Positions 1 to 48,863 of a stretch of 48,863 nucleotides of DNA are shown piece after piece. This DNA is from a virus. The stretch is taken from the IMG/VR virus record IMGVR_UViG_3300005541_000004, positions 1-48,863 of that record; one strand, given 5' to 3'. The translations under genes were made by a program, and so were the position numbers. The notes beneath the pieces are model-generated. The model ran no database searches. It saw nothing but the letters and a program-made list of their open reading frames with translations, and was not told where the DNA came from. The stretch's first letter is position 1; each line of letters starts with the position of its first letter.

Positions 1-120
1 GAATACAATTCTTATCAAGACTTCGGACACGTCCAACACGACACAGACATCGTAATGTATGACTCTGCTCAATATAACTACTGCTCTTTTGATGAACTCA
101 CTCATTTCAGCGCTCACCCA
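1..120. repeat. Terminal direct repeat, left copy
   Basis: These 120 bases are identical to 48744-48863. They lie inside the large terminase gene and keep its reading frame, so the two ends join into one circle. An exact k-mer-sized overlap is what an assembler leaves when a circular or circularly permuted molecule is linearised. A true terminal repeat inside the terminase coding region would be unusual. Confidence 0.95.
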
Positions 121-1344
121 TATCATTATATGGTTGGTTCTCGTGTTCGCCCTTCCTCCTCTTTTAATATTGCTATTGTACGGAATGGGAGCAATCCTGG
201 AGGAATTGGTCAGACTTTCGTTTATAATCGTTTCGTTCGTCCGTCTGAAGATGGACACGTAGTAATAAGAGATGTTAATACAGGACTTCTTAGAATATTT
301 ATTCCAGCGAAAGCAGAGGATAATCCATATGGAATGGAATATGATCCTCTCTACGTTAAGAAGCTTGAAATACTAAAAGCGGTATCGGAGGCCGAATACA
401 AGGCGAAGAGATATGGAGACTGGCATGCGTACAAAGGAAGCGTCTTCACATCATTTCGCCCAATGCGATTTCCAGGTGAACCAGATAACGCTTTGCATGT
501 TATCGAACCTTTTACAATTCCGGAATGGTGGCCCCGTATATTGTCTATTGACTGGGGAAAGCGAGCGATGTGTTATGCAATGTGGGGAGCCGTTTCGCCA
601 AATCATAGAGTTTATGTTTACAGAGAACATGCTTGGTATGGAAGAGATATACCATTCTGGGCTAGTGAGATCAGACAGACACATGCTCAGAATGATGAAC
701 AAATCGCATACACAGTTCTATGCGGGTCTGCTTGGCAATCAAGAGGTGGAGAATTAATAGCTGACGAGTTTCAAAAATACTCTGATCTCGTTCCTTCATC
801 GAGCGAGAATACTCCGGGAACTAGAATAGCCGGATTGCAATTAGTTCATGACTTTCTACGTTGGGAGAAAAGAGAAACTTTAAAGTCTAAAGGTGAATTC
901 TACGATTTGAAGCTCTCTCAGGAGATTTATAGAAAATACGGACCAGCAGCCGTTGAGGCATATAAGAAACAATTCTATGATGAGCCTGAAGAAGAGAACT
1001 TGCCAATATTACAAATCTTCAAAACCTGTAAAGTTTTAATAGATACAATACCGATGGCAATCTATGATGAGAAGAAAATCGAAGATATTGCTGAGTTTGA
1101 GGGAGATGATCCATTAGATTGTTTACGGTATTTCAGTAAAGCTGCTATGAAATTTATTATGGGAGAAATTGGAGAGTTGAGTTTTGCTGAGAAGAAACAA
1201 GCTGTAATCTCTGATTATAATGTAGATAATGATGTTACTAGAATGTATCGGAGGATGGAAGCGATTGAGATGCACGACGCTCACACTCTTCAAGATTGTA
1301 TTCCTGTTAGCCGTCGGAGTCGATTCGCTAGAATGAGGCATTAA
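1..1344 (+). CDS. terL: Terminase large subunit, C-terminal 447 residues (gene crosses the contig join)
   Basis: This is the ATP-driven motor and nuclease that cuts concatemeric DNA and packs it into the prohead. The frame is open from base 1 and continues the start at 48393, giving a 564-aa protein, a normal length for the family. A Walker B-like SFDELTHF (Asp148/Glu149 of the full protein) is in this part. The RNase H-like nuclease domain starts at ILSIDWGKR, whose Asp (about residue 301) is the usual first metal ligand. It ends with the acidic EGDDPLDCLRYF typical of TerL C-termini. An ATG at base 55 is internal and is not the start. The next gene follows with no gap. Confidence 0.9.
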   Translation, partial: EYNSYQDFGHVQHDTDIVMYDSAQYNYCSFDELTHFSAHPYHYMVGSRVRPSSSFNIAIVRNGSNPGGIGQTFVYNRFVRPSEDGHVVIRDVNTGLLRIFIPAKAEDNPYGMEYDPLYVKKLEILKAVSEAEYKAKRYGDWHAYKGSVFTSFRPMRFPGEPDNALHVIEPFTIPEWWPRILSIDWGKRAMCYAMWGAVSPNHRVYVYREHAWYGRDIPFWASEIRQTHAQNDEQIAYTVLCGSAWQSRGGELIADEFQKYSDLVPSSSENTPGTRIAGLQLVHDFLRWEKRETLKSKGEFYDLKLSQEIYRKYGPAAVEAYKKQFYDEPEEENLPILQIFKTCKVLIDTIPMAIYDEKKIEDIAEFEGDDPLDCLRYFSKAAMKFIMGEIGELSFAEKKQAVISDYNVDNDVTRMYRRMEAIEMHDAHTLQDCIPVSRRSRFARMRH

Positions 1345-1716
1345 ATGCTTAGATTCTTATCATTCCTCTTTGGCAAACCATTCGAGCCTTGCAAGAGCTG
1401 TGAGACTCTCAAAGAGCAAATCTCTTATTACAGAGATGAAAATAAGAGATTGACAGACACTCTTCTCTCAATAGTCAAACCAAAAGAAGTTGAAGCTGCT
1501 CCGGTCGAGATTAATCCAGTTGGGCAGAGTTCGGCATTATTTAGTAGGAGACGAGCGGCATTAGAGGCTAAGGATAGAGAGGAAGCCGCAATCATCGCTC
1601 GCAGACAGCATATTGCTTTGCCTGATAATCCTAGAATGACTGGTAAGATTACTAATATTACAACTGTAGACGAACTAGAGAAAGAACTTGGAATCGACGA
1701 GAAGGAGGCTAACTGA
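1345..1716 (+). CDS. Hypothetical protein with N-terminal CxxC and coiled coil
   Basis: This 123-aa protein starts immediately after the terminase stop. The N-terminus is hydrophobic (MLRFLSFLFG), followed by CKSCETLKEQ and a heptad-like charged stretch to about residue 45. The remainder is charged and Ala/Arg-rich. Small proteins with a Cys-x-x-Cys leader followed by a coiled coil are often found next to terminase or portal genes in phages of this kind. The function is unknown; a head-assembly accessory role is a guess from position. Its last base overlaps the next start. Confidence 0.7.
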   Translation: MLRFLSFLFGKPFEPCKSCETLKEQISYYRDENKRLTDTLLSIVKPKEVEAAPVEINPVGQSSALFSRRRAALEAKDREEAAIIARRQHIALPDNPRMTGKITNITTVDELEKELGIDEKEAN

Positions 1717-1952
1717 TGGCAGGCAATGCAGCTCCGGCTACTGTTACGATTACTGCACCAATAGGACCAGGAGGTACTGTTACAGCATCGAAGTTCACAG
1801 ATGTACAGGATATTGAAGTAGATTTCTTTCATAACTTGATTAAGATTATGAGGCAGGGCTCTGGCTCAACTCAAGTCTATGCTTATGATCCAATTAATAC
1901 TGTTACTTGGACGATTAGTGCTGGTGTAACGGCTATTATAATCTCAACGTAA
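1716..1952 (+). CDS. Small beta-rich protein, paralogue A
   Basis: This 78-aa protein overlaps the preceding stop (TGATG). It is rich in Thr, Val and Ile and looks all-beta. It shares length and pattern with the next gene: a TVTIT-like first strand, a Phe-x-x-Val step, an acidic Asp-Phe/Tyr turn, then a strand ending near TVTWTIS. The two are probably diverged tandem duplicates. Position between terminase and portal suggests a small virion or assembly protein; no specific function is recognised. Confidence 0.65.
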   Translation: MAGNAAPATVTITAPIGPGGTVTASKFTDVQDIEVDFFHNLIKIMRQGSGSTQVYAYDPINTVTWTISAGVTAIIIST

Positions 1953-1956
1953 AGAG

Positions 1957-2190
1957 ATGGCAAATCAACCTCTAATTATAGCTACAGTCAAGATTACTGC
2001 TACAGATATAAATGGTAATAGAACAACTAAACAATTCAATTCAGTTTATGGAGTGAACTTTGATTACAATAAGGGAATGGTAGCAATCATTGATGCTACA
2101 GGAGAATTCTATTTTTCTCTAAGCGTAGTAACTCAATTTACTAATATTATATCTGGTGTTCCAAATTTCCATACTATAACGATTCTTTAA
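1957..2190 (+). CDS. Small beta-rich protein, paralogue B
   Basis: This 77-aa protein starts four bases after paralogue A, with an AAAGAG-type ribosome site over the junction. The alternating hydrophobic pattern (ATVKITATD, then F-x-x-V-x-G-V-x-F-D-Y, then a late strand with FTNIIS) matches paralogue A closely enough to suggest duplication. The function is unknown. The pair may be minor capsid decorations or assembly factors. Confidence 0.65.
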   Translation: MANQPLIIATVKITATDINGNRTTKQFNSVYGVNFDYNKGMVAIIDATGEFYFSLSVVTQFTNIISGVPNFHTITIL

Positions 2191-2191
2191 T

Positions 2192-2515
2192 ATGTCTGCA
2201 TGGGAATCGTCCTCACTAGCCGCTAGCGACGGTCTAACTAGGCATAGTAGCGGCTTATTGAAAAATACTAAGCTAAGACTATCTAAGCAGCATATCATGT
2301 CTAATAAGATGTTTGGTTCTAAAATGGGAAAACACGGTAAGGATTTTAAGATTGGAAAGATGTTCAAAAAGAAAGGTAAAGGAATTATGAAAGGTTCGAC
2401 TACTGCTGAGCCACATAAAGGTATTGGACCATCTGTAGAAGAATTCGATGATATGATGGGAAATGCTTCTAAGAGTCTAAAGAAAAAAGGCTTTAGCAGG
2501 AAAATGTTTGGATAA
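2192..2515 (+). CDS. Basic Lys/Gly-rich small protein
   Basis: This is a 107-aa protein with many Lys, Gly and Met residues in its middle (KMFKKKGKGIMKG, residues about 58-70). A second possible start at 2297 (ATGTCTAATAAG) would give a 72-aa product made only of the basic part; the first 35 residues look less conserved in style. The strongly basic character would fit nucleic-acid contact or virion packing. A GIGPS motif near residue 78 recurs in the 53-aa protein at 2688, hinting at a shared short element. Confidence 0.55.
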   Translation: MSAWESSSLAASDGLTRHSSGLLKNTKLRLSKQHIMSNKMFGSKMGKHGKDFKIGKMFKKKGKGIMKGSTTAEPHKGIGPSVEEFDDMMGNASKSLKKKGFSRKMFG

Positions 2516-2546
2516 TGTCATTCCGCGGCGGAGTACGACGTATGGA

Positions 2547-2687
2547 ATGTCTAGAGCTGAGTTAGCTATTTATGAAGCTATGAGGATTATAGAAGAGATG
2601 AGAGCTGATAAGAGGCTAACTGAAGCTCTTGATCTATTAGAGCAGGCTAGAGAGAAAGTTGCTGATTTTATAGATGGAGTAGATTAA
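2547..2687 (+). CDS. 46-aa helical hypothetical protein
   Basis: The frame starts ATGTCTAGAGCTGAG and ends in TAA directly before the TTG start of the next gene. It is highly charged and helical, with a regular Glu/Ala/Leu pattern (EALDLLEQAREKVADF). The 31 bases before it hold a 16-codon frame from 2516 that stops early. No family is recognised. Its tight fit between neighbours supports it as a real gene. Confidence 0.55.
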   Translation: MSRAELAIYEAMRIIEEMRADKRLTEALDLLEQAREKVADFIDGVD

Positions 2688-2849
2688 TTGCCTGCCGTTA
2701 GTGGCAAACAATATAGATTCATGGCAATGGTGTCGCACGGCGGGAAGCCGCAAGGTGGTATTGGACCGAGTAAAGAAGTAGCTGAGGAATTCGTGCATAA
2801 GACTCCGGCTAAGAAAAGATCTATCTGGTCTAAGAAAAAGAAAAGATAA
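2688..2849 (+). CDS. Small conserved phage protein (PAVSGKQ type)
   Basis: This is a 53-aa frame with TTG as start, placed immediately after the TAA at 2687. It opens PAVSGKQYRFM, the signature of a widespread small phage protein family (PAVSkkQ...), often found near head genes. The middle carries a Gly-rich GGKPQGGIGPSKEVAEEF and the end is very basic (KKKKR). No ATG exists upstream in frame. Its stop forms a TAATG junction with the portal start. The molecular role is unknown. Confidence 0.65.
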   Translation: MPAVSGKQYRFMAMVSHGGKPQGGIGPSKEVAEEFVHKTPAKKRSIWSKKKKR

Positions 2850-5266
2850 TGTTTCCTCCTAATCAGCCTCCTACACAGCAAATGCCGCCTCCAGCGGAGA
2901 AGAAGAAGAGAGAACCATCTAAAGAAGAGTTTGAAGAGATTTCTTCTCTATTGAAGACAGTAGCTGACCATTTTGATAAAGAAGACCGTCAAACTAGAGA
3001 AAGACAAATAAGATTTTGGCGGAGATTGAAATTATACTGGGCTAGTTTTTCCCAGATTTACTGGTCGGAGAAGGCTCACGATTATAGGACTTTTGATAGG
3101 GGAGATTATGATGATAGCGGCGACCAGCTATATTACGATAAGCCAGTCAATGTTTTTAAGGCATTTTTAGAGACTATTATTGCCGCACTCAGCATTCAAA
3201 TTCCTGCGATAAGCTGCGTTCCAGATGATGCCGATAATCCACTAGATGTCTCAACGGCTAAAGCCGGAGACAAGATAGCTGAACTCATTTATAAACATAA
3301 TGATGTAATGTTCTTGTGGCTTCATGCTCTACAAATATTCTGTACAGAAGGGCTAATCGCTTGTTATAATCATGTCGAATCTGATGAAGAATATGGAACA
3401 TATGCAAAGCCTAAATATCAAGATGAAGAAGTTGATTCGTATGTTTGTCCCGCCTGCGGCGCCCGTGTGCCAGATGAGATGTTCGATCCTGGAGATGATG
3501 ATAATGAACCTCTCTGCATGGAATGTGAAGCAAAATTAGACCCGCAACAACAGAAAGTTAAGATAAAGATTCCTAGATTAATTGGAACAACAGATGAGCC
3601 TAAATCTAGAGTTTGTTTAACTGTAGTCGGAGGCTTGTACGTTAAAATAGCGAATTATGCTAAATGCCAGGCTGATACGCCTTATTTGATTTACAGCTAC
3701 GAAACTCATTATGCGAATGCTTTAGAGTGTTATCCTAATCTAAGAGAAGAAATACCACATGGAGGTTGGACTACTGTTGGAGTGAATGACCCGTATGAAC
3801 AATATGGAAGACTCAACACTCAATACCGTGGTGAATTTCCGGAAGAGAATGTAACAGTCAAACATTCATGGCTGCGTCCCGCCTCGTTCAACGTATTAAA
3901 TGATGAAGATTATAAGAAGTTAAAAAAGAAATTTCCTAAAGGTGCTAAGATTACATTAGTCAATGATATTCCAGCAGAGTATAAGAGTGAGTGTTTAGAT
4001 GACCATTGGACTCTCACTCAAAATCCAATGTCGGATTTTCTTAATCATGATCCGCTTGGAGAACTTCTTACAAATATACAAGATATTGTAAATGATTTGA
4101 TTTCATTGACGTTGCAGACAATTGAACATGGAATTGCACAGACATTTGCCGATCCTGGAGTTGTGAACTTTGCTGCTCAGAAGCAAATTGAAGCAATGCC
4201 GGGAACCATTACTCCAACAAAAGCAGTCGCCGGCTCAAGAAACATCAAAGACGGCTTTTATACATCTCAGCTCGCGTCGTTGTCTCCCGAAGTAATGAAC
4301 TTTTATAAGATTATTCAGGAGCTGGGACAGTTTGTTTCTGGTGCTCTTCCATCAATATTTGGAGGAAATCAGGCAGCGGGAAGTTCGCGAACAGCATCAG
4401 AATACGCAATGTCTAAAGGAATGGCATTGCAGAGACTCCAGACTCCTTGGAGAATGATGAATATATGGTGGAAGAAGATTTTTGGTAAATCTATTCCAAT
4501 GTATATGAAATCTATGGTTGATGATGAGAGAATCGTTGAGAAGACTGAACAGGGAGATTTTATTAATGTTTATATTAGAAAGGCTGAACTCGATGGAAAG
4601 ATTGGTTCGATTGAATTAGAGAGTGATGACAAGCTCCCTGTGAGCGACGAGCAGCAAGCTGATATGATTATGCAATTATTTCAAATAAATAGTAGTTTAA
4701 TTACTGGAGCTTTGATGGACCCAGAGAATTTGCCAAGTATTGCTAAAGTAATTAAGATTCCTACATTTAGAATCCCTGGTGAAGATGATAGAGAGAAACA
4801 GAATGAAGAGATTGTTGAATTGGTTAATGGCTCTCCGATTCCTCCAGATCCTCAAGCAATTCAAGCTTTCCAATCTCAGCAGGCACAGTCGCAACAGACT
4901 AGCCAACCTTTACAAGCGGCACCTCCTCAAGAACAACCATCAGTGCAAATAGATCCTGATGTAGACAATCATCAAGTTGAAGCTAGTGTTTGCAAATCTT
5001 GGCTAATCTCTCCGGCCGGAAGGCTAGCGAAGAGAGAGAATCCTAATGGATATAAGAATGTTCTATTACATATGAAAGCTCATATGGCAGTTGTTCAACA
5101 AGCACAACAAGCGCAACAATTGCATGATGACCAGCTTAAATTAGCTGGTGTTAAAGATAAACAGAAGTCTGATGATGGAATCTCTCCGCATGTTCAGAAT
5201 AAGAAACCTCCAGAGAAATCTGGAAAAATAACAGGAGCCGCTAATGCCAGCACCCCCGTTCAATAG
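2849..5266 (+). CDS. Portal protein with an inserted zinc ribbon
   Basis: An 805-aa protein placed between the terminase and scaffold/capsid genes is expected to form the dodecameric portal through which DNA enters. The N-terminus is Pro/Gln- and Lys-rich, then a helical portal core follows. A CPAC (residues 200-203) and a CMEC (223-226) form a likely zinc ribbon inside the wing region. Residues about 415-540 (GSSRTASEYAMSKG and the helices around it) resemble the crown/stem part of podoviral portals. The C-terminal about 150 residues are Gln-rich and low complexity. The length is at the large end for portals. The identification rests mainly on size, order and local motifs. Confidence 0.75.
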   Translation: MFPPNQPPTQQMPPPAEKKKREPSKEEFEEISSLLKTVADHFDKEDRQTRERQIRFWRRLKLYWASFSQIYWSEKAHDYRTFDRGDYDDSGDQLYYDKPVNVFKAFLETIIAALSIQIPAISCVPDDADNPLDVSTAKAGDKIAELIYKHNDVMFLWLHALQIFCTEGLIACYNHVESDEEYGTYAKPKYQDEEVDSYVCPACGARVPDEMFDPGDDDNEPLCMECEAKLDPQQQKVKIKIPRLIGTTDEPKSRVCLTVVGGLYVKIANYAKCQADTPYLIYSYETHYANALECYPNLREEIPHGGWTTVGVNDPYEQYGRLNTQYRGEFPEENVTVKHSWLRPASFNVLNDEDYKKLKKKFPKGAKITLVNDIPAEYKSECLDDHWTLTQNPMSDFLNHDPLGELLTNIQDIVNDLISLTLQTIEHGIAQTFADPGVVNFAAQKQIEAMPGTITPTKAVAGSRNIKDGFYTSQLASLSPEVMNFYKIIQELGQFVSGALPSIFGGNQAAGSSRTASEYAMSKGMALQRLQTPWRMMNIWWKKIFGKSIPMYMKSMVDDERIVEKTEQGDFINVYIRKAELDGKIGSIELESDDKLPVSDEQQADMIMQLFQINSSLITGALMDPENLPSIAKVIKIPTFRIPGEDDREKQNEEIVELVNGSPIPPDPQAIQAFQSQQAQSQQTSQPLQAAPPQEQPSVQIDPDVDNHQVEASVCKSWLISPAGRLAKRENPNGYKNVLLHMKAHMAVVQQAQQAQQLHDDQLKLAGVKDKQKSDDGISPHVQNKKPPEKSGKITGAANASTPVQ

Positions 5267-6542
5267 TCTTTTAGATAGTGGTAAGACTACAGAATCAGCG
5301 AGGCAGCCTGCTAAGTCGCAAACGGCTGATGATATCAATGACTTATTCAAAGAACTAGATAAAGATGATGTCATTCCAGAAAAGAAAGAAACTCGTAAAG
5401 AAACTAAAGAAGATAGAGAAGATAGCAAACCTATTATTGATGAAGGTGATGATGAGCTGGAACTTGTCGAGCCAGATGAAGATGTAGAAAAATTAGATTT
5501 AAGTGAGAAGTCTGATGATGAATTAGAAATAACAGCTCCTCCTAGAAAGAAGGAGATTTTAAAGGAATATCCTGAATTATTCAAGAAGTTCCCATTTCTA
5601 GAGAAGATGCTTTATAGAGATAGGCAATACAATGAATTATTTGGCTCATTCGATGATGCGAAAGAAGTTGCTGAGAAATCGGAAATCTTCAACCAATTTG
5701 AATCTCAGCTTCTTTCTGGAAATACAGAACAAATTCTGCGCGAAGTTAAAGAGACTGATGAGAAAGCATTCAAAACTATTGTAGACGACTATCTTCCAAC
5801 ACTATATAAAGTTGATAAAGAATCTTATCTACACGTCACCGGCAATCTTAATCGAAGACTCATTATGGAAATGATTCAGGAATCTAATGGTTTAGCTAAA
5901 GACGATCCTGATGCTGCTGAGAACCTAAAGCAAGCAGCTCTAATTGTTAATAGATTCGTATTCGGGACTGCTCAATTCACTGCTCCTTCGAGGCTAGTCG
6001 AGAAGAAGGATGATGCCGCTAAGGACGAAGTTGAACAAGAGAGACTCCAGTACGTAAAAGAACGATTCGAGATAGCAAGAGACGATTTACAGAGTCAAGT
6101 TGATAATACATTGCGTGCAACGATAAGTGATTATATTGATCCTCGTGGAAATATGTCAGCATATGTGAAGAAGAATGCTGTTAGTGATGCGATGAAGATT
6201 TTGAGTGAGTCAATAGCTAAAGATGGGAGTGTTGTTAAGAATCTTGATAATCTTTGGAGAGCCGCATTCGACCAGAAATTCTCTAAGAATACGTTGGATA
6301 GAATCAAATCATTCTATCTTTCAAAGGCCAAAGCTAATCTCAAAACGGCAATTCTCAAAGCTAGAGCGGAAGCTCTAAAAGATGCGAAACCTTCTCATAA
6401 TCGAGAAGAAACAGATGTTGAGGAAGAAGAATCACCTCGTCAACAAAGACGAATACCTACTGGAAGACCTGCCCAAACTAAGGGCAATAAAGATGGTCCA
6501 AAAAAAGGAGAAACTGTAACTGAATTCTTTATGAGAGACTGA
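5244..6542 (+). CDS. Probable scaffold or head-assembly protein
   Basis: This 432-aa protein lies between portal and capsid, the usual place for scaffolding proteins. The first about 110 residues are very acidic and Lys-rich without hydrophobic core. The middle and end are long amphipathic helices, and the last 50 residues are charged and disordered. This composition is typical of scaffolds, which guide capsid assembly and then leave. The start at 5244 overlaps the portal end by 23 bases. A protease domain is not visible. Confidence 0.6.
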   Translation: MPAPPFNSLLDSGKTTESARQPAKSQTADDINDLFKELDKDDVIPEKKETRKETKEDREDSKPIIDEGDDELELVEPDEDVEKLDLSEKSDDELEITAPPRKKEILKEYPELFKKFPFLEKMLYRDRQYNELFGSFDDAKEVAEKSEIFNQFESQLLSGNTEQILREVKETDEKAFKTIVDDYLPTLYKVDKESYLHVTGNLNRRLIMEMIQESNGLAKDDPDAAENLKQAALIVNRFVFGTAQFTAPSRLVEKKDDAAKDEVEQERLQYVKERFEIARDDLQSQVDNTLRATISDYIDPRGNMSAYVKKNAVSDAMKILSESIAKDGSVVKNLDNLWRAAFDQKFSKNTLDRIKSFYLSKAKANLKTAILKARAEALKDAKPSHNREETDVEEEESPRQQRRIPTGRPAQTKGNKDGPKKGETVTEFFMRD

Positions 6543-6553
6543 GGATTTAAACG

Positions 6554-7807
6554 ATGCCAGGACCAGTTGTAGAATCAGTAGTTGCTGGGACTGAACTTGA
6601 AAGAGTTCTTCCCAAAGTAACTACTGTATTTGAGTCTGACGACACATTTCTAGGTAATATTAAGAAGAGAGATGTTGAGATTGTAAGTTATAGGGAAATG
6701 CGTGCTCCGATGGAATTGAGGCCAGGAGGGCGCTTTCAATACTTTAATCCCGATGGTGGAGATTTGGGTCGAGGCGGTGGTCCAACTTGGGACAAAGCCG
6801 TTGTACGTCCAGTCTTTCTATCAGAAAATATAGAGTATACTAAATTGACACAATGGAGTACTGACGATAGACGTAAATCTGTAATAAATGCTGTAAGAAG
6901 ATTGACAGCCGGTGCGACAGTAGAAATTAAAAGACAACTAGATGCTCAGTTGCAAGGTAGTGGAACTGGGCAGGTAGGAACTATTGTTTCTGTTACGACA
7001 GTATCAGGAACAGATACATATGTAATGGATTCTGCCTTTGGTGCTAGACTAGTACGATACGATCAAGTAGTCCAGATTTATGATACGACATTAAGCATCT
7101 TTCGAGGAAAAGGTGTAGTCACACTATGGGATGTTGAGAATAAACTCGTAAGCGTTACTCCATCTATTCCAGGTGCTACTGCAACAGACGTATTAGTTGT
7201 TGATGGTATTACAAATCCAACAGCACTTCCCGGCTTGTTTGGAGTATTGTATCACCATTCTAATGCTAGTACTGGTACTTGGCTAGGATATGATAGAGCA
7301 ACTACACCAGAAATTAGGTCTAATGGAGTCAATGGCGGCAACTCCGCTCTGACACTTCCATTGCCTCGACTAGCGATTAATAAGATTGGTAATAGGGTAG
7401 GAATTGACAATAACTTCGATCCTGTTGCTCGGACACATCCTTGTCAAGCACAGGCTTACGAAGAAATTGGTCAGCTAATCTCTATTATCCATAAGCAACC
7501 TAAAGATGAGTCACTTAATCTATACTTTGGTGATAATATGCAGCTTGCCGGAGCGCCCATCAAGCAGCACTTTAATTGGAATAAGACTAGAATTGATTTT
7601 ATTGTTTCTAGCATCTGGGGCAGAGCAGAGATATTGCCAATTGGCTTCTATACAAGTGATGGTAGAAGGATATTTGAGTTGAGGGGCGCATCTGGCGGCG
7701 TAGCCGCTGCTGATATATTCTATATGGTTGTTGGATTCCAGACATTCCTGTTGAATCCAGCCGCAACCGCATATATTTCTAACCTCGCCATTCCATCTGG
7801 GTACTGA
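6554..7807 (+). CDS. Major capsid protein
   Basis: This 417-aa protein follows the scaffold-like gene after 11 bases with a GAGGATTTAAACG leader. The N-terminal third has a capsid-like N-arm and E-loop region (RPGGRFQYFNPDGGDLGRGGG, residues about 55-75). Next comes a region about TVEIKRQLDAQLQGSG similar in pattern to the spine helix and following Gly loop of N4 gp56-type HK97-fold capsid proteins. Length, position and composition fit a major capsid protein. The exact family is not certain from reading alone. Confidence 0.72.
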   Translation: MPGPVVESVVAGTELERVLPKVTTVFESDDTFLGNIKKRDVEIVSYREMRAPMELRPGGRFQYFNPDGGDLGRGGGPTWDKAVVRPVFLSENIEYTKLTQWSTDDRRKSVINAVRRLTAGATVEIKRQLDAQLQGSGTGQVGTIVSVTTVSGTDTYVMDSAFGARLVRYDQVVQIYDTTLSIFRGKGVVTLWDVENKLVSVTPSIPGATATDVLVVDGITNPTALPGLFGVLYHHSNASTGTWLGYDRATTPEIRSNGVNGGNSALTLPLPRLAINKIGNRVGIDNNFDPVARTHPCQAQAYEEIGQLISIIHKQPKDESLNLYFGDNMQLAGAPIKQHFNWNKTRIDFIVSSIWGRAEILPIGFYTSDGRRIFELRGASGGVAAADIFYMVVGFQTFLLNPAATAYISNLAIPSGY

Positions 7808-7808
7808 T

Positions 7809-8117
7809 ATGAGTGATTTACAATTTCAACAGTTGAGCACAGTACAGGACATTGCACAGCCTGTTCCGCCAACTATTGCATCTGCTACTACGATTAGTCC
7901 AACTACTAGATTGACATTCATTACTGGTACTGTTGCGATACAGACGATTAATCCTTTTACAACTGGATACCATGAGATTGTTTTGATTTTCACTAGTGGT
8001 GCTCCAGCCGCATTCAGTGTTGCTGGTAATATTAAGACTGCTGCATTGCCAGTACAGAATATTCCAGTAGTCTTGTATTGGGATCCGACTACTCAATTAT
8101 GGTGGCCGGCTGTTTAA
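7809..8117 (+). CDS. Small virion protein, fibre/decoration-like beta domain
   Basis: This 102-aa protein begins one base after the capsid stop. It is all-beta in pattern and ends with NIPVVLYWDPTTQLWWPAV. The same style of ending (a short strand, then Trp near the C-terminus) closes many phage fibre and capsid-decoration domains and is seen again at the end of the 519-aa fibre at 16378. A capsid decoration or head-fibre role is inferred from position. Confidence 0.6.
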   Translation: MSDLQFQQLSTVQDIAQPVPPTIASATTISPTTRLTFITGTVAIQTINPFTTGYHEIVLIFTSGAPAAFSVAGNIKTAALPVQNIPVVLYWDPTTQLWWPAV

Positions 8118-8125
8118 TGGTTAGT

Positions 8126-8196
8126 GCTCCGCAAGATAATTCTGTCTTGCGGAGCAAGTTCTCTGTCTCGCTTGCGAGATTGGCCTAAATCTAGGC
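8126..8196 (+). other. Three successive hairpins in the gap upstream of 8210
   Basis: The 92-bp gap holds three stems in a row. The first is GCTCCGCAAGA paired with TCTTGCGGAGC (8126-8155, 8-base loop). The second is TCTCG with loop CTTG and CGAGA (8166-8179). The third is GCCTA with loop AATC and TAGGC (8183-8196). No U-tract follows, so a simple intrinsic terminator is unlikely. They may limit read-through, stabilise the capsid message, or be an RNA element. The next gene starts 13 bases after the third stem. Confidence 0.6.
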
Positions 8197-8209
8197 TGGA
8201 GAAAATAAG

Positions 8210-8830
8210 ATGCCGACAGTCAATCAAGAAGTTAGTGTTTCAGCATGGACCCCAATTAACATCTTTGCGATGATAAAGGCGTTAGTTAATAATGGGTGTC
8301 CAATTGTTACAATAAATGGTATTCAATTTCCAATAACTAATGGTGTTAATGGAACATTTGTAGGCCAAGCCGGTAAGGGTTCATTACTAATAGACTATGC
8401 AAATGGTCTATTGTATATGAATACTGGTACGATATTTAGTCCAACTTGGACACTAGTTCTAGAATCTGGTGGTCCCGGTGGAGCTACAACTCAAACTCTG
8501 CCATATCTTCCTACTCCACTAACAACAAATGGAGCTATTAATCCGGCTGTTACAGCTACTTATGTGATTACTAAAGTTGGAGCCTTGATGGATACGCTAG
8601 CGGCTCCTGTTCCTGGAAGTCTAGCATCTGGGGGACAGGATGGAACAAATATTATTATTTCTTCTGCGACTGCATATGAGCATATTATCTCTGCTGTTGG
8701 ATTGCTTATGACTGGTACTATTGCTATGAATTATATTACATTCCCTCCATATGCTGGCGGTGAGGTAGATTTGATGGCATTCAATGGTAAATGGATAGTT
8801 CTCAACGCTCAAGCAGTGAGCTTCCAGTAA
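8210..8830 (+). CDS. Virion structural protein, head-fibre/decoration type
   Basis: This 206-aa protein starts after a GGAGAAAATAAG ribosome site. It is Gly/Thr/Ala-rich and beta-structured. Residues about 112-206 include ASGGQDGTNIIISSATAYEH and end in FNGKWIVLNAQAVSFQ. This is the arrangement of a trimeric fibre knob or capsid-decoration domain, where a final Trp-containing strand closes the fold. No enzymatic motif is seen. Its stop overlaps the next start (TAATG). Confidence 0.55.
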   Translation: MPTVNQEVSVSAWTPINIFAMIKALVNNGCPIVTINGIQFPITNGVNGTFVGQAGKGSLLIDYANGLLYMNTGTIFSPTWTLVLESGGPGGATTQTLPYLPTPLTTNGAINPAVTATYVITKVGALMDTLAAPVPGSLASGGQDGTNIIISSATAYEHIISAVGLLMTGTIAMNYITFPPYAGGEVDLMAFNGKWIVLNAQAVSFQ

Positions 8831-9054
8831 TGTCAATGAATCTTTCGTCTCCAGCTATTCCATCTATAGGTGCTGCTACTATTGTTGCTACTATGGCTAT
8901 AGTTACTATTAAATGTCCTTGTAAAGAGATAATCATGGGTCAAATGGGAGCTTGTTTAACCTGTATTAATTGTAAAAGAGTATGGTATGTAGAAGCTAAA
9001 TCTCAAATTAAAATCAGTGAAGCTATGATTGATTTGACTGCTGCTAACTCATAA
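8830..9054 (+). CDS. Small Cys-rich (zinc-binding) protein
   Basis: This 74-aa protein is taken from the ATG in the TAATG junction; the frame is open 39 bases further upstream inside the previous gene, but that would leave no ribosome site. It carries CPCKE at about residues 29-33 and CLTCINCKRVWY at about 42-53, a plausible zinc ribbon. The function is unknown. Cys pairs of this kind recur in several proteins of this phage (portal, 247-aa protein, leftward operon). Confidence 0.6.
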   Translation: MSMNLSSPAIPSIGAATIVATMAIVTIKCPCKEIIMGQMGACLTCINCKRVWYVEAKSQIKISEAMIDLTAANS

Positions 9055-9064
9055 AGAAGGCGTG

Positions 9065-9134
9065 TTGACGGAGCTTTTCTTTCTTCTTGTATTAACAGGA
9101 AGATGATTGGTCAATTCTGACCTGTTGGAAAAGC
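9065..9134 (+). promoter_or_regulatory. Structured intergenic region with possible promoter
   Basis: The 90-bp gap before the duplicated genes contains TTGACG (9065-9070), 17 bases, then TGTATT (9088-9093), a moderate sigma70-like match. The downstream part is a nested inverted repeat: GCTTTTC (9073-9079) with GAAAAGC (9128-9134), AACAGG (9094-9099) with CCTGTT (9121-9126), and ATTGGTCAAT at the centre (9106-9115). It may be an operator, an RNA structure, or both. Confidence 0.4.
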
Positions 9135-9144
9135 GGAGAAGAAT

Positions 9145-9819
9145 ATGAGTCTTGGTTCAATTGCTGGTTCGACATCACAAGCATTGTCGGTATTGCCAGT
9201 CACAGGACGTGATTTGGCAATGGCAGATTCTGCTAATTACTACGTTGCTACTACGCCTACTCCTGGAACTGGTATTATTTCAGGAACAGCACTATCAAAC
9301 GTAGCAACTACTCCTCTACTGGTTCTATTTAATGGTGGTTTGCTAAATATCTATCCAATCTATTTGAGGCTCTCTACAACAGTAGCTAGTACTGGTGATG
9401 TTACTAATATGAATTTCTCACATAGTCTTGATCAGGGTAATAGAATGGGTGGTGCTACAAACGGCACGCAGCTAACAATTAACAATACGAATATTCTGAG
9501 CAATAGCAAGTCTTCTGCACAGATTACATATGGAGCAATTACAGGAGCCGGTGCGGCCACTGCAAACGCAAGGAATATTGGTAATGATTGGCCGCGAGTA
9601 GCTTTGATTAATATTGTTGGTGATGTATACGAATGGCAATATGGTGCTCCTATGGGTGTAGGAGTAGGAAGTACTCCTGCCACAGTGATGAATGTTTGCC
9701 GTTCGATGCCTGCTATTTGCTTGCCACCACAGAGTTCATATGTTATCGCTGTGTGGTGCGCAACTACATTTACTACTGGTTTTACTGCTGAAGTTCAATT
9801 CGCTTTCTGCGAAAAGTAA
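9145..9819 (+). CDS. Virion protein, tandem paralogue A
   Basis: This 224-aa protein is clearly homologous to the next gene. Both carry RDLA-ADSANYYVA-TPTPGTG near residues 24-45, then LFNGGLLN or VFNGGLLN, then NNTNIL and a late AICLPPQSSYV/AVVLQPQSSYV. The composition (Thr, Ala, Gly, Asn; beta-rich) suggests a surface coat or fibre protein. No domain name is certain. The two copies probably form related multimers on the virion, or one replaced an older role after duplication. Confidence 0.65.
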   Translation: MSLGSIAGSTSQALSVLPVTGRDLAMADSANYYVATTPTPGTGIISGTALSNVATTPLLVLFNGGLLNIYPIYLRLSTTVASTGDVTNMNFSHSLDQGNRMGGATNGTQLTINNTNILSNSKSSAQITYGAITGAGAATANARNIGNDWPRVALINIVGDVYEWQYGAPMGVGVGSTPATVMNVCRSMPAICLPPQSSYVIAVWCATTFTTGFTAEVQFAFCEK

Positions 9820-9833
9820 AAGGATAAAAGACA

Positions 9834-10472
9834 ATGCCTATTGGAACAAATGCTCTCAGCATCCTGAATGTAACTAATAGAGATCTAGCTATTGCTGATT
9901 CTGCTAATTATTATGTAGCAGTCACTCCTACGCCTGGTACTGGTGTTATTACAAATGCTGGTACTACCGCTGCGGCTACTACTCCATCACTAGTTGTATT
10001 CAATGGTGGATTGCTAAACGTATATCTATTGTACTTGAAACTGTCTGAAACAGTTGTTGGTGGTGGAGCTGCTGTTCATAACTTTACACATTTTGTTGAT
10101 CAGGGAAATCGCTTTACAAGCGGTGGTACTGCATTGACAATCAATAACACAAATATTCTTGCTAATGCTAAATCTAGTTCTCAGATTTCATTTGGGGCTA
10201 TTACGGCCACTGCGGCAACTTCCAATCAGAGAACAATTGCTAATGATTGGTTCCGTGCTGGTGCTGATGTTGTTGGTGATGTATATGAGTTCCATTATGG
10301 TGCTCCATTGGGAGCAAGTGTTGGTTCTCAAGTTGCTACTGTTGCTAATTTCTGTAGAGCCGTTCCTGCTGTTGTATTGCAGCCGCAAAGCTCCTACGTA
10401 TTGAATATTTGGGCTGCTACATTTACTCAGGGTATTACATTTGAAGTTCAGCTTGCATTCGCTGAAAAGTAA
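9834..10472 (+). CDS. Virion protein, tandem paralogue B
   Basis: This 212-aa protein follows paralogue A after 14 bases (ribosome site AAAGGATAAAAG). It aligns with A over nearly its whole length, with A carrying about 12 extra residues at the N-terminus. Shared landmarks are the ADSANYYVA and FNGGLLNVY segments and a C-terminus ending FEVQLAFAEK against AEVQFAFCEK in A. The role is presumably structural. Confidence 0.65.
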   Translation: MPIGTNALSILNVTNRDLAIADSANYYVAVTPTPGTGVITNAGTTAAATTPSLVVFNGGLLNVYLLYLKLSETVVGGGAAVHNFTHFVDQGNRFTSGGTALTINNTNILANAKSSSQISFGAITATAATSNQRTIANDWFRAGADVVGDVYEFHYGAPLGASVGSQVATVANFCRAVPAVVLQPQSSYVLNIWAATFTQGITFEVQLAFAEK

Positions 10473-10484
10473 GGATTAGTGAGT

Positions 10485-10564
10485 TGAGCCGTTCTCATCA
10501 ATGTCGCAAGGGACTCCATTAGCAATTCCGCTAATGCCTGCTTCCGGTGAGAGCGGCTCATTTT
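10485..10564 (+). terminator. Branched hairpin, possible attenuator or terminator
   Basis: A 13-bp stem with one mismatch (TGAGCCGTTCTCA at 10485-10497 with TGAGAGCGGCTCA at 10548-10560) encloses a second hairpin, CATTAGC with GCTAATG (10517-10536, 6-base loop). A run of four T follows. It sits after the duplicated virion genes and before the next gene block. It may reduce transcription between high-output capsid/decoration genes and the connector genes. Confidence 0.5.
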
Positions 10565-10577
10565 AATCGGAGTTGAG

Positions 10578-10799
10578 ATGGCAGAGAATCCATTCAAACA
10601 CAGACAGGCAGAGAGGAATAGAATATTAGAAAAGAAAGATGAAGTTCTTAAAAAGAAAGAAATAGATGAATTAGATAAGATGTATGCCGTTGAGGATATG
10701 AAAGATAGATTTGATTACGCTCAGAAAATCTTAGCCCAGTTTGGCGGATTAGAGTCAAATATTCCTATTCATCATCCGTATTGGAAATTGAGGCCCTAA
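10578..10799 (+). CDS. Small charged coiled-coil protein
   Basis: This 73-aa protein has a good GGAG ribosome site just upstream. It is dominated by Lys, Glu, Arg and Asp in long helical runs (residues 8-55), ending with IPIHHPYWKLRP. The function is unknown. It lies between decoration-type genes and connector genes, and its stop overlaps the next start (TAATG). Confidence 0.6.
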   Translation: MAENPFKHRQAERNRILEKKDEVLKKKEIDELDKMYAVEDMKDRFDYAQKILAQFGGLESNIPIHHPYWKLRP

Positions 10800-11338
10800 T
10801 GGAACTCCGAGAAGACATTGCGTATATTAATAAAAAGTTGATAGATGAATTTGGTTATGAATCTGATGGCCGAGCAAGATTTAGAATCGTCTTTTCAGAA
10901 GATGAATATGAACGAAGACTTACTGATTTCACAGATGAGGGATTCCAACTAGCAGTTCCAGAAGTTAGACTATTTCCGAAATATAAGCAATGGATTCATC
11001 AGAAATATATACTCGAACGGCTAGTTCCTATTCCTGAGAATGCTGAGCTGACTGAAAAAGTAGGATATGAGCCGGCTTGGGTATTTCAAGATAAGCATGG
11101 TAATTATCTTCCTCCATTCTTTGATGGTTGTAGGCTAGTTATTGAGTCAATGTTTGAGGCTATGGGACGAAAGGATATGTTTGCTAGATATAAGGACAAA
11201 AATATCTCAAAAGAAGAGCACCTCGCACATATTAAGAAGGTTGAAGAGGAACTTTTTGGAAATGAGTCAGCAGTAACAGATGCTCTAGCATATGGAACTG
11301 GTGTTGTAGTTCCAGGACAGGATAAGGTGATACACTAA
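10799..11338 (+). CDS. Hypothetical structural-module protein
   Basis: This 179-aa protein is taken from the ATG in the TAATG junction; an in-frame TTG 18 bases upstream is possible but lies inside the previous gene. It is acidic and mostly alpha-helical with several aromatic residues (YKQWIHQKYILERLVPIP at about 61-78). No motif identifies a family. Context suggests a head-completion or virion-assembly role. Confidence 0.6.
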   Translation: MELREDIAYINKKLIDEFGYESDGRARFRIVFSEDEYERRLTDFTDEGFQLAVPEVRLFPKYKQWIHQKYILERLVPIPENAELTEKVGYEPAWVFQDKHGNYLPPFFDGCRLVIESMFEAMGRKDMFARYKDKNISKEEHLAHIKKVEEELFGNESAVTDALAYGTGVVVPGQDKVIH

Positions 11339-12081
11339 TGCCTGAAGAAGTCGGAAAACCAATCGTTGTTGGCACTCAGATGCCTTCTCAATTAGAGTTT
11401 CTTAGTGCTGCTACACAGCCTATTAGCCGGAGACGACTGATTAGATCAGCTAAGAATCCACTTGATAAGTGTACAGTAGTCTCGATTTTTCCAAAAGATG
11501 TTGAAGCTGAAAAAGTTACTATGGAACCAGGCCGGTTTTATATTAAGGCAGGAACACTAGAAAAACCATCGATTTTAGTAGTAGGAACTTCTTCATGGTG
11601 GAAGGATATTGATTACGAGCAGCCTTTGCAGGAGATTATCGTCGGTAGTATTCAGGTAGCTAATTCAATCATAAATGATTATTGTAATGCAGTTTTCGGC
11701 TCTAATATGTCAGATGCGATGCCAGGATTATTCTTCACTGAAGGAGCTAAGACTGTTGATGAAATAAAGACAAATTACAAAGATAAACTTAAAGAAGTTA
11801 ATCAGAAGCAGATGAGATGGTATGAAATCTTGGTTAGAGCCGCAGATAGTTTGTGGGCTAGAACGAATAATAATCCTATTGTAATCATGGATGAGATGCG
11901 CCTCGCTGCGCGTTCGTTGAATCTAAATGATAAAGCATGGTTAAAGGACTATCAGATTGCTGAATTAATTCGCTGTCAATTCTGCGGTGGAATGAGAAAT
12001 CCTCAATTTCCTATTTGTCCAGTTTGTAAGGCTATCGATCCGAAGCATCCACTTGCAGCTTCTATTAAATTTGCTGTGTGA
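11338..12081 (+). CDS. Structural-module protein with C-terminal zinc ribbon
   Basis: This is a 247-aa protein. The N-terminal half contains beta segments and a Trp-Trp pair (SSWWKDIDYEQP at about 84-95). The C-terminus has CQFCGG and CPVCKAIDP, two Cys pairs about 15 residues apart that would bind one zinc. Proteins with this layout occur next to connector genes in other podovirus-like genomes, but their role is not established. It overlaps the previous stop (TAATG) and is four bases from the next gene. Confidence 0.6.
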   Translation: MPEEVGKPIVVGTQMPSQLEFLSAATQPISRRRLIRSAKNPLDKCTVVSIFPKDVEAEKVTMEPGRFYIKAGTLEKPSILVVGTSSWWKDIDYEQPLQEIIVGSIQVANSIINDYCNAVFGSNMSDAMPGLFFTEGAKTVDEIKTNYKDKLKEVNQKQMRWYEILVRAADSLWARTNNNPIVIMDEMRLAARSLNLNDKAWLKDYQIAELIRCQFCGGMRNPQFPICPVCKAIDPKHPLAASIKFAV

Positions 12082-12084
12082 GAA

Positions 12085-12795
12085 ATGCCAACTCCTAGTT
12101 CGATAATCACTACAGTAGCAGTATTAATGAATGATTTTGCCCAAACTCAATATACGAATGCTGTCTGTTTGCCGATGTTGAATTTGGCGTTGAATGAACT
12201 TCAAGAAACGTTTGAGTTGAATAGCATTCCAATCACGAATGAGACATCTGCAATATTGACGATTCCAGCACAAGTTCCCGGTCAAATCAATGTCCAAGTA
12301 GGATTGAATACTTCTCCAGCTCTACCGTTAGATTTAGTTGAGATTCAGCAATTATGGGAGTCTCAAACAGGATTAAATCAGTGGACTCGTGTAGATAAAA
12401 GAGAGTCTCTTCCACACTATTTAGAAGATGGATTTGCTATTTCTCAATTTCTTATTTGGGCATGGTGGCAGGGAGCTATTAATCTTATAGCAGCGAATCA
12501 GATTAATGATCTAAAGCTAGACTATACTGCAAATATGTTTGCTACTCCAATTTTAATTGGAAATATTGGAGTTAATCTTCCATTCACTAATATCGGAACA
12601 TATCTCGACTACAAAACTGCCGCATTGTGCGCGATGTTTATAGCAGAAAATCCAGAACGGGCAGGTGCATTAGATAGTCTTGCCGGAACTGCATTAAGCC
12701 GGGCACTAGGAATTCCAATTAAAGGAATGCAATCTATTACGACTCGAAGAAGGCCATTCAGATATAGCTTCAAACGTCGAGGGACGGTGATGTGA
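12085..12795 (+). CDS. Probable head-to-tail connector (P22 gp4-like)
   Basis: This 236-aa protein has a helical N-terminus (LMNDFAQTQYTNAVCLP, then LNLALNELQETF). The pattern recalls the adaptor proteins that dock under the portal ring in P22-like phages. A beta-rich middle and a basic C-terminal tail (TTRRRPFRYSFKRRGT) follow. The tail would suit contact with the portal or DNA. The next gene, a large nozzle-like protein, is the usual partner. The assignment is by pattern and order only. Confidence 0.55.
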   Translation: MPTPSSIITTVAVLMNDFAQTQYTNAVCLPMLNLALNELQETFELNSIPITNETSAILTIPAQVPGQINVQVGLNTSPALPLDLVEIQQLWESQTGLNQWTRVDKRESLPHYLEDGFAISQFLIWAWWQGAINLIAANQINDLKLDYTANMFATPILIGNIGVNLPFTNIGTYLDYKTAALCAMFIAENPERAGALDSLAGTALSRALGIPIKGMQSITTRRRPFRYSFKRRGTVM

Positions 12796-15053
12796 GTGTT
12801 CGAGATCATACTGGAATAGTTCTTTCAGTCTTCAATGGTCTTTGGAATAGAGGAGATGTAGATACTACTCCTATAGATCATTTCTCTGACTGTAACAATA
12901 TAGATTTCATTGGAAATAGTTTTGCAACTAGACCAGGAATTGACATTCTCCAATCAGTCAATGTTCCAATAGACAATATCGTAAGAATCTACAACTATGC
13001 TACGCAAACAGCTAATACATTAATTGTTCTAGCTATAGATGGCTCCGGCAATGGGAACATCTTCCACATTGTTAGTCCAACACTAGTTTATGGTCCGATT
13101 TTAACTATTGCTGGAATGACTGATTTTGCTTTTGTTCCATATGCCGGACGGGGCTATATCAGTCCGTTTGCGGCTTCTCAACCAGTTCTTAATTCTCCAA
13201 ATCCTTTATTAGCAACATTAGCTTCTGGCTCTGGAATGGGAGTTGGAGTTTATGAATATGCAGTTACATTTGCTAATGCCTCTGGAGAAACTGCTCCTTC
13301 TGCATTAACTTCGATTACAACTATTACTGCATTAGCGGCTCCTATTATTAATCCAGTAATAACAGATTTAGGTACAATAGGTGGTGGTAATGCTCTAACT
13401 CCGGGAGCCACCTATCAATGGTTATTCACTTATACTAGGAGTGGATTAGAAACTTCTATAGGTGTTGCAAGTGCTGGATTTGTAGCTCCTGCTATTAATC
13501 ATATTATTGGATTACAGGCGTCTGCTGCTCCGCCATCAATAAATACTCCAATAAATATTTATAGGACTTTAGCTAATGGCGCTACTTATTATCTTGAATA
13601 TCAATATTTGGGCGGAAATAATATTTCGTATCCAGGTTTTGCTAACGGATATACTGTTGTTGGTATAATTAGTGATGCTCAACTATTAGCGGCTAATATA
13701 ACTGCTCCATCTTCAAATTCAACCCAACAACAAAAAGTTGTTTTAAATTCAATTCCACTTGATCCTACAGGACTAGCAACATCCAGAAAGATTTATCGCA
13801 CTAAGGCTAATCTCTTAGCTCTTCTACTAGATCATACACTAGCAGATAATACAACGACTACATATACAGATGCTAATGCTGATGCTACACTGACGACTGC
13901 TGCTCCGACAGTTAATACTTTATATACTGGAACTACTCTAATTGAAAAGGGTATGAGCGGACAGCCACTTTATGTTTATACTGGTGATGGAATAAATGCT
14001 AGACCTGCTGCTGGTGCTGGATTATCTGGTACAATGACAGTAGCGAATGGAATAGGCGGATTTACAGACCCCGGGCAGAGGATTTTTGGAATTGTATCGC
14101 AGACAATTTCTGGTTATAATTCTCCACCGACAGTTCTTACCCCATTCATCACAAATGGAACTTCTGTATCGTTTGGCTCTATTCCAACAAGTGGTAGTGC
14201 GGTAGTAGTTAAAAGACTTTTGGTTTCTACGATAGCAATTCCAGCTGCTCAGTACGCAGTAGACTCTAATTTGAGTGATTATCAATTCTTCTTCGTTCCA
14301 AATGCAGTCATTAACAATAACGTAGACACATTTCTCAATAATATCTCATTTTATGATGCGGATTTGTTAGCAGATGCTTCAGCTCTTTTACAGAATTATA
14401 CAACAATCCCTTCTGGCTCAGTCTTGACTCTATATCATAACCGTTTAGTTCTAGCTTGCACGTATACTGATATTTCTCTCGCTCTGGTGAGTCGGATAGG
14501 AGAGCCAGAAGCAATAAATCAAATTACCGGATTAATTATAGCTCCACTTGACGGCAATCCTCTCTCTAATGCACAAGAGTATCGAGATGTTCTCTATCTC
14601 TTCAAGCCATCTAAAACTCTGAGTTATACAGATAATGGTCAGGAACCAGCATTCTGGCCGCTAATCATGATTGATACTGCATTAGGAACTCAAGTTCATG
14701 GTATTGCGACAGTTCTTGATAGCGGCAGTTCATCAGTTGACTTTTTGATAGTTTGCACATATCAAGGAATTAGCTTGTTTAATGGAAAATATGTAGTTCC
14801 TGAATTGAGTTGGAAGATTTCAGCTTTTTGGAAAGCTCTAGATAGAACTAAATTCAACATAATTCAGGCCGTTAACGCCTCGATTCAGAAAGAGATTTAC
14901 ATAATTCTTCCTACTAGACAAATGTTGATGGGAAACTACTCGAACGGCATGGATTGGAAGAATATTCGATGGTCACCCTGGTCATTTCCAGTAAATATGA
15001 ATACAGTAGCAATTTATAACATTGATCAAATCATTTTCGGAGCTAACTTGTAA
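12792..15053 (+). CDS. Large tail/nozzle protein (P22 gp10 or T7 gp12-like)
   Basis: This 753-aa protein uses a GTG start in a GTGA overlap. The N-terminus contains DCNNIDFIGNSFATRPGID, resembling the conserved opening of podoviral nozzle/stabiliser proteins (an Asn near the start, then a tight Arg-x-Gly turn). Long beta-repeat stretches follow (residues about 120-420), rich in Ala, Thr, Ile and Asn. The last 200 residues include LYLFKPSKTLSYTDNG and WSPWSFPVNM. It is expected to form the hexameric tail tube below the connector. Confidence 0.6.
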   Translation: MSVRDHTGIVLSVFNGLWNRGDVDTTPIDHFSDCNNIDFIGNSFATRPGIDILQSVNVPIDNIVRIYNYATQTANTLIVLAIDGSGNGNIFHIVSPTLVYGPILTIAGMTDFAFVPYAGRGYISPFAASQPVLNSPNPLLATLASGSGMGVGVYEYAVTFANASGETAPSALTSITTITALAAPIINPVITDLGTIGGGNALTPGATYQWLFTYTRSGLETSIGVASAGFVAPAINHIIGLQASAAPPSINTPINIYRTLANGATYYLEYQYLGGNNISYPGFANGYTVVGIISDAQLLAANITAPSSNSTQQQKVVLNSIPLDPTGLATSRKIYRTKANLLALLLDHTLADNTTTTYTDANADATLTTAAPTVNTLYTGTTLIEKGMSGQPLYVYTGDGINARPAAGAGLSGTMTVANGIGGFTDPGQRIFGIVSQTISGYNSPPTVLTPFITNGTSVSFGSIPTSGSAVVVKRLLVSTIAIPAAQYAVDSNLSDYQFFFVPNAVINNNVDTFLNNISFYDADLLADASALLQNYTTIPSGSVLTLYHNRLVLACTYTDISLALVSRIGEPEAINQITGLIIAPLDGNPLSNAQEYRDVLYLFKPSKTLSYTDNGQEPAFWPLIMIDTALGTQVHGIATVLDSGSSSVDFLIVCTYQGISLFNGKYVVPELSWKISAFWKALDRTKFNIIQAVNASIQKEIYIILPTRQMLMGNYSNGMDWKNIRWSPWSFPVNMNTVAIYNIDQIIFGANL

Positions 15054-16063
15054 TGGGAACTTTCATTATTAGAGCTACTACAGTTGTTAGCGGCGGAACT
15101 CCTTTGACTGATGCTAATATTTCATTCGTTCCGCCGCAAGCAGGTTGGATAATTGATTACACTCTCAGCACTTCTCTTCTTGCTGTGATTAATCAGACTG
15201 GTCCGCTTTATCCCCTTGGAACTCTAGAAGCTCTTGACAAAAGCAATCTAGTCGAATTAGATTTTATACAATCTCTGAGATTAGGATGTGGTGGGACTTC
15301 TATTTATCTAGACGGTTCTACTGATCCAATAGCTCTTGCTGACTTACCAAAAGGATTCTCTCCAACTTCAGCGGAAGTTATGGTGAATATGGGAACAATT
15401 AGGCAGTCTGGTGGAACTGCCCATTATCATCTTCAGCAGAAATCTGGAGTTATTGGAACGACTGACTCTAATAGTTTTGCATATCCTCCGCCAACAGCAT
15501 CTATGGCATCTATTGTCGGAGGAGGGTTTGGTATTGATGTTAATTTACTAGTTACTGGAGGCTCTAATTCATGTTCTATTGCTTTTAATGATCTTAGAAT
15601 TGAAGGAATTTATGTAGTATTATCATACGGAGCTACTGTCACTCCATCTAATCCTGCATTTACAACTGTTGGAGATATTATAACAATTGCGTCTGTTGGA
15701 CCTGCTAGCGGCATGGACCTCTCTCATGTTTCTGTTAATATCACATATTTGGATAGTTCTAATGTTTTACAGACAATAAATGCCGCTCCCAGTATCCAGA
15801 ATCCACAACAGTTTGTCTTTACAATGCCTAATTTCACTACAGCAGTTCAAGTGACTGTCAATGCTGTAGGAGACGGTACTCAGTTCTCAGGGAGTGTAGC
15901 TCTAGGAATATTATTAACAAATAACTTTACTGATGGAACAGGAATCTACGTTCTTGAACCCGGAAAGACTAATGATACTCTCTATGCTCAAGGCAGTAAT
16001 CCTATTCAAACTGTTGCAGTAGCAATTCCAAATCCATTCATCAAAACTGGATTCATCCCGTGA
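15053..16063 (+). CDS. Tail-associated protein with Ig-like region
   Basis: This 336-aa protein overlaps the previous gene by one base (TAATG). The first half is beta-structured with a conserved-looking HYHLQQKSG stretch. Residues about 200-270 have the strand spacing of an IPT/TIG or other Ig-like domain (DIITIASVGPASG, then VNITYLD, then QFVFTMPNF). Such domains often decorate tails and bind host surfaces. No enzymatic motif is visible. Confidence 0.5.
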   Translation: MGTFIIRATTVVSGGTPLTDANISFVPPQAGWIIDYTLSTSLLAVINQTGPLYPLGTLEALDKSNLVELDFIQSLRLGCGGTSIYLDGSTDPIALADLPKGFSPTSAEVMVNMGTIRQSGGTAHYHLQQKSGVIGTTDSNSFAYPPPTASMASIVGGGFGIDVNLLVTGGSNSCSIAFNDLRIEGIYVVLSYGATVTPSNPAFTTVGDIITIASVGPASGMDLSHVSVNITYLDSSNVLQTINAAPSIQNPQQFVFTMPNFTTAVQVTVNAVGDGTQFSGSVALGILLTNNFTDGTGIYVLEPGKTNDTLYAQGSNPIQTVAVAIPNPFIKTGFIP

Positions 16064-16365
16064 GTAAGAAAGCAGTCTCTCAAGGCGAAGAAGTTATTAA
16101 TCATTATGGAGCAGTTCGTCTACGTGTTACAGGTAGTGCAAATCTTCAAATGACACTTTTTAGTCTAGATGAAGTTCAATCATATGTGATGGTCCCAGTC
16201 ACGTTGGAGTCCGCGAACAACGTGGAACCGAATAGATTATGCAATTTTATTCAGCAGAGAGCTAAACTACTAATTCAGACAACTAATATGAATGAAACCT
16301 TTCAAATTTCTAAAATTATCGTCTTTGTTAGACCAGTAGCAAAGTCATGGCCGGAAACGTCTTAA
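16060..16365 (+). CDS. Small conserved tail-module protein
   Basis: This 101-aa protein starts at a GTG in a GTGA overlap. It contains YGAVRLRVTGSANLQ and FIQQRAKLLIQTT, a pattern of a small all-beta protein that recurs in podovirus tail modules next to nozzle genes. The function is unknown. It likely interacts with the neighbouring nozzle or fibre proteins. Confidence 0.6.
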   Translation: MSKKAVSQGEEVINHYGAVRLRVTGSANLQMTLFSLDEVQSYVMVPVTLESANNVEPNRLCNFIQQRAKLLIQTTNMNETFQISKIIVFVRPVAKSWPETS

Positions 16366-16377
16366 TCATTCAATAAA

Positions 16378-17937
16378 ATGGCTAGCTCCGATCCGGCTCG
16401 TTTATATCAATTATTACTGAATACAGGTCTGCAAACTAAAGATAATCCTTTGCATCAAGTAATTCACTCGCTAATTGATCACGCTGTTTCTACAAATAAA
16501 GCAGTCTCTATAATCATTTCTAGTAATTCTAGTTCTAGCTTCAATCAAGGATTACAAGGTATTCAAGGAATACAAGGAATTCCCGGAGTAGATGGAGATG
16601 GTTTTTTTGATGAGCCTTTAATCGATCAATTTATTCCAACTAATCCATTAGTTATCGGTTCTCTTCAAGCAGCCGGAATTGGTTCTGCTGCTATAATTAA
16701 TATTGGTCCATTCACTCTAAATGATGCGGTGAATCCAGTTTCTGGATTAGCCGTAACAGTTACACTTCCTACTATAACTACAGGAGTTAGAAGTGCTGTA
16801 AACTTCAATATGACTTCTGCTGGTTCTAGTGCTCATGATCAACAAGGTTGTGTATTCACACTAAACTCTGGATATACTGGAGCTAGTAAATGTTTTGCGC
16901 TAAAAGCGGAAACCAATGTGGCATCTACTGGATTTGTAGTTGGAGTACAAGGTCATGTTTTTGGTGCTTCTGCTGTTAATATTGGAGTAAATGCTGTTGT
17001 TGCTAGCGGAACTCAAAATATTGCCTTGTTTGCTGGTTTGGGTGGAATTGATGGGTCTAGTTTTTCTTCTGCAATTACCGCAGCCATCGTTGCAGCTAAT
17101 GGAGTTACTACTTCTGATTTATTTCAAGCATATAGTAATATTACTAAGGTGGCATCTTTAACTGATGCCGGCTTATTTAATTCTAAATCTTTAAGTTCAT
17201 CATCTACGATCGTTGCTACTGGAAACATTAGTACTACAGGTGGCTATTTATTATCTGGTGCTATTGGTTCTAATTCTCCCAATCCTGGCGACTTGATAGT
17301 GAATCGTGGAACTACTGGAGCCATCTTTTTTGGTAATTCTGGGTCGATTTATCTTTTCTATGATGGAACAAAATTCAATCTCCAATCATCATTATCAGTA
17401 ATTGGTAGTATCACTGCTTCTACATTTGTTCAAGCCGCAGCTGCCTCTGGCTTTTCTTGGGCAGCATCTTCAGCTCTCTTAAGTCCTTCTAATGGAACAA
17501 TTAATATCGTTAATAATGCTAACTCTAGTGGAATTGGTATTGATATCACTACAGATAGTCTTCTTAAAGTTCGTAATCGTGCTCAAAATGCTGATGGTAA
17601 TATATCCTTTGCAACATTTACACATTCTGGAGCAGAAATTGATAAGACATATCAAATTTATGCCCCAGCAACTCTAGCAACAGTTACTATGAGTGCTGGT
17701 CAATCAAGAGCAATCATAAATCCAGCTGGAACCATTGCAGTTTTAACAGTGACTTTGCCTCCATCTCCTGTAGATGGTCAAGTAGCTGGTATTTCCTTCA
17801 CTCAAGTTGTTTCAGCATTAACAGTAAATGCTCCAGGTGGTGCTACAGTTATTGCTGCACCAACGTCTGCCGCAGTTGATACTACTTTTAGATTCCTTTA
17901 TAATGCATCCTCAACAACTTGGTTTCCGGCATCATGA
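16378..17937 (+). CDS. Tail fibre or head-fibre protein with collagen-like segment
   Basis: This is a 519-aa protein. A helical N-terminus (residues 1-48) probably anchors it. A short collagen-like Gly-x-y run (residues about 58-75, GLQGIQGIQGIPGVDGDG) follows, typical of trimeric phage fibres. The remainder is Ser/Thr/Ala/Gly-rich beta structure ending FLYNASSTTWFPAS, a fibre-type C-terminal closure. It may recognise the host surface. The last bases overlap the next start (ATGA). Confidence 0.7.
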   Translation: MASSDPARLYQLLLNTGLQTKDNPLHQVIHSLIDHAVSTNKAVSIIISSNSSSSFNQGLQGIQGIQGIPGVDGDGFFDEPLIDQFIPTNPLVIGSLQAAGIGSAAIINIGPFTLNDAVNPVSGLAVTVTLPTITTGVRSAVNFNMTSAGSSAHDQQGCVFTLNSGYTGASKCFALKAETNVASTGFVVGVQGHVFGASAVNIGVNAVVASGTQNIALFAGLGGIDGSSFSSAITAAIVAANGVTTSDLFQAYSNITKVASLTDAGLFNSKSLSSSSTIVATGNISTTGGYLLSGAIGSNSPNPGDLIVNRGTTGAIFFGNSGSIYLFYDGTKFNLQSSLSVIGSITASTFVQAAAASGFSWAASSALLSPSNGTINIVNNANSSGIGIDITTDSLLKVRNRAQNADGNISFATFTHSGAEIDKTYQIYAPATLATVTMSAGQSRAIINPAGTIAVLTVTLPPSPVDGQVAGISFTQVVSALTVNAPGGATVIAAPTSAAVDTTFRFLYNASSTTWFPAS

Positions 17938-18302
17938 CAAATAGAGCCTTTCGATTCGGTCCAATCGCATTAACGAATACTCTTACGACTAATCTACTAA
18001 ATCCAGCTACGTTGACTGGAGGAGTCAATTGCAATCCTACTGCTACATATATTATTCTGAGAAGAATGAATATAATTAATAAAACGTCTGTAGCAGTTAC
18101 ATTTAGCTTTTGGCTTGGAGCTACTGGAGGAAATGTTGCTGGAACAGAGGTAATAGGCTCTGGGCAGTCAATTCCAGCTAATAGTTTTTTTCCATGGAGC
18201 GGATATTTAAGATTAGATTCGACTGATTTCTTAGTTGGAGGAGCTTCTGCGAATACGTCTCTTACAATTGAAGCGGAAGGCGAGATAGGGGTGGCTGGAT
18301 AA
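17934..18302 (+). CDS. Small tail/fibre-associated beta protein
   Basis: This 122-aa protein is taken from the ATG of the ATGA junction; the frame is open 15 bases further upstream without a ribosome site. Alternating hydrophobic strands and a FFPWSGYLRL segment suggest a beta-sandwich of the kind found on tail tips or as decoration proteins. No named family is recognised. Confidence 0.55.
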   Translation: MTNRAFRFGPIALTNTLTTNLLNPATLTGGVNCNPTATYIILRRMNIINKTSVAVTFSFWLGATGGNVAGTEVIGSGQSIPANSFFPWSGYLRLDSTDFLVGGASANTSLTIEAEGEIGVAG

Positions 18303-19171
18303 TGGCTGATCAATACTTTTCTGGTCCAAATTCTGGTGGTATTGGTGGTTCTGGACCTATTTCATCATTTGGTAGTCCAGGTTCATTTGCTGGAGCCGCT
18401 AATCAACAAGCGAGTGATTATGATAAAATAATGGCAAATTATGGAAATTTAGTAGGCTCTGCTACTAACAATCCTATTACTGCCCAGACTATCTCTCCAA
18501 CTAGTGTAACTCCTCAGACTGCTCCTTTCGCGCAGAGTTCTGATGTTACCGGAAGTCTTGCTAATCTTTCTAACTTGAGTCAAACTGGTGGTTATACTGC
18601 TCAAGGAAAAGCAGATATTTTAGCTAGAGACGTGTCTCCAACTAGAGGCATTTATGCTAATGCTCAACAGAATATGGATAGACAAAGAGCACTTAGTGGA
18701 GGATACTCTCCAAGTTTTAATGCGGCATCTCTAGCTAATACACAACAAGAAGCTAACACTATTGGCGGGATAGATACAGCCGCAAACGCCGGAATTGCAC
18801 AGAACGTTGCGGCTAATCAAATACAAGCTGGAGGAATGTATTCTGGAGCTAGCGAAAATGCTCAAGCCCAGAAAACTCAAGCAGATCAGAATAATGCTAA
18901 TATAGTCAATTCTATTAATGAGAGCAATGCTAATAGGAATATGAATGCACAAGGAACTAATGCTTCAAATGCTCTAATGGCTGGATTTAATAATCGTGGT
19001 AATATTCTTTCTGGTATTGGTGGACAGGCTAATCTGTATGGGACGACTCCGGCTTTAACTAATACATTTGGAAATCAAGTCATGGCTGCTGGAGGATTAG
19101 GACAAGGACAGCAGCAATTGAATCAGCAGAAACAAAGAGATGTTCTGAGTGCAGCAGGAGGGAGTTGGTAA
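18302..19171 (+). CDS. Asn/Gln/Ala-rich protein, probable internal virion (ejection) protein
   Basis: This 289-aa protein is low in charged and aromatic residues and rich in Asn, Gln, Ala, Ser and Gly. Residues about 110-235 (GIYANAQQNMDRQRALSGGY onward) form a likely long Ala/Gln/Asn helix. It opens a run of four genes ending in a 1159-aa protein, the layout of ejection-protein clusters in podoviruses. No catalytic motif is present. Confidence 0.55.
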   Translation: MADQYFSGPNSGGIGGSGPISSFGSPGSFAGAANQQASDYDKIMANYGNLVGSATNNPITAQTISPTSVTPQTAPFAQSSDVTGSLANLSNLSQTGGYTAQGKADILARDVSPTRGIYANAQQNMDRQRALSGGYSPSFNAASLANTQQEANTIGGIDTAANAGIAQNVAANQIQAGGMYSGASENAQAQKTQADQNNANIVNSINESNANRNMNAQGTNASNALMAGFNNRGNILSGIGGQANLYGTTPALTNTFGNQVMAAGGLGQGQQQLNQQKQRDVLSAAGGSW

Positions 19172-20143
19172 ATGAGTTTTATGAATTCTCTCGCTGCTAA
19201 TTCAGGCGGTAGTATTTCTGGACAGCCTGGTCCTCCACAAGATCCAATGAATTTAGTTAATAAATTAAAAGATAGAGAAAAACAAGATTTTATGGAAAAA
19301 GCTAATTTTATGTCAGATTTATCTCTTAAACAAGATAGATTAAGAAAGCTATATGGTCTTGATGGTTCTCAGCAGCAACAAGCTCCACAAAATCAATCTG
19401 CTAGTTCTCAACAGCAAATGCTTTCTGGAATGGACCCTAATGCTCCTAAGCCTGGAGCAATACAACAGCAAGAATTAGGAATTAGACAACAACAGGCTAA
19501 TACTGAGAGTCAAAGAGTCAATCAACAGGGTCAATTAGGACAACAGGCTCAAGATGTTAAGACTAAACAAGAACAACTAAATCAACAGAAGAGTGATCAA
19601 ATTCATACTCAAAAACAGCAAGAATTAGAAGCTAAAATCAACGAATCTAATGGAAAACTAACTCAGGCTCAAGCCGCATTAGCCGCAAAGAATACTACTG
19701 CCGAACAGCAATTACAAGCTCATAAAGATCTCGCCGCGGCTGTAGAAGAGAGACATAAACTAGAATTAGCTCAGAAAGATAGTCAATTTCAGCAATTAAA
19801 AGACCAGCATCAGCAGGTTATTGATAATCTTGAATCGCAGAGAAAAGCTGGACAGAATAAGACTCAGACTCAATCTAAAGATCCAGTAACAGGAGCTATA
19901 ACAACTAATACTCGCTCTGGCAGTGCTGCACAGAATGTAATCAAGCAGAATCCTGATGGAACTCTTCATGTTAGTGGTGGTCCAACAACAGGTGAAGGAA
20001 GTCATCCTAATGGAGAATATGATATTCCAGCTAATAAACTAGGTCATTGGAATTCAATGTATGGCAGTCAAGAAGCTCCGCAACAAGATTTAGCTAGTCA
20101 ACCTGGTAGCGGTGATGCGTTTCGTATCAATCCACAAGAATAA
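19172..20143 (+). CDS. Gln-rich coiled-coil protein, probable ejection protein
   Basis: This 323-aa protein has Gln as the dominant residue. A long coiled coil spans about residues 85-235, with dense Lys/Glu/Gln heptads. The C-terminal 80 residues are Gly/Asn/Ser-rich and likely disordered. It is probably part of the set injected with DNA, or a chaperone for it. It ends in a TAATG junction with the deoxyhypusine-synthase-like gene. Confidence 0.55.
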   Translation: MSFMNSLAANSGGSISGQPGPPQDPMNLVNKLKDREKQDFMEKANFMSDLSLKQDRLRKLYGLDGSQQQQAPQNQSASSQQQMLSGMDPNAPKPGAIQQQELGIRQQQANTESQRVNQQGQLGQQAQDVKTKQEQLNQQKSDQIHTQKQQELEAKINESNGKLTQAQAALAAKNTTAEQQLQAHKDLAAAVEERHKLELAQKDSQFQQLKDQHQQVIDNLESQRKAGQNKTQTQSKDPVTGAITTNTRSGSAAQNVIKQNPDGTLHVSGGPTTGEGSHPNGEYDIPANKLGHWNSMYGSQEAPQQDLASQPGSGDAFRINPQE

Positions 20144-21135
20144 TGCTTCCTAGAGATATGAAACAGCCTATTGATGTAAAACTCGCTGGTAATATGGCTA
20201 AATTCGTACGAAGAAATTATCATCATTTCAATGCTCAAGTTCTGAAGAATGCTACAATGGCTTATAAGAAGCTATTGGATGATGGTGGCAAGATGTTTGT
20301 GTCTATGGCTGGAGCAATGTCAACAGGCCGTTTAGGCATATCGCTTGCGGCAATGATACGTAAAGGATATGTTAGCGGCTTATCAGTTACCGGAGCTAAT
20401 CTAGAAGAAGATGTATTCAATCTCGTAGCAAATAAGGATTACGTTCAAGTTCCAGATTATAGAGATATTAGTCTAGAAGATAATAAGAAGATGCTCGATA
20501 AGAAACAGAATCGTGTGACTGACGTGGCTATTCCAGCAAGTTCAATGAAAGAAGTTGAAGATATTATTATTGAGGCTTGGAAAGATGCTCAAGATCCGAG
20601 ATTCCCTCATGAGTTCCTTTGTGATATTCTTCTCTCTGGGCAATTAGAAAAATACTATCAGATTGATCCAGCTGAAAGTTGGTTACTTGCGGCTGCTGAA
20701 CTTGATATTCCAATTGTTACTCCAGGATGGGAAGATTCTACTCTTGGTAATGTCTTTGCGGCTCTAGTGCGTAAGCAGGAAGTTGAATTAGAAGTTATGA
20801 AGAGTGGTATAGAAGCAATGAATTATCTAGGAGATTGGTATCTGAAGACTAAAGAAGATAAAGGATTCTTCCAGATTGGCGGAGGAATAGCTGGAGATTT
20901 TTCAATTTGTGTTGTTCCTTTCTTAAAGCAGGATTGTGGACTCAAAAACACTAAATGGTGGGCTTATTTCTGTCAGATTAGTGATGCAGTGACTAGTTAC
21001 GGAGGCTATTCTGGAGCTACTCCAGATGAGAAGATTACTTGGGATAAATTGGGTCCTAAAACACCCAAGTTTGTAATAGAGTCAGATGCGTCAATAGTCG
21101 TTCCTCTCATATTCGACCAGATTTTGGGGCTATAA
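20143..21135 (+). CDS. Deoxyhypusine synthase-like NAD-dependent enzyme
   Basis: This 330-aa protein has the fold signature of the deoxyhypusine synthase / homospermidine synthase-like family, which uses NAD and spermidine to transfer an aminobutyl group to a lysine or polyamine. Visible landmarks are SMAGAMSTGRLG (54-65), SVTGANLEED (81-90), FQIGGGIAGDFSICVVPFLK (243-262), WAYFCQISDAVTSYGGYSG (273-291) and TPDEKITWDKL (293-303). Lys302 lines up with the catalytic lysine of the WGK motif; here the Gly is Asp. The length fits the bacterial family. It sits between two presumed ejection-protein genes with TAATG junctions at both ends, so it is made with late proteins. The substrate is not predictable from sequence. 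Confidence 0.85.
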   Translation: MLPRDMKQPIDVKLAGNMAKFVRRNYHHFNAQVLKNATMAYKKLLDDGGKMFVSMAGAMSTGRLGISLAAMIRKGYVSGLSVTGANLEEDVFNLVANKDYVQVPDYRDISLEDNKKMLDKKQNRVTDVAIPASSMKEVEDIIIEAWKDAQDPRFPHEFLCDILLSGQLEKYYQIDPAESWLLAAAELDIPIVTPGWEDSTLGNVFAALVRKQEVELEVMKSGIEAMNYLGDWYLKTKEDKGFFQIGGGIAGDFSICVVPFLKQDCGLKNTKWWAYFCQISDAVTSYGGYSGATPDEKITWDKLGPKTPKFVIESDASIVVPLIFDQILGL

Positions 21136-24100
21136 TGTCATTTCCTTTTCGGCAGCCAGTTAATACAGAAGATTCTCCTGATGAATCAGCGGAGCTGCCT
21201 GAATATGCTAGTCCTCATAAAGAACAGGCTGAATTACCTGATTACGCCAAGCCTCATAAAGCAGAAGCTAAGCCTCGATCATTTAAGCCGGAAGGTGCTC
21301 AGAAATTCTATGAGGCTACGAAAGGTTTAGTTGAGTCTGGAAAGAAAGCTTGGGACTGGGCATCTAAACCATTAACTGAAGCTCCTACTAAAGCTGCTGA
21401 AGCAATCAGTCAAAGGATTAATCCTCGAAGTGAGACTGAAGGAGCTAGGGGAGTTGGTTCTGCATTTGTAGAGGGATTAGGCCATGCAGTTTCCGGCTTA
21501 TCCTCTCCTGTTAATTTAGCTCTTACAGCAGCAACAGGCGGTGCTGGAGCATTAGAATCTTCTCTTCCTAGAGTAGCTCAAGGATTGCGTACAGGAGCTA
21601 GAGCACTATCAGTTCCAGTAGCGGCTGAAGGTGGAAGAGATGTATATGAAGGTGTTAAAGAGGGTGATATTCCTAAAGCATTATCTGGAGGATTAGAATT
21701 GGCTGGTGGTGCTCTAGGAATGAGAGGAGAGCCTTCAGTTAAAGAACATCCATCAGTGAGACAGAGTAGAGAGATTCCTTATAGAATGGAAGAGCAAGAG
21801 AAAGCTGCTAGTGGTCCCAATACTGGTATTACTCCAGCTAAGAAAAAAGAAAATGAGCCTCTGGCAATTGAAACTAAACCAGTAGTAGAAGAGGCTAAGC
21901 CAGTAGAAGAAGCTAAACCTGCGAAGCAGAATCCTTTTAAGAAGAAGATTGATACTTCTCAAGCTGATAAAATTGCAGCAGCTACTAAAGCTGTTGTAGA
22001 CCCAGAATCTCCTCTTCCTACTAGAAGTCCTAATCTTAGACAAGAATTTCAAGAACCTCCTGTTAAACAGCCTACTAAACCAGCATTAAGTCAAGAAGAA
22101 GATGATGCTGCTTTCATGAAATATCAGAGAGAGAATCCTAGACCAGTTGGCCCTCTAGAACCTTCTATTAAACAGGCTCAATATAGTCATAATAATCCAG
22201 AATTAGGCGGGCGGCAATATGATATCGAAGGTGGTTCTACTGTATCAGAAAAAGAAGCTGTTAAACGAGGATATGAACTTCCGGAATCTCCAACTGTAGA
22301 GGAGGCGAGTCAAGAGCCTAGATTGAGTGGAGCACAACAAAGAGAAAAGGCTATTTCTGCTAGAGATGCTCATCAGATTCCAGAATATGCTAAGCCTCAC
22401 GCTGAATTGCCAGATGTGACTCAAGGATTTGGTGGTTCCGGTCATCCAGATAGTCCTGATTATGTTTCTAAAGTTCTTCAGTCTGCTGGTAATGGAGAGC
22501 CTGGACTAGCAGTGGAATCAAAAGAAGGATTCCAGCATGTAGTCTATCGTGGAAAAGATGGCAATCCAATAGCTGCTGCTAAGGTTGTTACAGACTCTTC
22601 TGGAAAGAGTATGATACAAGACCTAGCAGCAGATAAATCTAAAGGACTACTCACAGGTAGAGCAATGAAAGCTCTAGCCGGAAAGCTACAAGAATTAAAA
22701 GCTACGGAACCAGCAGGAACAATTAGTCCTGATGCTACTAATTTTCTGAATAGGATGAAGGCTAGAGCTAATCCTATTGCTGATCAATTAAAGTCGTATT
22801 CTGAACCTCCTAGAAAGTCGCTATTCGAGGATGAATCCGGCTCTCTTAATCTAGATTCTATTAAGAATTTCATGAGTTCAATTTATCAGAAGATGTCTGG
22901 AGGCTCGGCAGTTAAAGATGTAGTAGAAGAATCAAAGAGGACTGTTCCAGAAATAGATAAGACTCCAGGCGGAAAGATAGTTGGAGCAGTAACTAAGCTC
23001 CTATCAGCATTAGATGATGCTAAAGGTTCAGCAGTAGAACAATCTCAAATGCTAAAAGTTGAAAGAGCTAGAAGATTCTCAGCGTTTGCGGCTACTAAAG
23101 GAGAAGGAACAGAATGGGCTAAAAGTGCTATGTCTAAGTTGAAAGGAGAATATGAGAAAGTTCCTGGGCAGAGATTAGGGTTATCAGAAGAGGATGTGAG
23201 TTCTTTACACGATGCTATTAAAGCCGCACCCATTAGTGTACCAGAAAAAGCTCAAAGTATTACATCTCTAGGAAAGTTACTTACTGGAATATCTGTTCCT
23301 ACTCGCTCTGAATTGGCAACATTAGATAACGTATTCGGTAATGGTTTTGGTAATAAAATCGTAGAAATGCACGGAGGAATCGGTGCTGTTGGAATAAAGC
23401 TAGCTAAACTCGGAGCTACTGCTAAATCAATGGAGAATAGCATATCTTTAGCAGCGCCGCTAAGACATGGAATCGGATTAGCTTACAGAAAAGAGTTCTA
23501 TCCAGCATTTAAGGATATGTTCAAGTTCTATGGAAATAAGGAATACTCCGATTCTTCTATGCAAGCAATAAGAGAACATCCTAATTATGATCTTTTTAGA
23601 GAATCTGGAGGATTTCTATCTAAAGCTGGAAGTGCTCAAAGTGCAGAAGAAGAATTTCTTGATTCTTATGTTAGAAATATTCCACGTGCTACCGGCATTC
23701 CTCAAATTGTCGGAGCTAGTCAGAGAGGATATACTGGATTCTTAAATAAACTAAGATTCGATACATTCAACTCTATGACAGAACAGGCTAAGAAATTGGG
23801 AGTTGACTTATCGACGACAGTTGGTGAAGGAGCAGAGAAACAGGTTGTAGCGAGTAAAGAGGCTAAAGCAATAGCTAAATATATTAATACTGCTACTGGA
23901 AGAGGAGATTTACCTTTTGGATTGAATAAAATCACTCAAGAATTAAATACTGTTCTCTGGTCTCCTAGAATGATGGCTTCTCGATTGACTATGTTTACTA
24001 ATCCTAAGATTTACACTGATTTGCCTAAAGGCATGAGACTAGAAGGATTGAAATCTCTGCTAGGCATTGCGGCTCTTGGAACTACTATTGACACTCTAGG

Positions 24101-24614
24101 CGCTTACGGCGGTGCTAAAGTGAGCACGAATATATTGAGTAGTGATGCCGGAAAGAGCCGTCTTGGTACTAAACTAATTGATCCTTGGGGTGGATTTCAG
24201 CAATATGTTGTTGGTGCTGCAAGATTTCTAGCTGGCAAAACGGACAGCAATACTCCAACGAGCCGATTGGACATTGCCGGACGATTTCTAGCCAACAAAG
24301 AGTCTCCACTTGCTAGCCTAGCGCATACGTTGCTAACGGCTAAGAAGTTTACTGGAAACTCTCTAGACCCAACGACAGCAGGTAATTTCACGACTGAATA
24401 CGGACAGAAGACTAATATTCAATCTGAGGTTGGAAAGAGATTTGTTCCTATCTTCATACAAGATATTCATGACTTAGCAACTAGCGACCCAAAATGGTCT
24501 GATAATATTGGATTATCAGCCATAATGGGAGTCGCTAGTCTCGCCGGCATGTCACAATCCTATCCTGAGAAGAAGCCTAAGCTCGGAATGGGAAAGATGA
24601 GACTCAAACCTTAA
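21135..24614 (+). CDS. 1159-aa presumed ejection / internal virion protein
   Basis: This is the longest protein of the phage and the last in the rightward block. The N-terminus has ELPEYASPHK and ELPDYAKPHK repeats (residues about 20-41), and a related QIPEYAKPHAELPD near residue 414. A Gly/Ala-rich segment at about 95-200 could insert into membranes. Residues about 440-530 (strands, then SKGLLTGRAMKALAGKLQ) look like a small alpha/beta domain, possibly GNAT-like, but this is tentative. The C-terminal half is helical (about 740-1130). No lysozyme or protease motif is clear. Its stop overlaps that of the convergent leftward gene. Confidence 0.6.
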   Translation: MSFPFRQPVNTEDSPDESAELPEYASPHKEQAELPDYAKPHKAEAKPRSFKPEGAQKFYEATKGLVESGKKAWDWASKPLTEAPTKAAEAISQRINPRSETEGARGVGSAFVEGLGHAVSGLSSPVNLALTAATGGAGALESSLPRVAQGLRTGARALSVPVAAEGGRDVYEGVKEGDIPKALSGGLELAGGALGMRGEPSVKEHPSVRQSREIPYRMEEQEKAASGPNTGITPAKKKENEPLAIETKPVVEEAKPVEEAKPAKQNPFKKKIDTSQADKIAAATKAVVDPESPLPTRSPNLRQEFQEPPVKQPTKPALSQEEDDAAFMKYQRENPRPVGPLEPSIKQAQYSHNNPELGGRQYDIEGGSTVSEKEAVKRGYELPESPTVEEASQEPRLSGAQQREKAISARDAHQIPEYAKPHAELPDVTQGFGGSGHPDSPDYVSKVLQSAGNGEPGLAVESKEGFQHVVYRGKDGNPIAAAKVVTDSSGKSMIQDLAADKSKGLLTGRAMKALAGKLQELKATEPAGTISPDATNFLNRMKARANPIADQLKSYSEPPRKSLFEDESGSLNLDSIKNFMSSIYQKMSGGSAVKDVVEESKRTVPEIDKTPGGKIVGAVTKLLSALDDAKGSAVEQSQMLKVERARRFSAFAATKGEGTEWAKSAMSKLKGEYEKVPGQRLGLSEEDVSSLHDAIKAAPISVPEKAQSITSLGKLLTGISVPTRSELATLDNVFGNGFGNKIVEMHGGIGAVGIKLAKLGATAKSMENSISLAAPLRHGIGLAYRKEFYPAFKDMFKFYGNKEYSDSSMQAIREHPNYDLFRESGGFLSKAGSAQSAEEEFLDSYVRNIPRATGIPQIVGASQRGYTGFLNKLRFDTFNSMTEQAKKLGVDLSTTVGEGAEKQVVASKEAKAIAKYINTATGRGDLPFGLNKITQELNTVLWSPRMMASRLTMFTNPKIYTDLPKGMRLEGLKSLLGIAALGTTIDTLGAYGGAKVSTNILSSDAGKSRLGTKLIDPWGGFQQYVVGAARFLAGKTDSNTPTSRLDIAGRFLANKESPLASLAHTLLTAKKFTGNSLDPTTAGNFTTEYGQKTNIQSEVGKRFVPIFIQDIHDLATSDPKWSDNIGLSAIMGVASLAGMSQSYPEKKPKLGMGKMRLKP

Positions 24615-24793
24615 TGATGAGCAAAAGTCGCAATAACAAGCAATAGAACAACAGATACATAGACAACTAGCCACCATACTCTTCTCTCCACATCTCTCAC
24701 ATCTCTTTCTAAGTTTCTCAATCTATTTTCTAGTCGAACTCCGTCCTGCCAGTCATCACTAGTCTGCCGCATGAAACTCATTTTATCGCTCAT
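24611..24793 (-). CDS. Small coiled-coil membrane protein (XhlA-like layout)
   Basis: This 60-aa protein is the last gene of the leftward block. A charged helical part (LENRLRNLERDVRDVERRV) is followed by one hydrophobic segment (WWLVVYVSVVLLLVIATFA, residues about 40-58). This is the layout of XhlA-type lysis helpers and of small phage membrane anchors. The position at the end of the replication operon is odd for lysis. Its stop codon overlaps that of the convergent 1159-aa gene within the palindrome TTAA. Confidence 0.6.
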   Translation of the reverse strand: MSDKMSFMRQTSDDWQDGVRLENRLRNLERDVRDVERRVWWLVVYVSVVLLLVIATFAHH

Positions 24794-25005
24794 TTTAATT
24801 CTCCCATTGGTATCGTTATTCCGGCCATCTGTTGAGGATTGTCGTCCGGTAATCTATCAATTACAATCTTCTCAGGTAACATATCAAAGTCTATTTCTCC
24901 TAGTTTTCTAATCACATTAGAGTAGTGATTGTCATGTATTAGAAATGAAGTTTTATTAGTTCCAAAGTGGATTGTGATTCTCCATTTTTTATTAATCTGA
25001 AGCAT
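24790..25005 (-). CDS. Hypothetical protein (71 aa)
   Basis: The ATG at 25005 overlaps the previous stop (TGATG); a GTG three bases earlier is an alternative start. The protein mixes strands and helices (WRITIHFGTNKTSFLIHD, then MLPEKIVIDRLPD). No family is recognised. It is coupled to the next gene by ATGA. Confidence 0.6.
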   Translation of the reverse strand: MLQINKKWRITIHFGTNKTSFLIHDNHYSNVIRKLGEIDFDMLPEKIVIDRLPDDNPQQMAGITIPMGELK

Positions 25006-25184
25006 CACTTCTCTCCATTCAATGATTCTAGCTTAATTTCCAATTCACGCAAGTCCATTCCGGCATCGCAGACTGCATGCCAATCACCGTCGTCGACTTT
25101 CATTATCAAGTATTGAATTAGAGTATCTCTTTTGGTTAATAGTTGTCTTCTCATGATAATACTAGATTTTTCTAGTTCTTTCAT
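25005..25184 (-). CDS. Hypothetical protein (59 aa)
   Basis: This short gene starts at 25184 with a very strong ribosome site (AGGAGGAATAAG) that lies in the MazG gene's end. The protein is helical and charged, opening MKELEKSSIIMRRQLLTKRD and containing MDLRELEIKLESLNGEK at the end. It overlaps both neighbours (ATGA upstream, TGATG downstream). The function is unknown. Confidence 0.65.
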   Translation of the reverse strand: MKELEKSSIIMRRQLLTKRDTLIQYLIMKVDDGDWHAVCDAGMDLRELEIKLESLNGEK

Positions 25185-25513
25185 CTTATTCCTCCTCCCT
25201 GCCTAAAGCCATCTGGATATCTCTCTTTTAGCTTATGAATATTCTCATTCATAACTACTTCAAGCGGAATATTCAGCACAGTACATATGCCAGCGGCATA
25301 CCAAAGTACATCTCCTAGTTCTTTGATTATTCTATCTTGATTTATTCCAGTATCATGGAAGATAGCCTTTTTAAGATCATCAGCAGTTTCTCCCGATTCT
25401 CCAGCTAATCCCATAGCACACCAGATTAACATTATTTCATCTGCTGTATAATTTCTTGGGGGTTTATTTAGTAGTGTTCTAGCTGCGGCTTCTTGATATT
25501 CTCTTATTGTCAT
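25181..25513 (-). CDS. mazG: MazG-like nucleotide pyrophosphohydrolase
   Basis: This 110-aa protein has the all-alpha NTP pyrophosphohydrolase motifs: GLAGESGETADDLKK (about 36-50) with metal-binding acidic residues and KELGDVLWYAAG (about 64-75). MazG-type enzymes hydrolyse nucleoside triphosphates to monophosphates. In phages they may clean non-canonical dNTPs or alter the host's nucleotide-alarmone state. It lies beside an Acb2-like gene and the polymerase cluster. The small size is normal for the phage single-domain version. Confidence 0.85.
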   Translation of the reverse strand: MTIREYQEAAARTLLNKPPRNYTADEIMLIWCAMGLAGESGETADDLKKAIFHDTGINQDRIIKELGDVLWYAAGICTVLNIPLEVVMNENIHKLKERYPDGFRQGGGIR

Positions 25514-25716
25514 TCGTGCCTCGCAATAGCCGCATTGGCATAGAAAATAGCTTCTTCGAGATGAGTTATTGCTAGACTCTGCTCTCTAGATGGTGGAGTG
25601 TTTTTTACAATATTAACTGCAAGTTTTTTAGCCTCATCTCTAAGAAATATATATCTCTCTGGCTGGTCATCTTTAGGAGCATGGTATGTAAACGTTTCAA
25701 GTAATTGCTGGCCCAT
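25510..25716 (-). CDS. Acb2/Tad1-hairpin-like protein, predicted cyclic-nucleotide sponge
   Basis: This 68-aa protein reads TFTYHAPKDDQPERY near residues 8-22, LRDEAKKLAVNIVKNTPPSR at 25-44 and ends LEEAIFYANAAIARHE. This pattern (Tyr-His-x-Pro, a central long helix, then NAAIA) matches small phage proteins carrying the Acb2/Tad1 hairpin domain. Acb2 proteins bind cyclic oligonucleotides and blunt CBASS and Thoeris defence. The identification is from motif memory and is not certain. The gene overlaps mazG by four bases. Upstream lie 31 bases holding a 15-codon leader frame from about 25739. Confidence 0.6.
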   Translation of the reverse strand: MGQQLLETFTYHAPKDDQPERYIFLRDEAKKLAVNIVKNTPPSREQSLAITHLEEAIFYANAAIARHE

Positions 25717-25747
25717 CTTGTCTGTGATCCATATAGTTGTCCATTCT

Positions 25748-26986
25748 TCACCTCTTCAATCTGAATTTGTCCAAATTAGCCTTCGGTTCACCTGACAGTT
25801 TGTACAGCCAATCCATATTCTTTCCTACTCCAACCCTTTCTCTTCTTGCCCATCTCATTTCGATTAATGCGTCAATAATCTTATCCAATTGAACAGGGTC
25901 GAAATCCCCAAATCCTCTTACTAATAAGTCTCTTCTTAGAATCTCATTTCCAGGAATAGCTATTAGAATGTCCATCACTTTGCAGCTGGCTGCGGCTAAT
26001 GGGTCTATTCCATTTCCTTGAGCCGCTTTGGCACTCGAATATGTTAGCTCAGAAACGTTCACTATCGCCTCTCTAACATCACTCTCTATGATTGTAGTAT
26101 TATCTTCATATCTAGAAAGAGCAAGACACATTGCTACTTTAAGAACATGGTCAGGAATTCTATTAACAAATCCAGTCTTGTCATTGAATTGTGATTGCTT
26201 GGCTCTCCACTCCTTTCTCCACGCGTTAAAAGCTCCGCGTGCAGGTTCAGTCGGTATCATTCTAGCCTTGTTTGCGGCTATTCTTATTAAATGCGGAACG
26301 TACTTAGGAACTATGTGATTTGAAAACTTATCTTCATCGATACTCTCTCCTTCCGAATCAAGGAGATCAATGTCCCGCGATCTTTTTTCTTCATAAATGA
26401 TAAGATTACGTCCAATATATCCCCCTTCGATATTTGGTTGTGGAATGCTATCATAAAAATGGGCAGGGGATGATCCAAAGAGACATGTAATGTACGGTTC
26501 TTTGAGTTTTTCATGTCCGTCACCTTTCAACATATTCGTCCAAGCCTGATTGTAGTTTCTATCGTATAGGTCAGTTAATATTGTCAACGAGTCTGGGTCT
26601 TGGATTATTGCTGTTGATAACTCTCCATTCACTACTGCCATTCTAGAATCTGTAATTATTGCTTTTCCCTTCTCAGACCTTGTAGTAGCACCTTCTTTAA
26701 TAATCGCCTGTATGCTAGAGCGTCCTGCAATAACTCTTGTGATGTTCGCCTCTTGAAGTAGCCTTTTGGCAAGATTAACAGGATACCCTTTACCAAGGCC
26801 GGACTCTCCCATAAGTATAATATACAAATTAGGATAGTAAAGTAGATTGCCTTTAAGCGTTCGTAAGGTGTAGGCATTTGCGGCTGCACTTGAAATGCAA
26901 AACATTAACGACCAATAGAGCCATGATATTGGAGTCTCCACATCAGAGTTTTCTTTAATGAGATCGCTTATCCAACTTGCACTCAC
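25748..26986 (-). CDS. DUF3987-type ATPase/helicase-like protein
   Basis: This is a 412-aa P-loop protein. A Walker A motif, GESGLGKG (60-67), is followed by a Walker B-like RMAVVNGELSTAI (about 113-125), then an arginine-rich helical region. The C-terminus (about 330-400) resembles a winged-helix. The overall pattern is that of DUF3987 proteins, which are linked to primase/helicase functions in mobile elements. It starts at a GTG overlapping the previous stop (GTGA). It is likely the replicative helicase or its loader here, as no DnaB is seen. Confidence 0.65.
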   Translation of the reverse strand: MSASWISDLIKENSDVETPISWLYWSLMFCISSAAANAYTLRTLKGNLLYYPNLYIILMGESGLGKGYPVNLAKRLLQEANITRVIAGRSSIQAIIKEGATTRSEKGKAIITDSRMAVVNGELSTAIIQDPDSLTILTDLYDRNYNQAWTNMLKGDGHEKLKEPYITCLFGSSPAHFYDSIPQPNIEGGYIGRNLIIYEEKRSRDIDLLDSEGESIDEDKFSNHIVPKYVPHLIRIAANKARMIPTEPARGAFNAWRKEWRAKQSQFNDKTGFVNRIPDHVLKVAMCLALSRYEDNTTIIESDVREAIVNVSELTYSSAKAAQGNGIDPLAAASCKVMDILIAIPGNEILRRDLLVRGFGDFDPVQLDKIIDALIEMRWARRERVGVGKNMDWLYKLSGEPKANLDKFRLKR

Positions 26987-27147
26987 TTTAACCCATTTAG
27001 CTTCTCTAGGAGTTTAGTGTAAAGAGTAAACTGAATCAACTCAAATTCTCTACTAGCTGGCGAGGTACTAGAAAGTGCATGGACTAAAATTTGTAATTCT
27101 GTTTTAGTTATTGATAAGAAGATTTTACGTTCATTAGAATCTTCCAA
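26983..27147 (-). CDS. Hypothetical protein (54 aa, TTG start)
   Basis: A frame from TTG at 27147 is preceded by a GGGGGAAAG ribosome site inside the end of the upstream gene. The product opens MEDSNERKIFLSITKTELQI and ends TLYTKLLEKLNGLK, a helical small protein. No ATG is available in frame. Its stop overlaps the GTG start of the DUF3987 gene (GTGA). The function is unknown. Confidence 0.5.
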   Translation of the reverse strand: MEDSNERKIFLSITKTELQILVHALSSTSPASREFELIQFTLYTKLLEKLNGLK

Positions 27148-27364
27148 CTTTCCCCCTTTCTACTGCGAGCTTATAAATCTTCTCGAATACATCTGGAGCC
27201 GAATTCTCACCTGCTGTTCCTACTACCAATACATGAAAATTCTTCTTAAACATTAGTTCTGTCATTGTATTGGGATAGAACCAACAAGTCTTATCCCAAT
27301 TTTGGGACTTGGCGAATCTATAGGCTTCGAGTTCATTTCCTGCTAGAATGCAAATTTTGGTCAC
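27134..27364 (-). CDS. Small Rossmann-like hypothetical protein
   Basis: This 76-aa protein starts at GTG (GTGA overlap with the HNH gene). The pattern MTKICILAGNELEAYRFAKS, then FHVLVVGTAGENSAPDVFE is that of a small alpha/beta fold with two parallel strands. Similar short proteins occur in other phage replication operons, with no known role. Confidence 0.6.
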   Translation of the reverse strand: MTKICILAGNELEAYRFAKSQNWDKTCWFYPNTMTELMFKKNFHVLVVGTAGENSAPDVFEKIYKLAVERGKVGRF

Positions 27365-27822
27365 CCCTTATTTTTCCTCCTTCTCTCTTTCTGTTGTTCA
27401 TTATGACAAGAGGAACAATAACGTTGCCATATAATTTTACCATCTCTTTTTCTTCTCCTAAGTCTATATGGCCCTTTACATTTAGGGCAGCACTCTTTTC
27501 TAGCATTATTATGAACTCCATCTCTAACTTGATCTTTTACATTGTCTGATATAGTTCCTGGACGTAGATGGTCAATAAAGAAGCATCTTTTATCACATCC
27601 TGTACTATGCCTAGCATCCCAAGACTGATCGTGATAATCTAGATTATAATGAATGGCTACTACTAATCGATGTAATTGATAAACTATCCCCTGTATCATT
27701 ATAGGAGTGTATCTATTCTCAGTCGGCCTATTAATGGGAAGATGACAACCATTCTCGTTTATTATTTTTGGTATCATTCTTACCCAATCTCTATTAGCAT
27801 CTGATAACTTCATATGTTTCAT
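27361..27822 (-). CDS. HNH homing-type endonuclease (copy 1)
   Basis: This is a 153-aa protein. The HNH core reads ARHSTGCDKRC, IDHLRPGTISDNVKDQ, with paired Cys and a His-x-x-x-x-Gly-x-x-x-x-Asp-Asn pattern, as in free-standing HNH homing nucleases. A C-terminal zinc ribbon (CPKCKG, then CSSC) and a basic tail follow. It is inserted directly after the polymerase gene (ATGA overlap) and is paralogous to the protein at 32300. HNH genes of this type spread by cutting near their own insertion site in related phages. Confidence 0.8.
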   Translation of the reverse strand: MKHMKLSDANRDWVRMIPKIINENGCHLPINRPTENRYTPIMIQGIVYQLHRLVVAIHYNLDYHDQSWDARHSTGCDKRCFFIDHLRPGTISDNVKDQVRDGVHNNARKECCPKCKGPYRLRRRKRDGKIIWQRYCSSCHNEQQKERRRKNKG

Positions 27823-30281
27823 ATCTTCACTTTGTGAAAGTCTCCGTAATGAGTGTCACTCACCTCGATGTCTGCTGGGATTTTCAATCTATAATCTCTC
27901 TTTAGAGAGCATTGATTGAAGTCTATTTCCTTCTGCATATTCTCCCTTAATAGCCTTGCGAATGGTTCCCAGTTATTCTTAGGAGCTTCAATAACTAAAG
28001 CATCATGAGCTTCGACTAAAAATGTAGCTTCTCCATTAAATTCTCTATCTGAGTTGACTGCGGCATTTTGAACTAAATGAGCCACAGTTCGTTGCGGAAT
28101 GTTTGCATATGCTTCCTTATAAATTTCATCATCCATTCTGGCATTAAAAATTCTGATACCAAAAAAAGGATCAATAAGCATACGAGTGGAATCAATTGCA
28201 TCCTTAATGTCTTGATGAAACTTGTTTTTGATTTTAGGGCTAGCTGCATGAAAGAGTTCAAGTAGTTTCCCTGCTTTCCACTCGCTTATTTCCATAGGAA
28301 TATCATATTTCTGTGCATTTATATTAAACTCATTCATAAGTCTATGCTTGCCCATATTGTAATTTCCTGCATGTCTAATCATCTTGCCGGTGAACCTCTC
28401 TGGTCCATCCTTCGGAAGATTATCTACTATCTCATCTTTAAAATCTACTGATAACTCTAGCTTACTTGTATATCCGAACATGAGAGCCGCAGTGCGCCTA
28501 TGAATGTCTACTCTATCGAATGCTTCTAATAGTTTCCAATCTTCTGCTAATACTGCCACGACACGAGCCTCTGCTTGACTTGCATCAACTTGGACGAATA
28601 TCATTCCTTCTCGTGGAATAAACATCGAACGAATATCTTTAGCCAACCGACCATGTTTGGATATTGTATGGAAAGCTAATCCGATCTTCTTGGGCCTTAG
28701 CGGCTTCTTTAATATTCCTGTTGATGACCTGCAAGTTTCAGTAGCTATAATGTTGTATGCTGATTTACAAGTTAAGTCGTAGTCTGGACTAAAGTTAATC
28801 TGTCTACTTTTCTGGTCGCGGATTCTCCTCTCTTCTAAGACATCTTTTAGAATCTCTTTCTGTTCTTTTTTCTTACAAGAACTTAATAATGCAATAATTG
28901 AATCTTCTGATGTTGGGTCTCGTTTTCTAATCTTAAATTTGAGGATTCTATATAACAAATTGAAGACTTGCGGGTATGACTTCACATTTATATCATCTCC
29001 TATAGCAGTAGTCAATCTCTCATGAACAATATTCTGCATCTCAGTATATTTCTTCTTGAGTTCCTTCTGCTTCTCTAAGTCTATCCTAAAGCCCATATTT
29101 TGCATCTTTAGATAGAACTTATGCCGAGGCATGATAAAATTGTAATAATAGTCTCTTAGCGGCACACTGTATTTTTCAGACAGCTCATCTAAATCATTTT
29201 CTTGTTCTTCATCTACTTCGAATTCGACTGCGCAATCTCTAGCATTGTATGTAAGAAGTTTATCAAATTTGACTTTTCCGAGTTTAAATTCTTTACCATC
29301 ATCTTTGTAATAGGGTTCTCTAGTCCATAAACTGCTAACCACGCACAATCGCTTGTCTGGAAGTTCTGGAAAGATAACTCTAGTTTTAATGAGTGTGTCG
29401 CTGTAGACTCGTGGGCATTTGAAACCGATAAGACTAAGTTTATATTCGTCGTACATGAAGTTATGACCAATGATTCTGACTCTTCTGAGCTGCTCATCAA
29501 TCATCCTCCAGCATTCATCCAATTCATTATCGCCCATATCAGTTAGTTTGGTCTGTCCAATTTGCCTTAGAAGTGGAATAGATATCGCATGAGAGCGATT
29601 AAATGAGAAGCCTACGCACACCGGGACACAATTAATAGACTCAATGTCCACTGCGGCTTTATCCAGCTTCTCATATTCTCTAAAGAATCGATGCAATTCA
29701 AGACTATTGTGAATCACTTGGAGGTGTCTTTCTGGCAAAACTATTTCAGAACTTAATGACTCCTCAGCGGCTCTAATAATATCTGCCTGTATTAATTTAG
29801 TATAAACCCAACTCAATCCTCCACTCGTATCGCCTTCGACTCCATGAGAGAAGAGAGCTGCTGGATGAATAGTTGGAACACATTTTGTTATTCCATCTTT
29901 TGCAAGCAATATAGAGCCGCGATAGTTGAGAATACCAGTGACGGCACAAACAGCCTGTAAGGCAACATCACCAACGGCAAGAATACAATTAGGATGAAGG
30001 ACGTTAATTTCATTTGTCCAAAGCTCTTCGATACTCTTTTCTAGGCTAACGTCGATAAGATGCAGTTTTTTGAGATCATTGTAAGGAGGTCTGTATTTGA
30101 TAACGTTAGTGATATAACAGTCAGAGCGACGTATTCCAGCTTTGAATAGAAAGTCATCAAGAAGCTGACCAGTAGGACCGACAAATGGAATACCTTGCTC
30201 ATCCTCATTCTTTCCGGGACTTTCTCCTATGATCATTAATTTTGGCTCTACGGAGCCTATTCCTCCAACATAATTAGGCAC
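27819..30281 (-). CDS. polA: UDG-like domain fused to family A DNA polymerase
   Basis: This 820-aa protein carries three modules. Residues about 10-175 form a family 4-like uracil-DNA glycosylase domain (IIGESPGKNEDEQGIPFVG at 17-35, TIHPAAL at 137-143); the N-terminal CxxC of iron-sulphur UDGs is absent. Residues about 205-360 form a 3'-5' exonuclease (Asp212/Glu214, Asn274/Asp278, Tyr345/Asp349). Residues about 380-820 form the polymerase, with motif A FVQVDASQAEAR (Asp566), motif B in KMIRHAGNYNMGKHRL (633-647), and motif C EAHDALVIE (His759-Asp760). All catalytic positions look intact. It starts at GTG (TAGTG junction). SPO1-type phage polymerases have a similar UDG-like N-terminus. Confidence 0.88.
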   Translation of the reverse strand: MPNYVGGIGSVEPKLMIIGESPGKNEDEQGIPFVGPTGQLLDDFLFKAGIRRSDCYITNVIKYRPPYNDLKKLHLIDVSLEKSIEELWTNEINVLHPNCILAVGDVALQAVCAVTGILNYRGSILLAKDGITKCVPTIHPAALFSHGVEGDTSGGLSWVYTKLIQADIIRAAEESLSSEIVLPERHLQVIHNSLELHRFFREYEKLDKAAVDIESINCVPVCVGFSFNRSHAISIPLLRQIGQTKLTDMGDNELDECWRMIDEQLRRVRIIGHNFMYDEYKLSLIGFKCPRVYSDTLIKTRVIFPELPDKRLCVVSSLWTREPYYKDDGKEFKLGKVKFDKLLTYNARDCAVEFEVDEEQENDLDELSEKYSVPLRDYYYNFIMPRHKFYLKMQNMGFRIDLEKQKELKKKYTEMQNIVHERLTTAIGDDINVKSYPQVFNLLYRILKFKIRKRDPTSEDSIIALLSSCKKKEQKEILKDVLEERRIRDQKSRQINFSPDYDLTCKSAYNIIATETCRSSTGILKKPLRPKKIGLAFHTISKHGRLAKDIRSMFIPREGMIFVQVDASQAEARVVAVLAEDWKLLEAFDRVDIHRRTAALMFGYTSKLELSVDFKDEIVDNLPKDGPERFTGKMIRHAGNYNMGKHRLMNEFNINAQKYDIPMEISEWKAGKLLELFHAASPKIKNKFHQDIKDAIDSTRMLIDPFFGIRIFNARMDDEIYKEAYANIPQRTVAHLVQNAAVNSDREFNGEATFLVEAHDALVIEAPKNNWEPFARLLRENMQKEIDFNQCSLKRDYRLKIPADIEVSDTHYGDFHKVKI

Positions 30282-30646
30282 TATATACCTACTAGTATAT
30301 TATTTGGAGTTGGTAGCTCTTGACTAGTTGGTCTCCAGAGATGTAGAACATAAGGATGGTTATTCACATATTCTGATTTTTTAGGATGATACTGGATTAC
30401 ACAATCCTCATCATCCCAAAAAGCGTCTTTAATAAAGCACATATCTTCCCATGATGGAGTGAAATATACATTTCTATTCTTAGTTCTACCTGTTACAGAT
30501 ACATGCTCCCATCCCATCCCATCTGACACTATACACTGAAAAACATCACTACCTCTAGGAAATAGAAATAATCCATTATTACCATCACCTTTATTAGTAG
30601 CAAAACTACCAGATTTAACTCTGTATTCTTCAGGAACGTGCATCAT
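30281..30646 (-). CDS. DUF7694-like conserved phage protein
   Basis: This 121-aa protein has the recognisable run CIVSDGMGWEHVSV (about 38-51), WEDMCFIKDAFWDDEDCVIQ (about 66-85) and KKSEYVNNHPYVLHLWRP (about 89-106), ending NILVGI. This is a conserved phage domain of unknown function. The many Asp/His/Trp residues could form an active site, but none is known. It precedes the polymerase gene with a TAGTG junction. Confidence 0.7.
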   Translation of the reverse strand: MMHVPEEYRVKSGSFATNKGDGNNGLFLFPRGSDVFQCIVSDGMGWEHVSVTGRTKNRNVYFTPSWEDMCFIKDAFWDDEDCVIQYHPKKSEYVNNHPYVLHLWRPTSQELPTPNNILVGI

Positions 30647-30891
30647 TCTCCTAACTCTCTTTCTTTCTTCTTCAACCTTATAAAATTAAGAGCTTCAAAA
30701 GCAAACTCAAATTGTTCCATATCGTATATCTTAGATTCTTTAGCAATTAACAGATCTTCACACACTGAACCATATGAACGTTTTAATGCTTTGGCTGTCA
30801 TAGTGACAGTCCATTTAGTTTTACTAGCTAGTTTCTGTGCGCGATGGAATTCAGCCGTGTGCAATGCTTGTGTTAGCCATTCAATTGCCAT
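30643..30891 (-). CDS. Small helix-turn-helix-like protein
   Basis: This 82-aa protein is mostly helical. WTVTMTAKALKRSYGSVCED (residues about 27-46) has helix-turn-helix spacing, resembling short phage DNA-binding proteins. It overlaps the next gene (ATGA) and is the first gene after a 120-bp gap with a long-armed inverted repeat. It might act on a nearby promoter or on replication. Confidence 0.55.
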   Translation of the reverse strand: MAIEWLTQALHTAEFHRAQKLASKTKWTVTMTAKALKRSYGSVCEDLLIAKESKIYDMEQFEFAFEALNFIRLKKKERELGE

Positions 30892-30913
30892 GTTTGGCTA
30901 TCCAAAATGAAAG

Positions 30914-31005
30914 AGTGGGATGCCAGCAGCGGTTAAAGCTAGTTGCGACCCTAACTAACTCTCTTATTTATCACGGAATTGTGACTTATTCGAGAGCATC
31001 CCACT
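30914..31005 (-). repeat. Long-spaced inverted repeat in intergenic gap
   Basis: AGTGGGATGC (30914-30923) pairs with GCATCCCACT (30996-31005), 10 of 10, with 72 bases between. It almost fills the 120-bp gap between two genes of the leftward block. As RNA it would form a branched or bulged hairpin. It could be a processing site, an internal attenuator, or an operator. No U-tract terminator is visible. Confidence 0.55.
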
Positions 31006-31011
31006 AACTGA

Positions 31012-31404
31012 CTATGCTGCTAGCGGCTTGTAATCTTCTACAGAATCATATCCAGTCTTCTTATCCTTAATGATATAAATCATCAACTTATGTCCAACTG
31101 TCTGTTGGAATAGCTCACTAGACACTTCATACCCACCATCTTTGGTCTTTGGAAATCCGAGAACAGCATATAGATGCTTACCAGCAGACATAAATTTCTC
31201 ATTGAAGTATCTGCGAATCTCTCTATCCTTATGAACTCCATCAAGAATCTTGAAGAAGAAGATGCTATTCATAGAACCATCTGATGGCTTATCGTCCCTA
31301 TCTTTGACGACTGCCTCATCATACTTCACGATTTCAGCAGGGTACCATCCTGGAAGGAAATTCGGTCTGTCTTTCAAATCTTCTGGTGTGAGAACTACTC
31401 TCAT
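31012..31404 (-). CDS. DUF669-like SSB-type protein
   Basis: This 130-aa protein is assigned the ATG at 31404, which has a TGAGG ribosome site; the frame extends to a TTG at 31425 inside the previous gene. It has a compact beta-rich pattern (FLPGWYPAEIVKYDE, NSIFFFKILDGVHKDREIRR, HKLMIYIIKDKKTG) like small phage proteins of the DUF669/SSB-like group that accompany Sak4 recombinases. It probably binds single-stranded DNA beside the Sak4-like ATPase encoded upstream. Confidence 0.5.
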   Translation of the reverse strand: MRVVLTPEDLKDRPNFLPGWYPAEIVKYDEAVVKDRDDKPSDGSMNSIFFFKILDGVHKDREIRRYFNEKFMSAGKHLYAVLGFPKTKDGGYEVSSELFQQTVGHKLMIYIIKDKKTGYDSVEDYKPLAA

Positions 31405-31412
31405 TGTTTGCC

Positions 31413-32303
31413 TCAAACTTTCCAATTGGTTGCTGGTGGTTGTCGATTAAAAGGATTAACTTTAGATGCTTGCGGCTCTTCTTGTTGTATTGGTTTGTTT
31501 TCAACTCCTCTCGATTTATCTATGAGTTCTTTCCACACTTGATAAAATAACTTCCCAGTAATATCAAACTCTTTTACAAAATCTCCTAACAGGGGGCTCT
31601 TGGCATATTCATCTCCTACTGCTTCTGTGTTTACGATGTATTTTTTACTTGCTCCTTTCTCCGAATAGTCACTTTGCTGTGAGAAATGATAAATTTCAGT
31701 GAAACTTCCTGGAATGATACTAGCAACTTTACTACCGTAGCTCACTATAGAATTTGAACGAGTAACTCTCATTGAATTGCCAGAGCCGGAAAGTGATACA
31801 GTTGCAAGCGGGTGAGCTGTCCATATCGTATGGCATGGCAGTTTCCGGCTTAAATCAATACACTGACTAACCATGCTGGTTTCTACCTTGTACTCATCCC
31901 AATCTGGTAATACATCTTTTATCTTCTTTGCCATCTTTCTATCTTTACCGAAATTCAATGACCAATTCACACATGCCGCAGTCATGAATGTAATTGAATC
32001 GTTGATAACTGCAAAATATCTGCAATCATCGCGCATGTCAATTAACTTGTTTAGATAAGCGTTAGCATTCTCTGAGCTGTAGACATCATATTCGATGTTA
32101 TCTAAAATCTTTTTTGCCAATGAGCCAAAGCGTTTTTCCGTGAAGAATGTAGTTAATTCGACTGGAGAAGACTTATCCCAATATGATAAGTATACAGGTC
32201 CTTCAACAGCGAATGATGCTGCGGCAATTGTCTTACCAAATCCTGGACTAGATTTGAATAGAAAGGATATGTTTCTACTTGGAGATATTGAGGATGCTTT
32301 CAA
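31413..32303 (-). CDS. Sak4-like RecA-fold ATPase (recombinase)
   Basis: This is a 296-aa protein. Walker A is SSPGFGKT (residues about 17-24) and the Walker B-like strand is YFAVINDSITF (about 97-107). Size, fold and the neighbouring SSB-like gene match Sak4 single-strand annealing proteins of phages. It would promote annealing or recombination during replication. It starts at TTG, overlapping the HNH stop (TTGA), with an AAGGAAAAAG ribosome site. The C-terminus ends with NPFNRQPPATNWKV, similar to a motif in the 239-aa protein at 39178. Confidence 0.7.
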   Translation of the reverse strand: MKASSISPSRNISFLFKSSPGFGKTIAAASFAVEGPVYLSYWDKSSPVELTTFFTEKRFGSLAKKILDNIEYDVYSSENANAYLNKLIDMRDDCRYFAVINDSITFMTAACVNWSLNFGKDRKMAKKIKDVLPDWDEYKVETSMVSQCIDLSRKLPCHTIWTAHPLATVSLSGSGNSMRVTRSNSIVSYGSKVASIIPGSFTEIYHFSQQSDYSEKGASKKYIVNTEAVGDEYAKSPLLGDFVKEFDITGKLFYQVWKELIDKSRGVENKPIQQEEPQASKVNPFNRQPPATNWKV

Positions 32304-32776
32304 TTTCTTTTTCCTTTTGCTCTTCTAGTTCTTCTTTGTTCTTCTGCGCAACTAAAACATCTTCTCTCAACACTCCTCTTTTTCATTCCATATCTATCTC
32401 TTTTTCTTATAACATTTCTAAATGGTCCTCCACATCTGGGACATACTTCTTTTCTAGCATTTACATCTGTACCATCTCTTATTCTATCCTTTGCATTATC
32501 CGAATCACTACCAGGTTCTATATGTTCTGGATTAAAACAAAACTCATTACTACATTTATGTCTAGCTACAATTTTATAGTTCATATAATCAATACTATTC
32601 CATAAGCACATGACTAACCTACTTAATACATATCTACAACCATTTATCATGACTTGGGTATGTCTATCATAGGCAGAGGCATATTTGTATTTCCAACACT
32701 CATTATCAACTATAAATTTATCTAGAGATAATATATAATCTTTATCTATCTTACCTTTATATATCTTCCTCGCCAT
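32300..32776 (-). CDS. HNH homing-type endonuclease (copy 2)
   Basis: This 158-aa protein has ARHKCSNEFCFNPEHIEPGS followed by DNAKDRIRDG, a full HNH core. The C-terminal zinc ribbon (CPRCGG, then CFSC) and an Arg/Lys tail align with copy 1 at 27361. The start lies 20 bases inside the preceding gene and its stop overlaps the TTG start of the Sak4-like gene. The two copies flank recombination and polymerase genes, as homing nucleases often do. Confidence 0.8.
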   Translation of the reverse strand: MARKIYKGKIDKDYILSLDKFIVDNECWKYKYASAYDRHTQVMINGCRYVLSRLVMCLWNSIDYMNYKIVARHKCSNEFCFNPEHIEPGSDSDNAKDRIRDGTDVNARKEVCPRCGGPFRNVIRKRDRYGMKKRSVERRCFSCAEEQRRTRRAKGKRN

Positions 32777-33119
32777 TTTGACTCATTGAATTATCGTGTA
32801 TACTTCTTCGTATTCTCTCTGCTAAAGAGAGTGTTTTTACTTCTGGAAGAATAGTAGGCTCTAATACTACACTAGAATTACTAGTTTCAATAATAGATTC
32901 TTTTGGACGATGACAATTCTCGCAATGAGGCTTCGCCAATCTTAGAGAATATTCTGACATGATGAATGGTTCACCACATCTCCAACAAATTGTCCGCTTG
33001 CCAAGAGCTAGGGCTATATTAGTCTTGAATGTACAATCAGGAAGAGAACAAAAGAAAATAGTATTTCCAGACTTGTATTTCAAACGCTTCAATTTATGGA
33101 CGTGAGTTGACTTTGCCAT
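32757..33119 (-). CDS. Multi-CxxC zinc-binding protein
   Basis: This 120-aa protein carries CSLPDC (about 24-29), CWRCGEPF (about 45-52) and CENCHRPK (about 66-73), consistent with two zinc sites. The N-terminus is basic (HKLKRLKYKSG) and the C-terminal 45 residues are Ser/Glu-rich. It is probably a nucleic-acid or protein-binding factor of the replication operon. Its start lies 26 bases inside the upstream gene. Confidence 0.65.
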   Translation of the reverse strand: MAKSTHVHKLKRLKYKSGNTIFFCSLPDCTFKTNIALALGKRTICWRCGEPFIMSEYSLRLAKPHCENCHRPKESIIETSNSSVVLEPTILPEVKTLSLAERIRRSIHDNSMSQNGEEDI

Positions 33120-33282
33120 CTTTTTCTATCATTTCAAATCGTGAATGAAGCCACGAAGCTATATTGATATACTTCCACCATCCTATTGGCGCATTATCAT
33201 TATCTACTTCAGATATACGCCAAGCTAAATACCATGTTGGCTTGCTTTTTATAAGTTCCATATCATATGTTGGGTCATTCAT
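33094..33282 (-). CDS. Small conserved phage protein (NDNAPIGW type)
   Basis: This 62-aa protein contains WYLAWRISEVDNDNAPIGWW, a signature seen in short phage proteins of many hosts whose function is unknown. It is the first gene after a 160-bp structured gap. A TCTCC-complement site (GGAGATAAAAG) lies before the ATG. It overlaps the zinc protein gene. Confidence 0.7.
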   Translation of the reverse strand: MNDPTYDMELIKSKPTWYLAWRISEVDNDNAPIGWWKYINIASWLHSRFEMIEKDGKVNSRP

Positions 33283-33303
33283 CTTTTATCTCCTAAAGAC
33301 GGC

Positions 33304-33437
33304 GACTCAAGCCGGAAGCATATGAGTCTTATTTAAGCTCAGTATGACTAATCCGGCTTGAGTCTATCCTCTGCTGCACGGCTCTTGATGTTCACTCTAT
33401 CCACTTTCGATAGCACAGAACGGCTGGCTAGCAGAGG
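33304..33437 (-). repeat. Two consecutive long-loop inverted repeats in intergenic gap
   Basis: GACTCAAGCCGGA (33304-33316) pairs with TCCGGCTTGAGTC (33352-33364), 13 of 13, loop 35. CCTCTGCT (33368-33375) pairs with AGCAGAGG (33430-33437), 8 of 8, enclosing CTATC/GATAG. They fill the 162-bp gap between two leftward genes. They may act as transcription attenuators or mRNA-end structures within the long operon. Confidence 0.6.
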
Positions 33438-33444
33438 AATCTTG

Positions 33445-33663
33445 TTAGTCAATTGACACTTCATAGAAATATCCACGATTTAATACTTCTTCTGGCGGAC
33501 AATATTTAGAGTTTTTAGTATCTCTATCATCTGAGTATTCTTGCTTTGTAGCCTTTCTTAATACGATAGCTGGCACACTACCATCTAAAAGCCTACCACG
33601 AGGACCACTAACTTCTATCTTACTTCCAATTTTCAAGTCTAAATTGAAACTACCAATAATCAT
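33445..33663 (-). CDS. Hypothetical protein (72 aa)
   Basis: This small protein overlaps the nuclease gene by four bases (ATGA). Strand-like segments (LKIGSKIEVSGPRG, VPAIVLRKAT) and a C-terminal GYFYEVSID suggest a small beta fold. No family is recognised. It is the last gene before the structured gap. Confidence 0.55.
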   Translation of the reverse strand: MIIGSFNLDLKIGSKIEVSGPRGRLLDGSVPAIVLRKATKQEYSDDRDTKNSKYCPPEEVLNRGYFYEVSID

Positions 33664-34592
33664 TGTTCACTCATTAATATTTTTGTGACATCCCACTCAT
33701 CTTGTTCGACGTAGTTATTTTCCAATTTAAAATCTTTAGCATCCTGCCCACTACTATCACAGATAGGATAATATTCACAGGTTCTATTGAACTTATTGCA
33801 CGAAGTGGGCTTTTCTGGCCACTTGTTTTCTGCTATGCAAGTCAAGTATTCCTGCAATAGCATCGTAGTGAGATTGTCTTTCCAATCTTGGATGTATTGA
33901 GGGTCATATGATAGTGGTAGTCGCTTAAACTTCTCACTCGCAGAGAGAGGTTTCTTAACGTCTGGGTCTTGTAATCCTATCCTATTGACAATAAGATAAT
34001 TACTAGAAACAGAGCTACAATAATTAATAAACTGATTAGACTTACGTAAGACCATGCCGTCTCGCGAAGCGGTTTTATGGTCATATGGGATTTTATCATA
34101 AGATGATTGTCCTCCTATTCCATGTTGATTAACTAATAGGTCTATCTTACCTGAGATGACTATCCGAATCGAATCATCCTCGAATAGAACATAAGCAAAA
34201 GGCTGTTCTACTGCTAGAACTTCTAATGTATTTTCGTCTTCGCTACGCCAATAATCGAGATTCTCTTCTACTGCTCTTAAGAGTTTAGAGACCTCTTCAG
34301 GTTCAGAATTTGATTGCTGAGGGTCACAAGAAACTTCTCGAATCTTCATTAGAGTTGATGACATTCTATCATCGTAATGAGAGCCTTCTCCAAGCATTCG
34401 ATAATAGACTGCTAAGCCTTCATGTGCAAGACCACCCAAGTCGAGAGACTTGTTTTTATAGATTACTGGCAGTCCTTTATTGTGATTGTGTCTAAAGTTA
34501 TATCTAGCCGGACAAGTCTCGAATAGGTCAATTTTAGATGCGTCGAGGATTATGTTCGCCTTCGGCGTTTTAATAATATCAGTCATCATCAT
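33660..34592 (-). CDS. Cas4/RecB-like PD-(D/E)XK nuclease with iron-sulphur cysteines
   Basis: This is a 310-aa protein. Motif order is LGGLAHEGLA (His57), SGKIDLLV (Asp151), PYDHKTAS (Asp171-x-Lys173) and QFINY (Gln187), the RecB-family nuclease set. Cys27 plus Cys265, Cys272 and Cys278 would bind a 4Fe-4S cluster, as in Cas4 and AddB. It is probably a 5'-3' exonuclease that prepares ends for the Sak4/SSB pair. There is no CRISPR array in the window, so a CRISPR role is not indicated. Confidence 0.78.
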   Translation of the reverse strand: MMMTDIIKTPKANIILDASKIDLFETCPARYNFRHNHNKGLPVIYKNKSLDLGGLAHEGLAVYYRMLGEGSHYDDRMSSTLMKIREVSCDPQQSNSEPEEVSKLLRAVEENLDYWRSEDENTLEVLAVEQPFAYVLFEDDSIRIVISGKIDLLVNQHGIGGQSSYDKIPYDHKTASRDGMVLRKSNQFINYCSSVSSNYLIVNRIGLQDPDVKKPLSASEKFKRLPLSYDPQYIQDWKDNLTTMLLQEYLTCIAENKWPEKPTSCNKFNRTCEYYPICDSSGQDAKDFKLENNYVEQDEWDVTKILMSEQ

Positions 34593-34833
34593 CTTTCTTT
34601 ATTAAATCGTTTGCTACCAATACATCTACAACTAACTCTCGTATCAAGTCTACTTGTTGTTGTGTGAAGATAATTCCAGTTCCAAATTTAGGTTCGACTG
34701 CTGTATAGTATGTATCTTTACTGGGATGGAGAATCCAATGGCAAACTGGACATTCTAATGAGTCTTGTCCAGAATCCCTCAGATTTTTACGTAGCATATC
34801 ATGATTTAATACACAAGATGGTTCTTTATCCAT
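34579..34833 (-). CDS. Hypothetical protein with CxxC
   Basis: This 84-aa protein has LECPVCHWILHPSKDTY near the centre, then a helical C-terminus ending LIKKDDDD. A single CPVC plus His (and an N-terminal Cys and His) could bind zinc. It overlaps the nuclease gene by 14 bases. The function is unknown. Confidence 0.55.
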   Translation of the reverse strand: MDKEPSCVLNHDMLRKNLRDSGQDSLECPVCHWILHPSKDTYYTAVEPKFGTGIIFTQQQVDLIRELVVDVLVANDLIKKDDDD

Positions 34834-35111
34834 TATCGTTTCTCAATCTGCTTCATGTTATTGAAAACGACGAAGCTCCTTGCGGCTATCATTCCCACCC
34901 CTAGCAGCTTCGCTGCAACGGGGTGAGTCTTGTTCAGTTTAATCAATCCTTTAGTTGTTAGCAATCCCTCGCCGGCAACAACTGAATCAATCACATACAC
35001 ATTTTGAGTCGGAATGAGAGCCTCACGAACTAATCCCTTATTGATTCCGATGTGTGTGCTTGCGGCATCTGCTCCGTAAGTTAGCCAAATTCCAAATAAG
35101 ATAATTTTCAC
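34833..35111 (-). CDS. Small membrane protein
   Basis: This 92-aa protein starts at GTG (GTGA overlap with the zinc-finger gene). Its N-terminus is hydrophobic (IILFGIWLTYGADAAST). Two further hydrophobic stretches (about 37-52 and 68-85) suggest three short membrane helices. An Asp in the first helix followed by Ser-Thr-His is reminiscent of DUF5658-type proteins but not proof. The role in the replication operon is unknown. Confidence 0.5.
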   Translation of the reverse strand: MKIILFGIWLTYGADAASTHIGINKGLVREALIPTQNVYVIDSVVAGEGLLTTKGLIKLNKTHPVAAKLLGVGMIAARSFVVFNNMKQIEKR

Positions 35112-35260
35112 TTTTTCCTCAAATCTAATCTATCAAATAACTCTTTAGTTGCAATCACTATGCACTCGTTACAGATACCAACCTTATGAGTTGATACTAT
35201 TGCTTTTCTTTTCTTAGCTTTAGCTCCACAAAAAGAGCACCTACCTACTAACTTTTTCAT
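35108..35260 (-). CDS. Stand-alone ClpX-type C4 zinc-finger protein
   Basis: This 50-aa protein has CSFCGAKAKKRKAIV and later GICNECIVIATKELFDRL. Spacing and flanking residues match the N-terminal zinc-binding domain of the ClpX unfoldase, which dimerises and binds adaptor proteins. Nothing else of ClpX is present. It starts in a TAATG junction and ends in a GTGA junction. It may compete for host Clp adaptors, but this is an inference. Confidence 0.65.
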   Translation of the reverse strand: MKKLVGRCSFCGAKAKKRKAIVSTHKVGICNECIVIATKELFDRLDLRKK

Positions 35261-35544
35261 TATTCTAACTCCTTTGTTAATGCCTCAATAATCTGTTTAA
35301 GTTCGTTCATATCCTTGTAAACAACACTTCCGACATAACTATCTGTGTCATCTTTACTATTTAAATAGTGATTATGCTTAAATATCTTAAGCATATCTCC
35401 ATACACATCATGCTTAGCTACGAAGTACGAATCGATGAAAACTGGTTGAGCCTTCTCACTAATCTTGAAAATCTTGTCTACAGTCTGAATTAGTCTTGCA
35501 CTTGCCGATGCGTCTAGAGGCTCTTTGCTAGCATTGTCAACTAA
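35260..35544 (-). pseudogene. Downstream half of a papain-like gene, separated by an in-frame TAA
   Basis: A 94-codon open stretch directly follows, in frame, the TAA of the 105-aa protein at 35545. It reads LVDNASKEPLDASASARL, then QTVDKIFKI, and ends EALTKELE. It has no ATG in its first 50 codons, so it is unlikely to be translated alone in full. The early Val-Asp-Asn would be the expected catalytic Asp/Asn region after the His of the upstream part. A nonsense mutation, an assembly error or stop read-through would all fit. An internal ATG at codon 51 could give a 44-aa protein. Confidence 0.5.
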
Positions 35545-35862
35545 TTAAATCTGGCCGGATTCGACTCGAATAGCTACTATATGTCTTGGAACTAAAATCA
35601 AATACGTCCCGTCCTTAGCGGCTAGACTACTCAAGACTCCAAAGAGTGTTCTAGCTGCCGGCGGCACCTCATCAATAATCAAATTTAGTTTCTTAAATGC
35701 CTTGATGATGTCAGGAACATTAACAGCTTTAATCTCTTGCTTGCCATTGATGCTGGTTATTACGGCAGCACATTCATCAGTTGACCTTCCAGTCAGGGCT
35801 GACATCACCGCCGGAACACAGTAGTGGTTCAATCCAAAATTTATTTTCTTTAGTTCAGTCAT
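35545..35862 (-). CDS. Papain-like (C39-type) cysteine peptidase-like protein, possibly truncated
   Basis: This 105-aa protein has LNHYCVPAVMSALTGRSTDE (Cys15 after an Asn-His-Tyr) and DGTYLILVPRHIVAIR (His94), the Cys and His of a papain-fold phage protein. The stop follows 11 residues after the His, where the family normally continues with a strand and an Asp or Asn. The next 94 codons remain open in the same frame and supply it. The protein may be a truncated, read-through or damaged product. It starts inside the preceding gene's stop region (ATGACTGA). Confidence 0.55.
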   Translation of the reverse strand: MTELKKINFGLNHYCVPAVMSALTGRSTDECAAVITSINGKQEIKAVNVPDIIKAFKKLNLIIDEVPPAARTLFGVLSSLAAKDGTYLILVPRHIVAIRVESGQI

Positions 35863-36004
35863 TTCCTGTATCTCCTAATATCACTATTTCTCTTTTAACA
35901 ATTCTTATTCCTTCTAGAGTCGGCTCTCTCAATCCATCACTCTTACATTTTCTAAAGAGAGCCTCTAGTAGTCCATTCAGTAATTCTAACTCTTTAATTG
36001 TCAT
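35855..36004 (-). CDS. Hypothetical protein (49 aa)
   Basis: The frame starts at ATG 36004 (another ATG at 36007), overlapping the upstream stop (TGATG). It reads MTIKELELLNGLLEALFRKC and ends ILGDTGND. It is helical at the start and strand-like at the end. Its stop overlaps the next start by eight bases. No family is recognised. Confidence 0.55.
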   Translation of the reverse strand: MTIKELELLNGLLEALFRKCKSDGLREPTLEGIRIVKREIVILGDTGND

Positions 36005-36156
36005 CATAACTTATCATCTATCTTCGCTTCTTCTATCTCTATCAACACAGGATTGTGAACCTTTTCTACCATCATCTTCTCAAAGTAGTCTCTAATGAAT
36101 TCTTCTGTTACATTGTCATTCGCATCAAATTCAAGAGTCACTTTGATTCTTTTCAT
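36004..36156 (-). CDS. Hypothetical protein (50 aa)
   Basis: The frame starts at 36156, 20 bases after the helicase stop, with a GGAGTGAGCGAGA ribosome site. The product begins MKRIKVTLEFDANDNVTEEF and is acidic at the C-terminus (IEIEEAKIDDKL). A ferredoxin-like or small alpha/beta fold is possible. The function is unknown. Confidence 0.55.
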   Translation of the reverse strand: MKRIKVTLEFDANDNVTEEFIRDYFEKMMVEKVHNPVLIEIEEAKIDDKL

Positions 36157-36176
36157 TCTCGCTCACTCCAGAATGC

Positions 36177-38777
36177 TCATAATCTCCAGGCATTTTGACC
36201 ACGTGTGACTAGAATCTCCGCTAATTCTTTCATCAAAGACTGCTGATTCCACACTATTTCTTGATTGTCCATCGTCGCCGCTATTCTAGCTCTTTTAATT
36301 TCTACTAGCTCCGTTAGATACTCGTCGATAGTGCCAGCCGCGATCATATATGTAATCGACACATTGTTTTGCTGTCCGAAACGATGAAATCGGTCCTCAG
36401 CTTGTTCTTCTCTTACCGGCGTCCATTGACGTTCTAGAATTACCGCATCACTACAGAATTGCAAGTTAATTCCTTCTGTAAAGATGCATAGCATGATTCT
36501 ATTCTCAGGAAGTTTAAACTTGTCTATTACTCTCTGTCTATCATCTCCCGGCAAGCCGGCGTGTAATACACAAACTTTTGGAAATCCTCCATCCTTCATG
36601 TATTCATTGAGTTTCAATTCTATCATTCCCATCACATCTTGGTGGTGAGTGAAGATTACGAGTTTGCGGTCTGTTGATAGAAGAAACTCTGTAGCGAAAT
36701 CAACTACTTCAACAACCTTACTTCGTCCAGTGATATGCCGCATCTTAGACATGATAGCGATTTTCGGGTCTTGTGGACCATAGTCACCGGCATCGTTGTA
36801 GAATGAAGCCTCTAATTCTTTCATCGCAGCGGCATACTCTTTATTCAGATTCCTATTCAATTCTACGTGATGGTATTTCCGCTCTTTGCTTGGCAAGTCT
36901 TTAAGAACTTCGCTCTTTGTCCGACGAATGATTAAATTCTTTATATCTTCGTGGAATTTGTCTTTGTCTTTCAATCCGCCATATTTGTTCGCCCATCCAT
37001 TGCTATACGAGTCAACATAGTTGTCAATATATCGCTGGAAATGGGGGAATAGCATTGGTGCGACTAGGTTTAGAACGGTATAATACTCTGCGGCATTATT
37101 GCTTATTGGTGTCCCGCTCATTGGTAGAATGTGTTGAATATCTTGATTTCTTACTAGCTTCCGGACCGCTTTCGCCCTATCAGAAAGATGATTCTTAATC
37201 TTCTGACATTCGTCGATTATCAGTGTCTTAATCGTATTCGGCGGAAGATACTCAAATAAATCATCTGTCTTGAGAATATCGTAGGTTACTACGTAAATGG
37301 AGAAGCCTGGCATTGCTCTTTCTTTGCCGCTTGCAATGACTTGTGTAAGAAACGTCTTATCCTTTGCTCCATTGATTGCACAAATTCTGTGTATCTCATG
37401 CATCCATTGAAGCTTGACTGTTGCTGGGCATACTATTACACACGGTAATAGCTTCTCAGGATGCAATCTGAGTAACGATGCTGACTCGATTGTATTGTGT
37501 GTGACAATGCAATTATTCGTGATATAGAGTCTACTAGGGGAATTTACAGAAATACAACGAACTGGCTCAACTGATACTAGCTCTATACTCTTAATAGACC
37601 TTACTGGTTTATACTTAGTATTTGGATGCCACTTGCTTGCTTTACGACTGAGCCTAAATGGATTGACTGGAGAGTTAATTACAATTCGGTATGCTAATTG
37701 ACCTTTACGCTTCTCACCTTTGTATGTAAAGGTTGGATGCTTAAATGTAATTTTAACTGTCCCCCCTAAAGATTCTACTAGAAATCGTACATCTTTGGAT
37801 AATTGCTCGGAGACTGTTGTATATTCAGTTACTCCATTTTTCCAGATGCTTCCATCTGTATCCATCAATCCTTTGAGGATTTCTGTTCTAATTTCAATAG
37901 TGTTATATAGATATGCTGGTGGGATGAATTTCGATTCGGACTTATGTCCATAAAGCCCCAACTTAATTATATCATCACTATAGTCTCTTTCAAGAAAGTA
38001 TACTCTAGAGTTTTCGCTATTCTGCTCACTTCTACGTATAACTGGAAATGCGTCTGCTATTTCCTTATCTCCAGATACGAAACTTACTTGATATTGCGTA
38101 AGATTCCCATCTCCTATCAATACACCTAACTGATAGGCATCTATTGGAATCTGTCTAATTGGGAATTGAATTGCTTCAGTTGTTGGAATGAATAGATACT
38201 CTCTGCCAGATTTCCAATCTTTAGTTAATCTTTCATATAGGACATTTGTCTGTATTGTCTTATATGGTTTATTCCTATTCCTATCATTATGAGACTGAAC
38301 AGACCATAGATGTTCTCCGTCTACTGTTGCAAACGTTCCATCTGCAAACTCTACTTTATAGACTGGTAGAACCCCCCTATCATATACTCCAGTTATCTGA
38401 TAGATTTTTCCATCATTGCTAAATACATCATCACCAATTTTAATATCTTCAAATGTTTTGAATCCGTTTGGAGTTAAGATTGTATCAGATAGAATCTGCC
38501 CCTTGCCCAAACCTTGCTCATCTGCGATAATACATCGCATGTTCGAGTCTTCAGCAAATCTAATAGCTTCAATCTGATACGGTCGCGGCTTTCCTCCGTC
38601 TGAGAATACGATAGACTCGTATGCCGCATCGGTCGTCTTCTTCAGAATAGCCGATTTAATGACATGTCCACAAGCTAGTGTGATTCTTAGCTGAGTGCCG
38701 AATTTGATTCTAGACTTCTCAACAGCAATTTTCTTGCACTCTGGACATTCTTGGCGCAGGATACTAGTTAATGCCAT
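36177..38777 (-). CDS. SNF2-family DNA helicase/translocase interrupted by an intein
   Basis: The precursor is 866 aa; after splicing 530 aa remain. The N-terminus has CPECKK and CGH, a possible zinc finger. The helicase motifs are DEQGLGK/T (motif I, split by the intein), CPATVKLQW (Ia), LIIDECQKIKN (II), MSGTPISNN (III), LVIFTHHQD (IV), TEGINLQF (V) and AEDRFHRFGQ (VI). These are the SNF2/SWI2 set. In phages such proteins remodel protein-DNA complexes or assist recombination and replication. It overlaps its upstream coiled-coil neighbour (TGATG). Confidence 0.88.
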   Translation of the reverse strand: MALTSILRQECPECKKIAVEKSRIKFGTQLRITLACGHVIKSAILKKTTDAAYESIVFSDGGKPRPYQIEAIRFAEDSNMRCIIADEQGLGKGQILSDTILTPNGFKTFEDIKIGDDVFSNDGKIYQITGVYDRGVLPVYKVEFADGTFATVDGEHLWSVQSHNDRNRNKPYKTIQTNVLYERLTKDWKSGREYLFIPTTEAIQFPIRQIPIDAYQLGVLIGDGNLTQYQVSFVSGDKEIADAFPVIRRSEQNSENSRVYFLERDYSDDIIKLGLYGHKSESKFIPPAYLYNTIEIRTEILKGLMDTDGSIWKNGVTEYTTVSEQLSKDVRFLVESLGGTVKITFKHPTFTYKGEKRKGQLAYRIVINSPVNPFRLSRKASKWHPNTKYKPVRSIKSIELVSVEPVRCISVNSPSRLYITNNCIVTHNTIESASLLRLHPEKLLPCVIVCPATVKLQWMHEIHRICAINGAKDKTFLTQVIASGKERAMPGFSIYVVTYDILKTDDLFEYLPPNTIKTLIIDECQKIKNHLSDRAKAVRKLVRNQDIQHILPMSGTPISNNAAEYYTVLNLVAPMLFPHFQRYIDNYVDSYSNGWANKYGGLKDKDKFHEDIKNLIIRRTKSEVLKDLPSKERKYHHVELNRNLNKEYAAAMKELEASFYNDAGDYGPQDPKIAIMSKMRHITGRSKVVEVVDFATEFLLSTDRKLVIFTHHQDVMGMIELKLNEYMKDGGFPKVCVLHAGLPGDDRQRVIDKFKLPENRIMLCIFTEGINLQFCSDAVILERQWTPVREEQAEDRFHRFGQQNNVSITYMIAAGTIDEYLTELVEIKRARIAATMDNQEIVWNQQSLMKELAEILVTRGQNAWRL
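37494..38501 (-). other. Class 3 intein with LAGLIDADG homing endonuclease
   Basis: Residues 93-428 (336 aa) interrupt the Walker A loop between Lys92 and Thr429. The intein starts with Gly rather than Cys or Ser. Block B contains DGEHLW (Trp158), block F has VRCISVNSP (Cys408) and the C-terminal splice site is VTHN followed by Thr. Trp, Cys and Thr are the WCT signature of class 3 inteins, which form a branched intermediate on the internal Cys. The middle carries the dodecapeptides LGVLIGDG (217-224) and LKGLMDTDG (301-309), both with the acidic residue kept, so the homing nuclease may be active. Confidence 0.85.
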
Positions 38778-39181
38778 CAGGCTTCGCCTGCGTCTTTTCC
38801 TGAAACATTAAATGTATTCTTGATATTCTTAATGAACTTTTTATCATCTACCGTCTCTTTAAGGATTCTGAATGACACCACAAACTTGTCAATGTCTGGA
38901 GATAGCTTGGCTAATTCCCTTAGTTCTTTGGCACTCCTAAGAATATCTTGAGTCTCTCTTGTGAAAGCCATTCTAATTTCTTGAATAGCCATTAAATAGT
39001 CTTTCATGACACTTATGACTACTTCAGATGTCATACCTACTTCACTGCTAAGACTATTAAATATCTTCTTTGTTCCTTCTAGTTGCTCTCTAGCAATCTG
39101 TAATTTCTTCTCAAATTCGGCTAGCATTTCTAATTCATCGTTGATAACATGTAGCTTATTATATGTTTCAGTTTTCATCAC
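38777..39181 (-). CDS. Coiled-coil protein upstream of the helicase gene
   Basis: This 134-aa protein is helical and charged almost throughout, with coiled-coil heptads at about 8-50 and 75-125. No catalytic motif is visible. It couples to the helicase gene by a TGATG junction and overlaps the previous gene by four bases. It may be an accessory factor for the helicase. Confidence 0.6.
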   Translation of the reverse strand: MMKTETYNKLHVINDELEMLAEFEKKLQIAREQLEGTKKIFNSLSSEVGMTSEVVISVMKDYLMAIQEIRMAFTRETQDILRSAKELRELAKLSPDIDKFVVSFRILKETVDDKKFIKNIKNTFNVSGKDAGEA

Positions 39182-39897
39182 TTTACCTTTTTAGCAAAAG
39201 GATTCTTATACGCTGGCTTTGCTGATTCTGGTATTGCTTCCGTGACAGTCACTTGCGGCTTTATTAACAGCTTAGCTTCTCCGCCGTTCAAAATTGCATT
39301 GATTGCTTCTTGCTCTTTCGTGATTTTCTTTGCGAATGGATTCGGCTTTGCTGTATTCTGGACTCTATTAACTACTCCACTCATATTCCTGGCTGACACT
39401 GCTTTGTTTGCATCCTTGTCTGCGTCAGGATTGCCGGCGGCTGCATACAATTCTTTAATCTGTTTTTCTATTAACTCTTTCCGGGACATTCGCTTTCTGA
39501 TTACATTGATTGCATTTGACTCTGTTGTCGTCTTCTCGGATTCAAAGCCTGGACCATTAACCTTACGCTTCGCTTTCTTTTCTTCTTCGTTTACATGGTC
39601 AACGGCCTGAACAGTAACCTTAGCATGAAAGATTATCTGACATGCTTCTTCTCTCAGTGCATTTCTTTCTAATAGTGTTTTGGCTTGAGCTATTTTAACT
39701 TCGCCGTTAAATAGCTTAGCGAATAATTCTTCTTGCGGCGTCATAGGTTCGGCTCCGTTCGTTAAGTGATAGATTCTAATATCTCTAATAAAATACTTAT
39801 CCGGATTCCAAATCTTATTCTGTGAGTCTTGATAACAAAACTCACAGAATGGATTGTAATCACTGTGTTCTTCCGAGCAGGCTGGACAAAGCCACAC
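39178..39897 (-). CDS. Zinc-ribbon protein with NPFAKK repeats
   Basis: This 239-aa protein starts at GTG (TAGTG junction). CPACSEEH (4-11) and CEFCYQD (18-24) form an N-terminal zinc ribbon. The middle is helical and basic. NPFAKK occurs twice, near residue 190 and at the C-terminus (KNPFAKKVK). A similar NPFNR is near the C-terminus of the Sak4-like protein, suggesting a common binding partner. It probably acts in replication or recombination, but the function is unknown. Confidence 0.6.
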   Translation of the reverse strand: MWLCPACSEEHSDYNPFCEFCYQDSQNKIWNPDKYFIRDIRIYHLTNGAEPMTPQEELFAKLFNGEVKIAQAKTLLERNALREEACQIIFHAKVTVQAVDHVNEEEKKAKRKVNGPGFESEKTTTESNAINVIRKRMSRKELIEKQIKELYAAAGNPDADKDANKAVSARNMSGVVNRVQNTAKPNPFAKKITKEQEAINAILNGGEAKLLIKPQVTVTEAIPESAKPAYKNPFAKKVK

Positions 39898-40115
39898 TAA
39901 GATTTAGTCTTTTGCCAGATTTCACGACAGCATTGAGCAATGTAGCTATAAGCAGCCGTTCCACTAGCTAATCCTTTGACTGAAGATAATGAGGATAAAT
40001 CAATTTCGTCTCTAAGCCATGCTGCCACAAGCTCGTAATCTTGAGCAGAAAAGTTATTTGGTCTAGTCTTCTTAGTATTCTTAGCTTGTTGTAGTAACGA
40101 TAGTCTCTTAACCAT
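39897..40115 (-). CDS. Small hypothetical protein (72 aa)
   Basis: This protein is mostly helical with a basic N-terminus (VKRLSLLQQAKNTKKTR). It contains DYELVAAWLRDEIDLSS, a pattern seen in small phage regulatory proteins. A clear AGGAG ribosome site lies before the ATG. It follows a 73-bp gap with a GCATATGC palindrome (40161-40168). Confidence 0.55.
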   Translation of the reverse strand: MVKRLSLLQQAKNTKKTRPNNFSAQDYELVAAWLRDEIDLSSLSSVKGLASGTAAYSYIAQCCREIWQKTKS

Positions 40116-40188
40116 TTATCAAACTCCTAGCTGAGCATTAGTACTCAATCGAGACGCCAAGCATATGCACTTAGCGGCTCTCAGAGAA

Positions 40189-40482
40189 CTAAACTACTTC
40201 GTCATCTGGCTTTACTTCGGTGACTGGAACATGCTCAATTTTTCGAGTCATTTGAATAGCCGTTACTAGCTTAAACACCAGCGAAGCTGGAATAGTGATT
40301 TCATCCCAATCCTCTACTCCGTCCTTATCTACCTTTACTCCAGTCGTTAGAGTAATCTTTCCATTCTCCTTTATAGAACACTGAATACCATAATGGTCGA
40401 ACGTTAGCGGCTGATGTCTGTAGACTTTCTTAATCTCTTGACCAGATTGATTAGTCATGCCTGGATTATTGTGGAAACTCAT
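40189..40482 (-). CDS. Hypothetical protein (97 aa)
   Basis: The first about 25 residues are polar and probably flexible. The middle has strands (YGIQCSIKENGKITLTTGVK) and an IPASLVFKLVTAIQ helix, and the end is acidic. The start overlaps the upstream gene's last 17 bases. The function is unknown. Confidence 0.6.
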   Translation of the reverse strand: MSFHNNPGMTNQSGQEIKKVYRHQPLTFDHYGIQCSIKENGKITLTTGVKVDKDGVEDWDEITIPASLVFKLVTAIQMTRKIEHVPVTEVKPDDEVV

Positions 40483-40621
40483 TTTTCTTCTCCTCTTTCT
40501 TTAATTCAGCTAGTCTATCTTTCGCTGCTTCTAGTGCTCTATTAGCTTCTAGAATTACTCTCTCATATGATGCCATTTCGCTTTTTAATTGCTCTTTTCT
40601 AAATTCTTCTTTCATACTCAT
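40466..40621 (-). CDS. Small coiled-coil protein (51 aa)
   Basis: The frame starts ATGAGTATGAAAGAAG at 40621 (or 40615), with a GGAGAAGCTAG ribosome site. The product is a single charged helix (EEFRKEQLKSEMASYERVIL, then ALEAAKDRLAELKKEEKKN). It may be a small adaptor. It overlaps the next gene by 17 bases. Confidence 0.6.
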   Translation of the reverse strand: MSMKEEFRKEQLKSEMASYERVILEANRALEAAKDRLAELKKEEKKNEFPQ

Positions 40622-40623
40622 TA

Positions 40624-41013
40624 CTAGCTTCTCCTATAACACGAAGTGGACGGCGCCTTTGGCGAGCGATTGTCGAAACAAATGAAATAGTGAATGTGAT
40701 TCTTTACGTATTTAATGCTGTAATACCAGGCTGGATAACTAATAACATTATGACAAAGACAGCAACGAATCTTTGCTGGATGTATTGCTTCTATAGTAGT
40801 TGGCTGTGAGATAATTAAACTAAATTTCTTAGAAATATGAGACTGTAGTCTAGGTTGGCCAGAGGCTAGATTTAAAATGTGAGCTAATCCGCCTCTACCG
40901 TAGTTTCCCATTACTCCAGATATAATATGTATCACTTTAGCTTCTTCTATTGTAGCTGAACCAGATAAACTAATTCTGTCTAGTATTTCTTGTTGCTCTT
41001 TTTCGTCTAACAT
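40624..41013 (-). CDS. First gene of leftward operon, Cys-rich hypothetical protein
   Basis: This 129-aa protein has a helical N-terminal half (LDEKEQQEILDRISLSGSAT). The second half has a CCLCHN and a later ICFDN, a possible zinc site. It starts 153 bp downstream of a strong leftward promoter (-10 at 41166-41171). The 5' leader is GC-rich and could be structured. As the first leftward gene it is likely expressed early. Confidence 0.6.
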   Translation of the reverse strand: MLDEKEQQEILDRISLSGSATIEEAKVIHIISGVMGNYGRGGLAHILNLASGQPRLQSHISKKFSLIISQPTTIEAIHPAKIRCCLCHNVISYPAWYYSIKYVKNHIHYFICFDNRSPKAPSTSCYRRS

Positions 41014-41165
41014 AGTTTGACTCTTTCGCGTTTCCTGTCGCTACCACGGGCCAGGCTGTGCAGGGGTGCTCCACCACGTTCCGGCGTATCGGGAGAAGTC
41101 TGTAAGTCGTTGCGCGTGTTGGAGTTGTGGCTTGTTCGTGGCATGGTCTGGTTCTGTCTACCTCT

Positions 41166-41194
41166 ATCCTAGCATAGTGGGGGGTGGATGTCAA
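41166..41194 (-). promoter_or_regulatory. Leftward sigma70-like promoter for the replication operon
   Basis: On the minus strand TTGACA (41189-41194), 17 bases, TAGGAT (41166-41171). The -35 is perfect and the spacing optimal. It points into the 41013-to-24611 gene block. The element overlaps the outer arm of the nested palindrome, linking transcription of the replication genes with that structure. Confidence 0.7.
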
Positions 41195-41333
41195 GGGGTA
41201 TCTGTGTCCTCTTTTGGGGACAGTCTTCTCTTCTTCTCTTATATATAATAATATATATAAATAATAATAAAAAATATATAAGAGTGTATAGAAAAGAGGA
41301 CACGAAAAAGACTAAAACCCCCACCCCCCTACT
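41176..41333. other. Nested inverted repeats around an AT tract, candidate replication origin
   Basis: Three pairs of arms share nearly one centre (about 41254-41260). Outer: AGTGGGGGGTGG (41176-41187) with CCACCCCCCTACT (41321-41333), one gap. Middle: GTGTCCTCTTTT (41204-41215) with AAAAGAGGACAC (41292-41303), 12 of 12. Inner: CTCTTATATAT (41236-41246) with ATATATAAGAG (41274-41284), 11 of 11. The centre is almost pure A/T. It lies between the leftward replication block and a rightward unit. An origin or a dual-control site is the likely role. Confidence 0.55.
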
Positions 41334-41514
41334 TTGAGGTAGGGAGCCAGACAGAAATGGGAAAACGCCAGCAAACCCCTGCAAACATTGGCGCTTGTGC
41401 GTTTTTCGGACGTTCGCCCGCCTGATTTTGGGAGCCCGGAGTGTGCGAAAATTGGGGCGAAAACGTGGAAGAACGTGAATTAGTGTTCGACACCTAGCAG
41501 GCTGGAAAGACTAC

Positions 41515-41543
41515 TTGACAAATGCAGAATTTTATGTTACTAT
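41515..41543 (+). promoter_or_regulatory. Rightward sigma70-like promoter 1
   Basis: TTGACA (41515-41520), 17 bases, TACTAT (41538-41543). A perfect -35, ideal spacing and 4 of 6 at the -10 make it a strong candidate. It lies 160 bp upstream of the 171-aa gene. A reading frame that appears to start on this TTG is therefore not taken as coding. Confidence 0.75.
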
Positions 41544-41616
41544 TATTTTGTTGGAGAGCGAGTCGAGCGACCGAAAAGCTTGGCAGAAGAAACGGAGCGA
41601 CTTACAAAATGAGTGC

Positions 41617-41645
41617 TTGACAAACGAGCTAGAACGTGATACACT
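41617..41645 (+). promoter_or_regulatory. Rightward sigma70-like promoter 2
   Basis: TTGACA (41617-41622), 17 bases, TACACT (41640-41645). This is a second strong match 102 bp after promoter 1, only about 60 bp before the ATG at 41704. Tandem strong promoters suggest high early expression of the gene that follows. Confidence 0.72.
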
Positions 41646-41703
41646 TTACTTGTTGGTTAAGACGACCGACAAACGGAAACGCAGACCGAAAGAGAGACAC
41701 AAA

Positions 41704-42219
41704 ATGAGCGAACAGAATCCGACTCCGGCAGAGATTGCAGCGAAGGAAGCGGCCAAGAAGGCAAGAGAAGAGGCAACGGCGGCGAAACAGAAGCTTGCCG
41801 ATGCAGAGAATGCTACTCGTTCTGGAATGGGCACAAGGCAAGTAGTTGGAACGACTCGCGGACGGAATACTGTTCCATTCATTTACGAAGCTTTTTCTGG
41901 TGATTTCGCTGATAGTCTTCCGAAGTCTGTTGATGATTTCCTGGGTTTCACGAAGCTGGATGGGGACAATCCACTAGTTGTGACCTATTTGATTGAAGGT
42001 TACAATTCAATCAGTGAGAGCAACGGAAGCGACCCGCTCAATGAGTATATTGACTCAACCTGGCCGGAAGATGTTCAGAAGCGTTTCAAGGTGGTCATTC
42101 GGAACTACTCGCAGGATTCCAACATGTCAATTGAGGATACTGTTGATTTGCTTCGGGATGGTATTGTGAAAGGGATTCAGGCTAAGCTGGCTGCTGAAAA
42201 GGCTTTGCAGCCTGCGTAG
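41704..42219 (+). CDS. Strongly promoted 171-aa protein, probable early factor
   Basis: The ATG at 41704 has an AGAGAGACACAAA leader. The first about 40 residues form an Ala/Lys/Glu helix (coiled coil), followed by a charged alpha/beta region (SGDFADSLPKSVDDFLGFTK, then EDVQKRFKVVIRNYS). No family is recognised. It stands alone between two strong promoters and a terminator. Its base use is richer in G and C than its neighbours. It could be an abundant early protein acting on the host or a DNA-binding protein near the origin. Confidence 0.65.
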   Translation: MSEQNPTPAEIAAKEAAKKAREEATAAKQKLADAENATRSGMGTRQVVGTTRGRNTVPFIYEAFSGDFADSLPKSVDDFLGFTKLDGDNPLVVTYLIEGYNSISESNGSDPLNEYIDSTWPEDVQKRFKVVIRNYSQDSNMSIEDTVDLLRDGIVKGIQAKLAAEKALQPA

Positions 42220-42233
42220 ACCATTACTGAAGA

Positions 42234-42364
42234 GGGTTTAATACCCGAAAACCGCTAGAGAATATCCTAGCGGTATAATGGATAGCTTGTCAGGCTCGTT
42301 GCAGGTCTGGCAGCGCCTATGAAGCGACTTAGCAACTATCGACTTAGCAACTAGACTTCATAGG
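42234..42364 (+). ncRNA. Structured 3' region: three hairpins with tandem 15-bp repeats
   Basis: After the 171-aa gene come a small hairpin (GGGT with ACCC, 42234-42246), then ACCGCTAG with CTAGCGGT (42251-42274, 8-base loop). Next is a 9-bp stem, CCTATGAAG (42316-42324) with CTTCATAGG (42356-42364). Its loop consists of two copies of CGACTTAGCAACTA plus one base (42325-42339 and 42340-42354). The region ends at the terminator. It could be a small RNA or a stable mRNA 3' end. Confidence 0.5.
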
Positions 42365-42372
42365 TAGAATCG

Positions 42373-42417
42373 AAAATGGCCCGCTCTTAAGTAGCTACTA
42401 AGAGTCGGGCCATTTTT
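42373..42417. terminator. Bidirectional intrinsic terminator
   Basis: AAAATGGCCCG, one base step, CTCTTA pairs with TAAGAG, one extra T, CGGGCCATTTTT across a short loop. The stem is long and GC-rich with a T run on the right and an A run on the left, so it can stop both strands. It separates the rightward 171-aa gene from the leftward three-gene microprotein operon. Confidence 0.85.
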
Positions 42418-42421
42418 AGTT

Positions 42422-42553
42422 TTAGTTGTAATAGACAGATTGAACCTGGCGCTTGATTTGGAGGAGTAGAGCTAGTCTGATAACTTCGTTCACTTCGGCT
42501 TCAGTCATTAGAACCTTCCAGACTCCGTTGTTAAGAATTTCAAAGTTTGACAT
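42422..42553 (-). CDS. Microprotein 3 of leftward mini-operon (43 aa)
   Basis: The ATG at 42553 follows the previous stop by one base, with GGAGAGG in the coding end as ribosome site. The product begins MSNFEILNNGVWKVLMTEAE and has a helical rest (EVIRLALLLQIKRQVQSVYYN). It ends five bases before the terminator. The function is unknown. Confidence 0.6.
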   Translation of the reverse strand: MSNFEILNNGVWKVLMTEAEVNEVIRLALLLQIKRQVQSVYYN

Positions 42554-42554
42554 T

Positions 42555-42707
42555 TCAATCCTCTCCCAAAGAGATATGCTGCGCAATGTGCCAGCTATCA
42601 TCAGGCAGATGGGAGAGATAACTAATTGCGTACCGTGAAGCTTTCGCGTAAGACTTGAATGGTCCGTAAGTATACCATTCATTTTGATAGACAACAATCA
42701 TCCACAT
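42555..42707 (-). CDS. Microprotein 2 of leftward mini-operon (50 aa)
   Basis: The product starts MWMIVVYQNEWYTYGPFKSY and is rich in Tyr, Trp and His (DDSWHIAQHIS). The frame is open up to 42800, but that would overlap microprotein 1 and lacks a ribosome site, so the ATG at 42707 is preferred. Aromatic, compact, possibly a protein-binding inhibitor. No family is recognised. Confidence 0.55.
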   Translation of the reverse strand: MWMIVVYQNEWYTYGPFKSYAKASRYAISYLSHLPDDSWHIAQHISLGED

Positions 42708-42721
42708 TTTACACTTCGCTC

Positions 42722-42829
42722 TCAGCGTAATAAGTAGCTGTGACCGTTCTGAAGCCGGAAATACACTTCTGGATTGCGCGTGACGCGAGCAACGATGCAT
42801 TCAATCTCGACGATACTTAAGACTCTCAT
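42722..42829 (-). CDS. Microprotein 1 of leftward mini-operon (35 aa)
   Basis: The ATG at 42829 has a TAGGAGTG ribosome site and lies just downstream of a strong promoter. The product is MRVLSIVEIECIVARVTRNP followed by 15 residues ending YLLR. It has two strand-like stretches. Too short for family assignment, but the ribosome site and promoter support it. Confidence 0.55.
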   Translation of the reverse strand: MRVLSIVEIECIVARVTRNPEVYFRLQNGHSYLLR

Positions 42830-42848
42830 AAATCACACTCCTATACTT

Positions 42849-42877
42849 ATAGTAGTGCTAGCCGGATTCGGTGTCAA
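42849..42877 (-). promoter_or_regulatory. Leftward sigma70-like promoter of microprotein operon
   Basis: On the minus strand TTGACA (42872-42877), 17 bases, TACTAT (42849-42854). The -10 is the same as in rightward promoter 1. It is 20 bp upstream of the first microprotein start. Confidence 0.75.
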
Positions 42878-42984
42878 GTCTTTTCTTTCTTTTTCTTTAG
42901 CCGGCGAAGCCGGAAATCTAGTGACCCCCAGGCATACCCCACCGATATATAGTGGATGTTAAATAGTCTTACAGTGCGGCTATT

Positions 42985-43014
42985 CGTCTCTGACTAAAGC
43001 GTCTCTGACCAAAG
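42985..43014 (+). repeat. Tandem 15-bp direct repeat
   Basis: CGTCTCTGACTAAAG (42985-42999) is followed directly by CGTCTCTGACCAAAG (43000-43014), one mismatch. It lies in a non-coding stretch upstream of the late promoter. It may bind a phage regulator or replication protein. Confidence 0.65.
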
Positions 43015-43060
43015 TCTTTTCTAATCATTCACAGAGAAATAAAAAATTATAATAATCACA

Positions 43061-43094
43061 TCTGACAATATCAGACAGAACTGATAATATCAGA
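43061..43094. promoter_or_regulatory. Two operator-like palindromes
   Basis: TCTGACAATATCAGA (43061-43075) and ACTGATAATATCAGA (43080-43094) are 13 of 15 identical; each is a palindrome with arms TCTGA/TCAGA or CTGAT/ATCAG. They are 19 bp apart, nearly two helical turns, and end 38 bp before the -35 of the late promoter. They are probable binding sites for a dimeric regulator. Confidence 0.65.
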
Positions 43095-43132
43095 ACACCT
43101 TAATTTGCTAACAATTCCTGCAAATTTTTCAC

Positions 43133-43160
43133 TTGACAAGTTTCGATTCGGTGCTAGACT
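43133..43160 (+). promoter_or_regulatory. Rightward promoter of the late block
   Basis: TTGACA (43133-43138), 16 bases, TAGACT (43155-43160). It is 27 bp before the start of the methyltransferase-like gene. From here all genes point rightward through the join to 24614, so this is the main candidate for late transcription. Confidence 0.65.
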
Positions 43161-43187
43161 GTAAGACATAGGGCGACGTGTAGTTTC

Positions 43188-43730
43188 ATGATGAAAGTTT
43201 TAATTGCTTGCGAACAATACAGTAAAGTAAGAAATGCTTTTATTGCCAAAGGACATGATGCTTGGAGTTGTGACATCTATTGGGCGGCAGGTAATCATAT
43301 TCATGATGATGTACTAAATCATCTTAATGAAGGATGGGATTTAATGATTGCTCATCCTCCTTGCACCTATTTAGCCGTTAGCGGGGCAAGATGGTTTGCT
43401 GATAGGATGCCAGAACAGGTTGCAGCATTAACATTCGTGCGAGCATTAATGTCTGCATCAATAGATAAGATTGCAGTAGAAAATCCAATTGGAGTCATCT
43501 CCACTAATATTAGGAAACCGGATCAGATTATTAATCCTTGGGAATTTGGTCATCCGGAAACTAAAGCTACTTGTTTATGGCTTAAGAATCTTCCTCTTCT
43601 AAGACCTACAAATATTGTAAATGGGAGATTTCCAAACGTACATACTATGTCTAAATCTCATAATAGAGGAATGCTTAGGAGTATAACTTATCAGGGAATT
43701 GCGAATGCAATGGCTAGTCAGTGGGGATAG
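43188..43730 (+). CDS. DNA cytosine methyltransferase-like protein (small phage type)
   Basis: This 180-aa protein opens with MKVLIACEQYSKVRNAF and a GHDAWSCD step, the SAM-binding opening. It has IAHPPCTYLAVSG with the Pro-Cys motif (Cys nucleophile of C5 methyltransferases), IAVENPIG in place of ENV, and WEFGHPETKATCLWLKNLP. The last part has GMLRSITYQGIANAMASQWG. Such short methyltransferase-like proteins are common in phages, but activity is unproven. It may protect phage DNA. No ribosome site is strong upstream of ATGATG. Confidence 0.75.
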   Translation: MMKVLIACEQYSKVRNAFIAKGHDAWSCDIYWAAGNHIHDDVLNHLNEGWDLMIAHPPCTYLAVSGARWFADRMPEQVAALTFVRALMSASIDKIAVENPIGVISTNIRKPDQIINPWEFGHPETKATCLWLKNLPLLRPTNIVNGRFPNVHTMSKSHNRGMLRSITYQGIANAMASQWG

Positions 43731-43731
43731 A

Positions 43732-44274
43732 ATGATAATCTCAGATGAAGAAGTAGAACGGCGATTGTCTTCCCCGTTTAATCTCATAAACAAGTTAAAA
43801 AATTCTAATAATTCTAATAGAAAAAACGCAATGGAATTGTTCACAAGGCGTCATCAAGTAGAAAAAGAAGTCGATGATCACTTCAATAATGTTGAATTAA
43901 CTAAGACGGAAACAGCCAAAGCAGAAATAATAATTCCAGAAACGCATGATGCGATGATTTCCGAGGACGAGAATAAAACTACTACACTAGACAGCTTGAT
44001 TCAGAATCATGAAAGCCAGATTAAGCTAGGCTTGGCTCACGACAAGTCTTTGAGTCTTCTCTCTCGTAGTATTGATATTTTAGGAGCGAAGCTGGACGAA
44101 GTCAATGCTAGTAGGCTTCCGGCTGTAGTAATGGCCGCTAGCAAGGTTGTAGAATCAATTAGAAAAGAAAGACTAGAAGCTAGAAAGACTGATAAGGACC
44201 GCGAGGTCCACTATCATTTCTACACTCCTCAGCAGAAGAAAGTAGAGGAGTTTGAAATCATAGATGTTCAATAG
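43732..44274 (+). CDS. Probable terminase small subunit or late-module helical protein
   Basis: This 180-aa protein is taken from the ATG one base after the previous stop, with a GGGGATAG ribosome site; the frame is open 33 bases upstream. It is helical and charged. It opens ISDEEVERRLSSPFNLINKL. The C-terminus YHFYTPQQKKVEEFEIIDV resembles the ends of some phage small terminase subunits. Position at the start of the late block fits, but the large terminase is 4.1 kb away. Confidence 0.45.
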   Translation: MIISDEEVERRLSSPFNLINKLKNSNNSNRKNAMELFTRRHQVEKEVDDHFNNVELTKTETAKAEIIIPETHDAMISEDENKTTTLDSLIQNHESQIKLGLAHDKSLSLLSRSIDILGAKLDEVNASRLPAVVMAASKVVESIRKERLEARKTDKDREVHYHFYTPQQKKVEEFEIIDVQ

Positions 44275-44277
44275 TGT

Positions 44278-44562
44278 ATGGAGTCAGAACTTACATCAAT
44301 TTCTCCACTAGCACAAGATTTGGTTGCGGCTGGACAAAGAAGGATTAATCTAATATGGGAATATACGCAATCAATAATAGCTATTATGGTAGTTATTGCT
44401 ACGCTTATATGTGGAATCTACGGAACAATAGAGAATGTTCAAGTTCCAACAATAATTAGTGTGGCATTTGGAATGATAACAGGATTCTATTTCTCTAGGA
44501 CTAATCATGCTGCAATCGGTGGTATTGGATTCAAGCCGCAAGGGCCATACGAAGGAAGATGA
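44278..44562 (+). CDS. Two-helix membrane protein, holin candidate
   Basis: This 94-aa protein has two membrane helices (about IIAIMVVIATLICGIY, 33-48; VPTIISVAFGMITGFYF, 56-72), then SRTNHAAIGGIGFKPQGPY. The same layout and C-terminus occur in many small phage membrane proteins near lysis genes. A class II holin is possible. It overlaps the next gene (ATGA). Confidence 0.6.
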   Translation: MESELTSISPLAQDLVAAGQRRINLIWEYTQSIIAIMVVIATLICGIYGTIENVQVPTIISVAFGMITGFYFSRTNHAAIGGIGFKPQGPYEGR

Positions 44563-44960
44563 AAATGGGACAACTTCTTGCTGGAATGACTGGACAGTTG
44601 GTTGCGGCAATGAGTGGAGTTCCATATGTTTGTCAGAATAATACTGTCACCGGCAATGGTGATACAATAGCAATTCCTCCATCATTTAGAAATCACACTT
44701 GGATTATCTCTGCGGCAGCCAACGTCAACGCCGGAGCCATCACTGTGGAAACATCGAATAATCCTACAGATCCTAATACATGGGCTGTAGTTATTATGGC
44801 TAATAGTGTTGCTAATCCGTTAACAGTTGTTGCCGGAGCCGACCTAATGATGGAGCATACAGGATTATTGAATTTTGTTAGAGCTAGAATATCCACTACG
44901 ATTAGTGGTGGAGCCGCTCCTGGTGTGACAGTAACTTATGAAGGAGCGAAGAGTTATTGA
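44559..44960 (+). CDS. Beta-rich virion-associated hypothetical protein
   Basis: This 133-aa protein has a short helical start followed by a beta-sandwich pattern (TWIISAAANVNAGAITVETS, PTDPNTWAVVIMANSV, FVRARISTTISGG). The fold could be that of a virion decoration or fibre-tip protein. No enzymatic residues stand out. The ribosome site is GAAGGAAG. Confidence 0.5.
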   Translation: MKMGQLLAGMTGQLVAAMSGVPYVCQNNTVTGNGDTIAIPPSFRNHTWIISAAANVNAGAITVETSNNPTDPNTWAVVIMANSVANPLTVVAGADLMMEHTGLLNFVRARISTTISGGAAPGVTVTYEGAKSY

Positions 44961-44980
44961 ATATAGCGTCAGCCACTAGA

Positions 44981-45029
44981 CGGTCACGGTCACGGTCACA
45001 GCAACATTGAATCAGAAATTGAATCGGAA
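44981..45029 (+). repeat. Short tandem repeats in a gene gap
   Basis: CGGTCA is repeated three times (44981-44998). Then ATTGAATCAGAA and ATTGAATCGGAA follow back to back (45006-45029), one mismatch. They fill the 77-bp gap before the secreted protein gene. They may be slippage products or a regulatory element. Confidence 0.6.
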
Positions 45030-45037
45030 GGGTTAAA

Positions 45038-45448
45038 ATGAAAAAAGCAATTTTCGCAATTGGGTCCCTCCTCTTCGCGACGGCTGCGAGCGCACAAGTA
45101 GTAATAATTGGACCAAATAGTAGACTAATTTGGAGTGATCCGCTTACTCCATTGGCTACTGCACAGACATTGGTTCCAACTCTAACAGTTGATGGAACAG
45201 TTAGTACAGTAGTACTAGTTCCAACTTGTATAGTTAACACTACACTATCTACAACTTCAGATTGTTCTTTTCCAGCTTCAGTAGTTCCGATTGGAACACA
45301 TACGATTACAATGACAAATACTCTAGGGACTCTAGTTAGTACTGCATCTACGCCGTATTCATATACGACAATGCTAATTCCAATTCCAACTTCTGTCCAC
45401 ATTGCCCGAGCCGGTCACTTCTGGAATAAGCATTACGTCTTGGGATAA
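45038..45448 (+). CDS. Exported beta-rich protein with Sec signal peptide
   Basis: This 136-aa protein has a signal peptide, MKKAIFAIGSLLFATAASA, with cleavage expected after Ala19. The mature part is Thr/Val/Ser-rich with strands (TVSTVVLVPTCIV) and a Cys pair that could form a disulphide. It should act in the periplasm or at the outer membrane. It could be a superinfection-exclusion or cell-surface protein. A GGAAGGG ribosome site precedes it. Confidence 0.65.
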   Translation: MKKAIFAIGSLLFATAASAQVVIIGPNSRLIWSDPLTPLATAQTLVPTLTVDGTVSTVVLVPTCIVNTTLSTTSDCSFPASVVPIGTHTITMTNTLGTLVSTASTPYSYTTMLIPIPTSVHIARAGHFWNKHYVLG

Positions 45449-45461
45449 AATAGGATAGAAA

Positions 45462-45743
45462 ATGAACTACCTCAATTATACAGTCGTCAATGGAGCAATC
45501 ACTCAAGGAACTCAGGCTGAAATTGGTCCTAACTGTATCTTTGAGGCAGTAGGAAATATTTGGTCTGTTGATGGTCCAGCATTAGGATTTCTTTGTTCTA
45601 TTGTTGTGACTTGGGTTAATAAAGCCGCTGGCCGCGTTCAATTCGACTCTCGTCCTTTGAATGGGCTAGCGGCTAATGTAAACTTCTCTGCGTGGGGAAC
45701 TGCAATAGTTCAATCAGATGGCCGGTATGTAATTTCTGTGTAA
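45462..45743 (+). CDS. Hypothetical beta-rich protein (93 aa)
   Basis: The product begins MNYLNYTVVNGAITQGTQAE. It is mostly beta, with many Asn, Gly, Val and aromatic residues. It has the look of a small virion or fibre-chaperone-type protein. The upstream gene is exported, but no signal peptide is seen here. The function is unknown. Confidence 0.5.
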   Translation: MNYLNYTVVNGAITQGTQAEIGPNCIFEAVGNIWSVDGPALGFLCSIVVTWVNKAAGRVQFDSRPLNGLAANVNFSAWGTAIVQSDGRYVISV

Positions 45744-45750
45744 TTATTAT

Positions 45751-46779
45751 ATGAATATTGCTGCTTTTAGTTCAGCCGCTGACTCTAGTAGAAATAATAC
45801 TAGGCCAGCGGCTAAAAAACAGAAGCCGCTAGGTCATTTCGATTCGAGTGATCCAGGTGGTGATGTTCATACTGTTTGTCCGCCAGAACAAATTATTCCA
45901 TCGAATCCAACAAAGCTGTGGTGGAGAGGTGATTTTGGTGGAATGACTCTTGATAGAACTCCTCCATTAGTTCAGGGAGGAAATACAACTCCACAGAATA
46001 TGGTAATGACATTCTTTATCGACAGATACGATAGAGAATGGCAAGACGAAATTATATTTGCTCATTGTGAGAAGAGCTACTCTCACTTTCATGCTTCTCC
46101 TCCAGAAGACCGGACTAGCCTCTCAAATTGTAATTCACAAGTTCAACTCTTTCAATATATCCAGTCGTATGGAAATTACGTTTCATACTGGGGAATAGGT
46201 TCAGTAGATCAAATAGCACAACATGGATGGCAAGCCGTTAGCGGCTTATATCTTCCATTCCTTAACGCTCTTCAAGCTGCTGGCAGTAAGACGTGTGAGA
46301 ATACGATTCTAATAGTAGGAGAAGAACTCAATAGCTGCACGACTCCAGACTCACTCCTTGATATTGTCACAAATCTTTCACCAATTTGTCAATCAATTGG
46401 GATTGATATGTGGCTTCATTTTACTAGTAACTATCCAGCATGGCCTAGAGCCGGTCAGACCCAACAAGGCTTTTGGGAAGCAATGATCGGATTAGGAGTG
46501 AAAGGATTGTGTTGGCAATCAAATGCATATGATTTAGCCGGGACGATGGGTGGACATATGTGGGATTCAAGAAAAGTAATTCCACCCCCAGGACGGTTTG
46601 TTGCATTTGAAACGAGAGCATACGCTCAATTAGTAGATCCTACATTGAAATATACTGAAGAAGTTGGATGTTTAACTGGATTAGAAATGATTTATTGTCC
46701 CATAGCCGCAGGCAGCAACATTCTCCCAGTAGCAGGATTCGGAAATGGTGGTCGGTATTTGGATGGAAGTCCAATCTGA
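45751..46779 (+). CDS. TIM-barrel-like protein, possible glycoside hydrolase
   Basis: This 342-aa protein has landmarks spaced as in a (beta/alpha)8 hydrolase: LWWRGDFGGMTLDRTP (about 56-71), SYSHFHASPPED (about 109-120), VSYWGIGSVDQI, ILIVGEELNSC (Glu-Glu near residue 191), MWLHFTSN and GLCWQSNAYD. The ending GFGNGGRYLDGSPI recurs in phage proteins of this type. The Glu-Glu could be catalytic. It lies in the lysis/late module and may degrade a surface polysaccharide or bind it. Confidence 0.55.
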   Translation: MNIAAFSSAADSSRNNTRPAAKKQKPLGHFDSSDPGGDVHTVCPPEQIIPSNPTKLWWRGDFGGMTLDRTPPLVQGGNTTPQNMVMTFFIDRYDREWQDEIIFAHCEKSYSHFHASPPEDRTSLSNCNSQVQLFQYIQSYGNYVSYWGIGSVDQIAQHGWQAVSGLYLPFLNALQAAGSKTCENTILIVGEELNSCTTPDSLLDIVTNLSPICQSIGIDMWLHFTSNYPAWPRAGQTQQGFWEAMIGLGVKGLCWQSNAYDLAGTMGGHMWDSRKVIPPPGRFVAFETRAYAQLVDPTLKYTEEVGCLTGLEMIYCPIAAGSNILPVAGFGNGGRYLDGSPI

Positions 46780-46791
46780 AAGAAGGATAGA

Positions 46792-47169
46792 ATGAAAGTG
46801 ATTGCAATCGTTAGTCTAGTCACTCTATTATCTGCGTGTTCTGCAACTCCGCCGACGGTGAGTCCGACAAATCCCACAGCGACAGGAACACAGACACTAG
46901 TAAATGTATTGAATACTATTGCTATTATAGCCGTTGCGGCATCACCGATTGATGGCATTCCAGCCGCAGACAACGCTCTAATTCAGAAAGCAATTCCTGG
47001 ATTAGTTGCTATTGCTCAGGCCGCAAAGACTGGTTGGGTTAGTGTGGTAGATACTGGACTAAATGATCTTCTTCCATTATTGACTCCGGCTACTCAAGCT
47101 ACTCTAGGACCATATTTTAATGGTGCTCAGGTTATATTCGGAGTTCTTTATAGTCTTGGATTGAGTTAA
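46792..47169 (+). CDS. Lipoprotein, spanin candidate
   Basis: This 125-aa protein has MKVIAIVSLVTLLSAC with a lipobox (LSAC, Cys16). A Thr/Pro-rich segment follows (residues 19-35), then Ala/Ile-rich helices. An outer-membrane spanin role is possible given the nearby endolysin and holin-type genes. A superinfection-exclusion lipoprotein is the alternative. Confidence 0.65.
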   Translation: MKVIAIVSLVTLLSACSATPPTVSPTNPTATGTQTLVNVLNTIAIIAVAASPIDGIPAADNALIQKAIPGLVAIAQAAKTGWVSVVDTGLNDLLPLLTPATQATLGPYFNGAQVIFGVLYSLGLS

Positions 47170-47354
47170 TGCCAGCAAAGCCTTGGTGGAAAAGCAAGAC
47201 AATCTGGTTTAATGTATTAAGTCTAGCCTTAGCGGCAGTGCCAGGGCTAGGCTTGAATCCATTAACTATCACAGCTATTATGGGAGTTGGGAATCTAGCT
47301 CTTCGATATTTGACTACGCAGCCTATTAGTATTCTACCAACGGCGGCTAAATAA
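47169..47354 (+). CDS. Small membrane protein, holin-like
   Basis: This 61-aa protein begins PAKPWWKSKTIWFNVLSLAL and has one or two hydrophobic helices (about 13-26 and 32-46). The WWKSKTIWFN opening is common in phage holin-type proteins next to lysis genes. Overlap is TAATG with the lipoprotein gene. Confidence 0.65.
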   Translation: MPAKPWWKSKTIWFNVLSLALAAVPGLGLNPLTITAIMGVGNLALRYLTTQPISILPTAAK

Positions 47355-47564
47355 ATGTGGTATCTAACTTGGATATTTTGGGTAGGAGTGGGTTTAATTA
47401 TTATTTTTGAAATTATAGAATTTAAAATAAATAATGGTGAAACAATTAGTGAAATTACTTGGAGAGTAGTAAGAACACATCCTATAGTCCCATTTTTAGC
47501 TGGAGTTCTAATGGGACATTTATTCTGGCAGAGTTCTTTAATTTATTCTGGTCTTTGTAAATGA
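47355..47564 (+). CDS. Small membrane protein (69 aa)
   Basis: The product has an N-terminal membrane helix (WYLTWIFWVGVGLIIIFEII), a short polar loop and a second hydrophobic stretch (PIVPFLAGVLMGHLFW). Its placement between a holin-like and the endolysin genes suggests a lysis or antiholin role. It starts immediately after the previous stop. Confidence 0.6.
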   Translation: MWYLTWIFWVGVGLIIIFEIIEFKINNGETISEITWRVVRTHPIVPFLAGVLMGHLFWQSSLIYSGLCK

Positions 47565-47782
47565 GTAGAAAACAATATTTTGAGCAAGATTCTTGGCCTC
47601 AAATTCATAGAAATAAATATGGGGTTTATCGACTGATGCAACTTACTAAAAATAGAAAAGTAAGAAGGGTCACTTGCGGCTCTATTGAATACCTTCTAAA
47701 ACTACCCAGAAAGAATAATCGTAGATGGATTGAACTTAATATTCAACCAGCAGTGATCGGAAGTGAATATGTTAGACACTAA
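47561..47782 (+). CDS. Small basic hypothetical protein
   Basis: This 73-aa protein is basic (many Arg/Lys), with no membrane segment. It overlaps the previous gene (ATGA). It contains VRRVTCGSIEYLLKL. The function is unknown. The stop overlaps the endolysin start region by 14 bases. Confidence 0.55.
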   Translation: MSRKQYFEQDSWPQIHRNKYGVYRLMQLTKNRKVRRVTCGSIEYLLKLPRKNNRRWIELNIQPAVIGSEYVRH

Positions 47783-48224
47783 TATGCTACCTCAATCATT
47801 ACGTGGATTATCAGACATGGAGATTCTAGCTTTAACTATTTATGGTGAAGCTAGAGGAGAGCCGGTAGAAGGTCAAATTGGCGTCGGCTCTGTTATTCGG
47901 AATAGAGTTGTTGCTAGTAAGCAATCCTATAAACAGGAATGTTTAGAGCCAAAGCAGTTCTCCTGTTGGAATGATGAAGATCCAAATTATCCAATCCTTA
48001 CTGGACTAGCTGATAAAATGGTGGGTGCCGGCGGCTTAGTACCAGAGCCGATTTTGAAGCAATGTATGTATATTGCAGTTGGTATTATTAATGGAGCAAT
48101 TCTTGATAACACAAATGGCTCGAAAAATTATATGACAAATGATTTATATCATGCTAATATAGTTCATTGGGCTAGAGATATGAAAGTTGCCGCAGTGTAT
48201 GGCAAGCAGACTTTTCTAGTCTAA
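47769..48224 (+). CDS. SleB-family cell wall hydrolase (endolysin)
   Basis: This protein of 151 aa (ATG at 47769 with GGAAG five bases before; a GTG at 47763 is also in frame) has LALTIYGEARGEPVEGQIGV, VIRNRV, and FSCWNDEDPN followed by late NYMTNDLYHA. These are the hydrolase-2/SleB motifs with the catalytic Glu in YGEARGE. It cleaves peptidoglycan in lysis. It has no obvious signal peptide, so it depends on a holin. Confidence 0.82.
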   Translation: MLDTNMLPQSLRGLSDMEILALTIYGEARGEPVEGQIGVGSVIRNRVVASKQSYKQECLEPKQFSCWNDEDPNYPILTGLADKMVGAGGLVPEPILKQCMYIAVGIINGAILDNTNGSKNYMTNDLYHANIVHWARDMKVAAVYGKQTFLV

Positions 48225-48412
48225 TGGTCAAGTTATTTCTATCTGGATTAGGACTTGTGTTCTCATTAGTCTATTATGGAAGCTGGCATGACTCTCATCA
48301 CACTCCATTCTTGACTGGACCAAACTATTATCCAATTAATGAGGGATGTCATTTTAGAGGAAGAGTACTAGTCTTGTGTTATAGAGTAGAAGATGGGAAT
48401 CTCAGTCGCTAA
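48224..48412 (+). CDS. Small membrane/secreted protein upstream of terminase
   Basis: This 62-aa protein has an N-terminal hydrophobic helix (VKLFLSGLGLVFSLVYYGS) and a polar tail with two Cys. It may be a spanin component or an exported peptide. It overlaps the endolysin stop and its end overlaps the terminase start by 20 bases. Confidence 0.55.
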   Translation: MVKLFLSGLGLVFSLVYYGSWHDSHHTPFLTGPNYYPINEGCHFRGRVLVLCYRVEDGNLSR

Positions 48413-48863
48413 CGGCATAATTTCTTCTGATCCAGGAAATGGATTCTTTGAGGATTTCGTTTCTGAGAAGAATATTAAACCACATCCAGTTCAGGAAGCA
48501 CTCTTATCACTTCCAGATCAAATCTTTGAGGCACTTTATGGAGGAGCCGCCTACGGCGGGAAGAGTTGGATTCTTACTCTATTACCTTTATTCAGAGGGT
48601 TCTATAAGTTTAGAGGATACAAAGGTATTATCTTTCGAAGAAAGTTCCCTGATCTTGAAAGAGAAATTATTCGACTTAGCAAGGAATATTATCCAAAAAC
48701 AGGAGCAAAATACAATGAGCAAAAGCACTCCTGGGAATGGCCAGAATACAATTCTTATCAAGACTTCGGACACGTCCAACACGACACAGACATCGTAATG
48801 TATGACTCTGCTCAATATAACTACTGCTCTTTTGATGAACTCACTCATTTCAGCGCTCACCCA
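48393..48863 (+). CDS. terL: Terminase large subunit, N-terminal part (continues at base 1)
   Basis: The ATG at 48393 opens the frame that continues through the join; bases 48744 onward repeat 1-120. The Walker A motif is GGAAYGGKS (residues 50-58) and RRKFPDLE follows, as in phage TerL ATPase domains. With the part at 1-1344 the whole protein has 564 residues. The start lies within the previous small gene. Confidence 0.9.
   Translation, partial: MGISVANGIISSDPGNGFFEDFVSEKNIKPHPVQEALLSLPDQIFEALYGGAAYGGKSWILTLLPLFRGFYKFRGYKGIIFRRKFPDLEREIIRLSKEYYPKTGAKYNEQKHSWEWPEYNSYQDFGHVQHDTDIVMYDSAQYNYCSFDELTHFSAHP
48744..48863. repeat. Terminal direct repeat, right copy
   Basis: These are the same 120 bases as 1-120. 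Removing one copy yields the 48,743-bp circle. The repeat is inside terL, so it is best read as assembly overlap of a circular or permuted genome. Confidence 0.95.

Follow-up and report, generated by a model that had tools for sequence, protein, structure and literature searches.

The window (the whole stretch of DNA analysed, 48,863 nucleotides) is the IMG/VR virus record IMGVR_UViG_3300005541_000004. It carries a 120-bp direct terminal repeat (positions 1–120 and 48744–48863), so the genome is probably complete. On its packaging and structural strand lies a gene of the deoxyhypusine synthase (DHS) family, joined by stop–start overlaps to the genes on either side, as follows.

55..1344, + strand: terminase large subunit homolog (phrog_979, E 7e-8), marking the packaging/structural strand
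6554..7807, + strand: major capsid protein (phrog_14242, E 1.3e-8), same strand and block
18302..19171, + strand: conserved virion-module gene, two upstream of the enzyme gene (synteny in L001–L010 and L115)
19172..20143, + strand: Gln-rich gene directly upstream, 323 aa, presumed internal or ejection-type protein (synteny)
20141..20145, + strand: TAATG stop–start overlap of the upstream gene and the enzyme gene (junction GAATAATGCTTC; stop 20141–20143, start 20143)
20143..21135, + strand: DHS-family (SpeY-like) gene, 330 aa (Pfam, fold, conserved residues, dN/dS)
20143..20190, + strand: N-terminal extension, about the first 15 codons, MLPRDMKQPIDVKLAG (alignment, start-site survey)
21133..21137, + strand: TAATG stop–start overlap of the enzyme gene and the large downstream gene (junction CTATAATGTCA; stop 21133–21135, start 21135)
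21135..24614, + strand: large downstream gene, 1159 aa, presumed polyvalent, possibly ejected (homologs with GHKL/RIIA-like (L009) and ParB-like (L005) domains)

The initial annotation had proposed an open reading frame translationally coupled on both sides, and both TAATG overlaps were confirmed, with a product of 330 aa. It had also placed the gene in an 'ejection-protein cluster'. The neighbours are indeed of virion type, but the label is positional, as the flanking window proteins gave no confident family match: the 18302-like gene matched nothing in PHROGs or the PDB, the gene at 19172..20143 matched no family, lineage-gene alignments A2 and A3 searched against the PDB and PHROGs returned no confident family, and alignment A4 searched against PHROGs returned nothing beyond accessory domains that vary and belong to single members. 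The product of 21135..24614 has a conserved C-terminal half, for which the AF2 model (pLDDT 48) was too poor for a structure search, and a variable N-terminal half. In the N-termini of this protein in the window and in L163, L169 and L180 we observed repeated WxPPxYAxP-type motifs (PEYASP and PDYAKP in the window), which are perhaps binding or packaging signals.

Elsewhere in the window, on the minus strand, we noted an SNF2-type helicase gene (36177–38777) with an intein-like insert that has LAGLIDADG/homing endonuclease matches, a family A DNA polymerase with a fused uracil-DNA glycosylase domain (27819–30281) and homologs throughout the lineage, and two similar small ORFs that are HNH endonuclease-like (27361–27822 and 32300–32776).

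A DHS-family enzyme with a conserved active site

The 330-aa product matched Pfam PF01916 (DS) over residues 28–325 (E 4.8e-40; 138.1 bits against a cut-off of 27), and phmmer against the PDB found 8put_A, a 'probable deoxyhypusine synthase' (E 5.9e-14). With an AF2 model of the protein (pLDDT 87, pTM 0.88), DHS entries were found throughout the Foldseek matches listed from the PDB (best E 2.4e-16, TM about 0.72–0.76) and made up 49 of the 50 among the matches listed by VIA-align, the best being human DHS (Z 27.6, 287 residues, 3.0 Å); the BFVD structure library gave no match at E ≤ 0.001. The PF01916 and fold matches bear out the DHS-type family named in the initial annotation, and the motifs GANLEED, GGGIAGD, WAYFCQISD and DEKITWDK that it had listed are all present.

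In the alignment to human DHS, K302 pairs with human K329, in agreement with the earlier assignment of Lys302 as the catalytic lysine, and E296, W300, D198, E89, GGG246–248 and D315 pair with human E323, W327, D238, E137, G282–284 and D342, which together with K329 are the catalytic lysine and NAD-site residues of DHS structures. The structure comparison proposed at that stage returned DHS, with the lysine and NAD-site residues retained in the alignment. K302, E296, W300, D198, E89, GGG and D315 are kept across the phage copies and the best 80 of at least 580 bacterial copies, with one alignment gap and an occasional Gly-to-Ala change at the first glycine of GGG246–248 among phage and bacterial copies.

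Within the window lineage, dN/dS for the enzyme gene is 0.03–0.14 (with dS near saturation), and the gene is under strong purifying selection; its GC content and codon usage fit the neighbouring genes. The enzyme gene is real, and apparently intact and functional. We rejected a chance motif match as an account of the DHS landmarks, pseudogene status of 20143–21135, and recent acquisition of the gene, the last because codon usage fits the neighbours. The WGK-to-WDK change beside the lysine, earlier thought notable, is real but says little, at a position that is variable (D, G, N, A, Q, E or H among phage copies, and G in 76 of the best 80 of at least 580 bacterial matches), and WDK was rejected as a sign of special function.

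Substrate-site differences and bacterial relatives

The window enzyme has the fold (Z 27.6) and the lysine and NAD-site residues in common with eukaryotic and archaeal DHS, but differs from them in that the KHH motif and both spermidine-site aspartates are replaced. The aspartates D243 and D316 of human DHS, substrate-site residues singled out as different in CdmS (PMC10981699), become N203 and Y289, and KHH becomes GDF (251–253), in the window enzyme and across its subfamily; the partner of H288 in the human alignment is unsure because of an alignment gap. The score against the DHS model TIGR00321 (dhys), 91.9 bits, misses the curated cut-off of 304.25. The window enzyme is not a typical DHS.

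CdmS of Thermus thermophilus, which carries out agmatine homocoupling, is likewise a DHS-family enzyme without the two aspartates of human DHS (PMC10981699), and we count as a further likeness that relatives in the window subfamily adjoin arginine decarboxylase and agmatinase genes. The two differ in the residues at these positions (N203/Y289 in the window enzyme, F204/L286 in CdmS), and the match to the CdmS model NF002699 (agmatine homocoupling; 68.9 bits) misses its curated cut-off of 500. The top NCBIfam model for the window enzyme was PRK00770, 'homospermidine biosynthesis protein' (112.8 bits against a cut-off of 450), as it was for nine of ten further members scored, L094 being the exception, with scores of 99–131 bits for members and 99–121 for bacterial relatives that all lie far under the 450-bit cut-off.

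The subfamily is common in bacteria, with at least 580 confirmed matches, and the best 80 of these, which are 53–61% identical to the window enzyme, come from Bacteroidota, Bdellovibrionota, Verrucomicrobiota, Acidobacteriota and others. At 22 of these 80 loci the fetched flank contains a gene resembling those for arginine decarboxylase, agmatinase or agmatine deiminase, and several bacterial loci show an operon-like ADC–SpeB–SpeY order; the neighbour labels come from BLAST to representatives named by eye, with Pfam confirmation only for the agmatinase of phage contig L012. Genes for SpeY cluster with a speD-type decarboxylase and with speB or aguA/aguB genes (PMC10407285). Bacterial SpeY (Anabaena), a DHS-homolog homospermidine synthase (PMC9992855, PMC10407285), shares with the window enzyme the fold, the catalytic lysine, the polyamine-gene neighbours of its relatives and PRK00770, whereas the window enzyme scores below the PRK00770 cut-off, is phage-borne in a virion-gene module and has no pathway partner in its genome.

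Because of the polyamine-gene neighbours and the PRK00770 top model, the best reading of the subfamily is SpeY-like; the candidate substrates are putrescine, agmatine or spermidine. Against the SpeY assignment stand the PRK00770 scores, far below the cut-off in phage and bacterial members alike; among members of this exact subfamily, none with an assayed activity was found. Near the active site, Y286 is replaced by Glu in four relatives and N203 by Gln in two, so specificity may vary.

As the closest relatives form a bacterial subfamily that occurs with polyamine genes, the obvious function would be homospermidine-type synthesis, not protein modification. The initial annotation had rightly pointed to polyamine chemistry; it had missed the link to the bacterial polyamine-gene subfamily, and had also suggested modification of EF-P or a virion protein. 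The DHS fold, the catalytic lysine and the adjoining virion-type genes would suit transfer of an aminobutyl group onto a lysine in host EF-P or in a virion protein, but the whole subfamily has other residues in place of D243, D316 and KHH of human DHS, the true-DHS models score far under cut-off, relatives travel with polyamine genes, and an EF-P domain is absent from the 29 DHS-phage records searched. The suggestion is thus unsupported, and we consider protein modification highly improbable.

Phage settings and an optional cassette

Neither SpeY nor DHS had a homolog in the virus and phage genomes covered by a 2023 survey of polyamine enzymes (PMC9992855, PNAS). An annotated phage collection searched with tblastn gave no match for the enzyme either, and therefore no context from named phages. 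IMG/VR searches found 26 loci when the single protein was the query and 55 when the alignment was, on about 54 contigs. The DHS family, reported absent in phages, extends the published list of phage polyamine enzymes; viral SpeD, HSS and ODC genes are also predicted to change host polyamines, HSS being non-homologous to the window enzyme (PMC9992855).

Gene contexts were taken from ORF lists, many by eye. Virion-module settings comprise the window lineage, L011, L136–L139, L013/L026/L119 (where the enzyme gene precedes an SU10-type capsid gene, PF17236 in L013), L156/L157 and the crAss-like L015, L118 and L122. Metabolic or unclear settings comprise the large-phage contigs L124, L126–L132 and L151, together with L012, L144, L154 and the marine L016–L024. 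An agmatinase gene (PF00491, E 2.5e-66) overlaps the enzyme gene by 4 bases in L012, and an arginase-family gene adjoins it in L144. AdoMet_dc (SpeD) is present in 8 of 33 DHS-phage records, and in L154, L124, L128, L130 and L131 it lies 59 bp to 2.9 kb from the enzyme gene.

This pairing in other phages with SpeD-like and agmatinase genes, likely substrate suppliers, points to synthesis. It argues against an enzyme whose main role is to drain or alter a host polyamine (spermidine, putrescine or agmatine) and so disable the host or a defence system, with its product incidental; such a drain would fit a lone enzyme obliged to use host substrate and an optional gene, and we regard it as highly improbable. 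As a separate observation, the SpeD homologs within 3 kb of the enzyme gene in L124, L128, L130, L131 and L154 may form a two-step polyamine module with it. In the marine T4-like L016–L024 the enzyme gene overlaps a gene of about 200 aa with a DHHHDVYYPGW motif, possibly a remote arginase-type partner; a Pfam search of that gene gave no match.

A careful tree grouped 18 virion-module copies with two bacterial rows (support 97/79), and a one-clade constraint on all 18 was not rejected (AU p 0.957); a first quick tree had split these copies, but the constrained tree scored higher, the quick search having missed a better tree. The virion-module copies thus appear to form a largely phage-specific group, in a tree whose confidence is limited by long branches. 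The crAss-like L118/L122/L125 branch is separate and is placed, like most large-phage copies, with Bacteroidota, so the gene was acquired by phages more than once.

The gene order 18302-like, 19172-like, enzyme, 21135-like was found in the window, L001–L010 and L115, where the contig reaches, and a similar, more divergent order in L025/L150, a single contig with a 127-base overlap between its ends. With another gene of the lineage as query, we found at least six relatives without the enzyme (L163, L169, L171, L174, L175 and L180), in which the upstream stop meets the downstream start directly, mostly as TAATG; a PF01916 search of their records was negative. On a tree of two other genes, the pattern of presence and absence needs at least three changes, of which only one is forced by well-supported branches. 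The enzyme gene is an optional cassette and, with at least six relatives lacking it, not a required virion part. The initial annotation had named absence in close relatives as a check on its idea of a virion role, and these enzyme-free relatives weaken that idea. In L025 we also observed a homing-endonuclease-like ORF (9574–10011) precisely at the cassette junction, where it separates the enzyme gene from its upstream neighbour.

Proposed late polyamine synthesis and the ejected-cargo alternative

We consider it probable that the optional cassette, expressed late, encodes a SpeY-type, NAD-dependent enzyme that converts host diamines into homospermidine or the corresponding bis-guanidino compound. 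The reaction would start with NAD-dependent dehydrogenation of spermidine or of a diamine (putrescine or agmatine), an imine would form on K302, and the aminobutyl group would pass to a second diamine to give homospermidine or the bis-guanidino product. No arginase, SpeD or PLP decarboxylase was found in the window genome; with no other polyamine gene found there, the phage would draw on host substrates, and this need for host substrate in a genome without a pathway partner counts against the SpeY reading. Having been inserted as an optional cassette into a virion-gene module, the gene would be expressed late, with head, tail and ejection-type proteins, during DNA packaging and peak late translation, and the product may neutralise packaged DNA or sustain translation. 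Putrescinyl-thymine-type DNA modification was considered as an alternative, and no supporting gene was seen in the window ORF list.

The virion-gene setting would also accommodate an enzyme that is packaged in the virion via its N-terminal tail, is ejected with the DNA beside a polyvalent-type protein and alters host polyamines in the first minutes of infection. We think this unlikely, and likewise the broader version in which the phage-specific SpeY-type branch is ejected cargo, tail-loaded beside polyvalent anti-defence proteins and reprogramming host polyamines at DNA entry. We retain ejected cargo as a minority reading, since the copies of several lineages lie in virion modules, one of them beside a DarB-like protein. 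In the window lineage the slot is fixed between two presumed ejection-type genes, and it is similar in L011 and in L136–L139; in L139 the next gene encodes a DarB-like giant protein (phrog_10089, E 2e-251). The case from gene placement is positional for L011, L139 and the window lineage alike, and of these L139 alone has a DarB-like neighbour. In P1, DarB is a virion protein packaged via an N-terminal sequence of fewer than 30 residues (PMC9024508), and DarB- and ParB-type domains occur in injected polyvalent proteins (PMC5512222); homologs of the 21135..24614 product carry RIIA/GHKL-like or ParB-like domains. The enzyme gene therefore adjoins a protein of this kind in L139 and a presumed one in the window, but the window enzyme is single-domain and unfused, and the main text of PMC5512222 does not mention deoxyhypusine synthase.

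The N-terminal extension of the window enzyme, whose residues 1–10 have a pLDDT of 45 in the AF2 model, is missing from most bacterial and metabolic-context phage copies. Before GAMST the virion-module copies have a median of 56–57.5 residues by two start rules and 53 by a third, compared with 43 in metabolic-context phage copies, and both this length and the unrejected single clade of the 18 virion-module copies would favour packaging. Against it, N-termini of 50 residues or more before GAMST also occur in bacteria (26–36% of copies, according to the start rule), the virion-module copies are not phylogenetically independent, six relatives do without the enzyme gene, fusion to a polyvalent protein was not observed, and late operons often carry non-virion cargo genes. 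To our knowledge, no phage particle has been shown to deliver a polyamine enzyme.

Together, these observations point to an unusual, recurrent genomic setting for a SpeY-like polyamine enzyme, for which we infer the product, timing and location. We found one systematic survey of polyamine enzymes in viruses (PMC9992855); the family, reported absent there, is present here in several phage lineages, on about 54 IMG/VR contigs. Two settings recur: in larger phages the gene lies next to genes of the polyamine pathway, and in virion-gene modules it stands alone. The second setting raises the question of whether homospermidine is made during DNA packaging or the particle carries the enzyme. Ready-made comparisons are offered by natural relatives that have or lack the enzyme at one exact slot.

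Follow-up and report, generated by a model that had tools for sequence, protein, structure and literature searches.

Is the in-frame segment of 1008 nucleotides, free of stop codons, that parts the two halves of the Walker A loop in a phage helicase gene an intein, if so of what class and with what further activity, and is there anything out of the ordinary in its being there? The gene lies in a viral contig of 48,863 nucleotides, the whole of which was analysed and is here called the window. Our answer, to which we give a probability of about 95%, is that the segment is a full-length class 3 intein carrying a LAGLIDADG homing endonuclease and inserted between Walker A Lys92 and Thr429 of an SNF2-family helicase. 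As set out below, such an intein at such a site is far from new.

An insert that close relatives lack

The outer parts of the 866-aa ORF match the Pfam families PF00176 (SNF2-rel_dom, 1.6e-29) and PF00271 (Helicase_C, 6.4e-11), and the ORF matches phrog_62, DNA helicase, in PHROG (1.6e-75), by which the SNF2 helicase host proposed in the initial annotation is borne out. The host thus has an SNF2 ATPase and a Helicase_C domain. Its Walker A loop is split by the insert, reading ...IIADEQGLGK / GQILSDTILTPNG ... SRLYITNNCIVTHN / TIESASLL..., and is intact (GLGK+T) when the insert is removed. The features are collected in Table 1.

Table 1. Features of the helicase-intein gene, with positions in the window
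Feature	Position	Strand	Basis or remark
Precursor ORF, SNF2-type helicase plus intein	36177..38777	-	866 aa
N-extein, aa 1-92, C-terminal end is Walker A ...ADEQGLGK	38502..38777	-	contiguous with C-extein in L001-L004
Intein, aa 93-428, 336 aa, GQILSD...IVTHN	37494..38501	-	empty sites, PDB and Pfam matches, model
Gly93, intein position 1, no Cys/Ser/Thr nucleophile	38499..38501	-	boundary fixed by empty sites
Block B: His156 (B:10), Trp158 (B:12)	38304..38312	-	alignment of inteins
LAGLIDADG homing endonuclease domain, approximate, intein residues 114-297	37611..38162	-	range aligned to I-Tsp061I 2dch (Z 14.2), PF14528
First LAGLIDADG motif LGVLIGDG, catalytic Asp223	38106..38129	-	alignment
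Second LAGLIDADG motif LKGLMDTDG, catalytic Asp308	37851..37877	-	alignment, PF14528
Cys408 (block F:4), predicted initiating nucleophile	37554..37556	-	alignment of inteins
Block G: Thr426 (G:5, T of WCT), His427 (G:6), Asn428 (G:7)	37494..37502	-	alignment
Thr429, +1 residue and Walker A Thr	37491..37493	-	empty sites, alignment
C-extein, aa 429-866, first residues TIESASLL	36180..37493	-	contiguous with N-extein in L001-L004

A scan of IMG/VR yielded four contigs, all viral (L001-L004), that encode the same helicase, with identities over the 530-aa host of 88% (L001), 86% (L002), 63% (L003) and 63% (L004), and whose flanking DNA is also homologous to that of the window with the order mostly kept. 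In all four the residues that flank the insert are directly adjacent, ...ADEQGLGK/TIE..., and no related intein was found anywhere in their records. The comparison with intein-free homologues that the initial annotation had put forward as a check therefore gives the exact junction, and its placing of the intein at residues 93-428, with GLGK split from the Thr, is correct in coordinates and in residue numbers. As a separate observation, the intein-free helicase gene of L004 (2336-3925) has one in-frame stop at a position where L003 has Trp (NTG*GAKYGG), for which sequencing error, a broken copy and recoding are candidates.

Could the segment instead be a lineage-specific domain normal to SNF2 helicases and retained in the mature protein? 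That the ORF is in frame would fit such a domain, and nothing further does; its exact absence from close relatives, the separation of the Walker A Lys from the Thr that it would entail, the predicted HINT plus LAGLIDADG fold of the segment and the presence of the same kind of element in unrelated P-loop proteins all speak against it. A normal SNF2 insertion, ruled out by the four empty sites, we regard as next to inconceivable. By sequence comparison the insert is confirmed as a real intein and not a chance pattern.

Which class of intein?

Class 3 inteins are defined by the lack of a first nucleophile together with Trp at B:12, Cys at F:4 and Thr at G:5 (WCT), and their +1 residue is usually Ser or Thr (PMC5222942, PMC3196547, PMC7664689). 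The residue set is complete here: Gly93, His156, Trp158, Cys408, Thr426-His427-Asn428 and, at +1, Thr429. The initial annotation had noted the missing first Cys/Ser, position 1 indeed being Gly, as well as the block B Trp and block F Cys, both of which are present and near invariant among 172 aligned inteins. As to the Thr that it placed at +1 and counted in the class 3 signature, the +1 residue is Thr as said, but the Thr of WCT is Thr426 (G:5) and not Thr429.

Of the 172, one is the window intein, nine come from phage records with annotation, 82 from IMG/VR and 80 from genome contigs of bacteria or archaea. Because the scan patterns contained VTHN and GL[MLC]D[TSG]DG, they themselves account in part for how uniform THN and the second LAGLIDADG Asp are; no such bias touches His156, Trp158, Cys408 or the first LAGLIDADG Asp. 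His156 and Cys408 occur in 172/172 and Trp158 in 171/172; Thr426 is likewise in 172/172, and His427 and Asn428 are near invariant, though all three are partly selected for by the VTHN pattern. The WCT set is kept in all but one of the 171 relatives (again with its Thr partly pattern-selected), and the +1 residue is Thr in 152 of them and Ser in 18. Position 1 across the alignment is Ala in 122, Gly in 16 and Ser in 11. The sole aligned intein without Trp at B:12 (L062, 3001-4134) has Phe there by alignment and an SNF2-like host.

By sequence, the nearest solved structures are the class 3 DnaB inteins 6rix (E 2.3e-12), 6riy and 6bs8 (E 1e-9), which rank ahead of the class 1 intein gp41-1 among the PDB matches. 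In the window there was no match to Pfam Intein_splicing (PF14890), and no ncbifam intein model matched; as the HINT part has diverged from what those models describe, these misses are not counted against an intein. Were the intein of class 1 or 2 and its WCT residues a coincidence, the fold, common to all inteins, would be the same, yet Gly at position 1 excludes class 1 by residue, the full WCT triad is accompanied by the +1 Thr and class 3 inteins are the nearest relatives. Assignment to class 1 or 2 is ruled out by the residues, and the odds we leave it are very small indeed. The class 3 reading holds on the sequence, on the empty sites and on structure prediction.

The predicted nested endonuclease

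An AlphaFold2 model of the intein, built with 48 aligned sequences, has pLDDT 95.2 and pTM 0.93. The model aligns with PI-SceI (Z 26.4, 320 residues, 3.3 A), an intein that splices and homes, and its splicing domain superposes on the class 3 Msm DnaB intein 6bs8 with Z 19.9 and rmsd 1.5 A (over the Msm and Mch DnaB inteins, Z 19-20, 1.5-2.1 A and 29-32% identity). The model leads one to expect a full HINT domain in which a LAGLIDADG domain is nested, and the insert matches Pfam LAGLIDADG_3 (PF14528). Both homing-nuclease motifs keep their acids, Asp223 and Asp308, just as had been claimed.

Does the nuclease still cut? One or both of the LAGLIDADG acids have been lost in 25/172 aligned inteins, decay being thus frequent in the family, and the absence of any close intein-bearing relative among those found would also suit an intein that still splices while its homing endonuclease no longer cuts DNA. 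In the window intein, however, neither acid has been lost and the nuclease fold, as predicted, is intact, and the AT-rich composition suggests a fairly recent arrival, so that loss of cutting, at perhaps one chance in four, is the less probable state. An apparent stage of nuclease loss is seen elsewhere, in the class 3 intein of a Mesorhizobium phage helicase (L015, 2115-2936), whose nuclease region is shortened and lacks both acidic residues.

Relatives and precedents

Close relatives of the intein alone are scarce: the scan gave only L005/L006 (40%), and no intein-bearing relative above about 44% identity was found. More distant relatives are plentiful: 772 records in the annotated phage collection match the window intein, and in 564 of them the match covers 80% or more of the intein. 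By a simple pattern, 141/171 relatives follow a G..GK-like motif and precede T/S. Against a profile started from the window helicase, the host is clearly SNF2-like (E < 1e-100) in at least 36 relatives; at E < 1e-60, a level at which some other helicases start to appear, 56 have a host matching the SNF2 profile, 18/56 being from bacterial genome contigs. In a tree made by a quick method from very divergent rows, SNF2-hosted inteins cluster beyond chance (24 changes, against 47.8 when shuffled); in the same tree, which covers these relatives, the window intein falls in no starred clade and is not securely placed.

The combination of class 3, an apparently intact nuclease and an SNF2-like host had been thought worth recording. 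Actually, it has a precedent of long standing in the Snf2 intein of Deinococcus radiodurans (Dra Snf2), for which splicing was demonstrated in 2002 (Southworth and Perler, as cited in PMC11219805) and the class 3 mechanism in 2010 (Brace et al., as cited in PMC3196547). The cloning primers printed for it in PMC7664689, where its nested endonuclease domain was deleted, when translated here start at LGK/AQ and end at THN/TLQ. On the evidence of these later citing papers and printed primers, it resembles the window intein in its SNF2 helicase host, in the same Walker A K/T point, in class and in having a nested endonuclease, and differs in residing in a bacterial chromosomal gene instead of a phage one and in starting Ala-Gln where the window intein starts Gly-Gln.

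Other systems share fewer features. The mycobacterial DnaB mini-inteins (Msm 6bs8, Mch 6rix) have the WCT triad and the splicing-domain fold, but a DnaB host and no endonuclease. Full-length class 3 inteins with a nuclease after Walker A GK, at 34-36% identity, occur in the SNF2-like gp233 of PhiPA3 (L008), an uncultured phage (L007) and an Erythrobacter phage (L010); the phages are other ones, and the hosts are P-loop proteins, the helicases being divergent. In Salmonella phage SETP3 (L009) a 'putative intein containing helicase' of SNF2 type appears to have its intein placed after GSGK. The similarity of that insert to the window intein is weak (23%), and its initial Cys makes class 1 probable. 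For an intein, the position between P-loop Lys and Thr has been termed a 'classic' P-loop insertion in a paper that also reports, from mycobacteriophages, class 3 inteins as well as homing endonucleases that are functional (PMC5050341). With dozens of SNF2-like hosts in phages and bacteria found here, the case for a noteworthy combination falls away: inteins of this kind, at this site and in enzymes of this kind, have been on record for years and are frequent in phages and bacteria, and the window example is an ordinary one.

Proposed splicing, homing and arrival

Following the established class 3 route (PMC5222942), the gene would be translated to an 866-aa precursor in which Cys408, helped by His156, Trp158 and Thr426, would attack the Lys92-Gly93 bond to give a block F branched intermediate. 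The N-extein would be transferred to Thr429, Asn428 would then cyclise, the exteins would be joined as a 530-aa helicase and the 336-aa intein would be freed. The free intein, acting as a nuclease, would cut the GLGK-T coding site where it is unbroken, in relatives free of the intein, and its gene would then be copied into them. Splicing with Cys408 as initiator, the order of these steps and DNA cleavage we infer from the biochemistry of the family. In 45 bases on either side, the unbroken sites of L001 and L002 share with the window 35/45 and 33/45 upstream and 31/45 and 28/45 downstream, and as they differ at several codon positions cleavage of those alleles is not assured.

Since the Walker A loop (GLGKT) is split in the precursor and regained in the mature helicase, ATPase activity should depend on splicing. 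Might splicing then be conditional, for instance on redox at Cys408 or on binding of ATP or DNA by the helicase, and so serve as a post-translational helicase switch instead of the intein being a neutral passenger? We consider this improbable, at long odds. The intein has a G+C of 0.358, where the N-extein has 0.446 and the C-extein 0.412, and a GC3 of 0.262 compared with 0.435 and 0.413, respectively. The low GC3 and the intein-free relatives suggest a fairly recent arrival from elsewhere by homing.

Other features of the contig

Bases 1-120 are identical to 48744-48863, from which the contig appears to be circular, of about 48.7 kb. The gene for the terminase large subunit runs across the join (48393 to 1344) and is continuous, about 565 aa once the overlap is removed; it has no intein. 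An 820-aa ORF (27819-30281, minus strand) fuses a uracil-DNA glycosylase domain (residues 8-145) to a family A DNA polymerase (residues 405-789). Adjoining the gene for a Sak4-like annealing protein (31413-32303) is that for a free-standing HNH endonuclease (32300-32776, minus strand), which matches five PHROG HNH/endonuclease families and is possibly a second homing element. At 41001-43000 the G+C rises to 0.45-0.48, compared with about 0.39 around it.

Significance

By itself the window intein opens no new question. It adds one clean example to the class 3 inteins of phages that bear a nuclease, one for which related phages without the intein are available for comparison, and this is in keeping with a published proposal that inteins of class 3 had their origin in phages and spread there.
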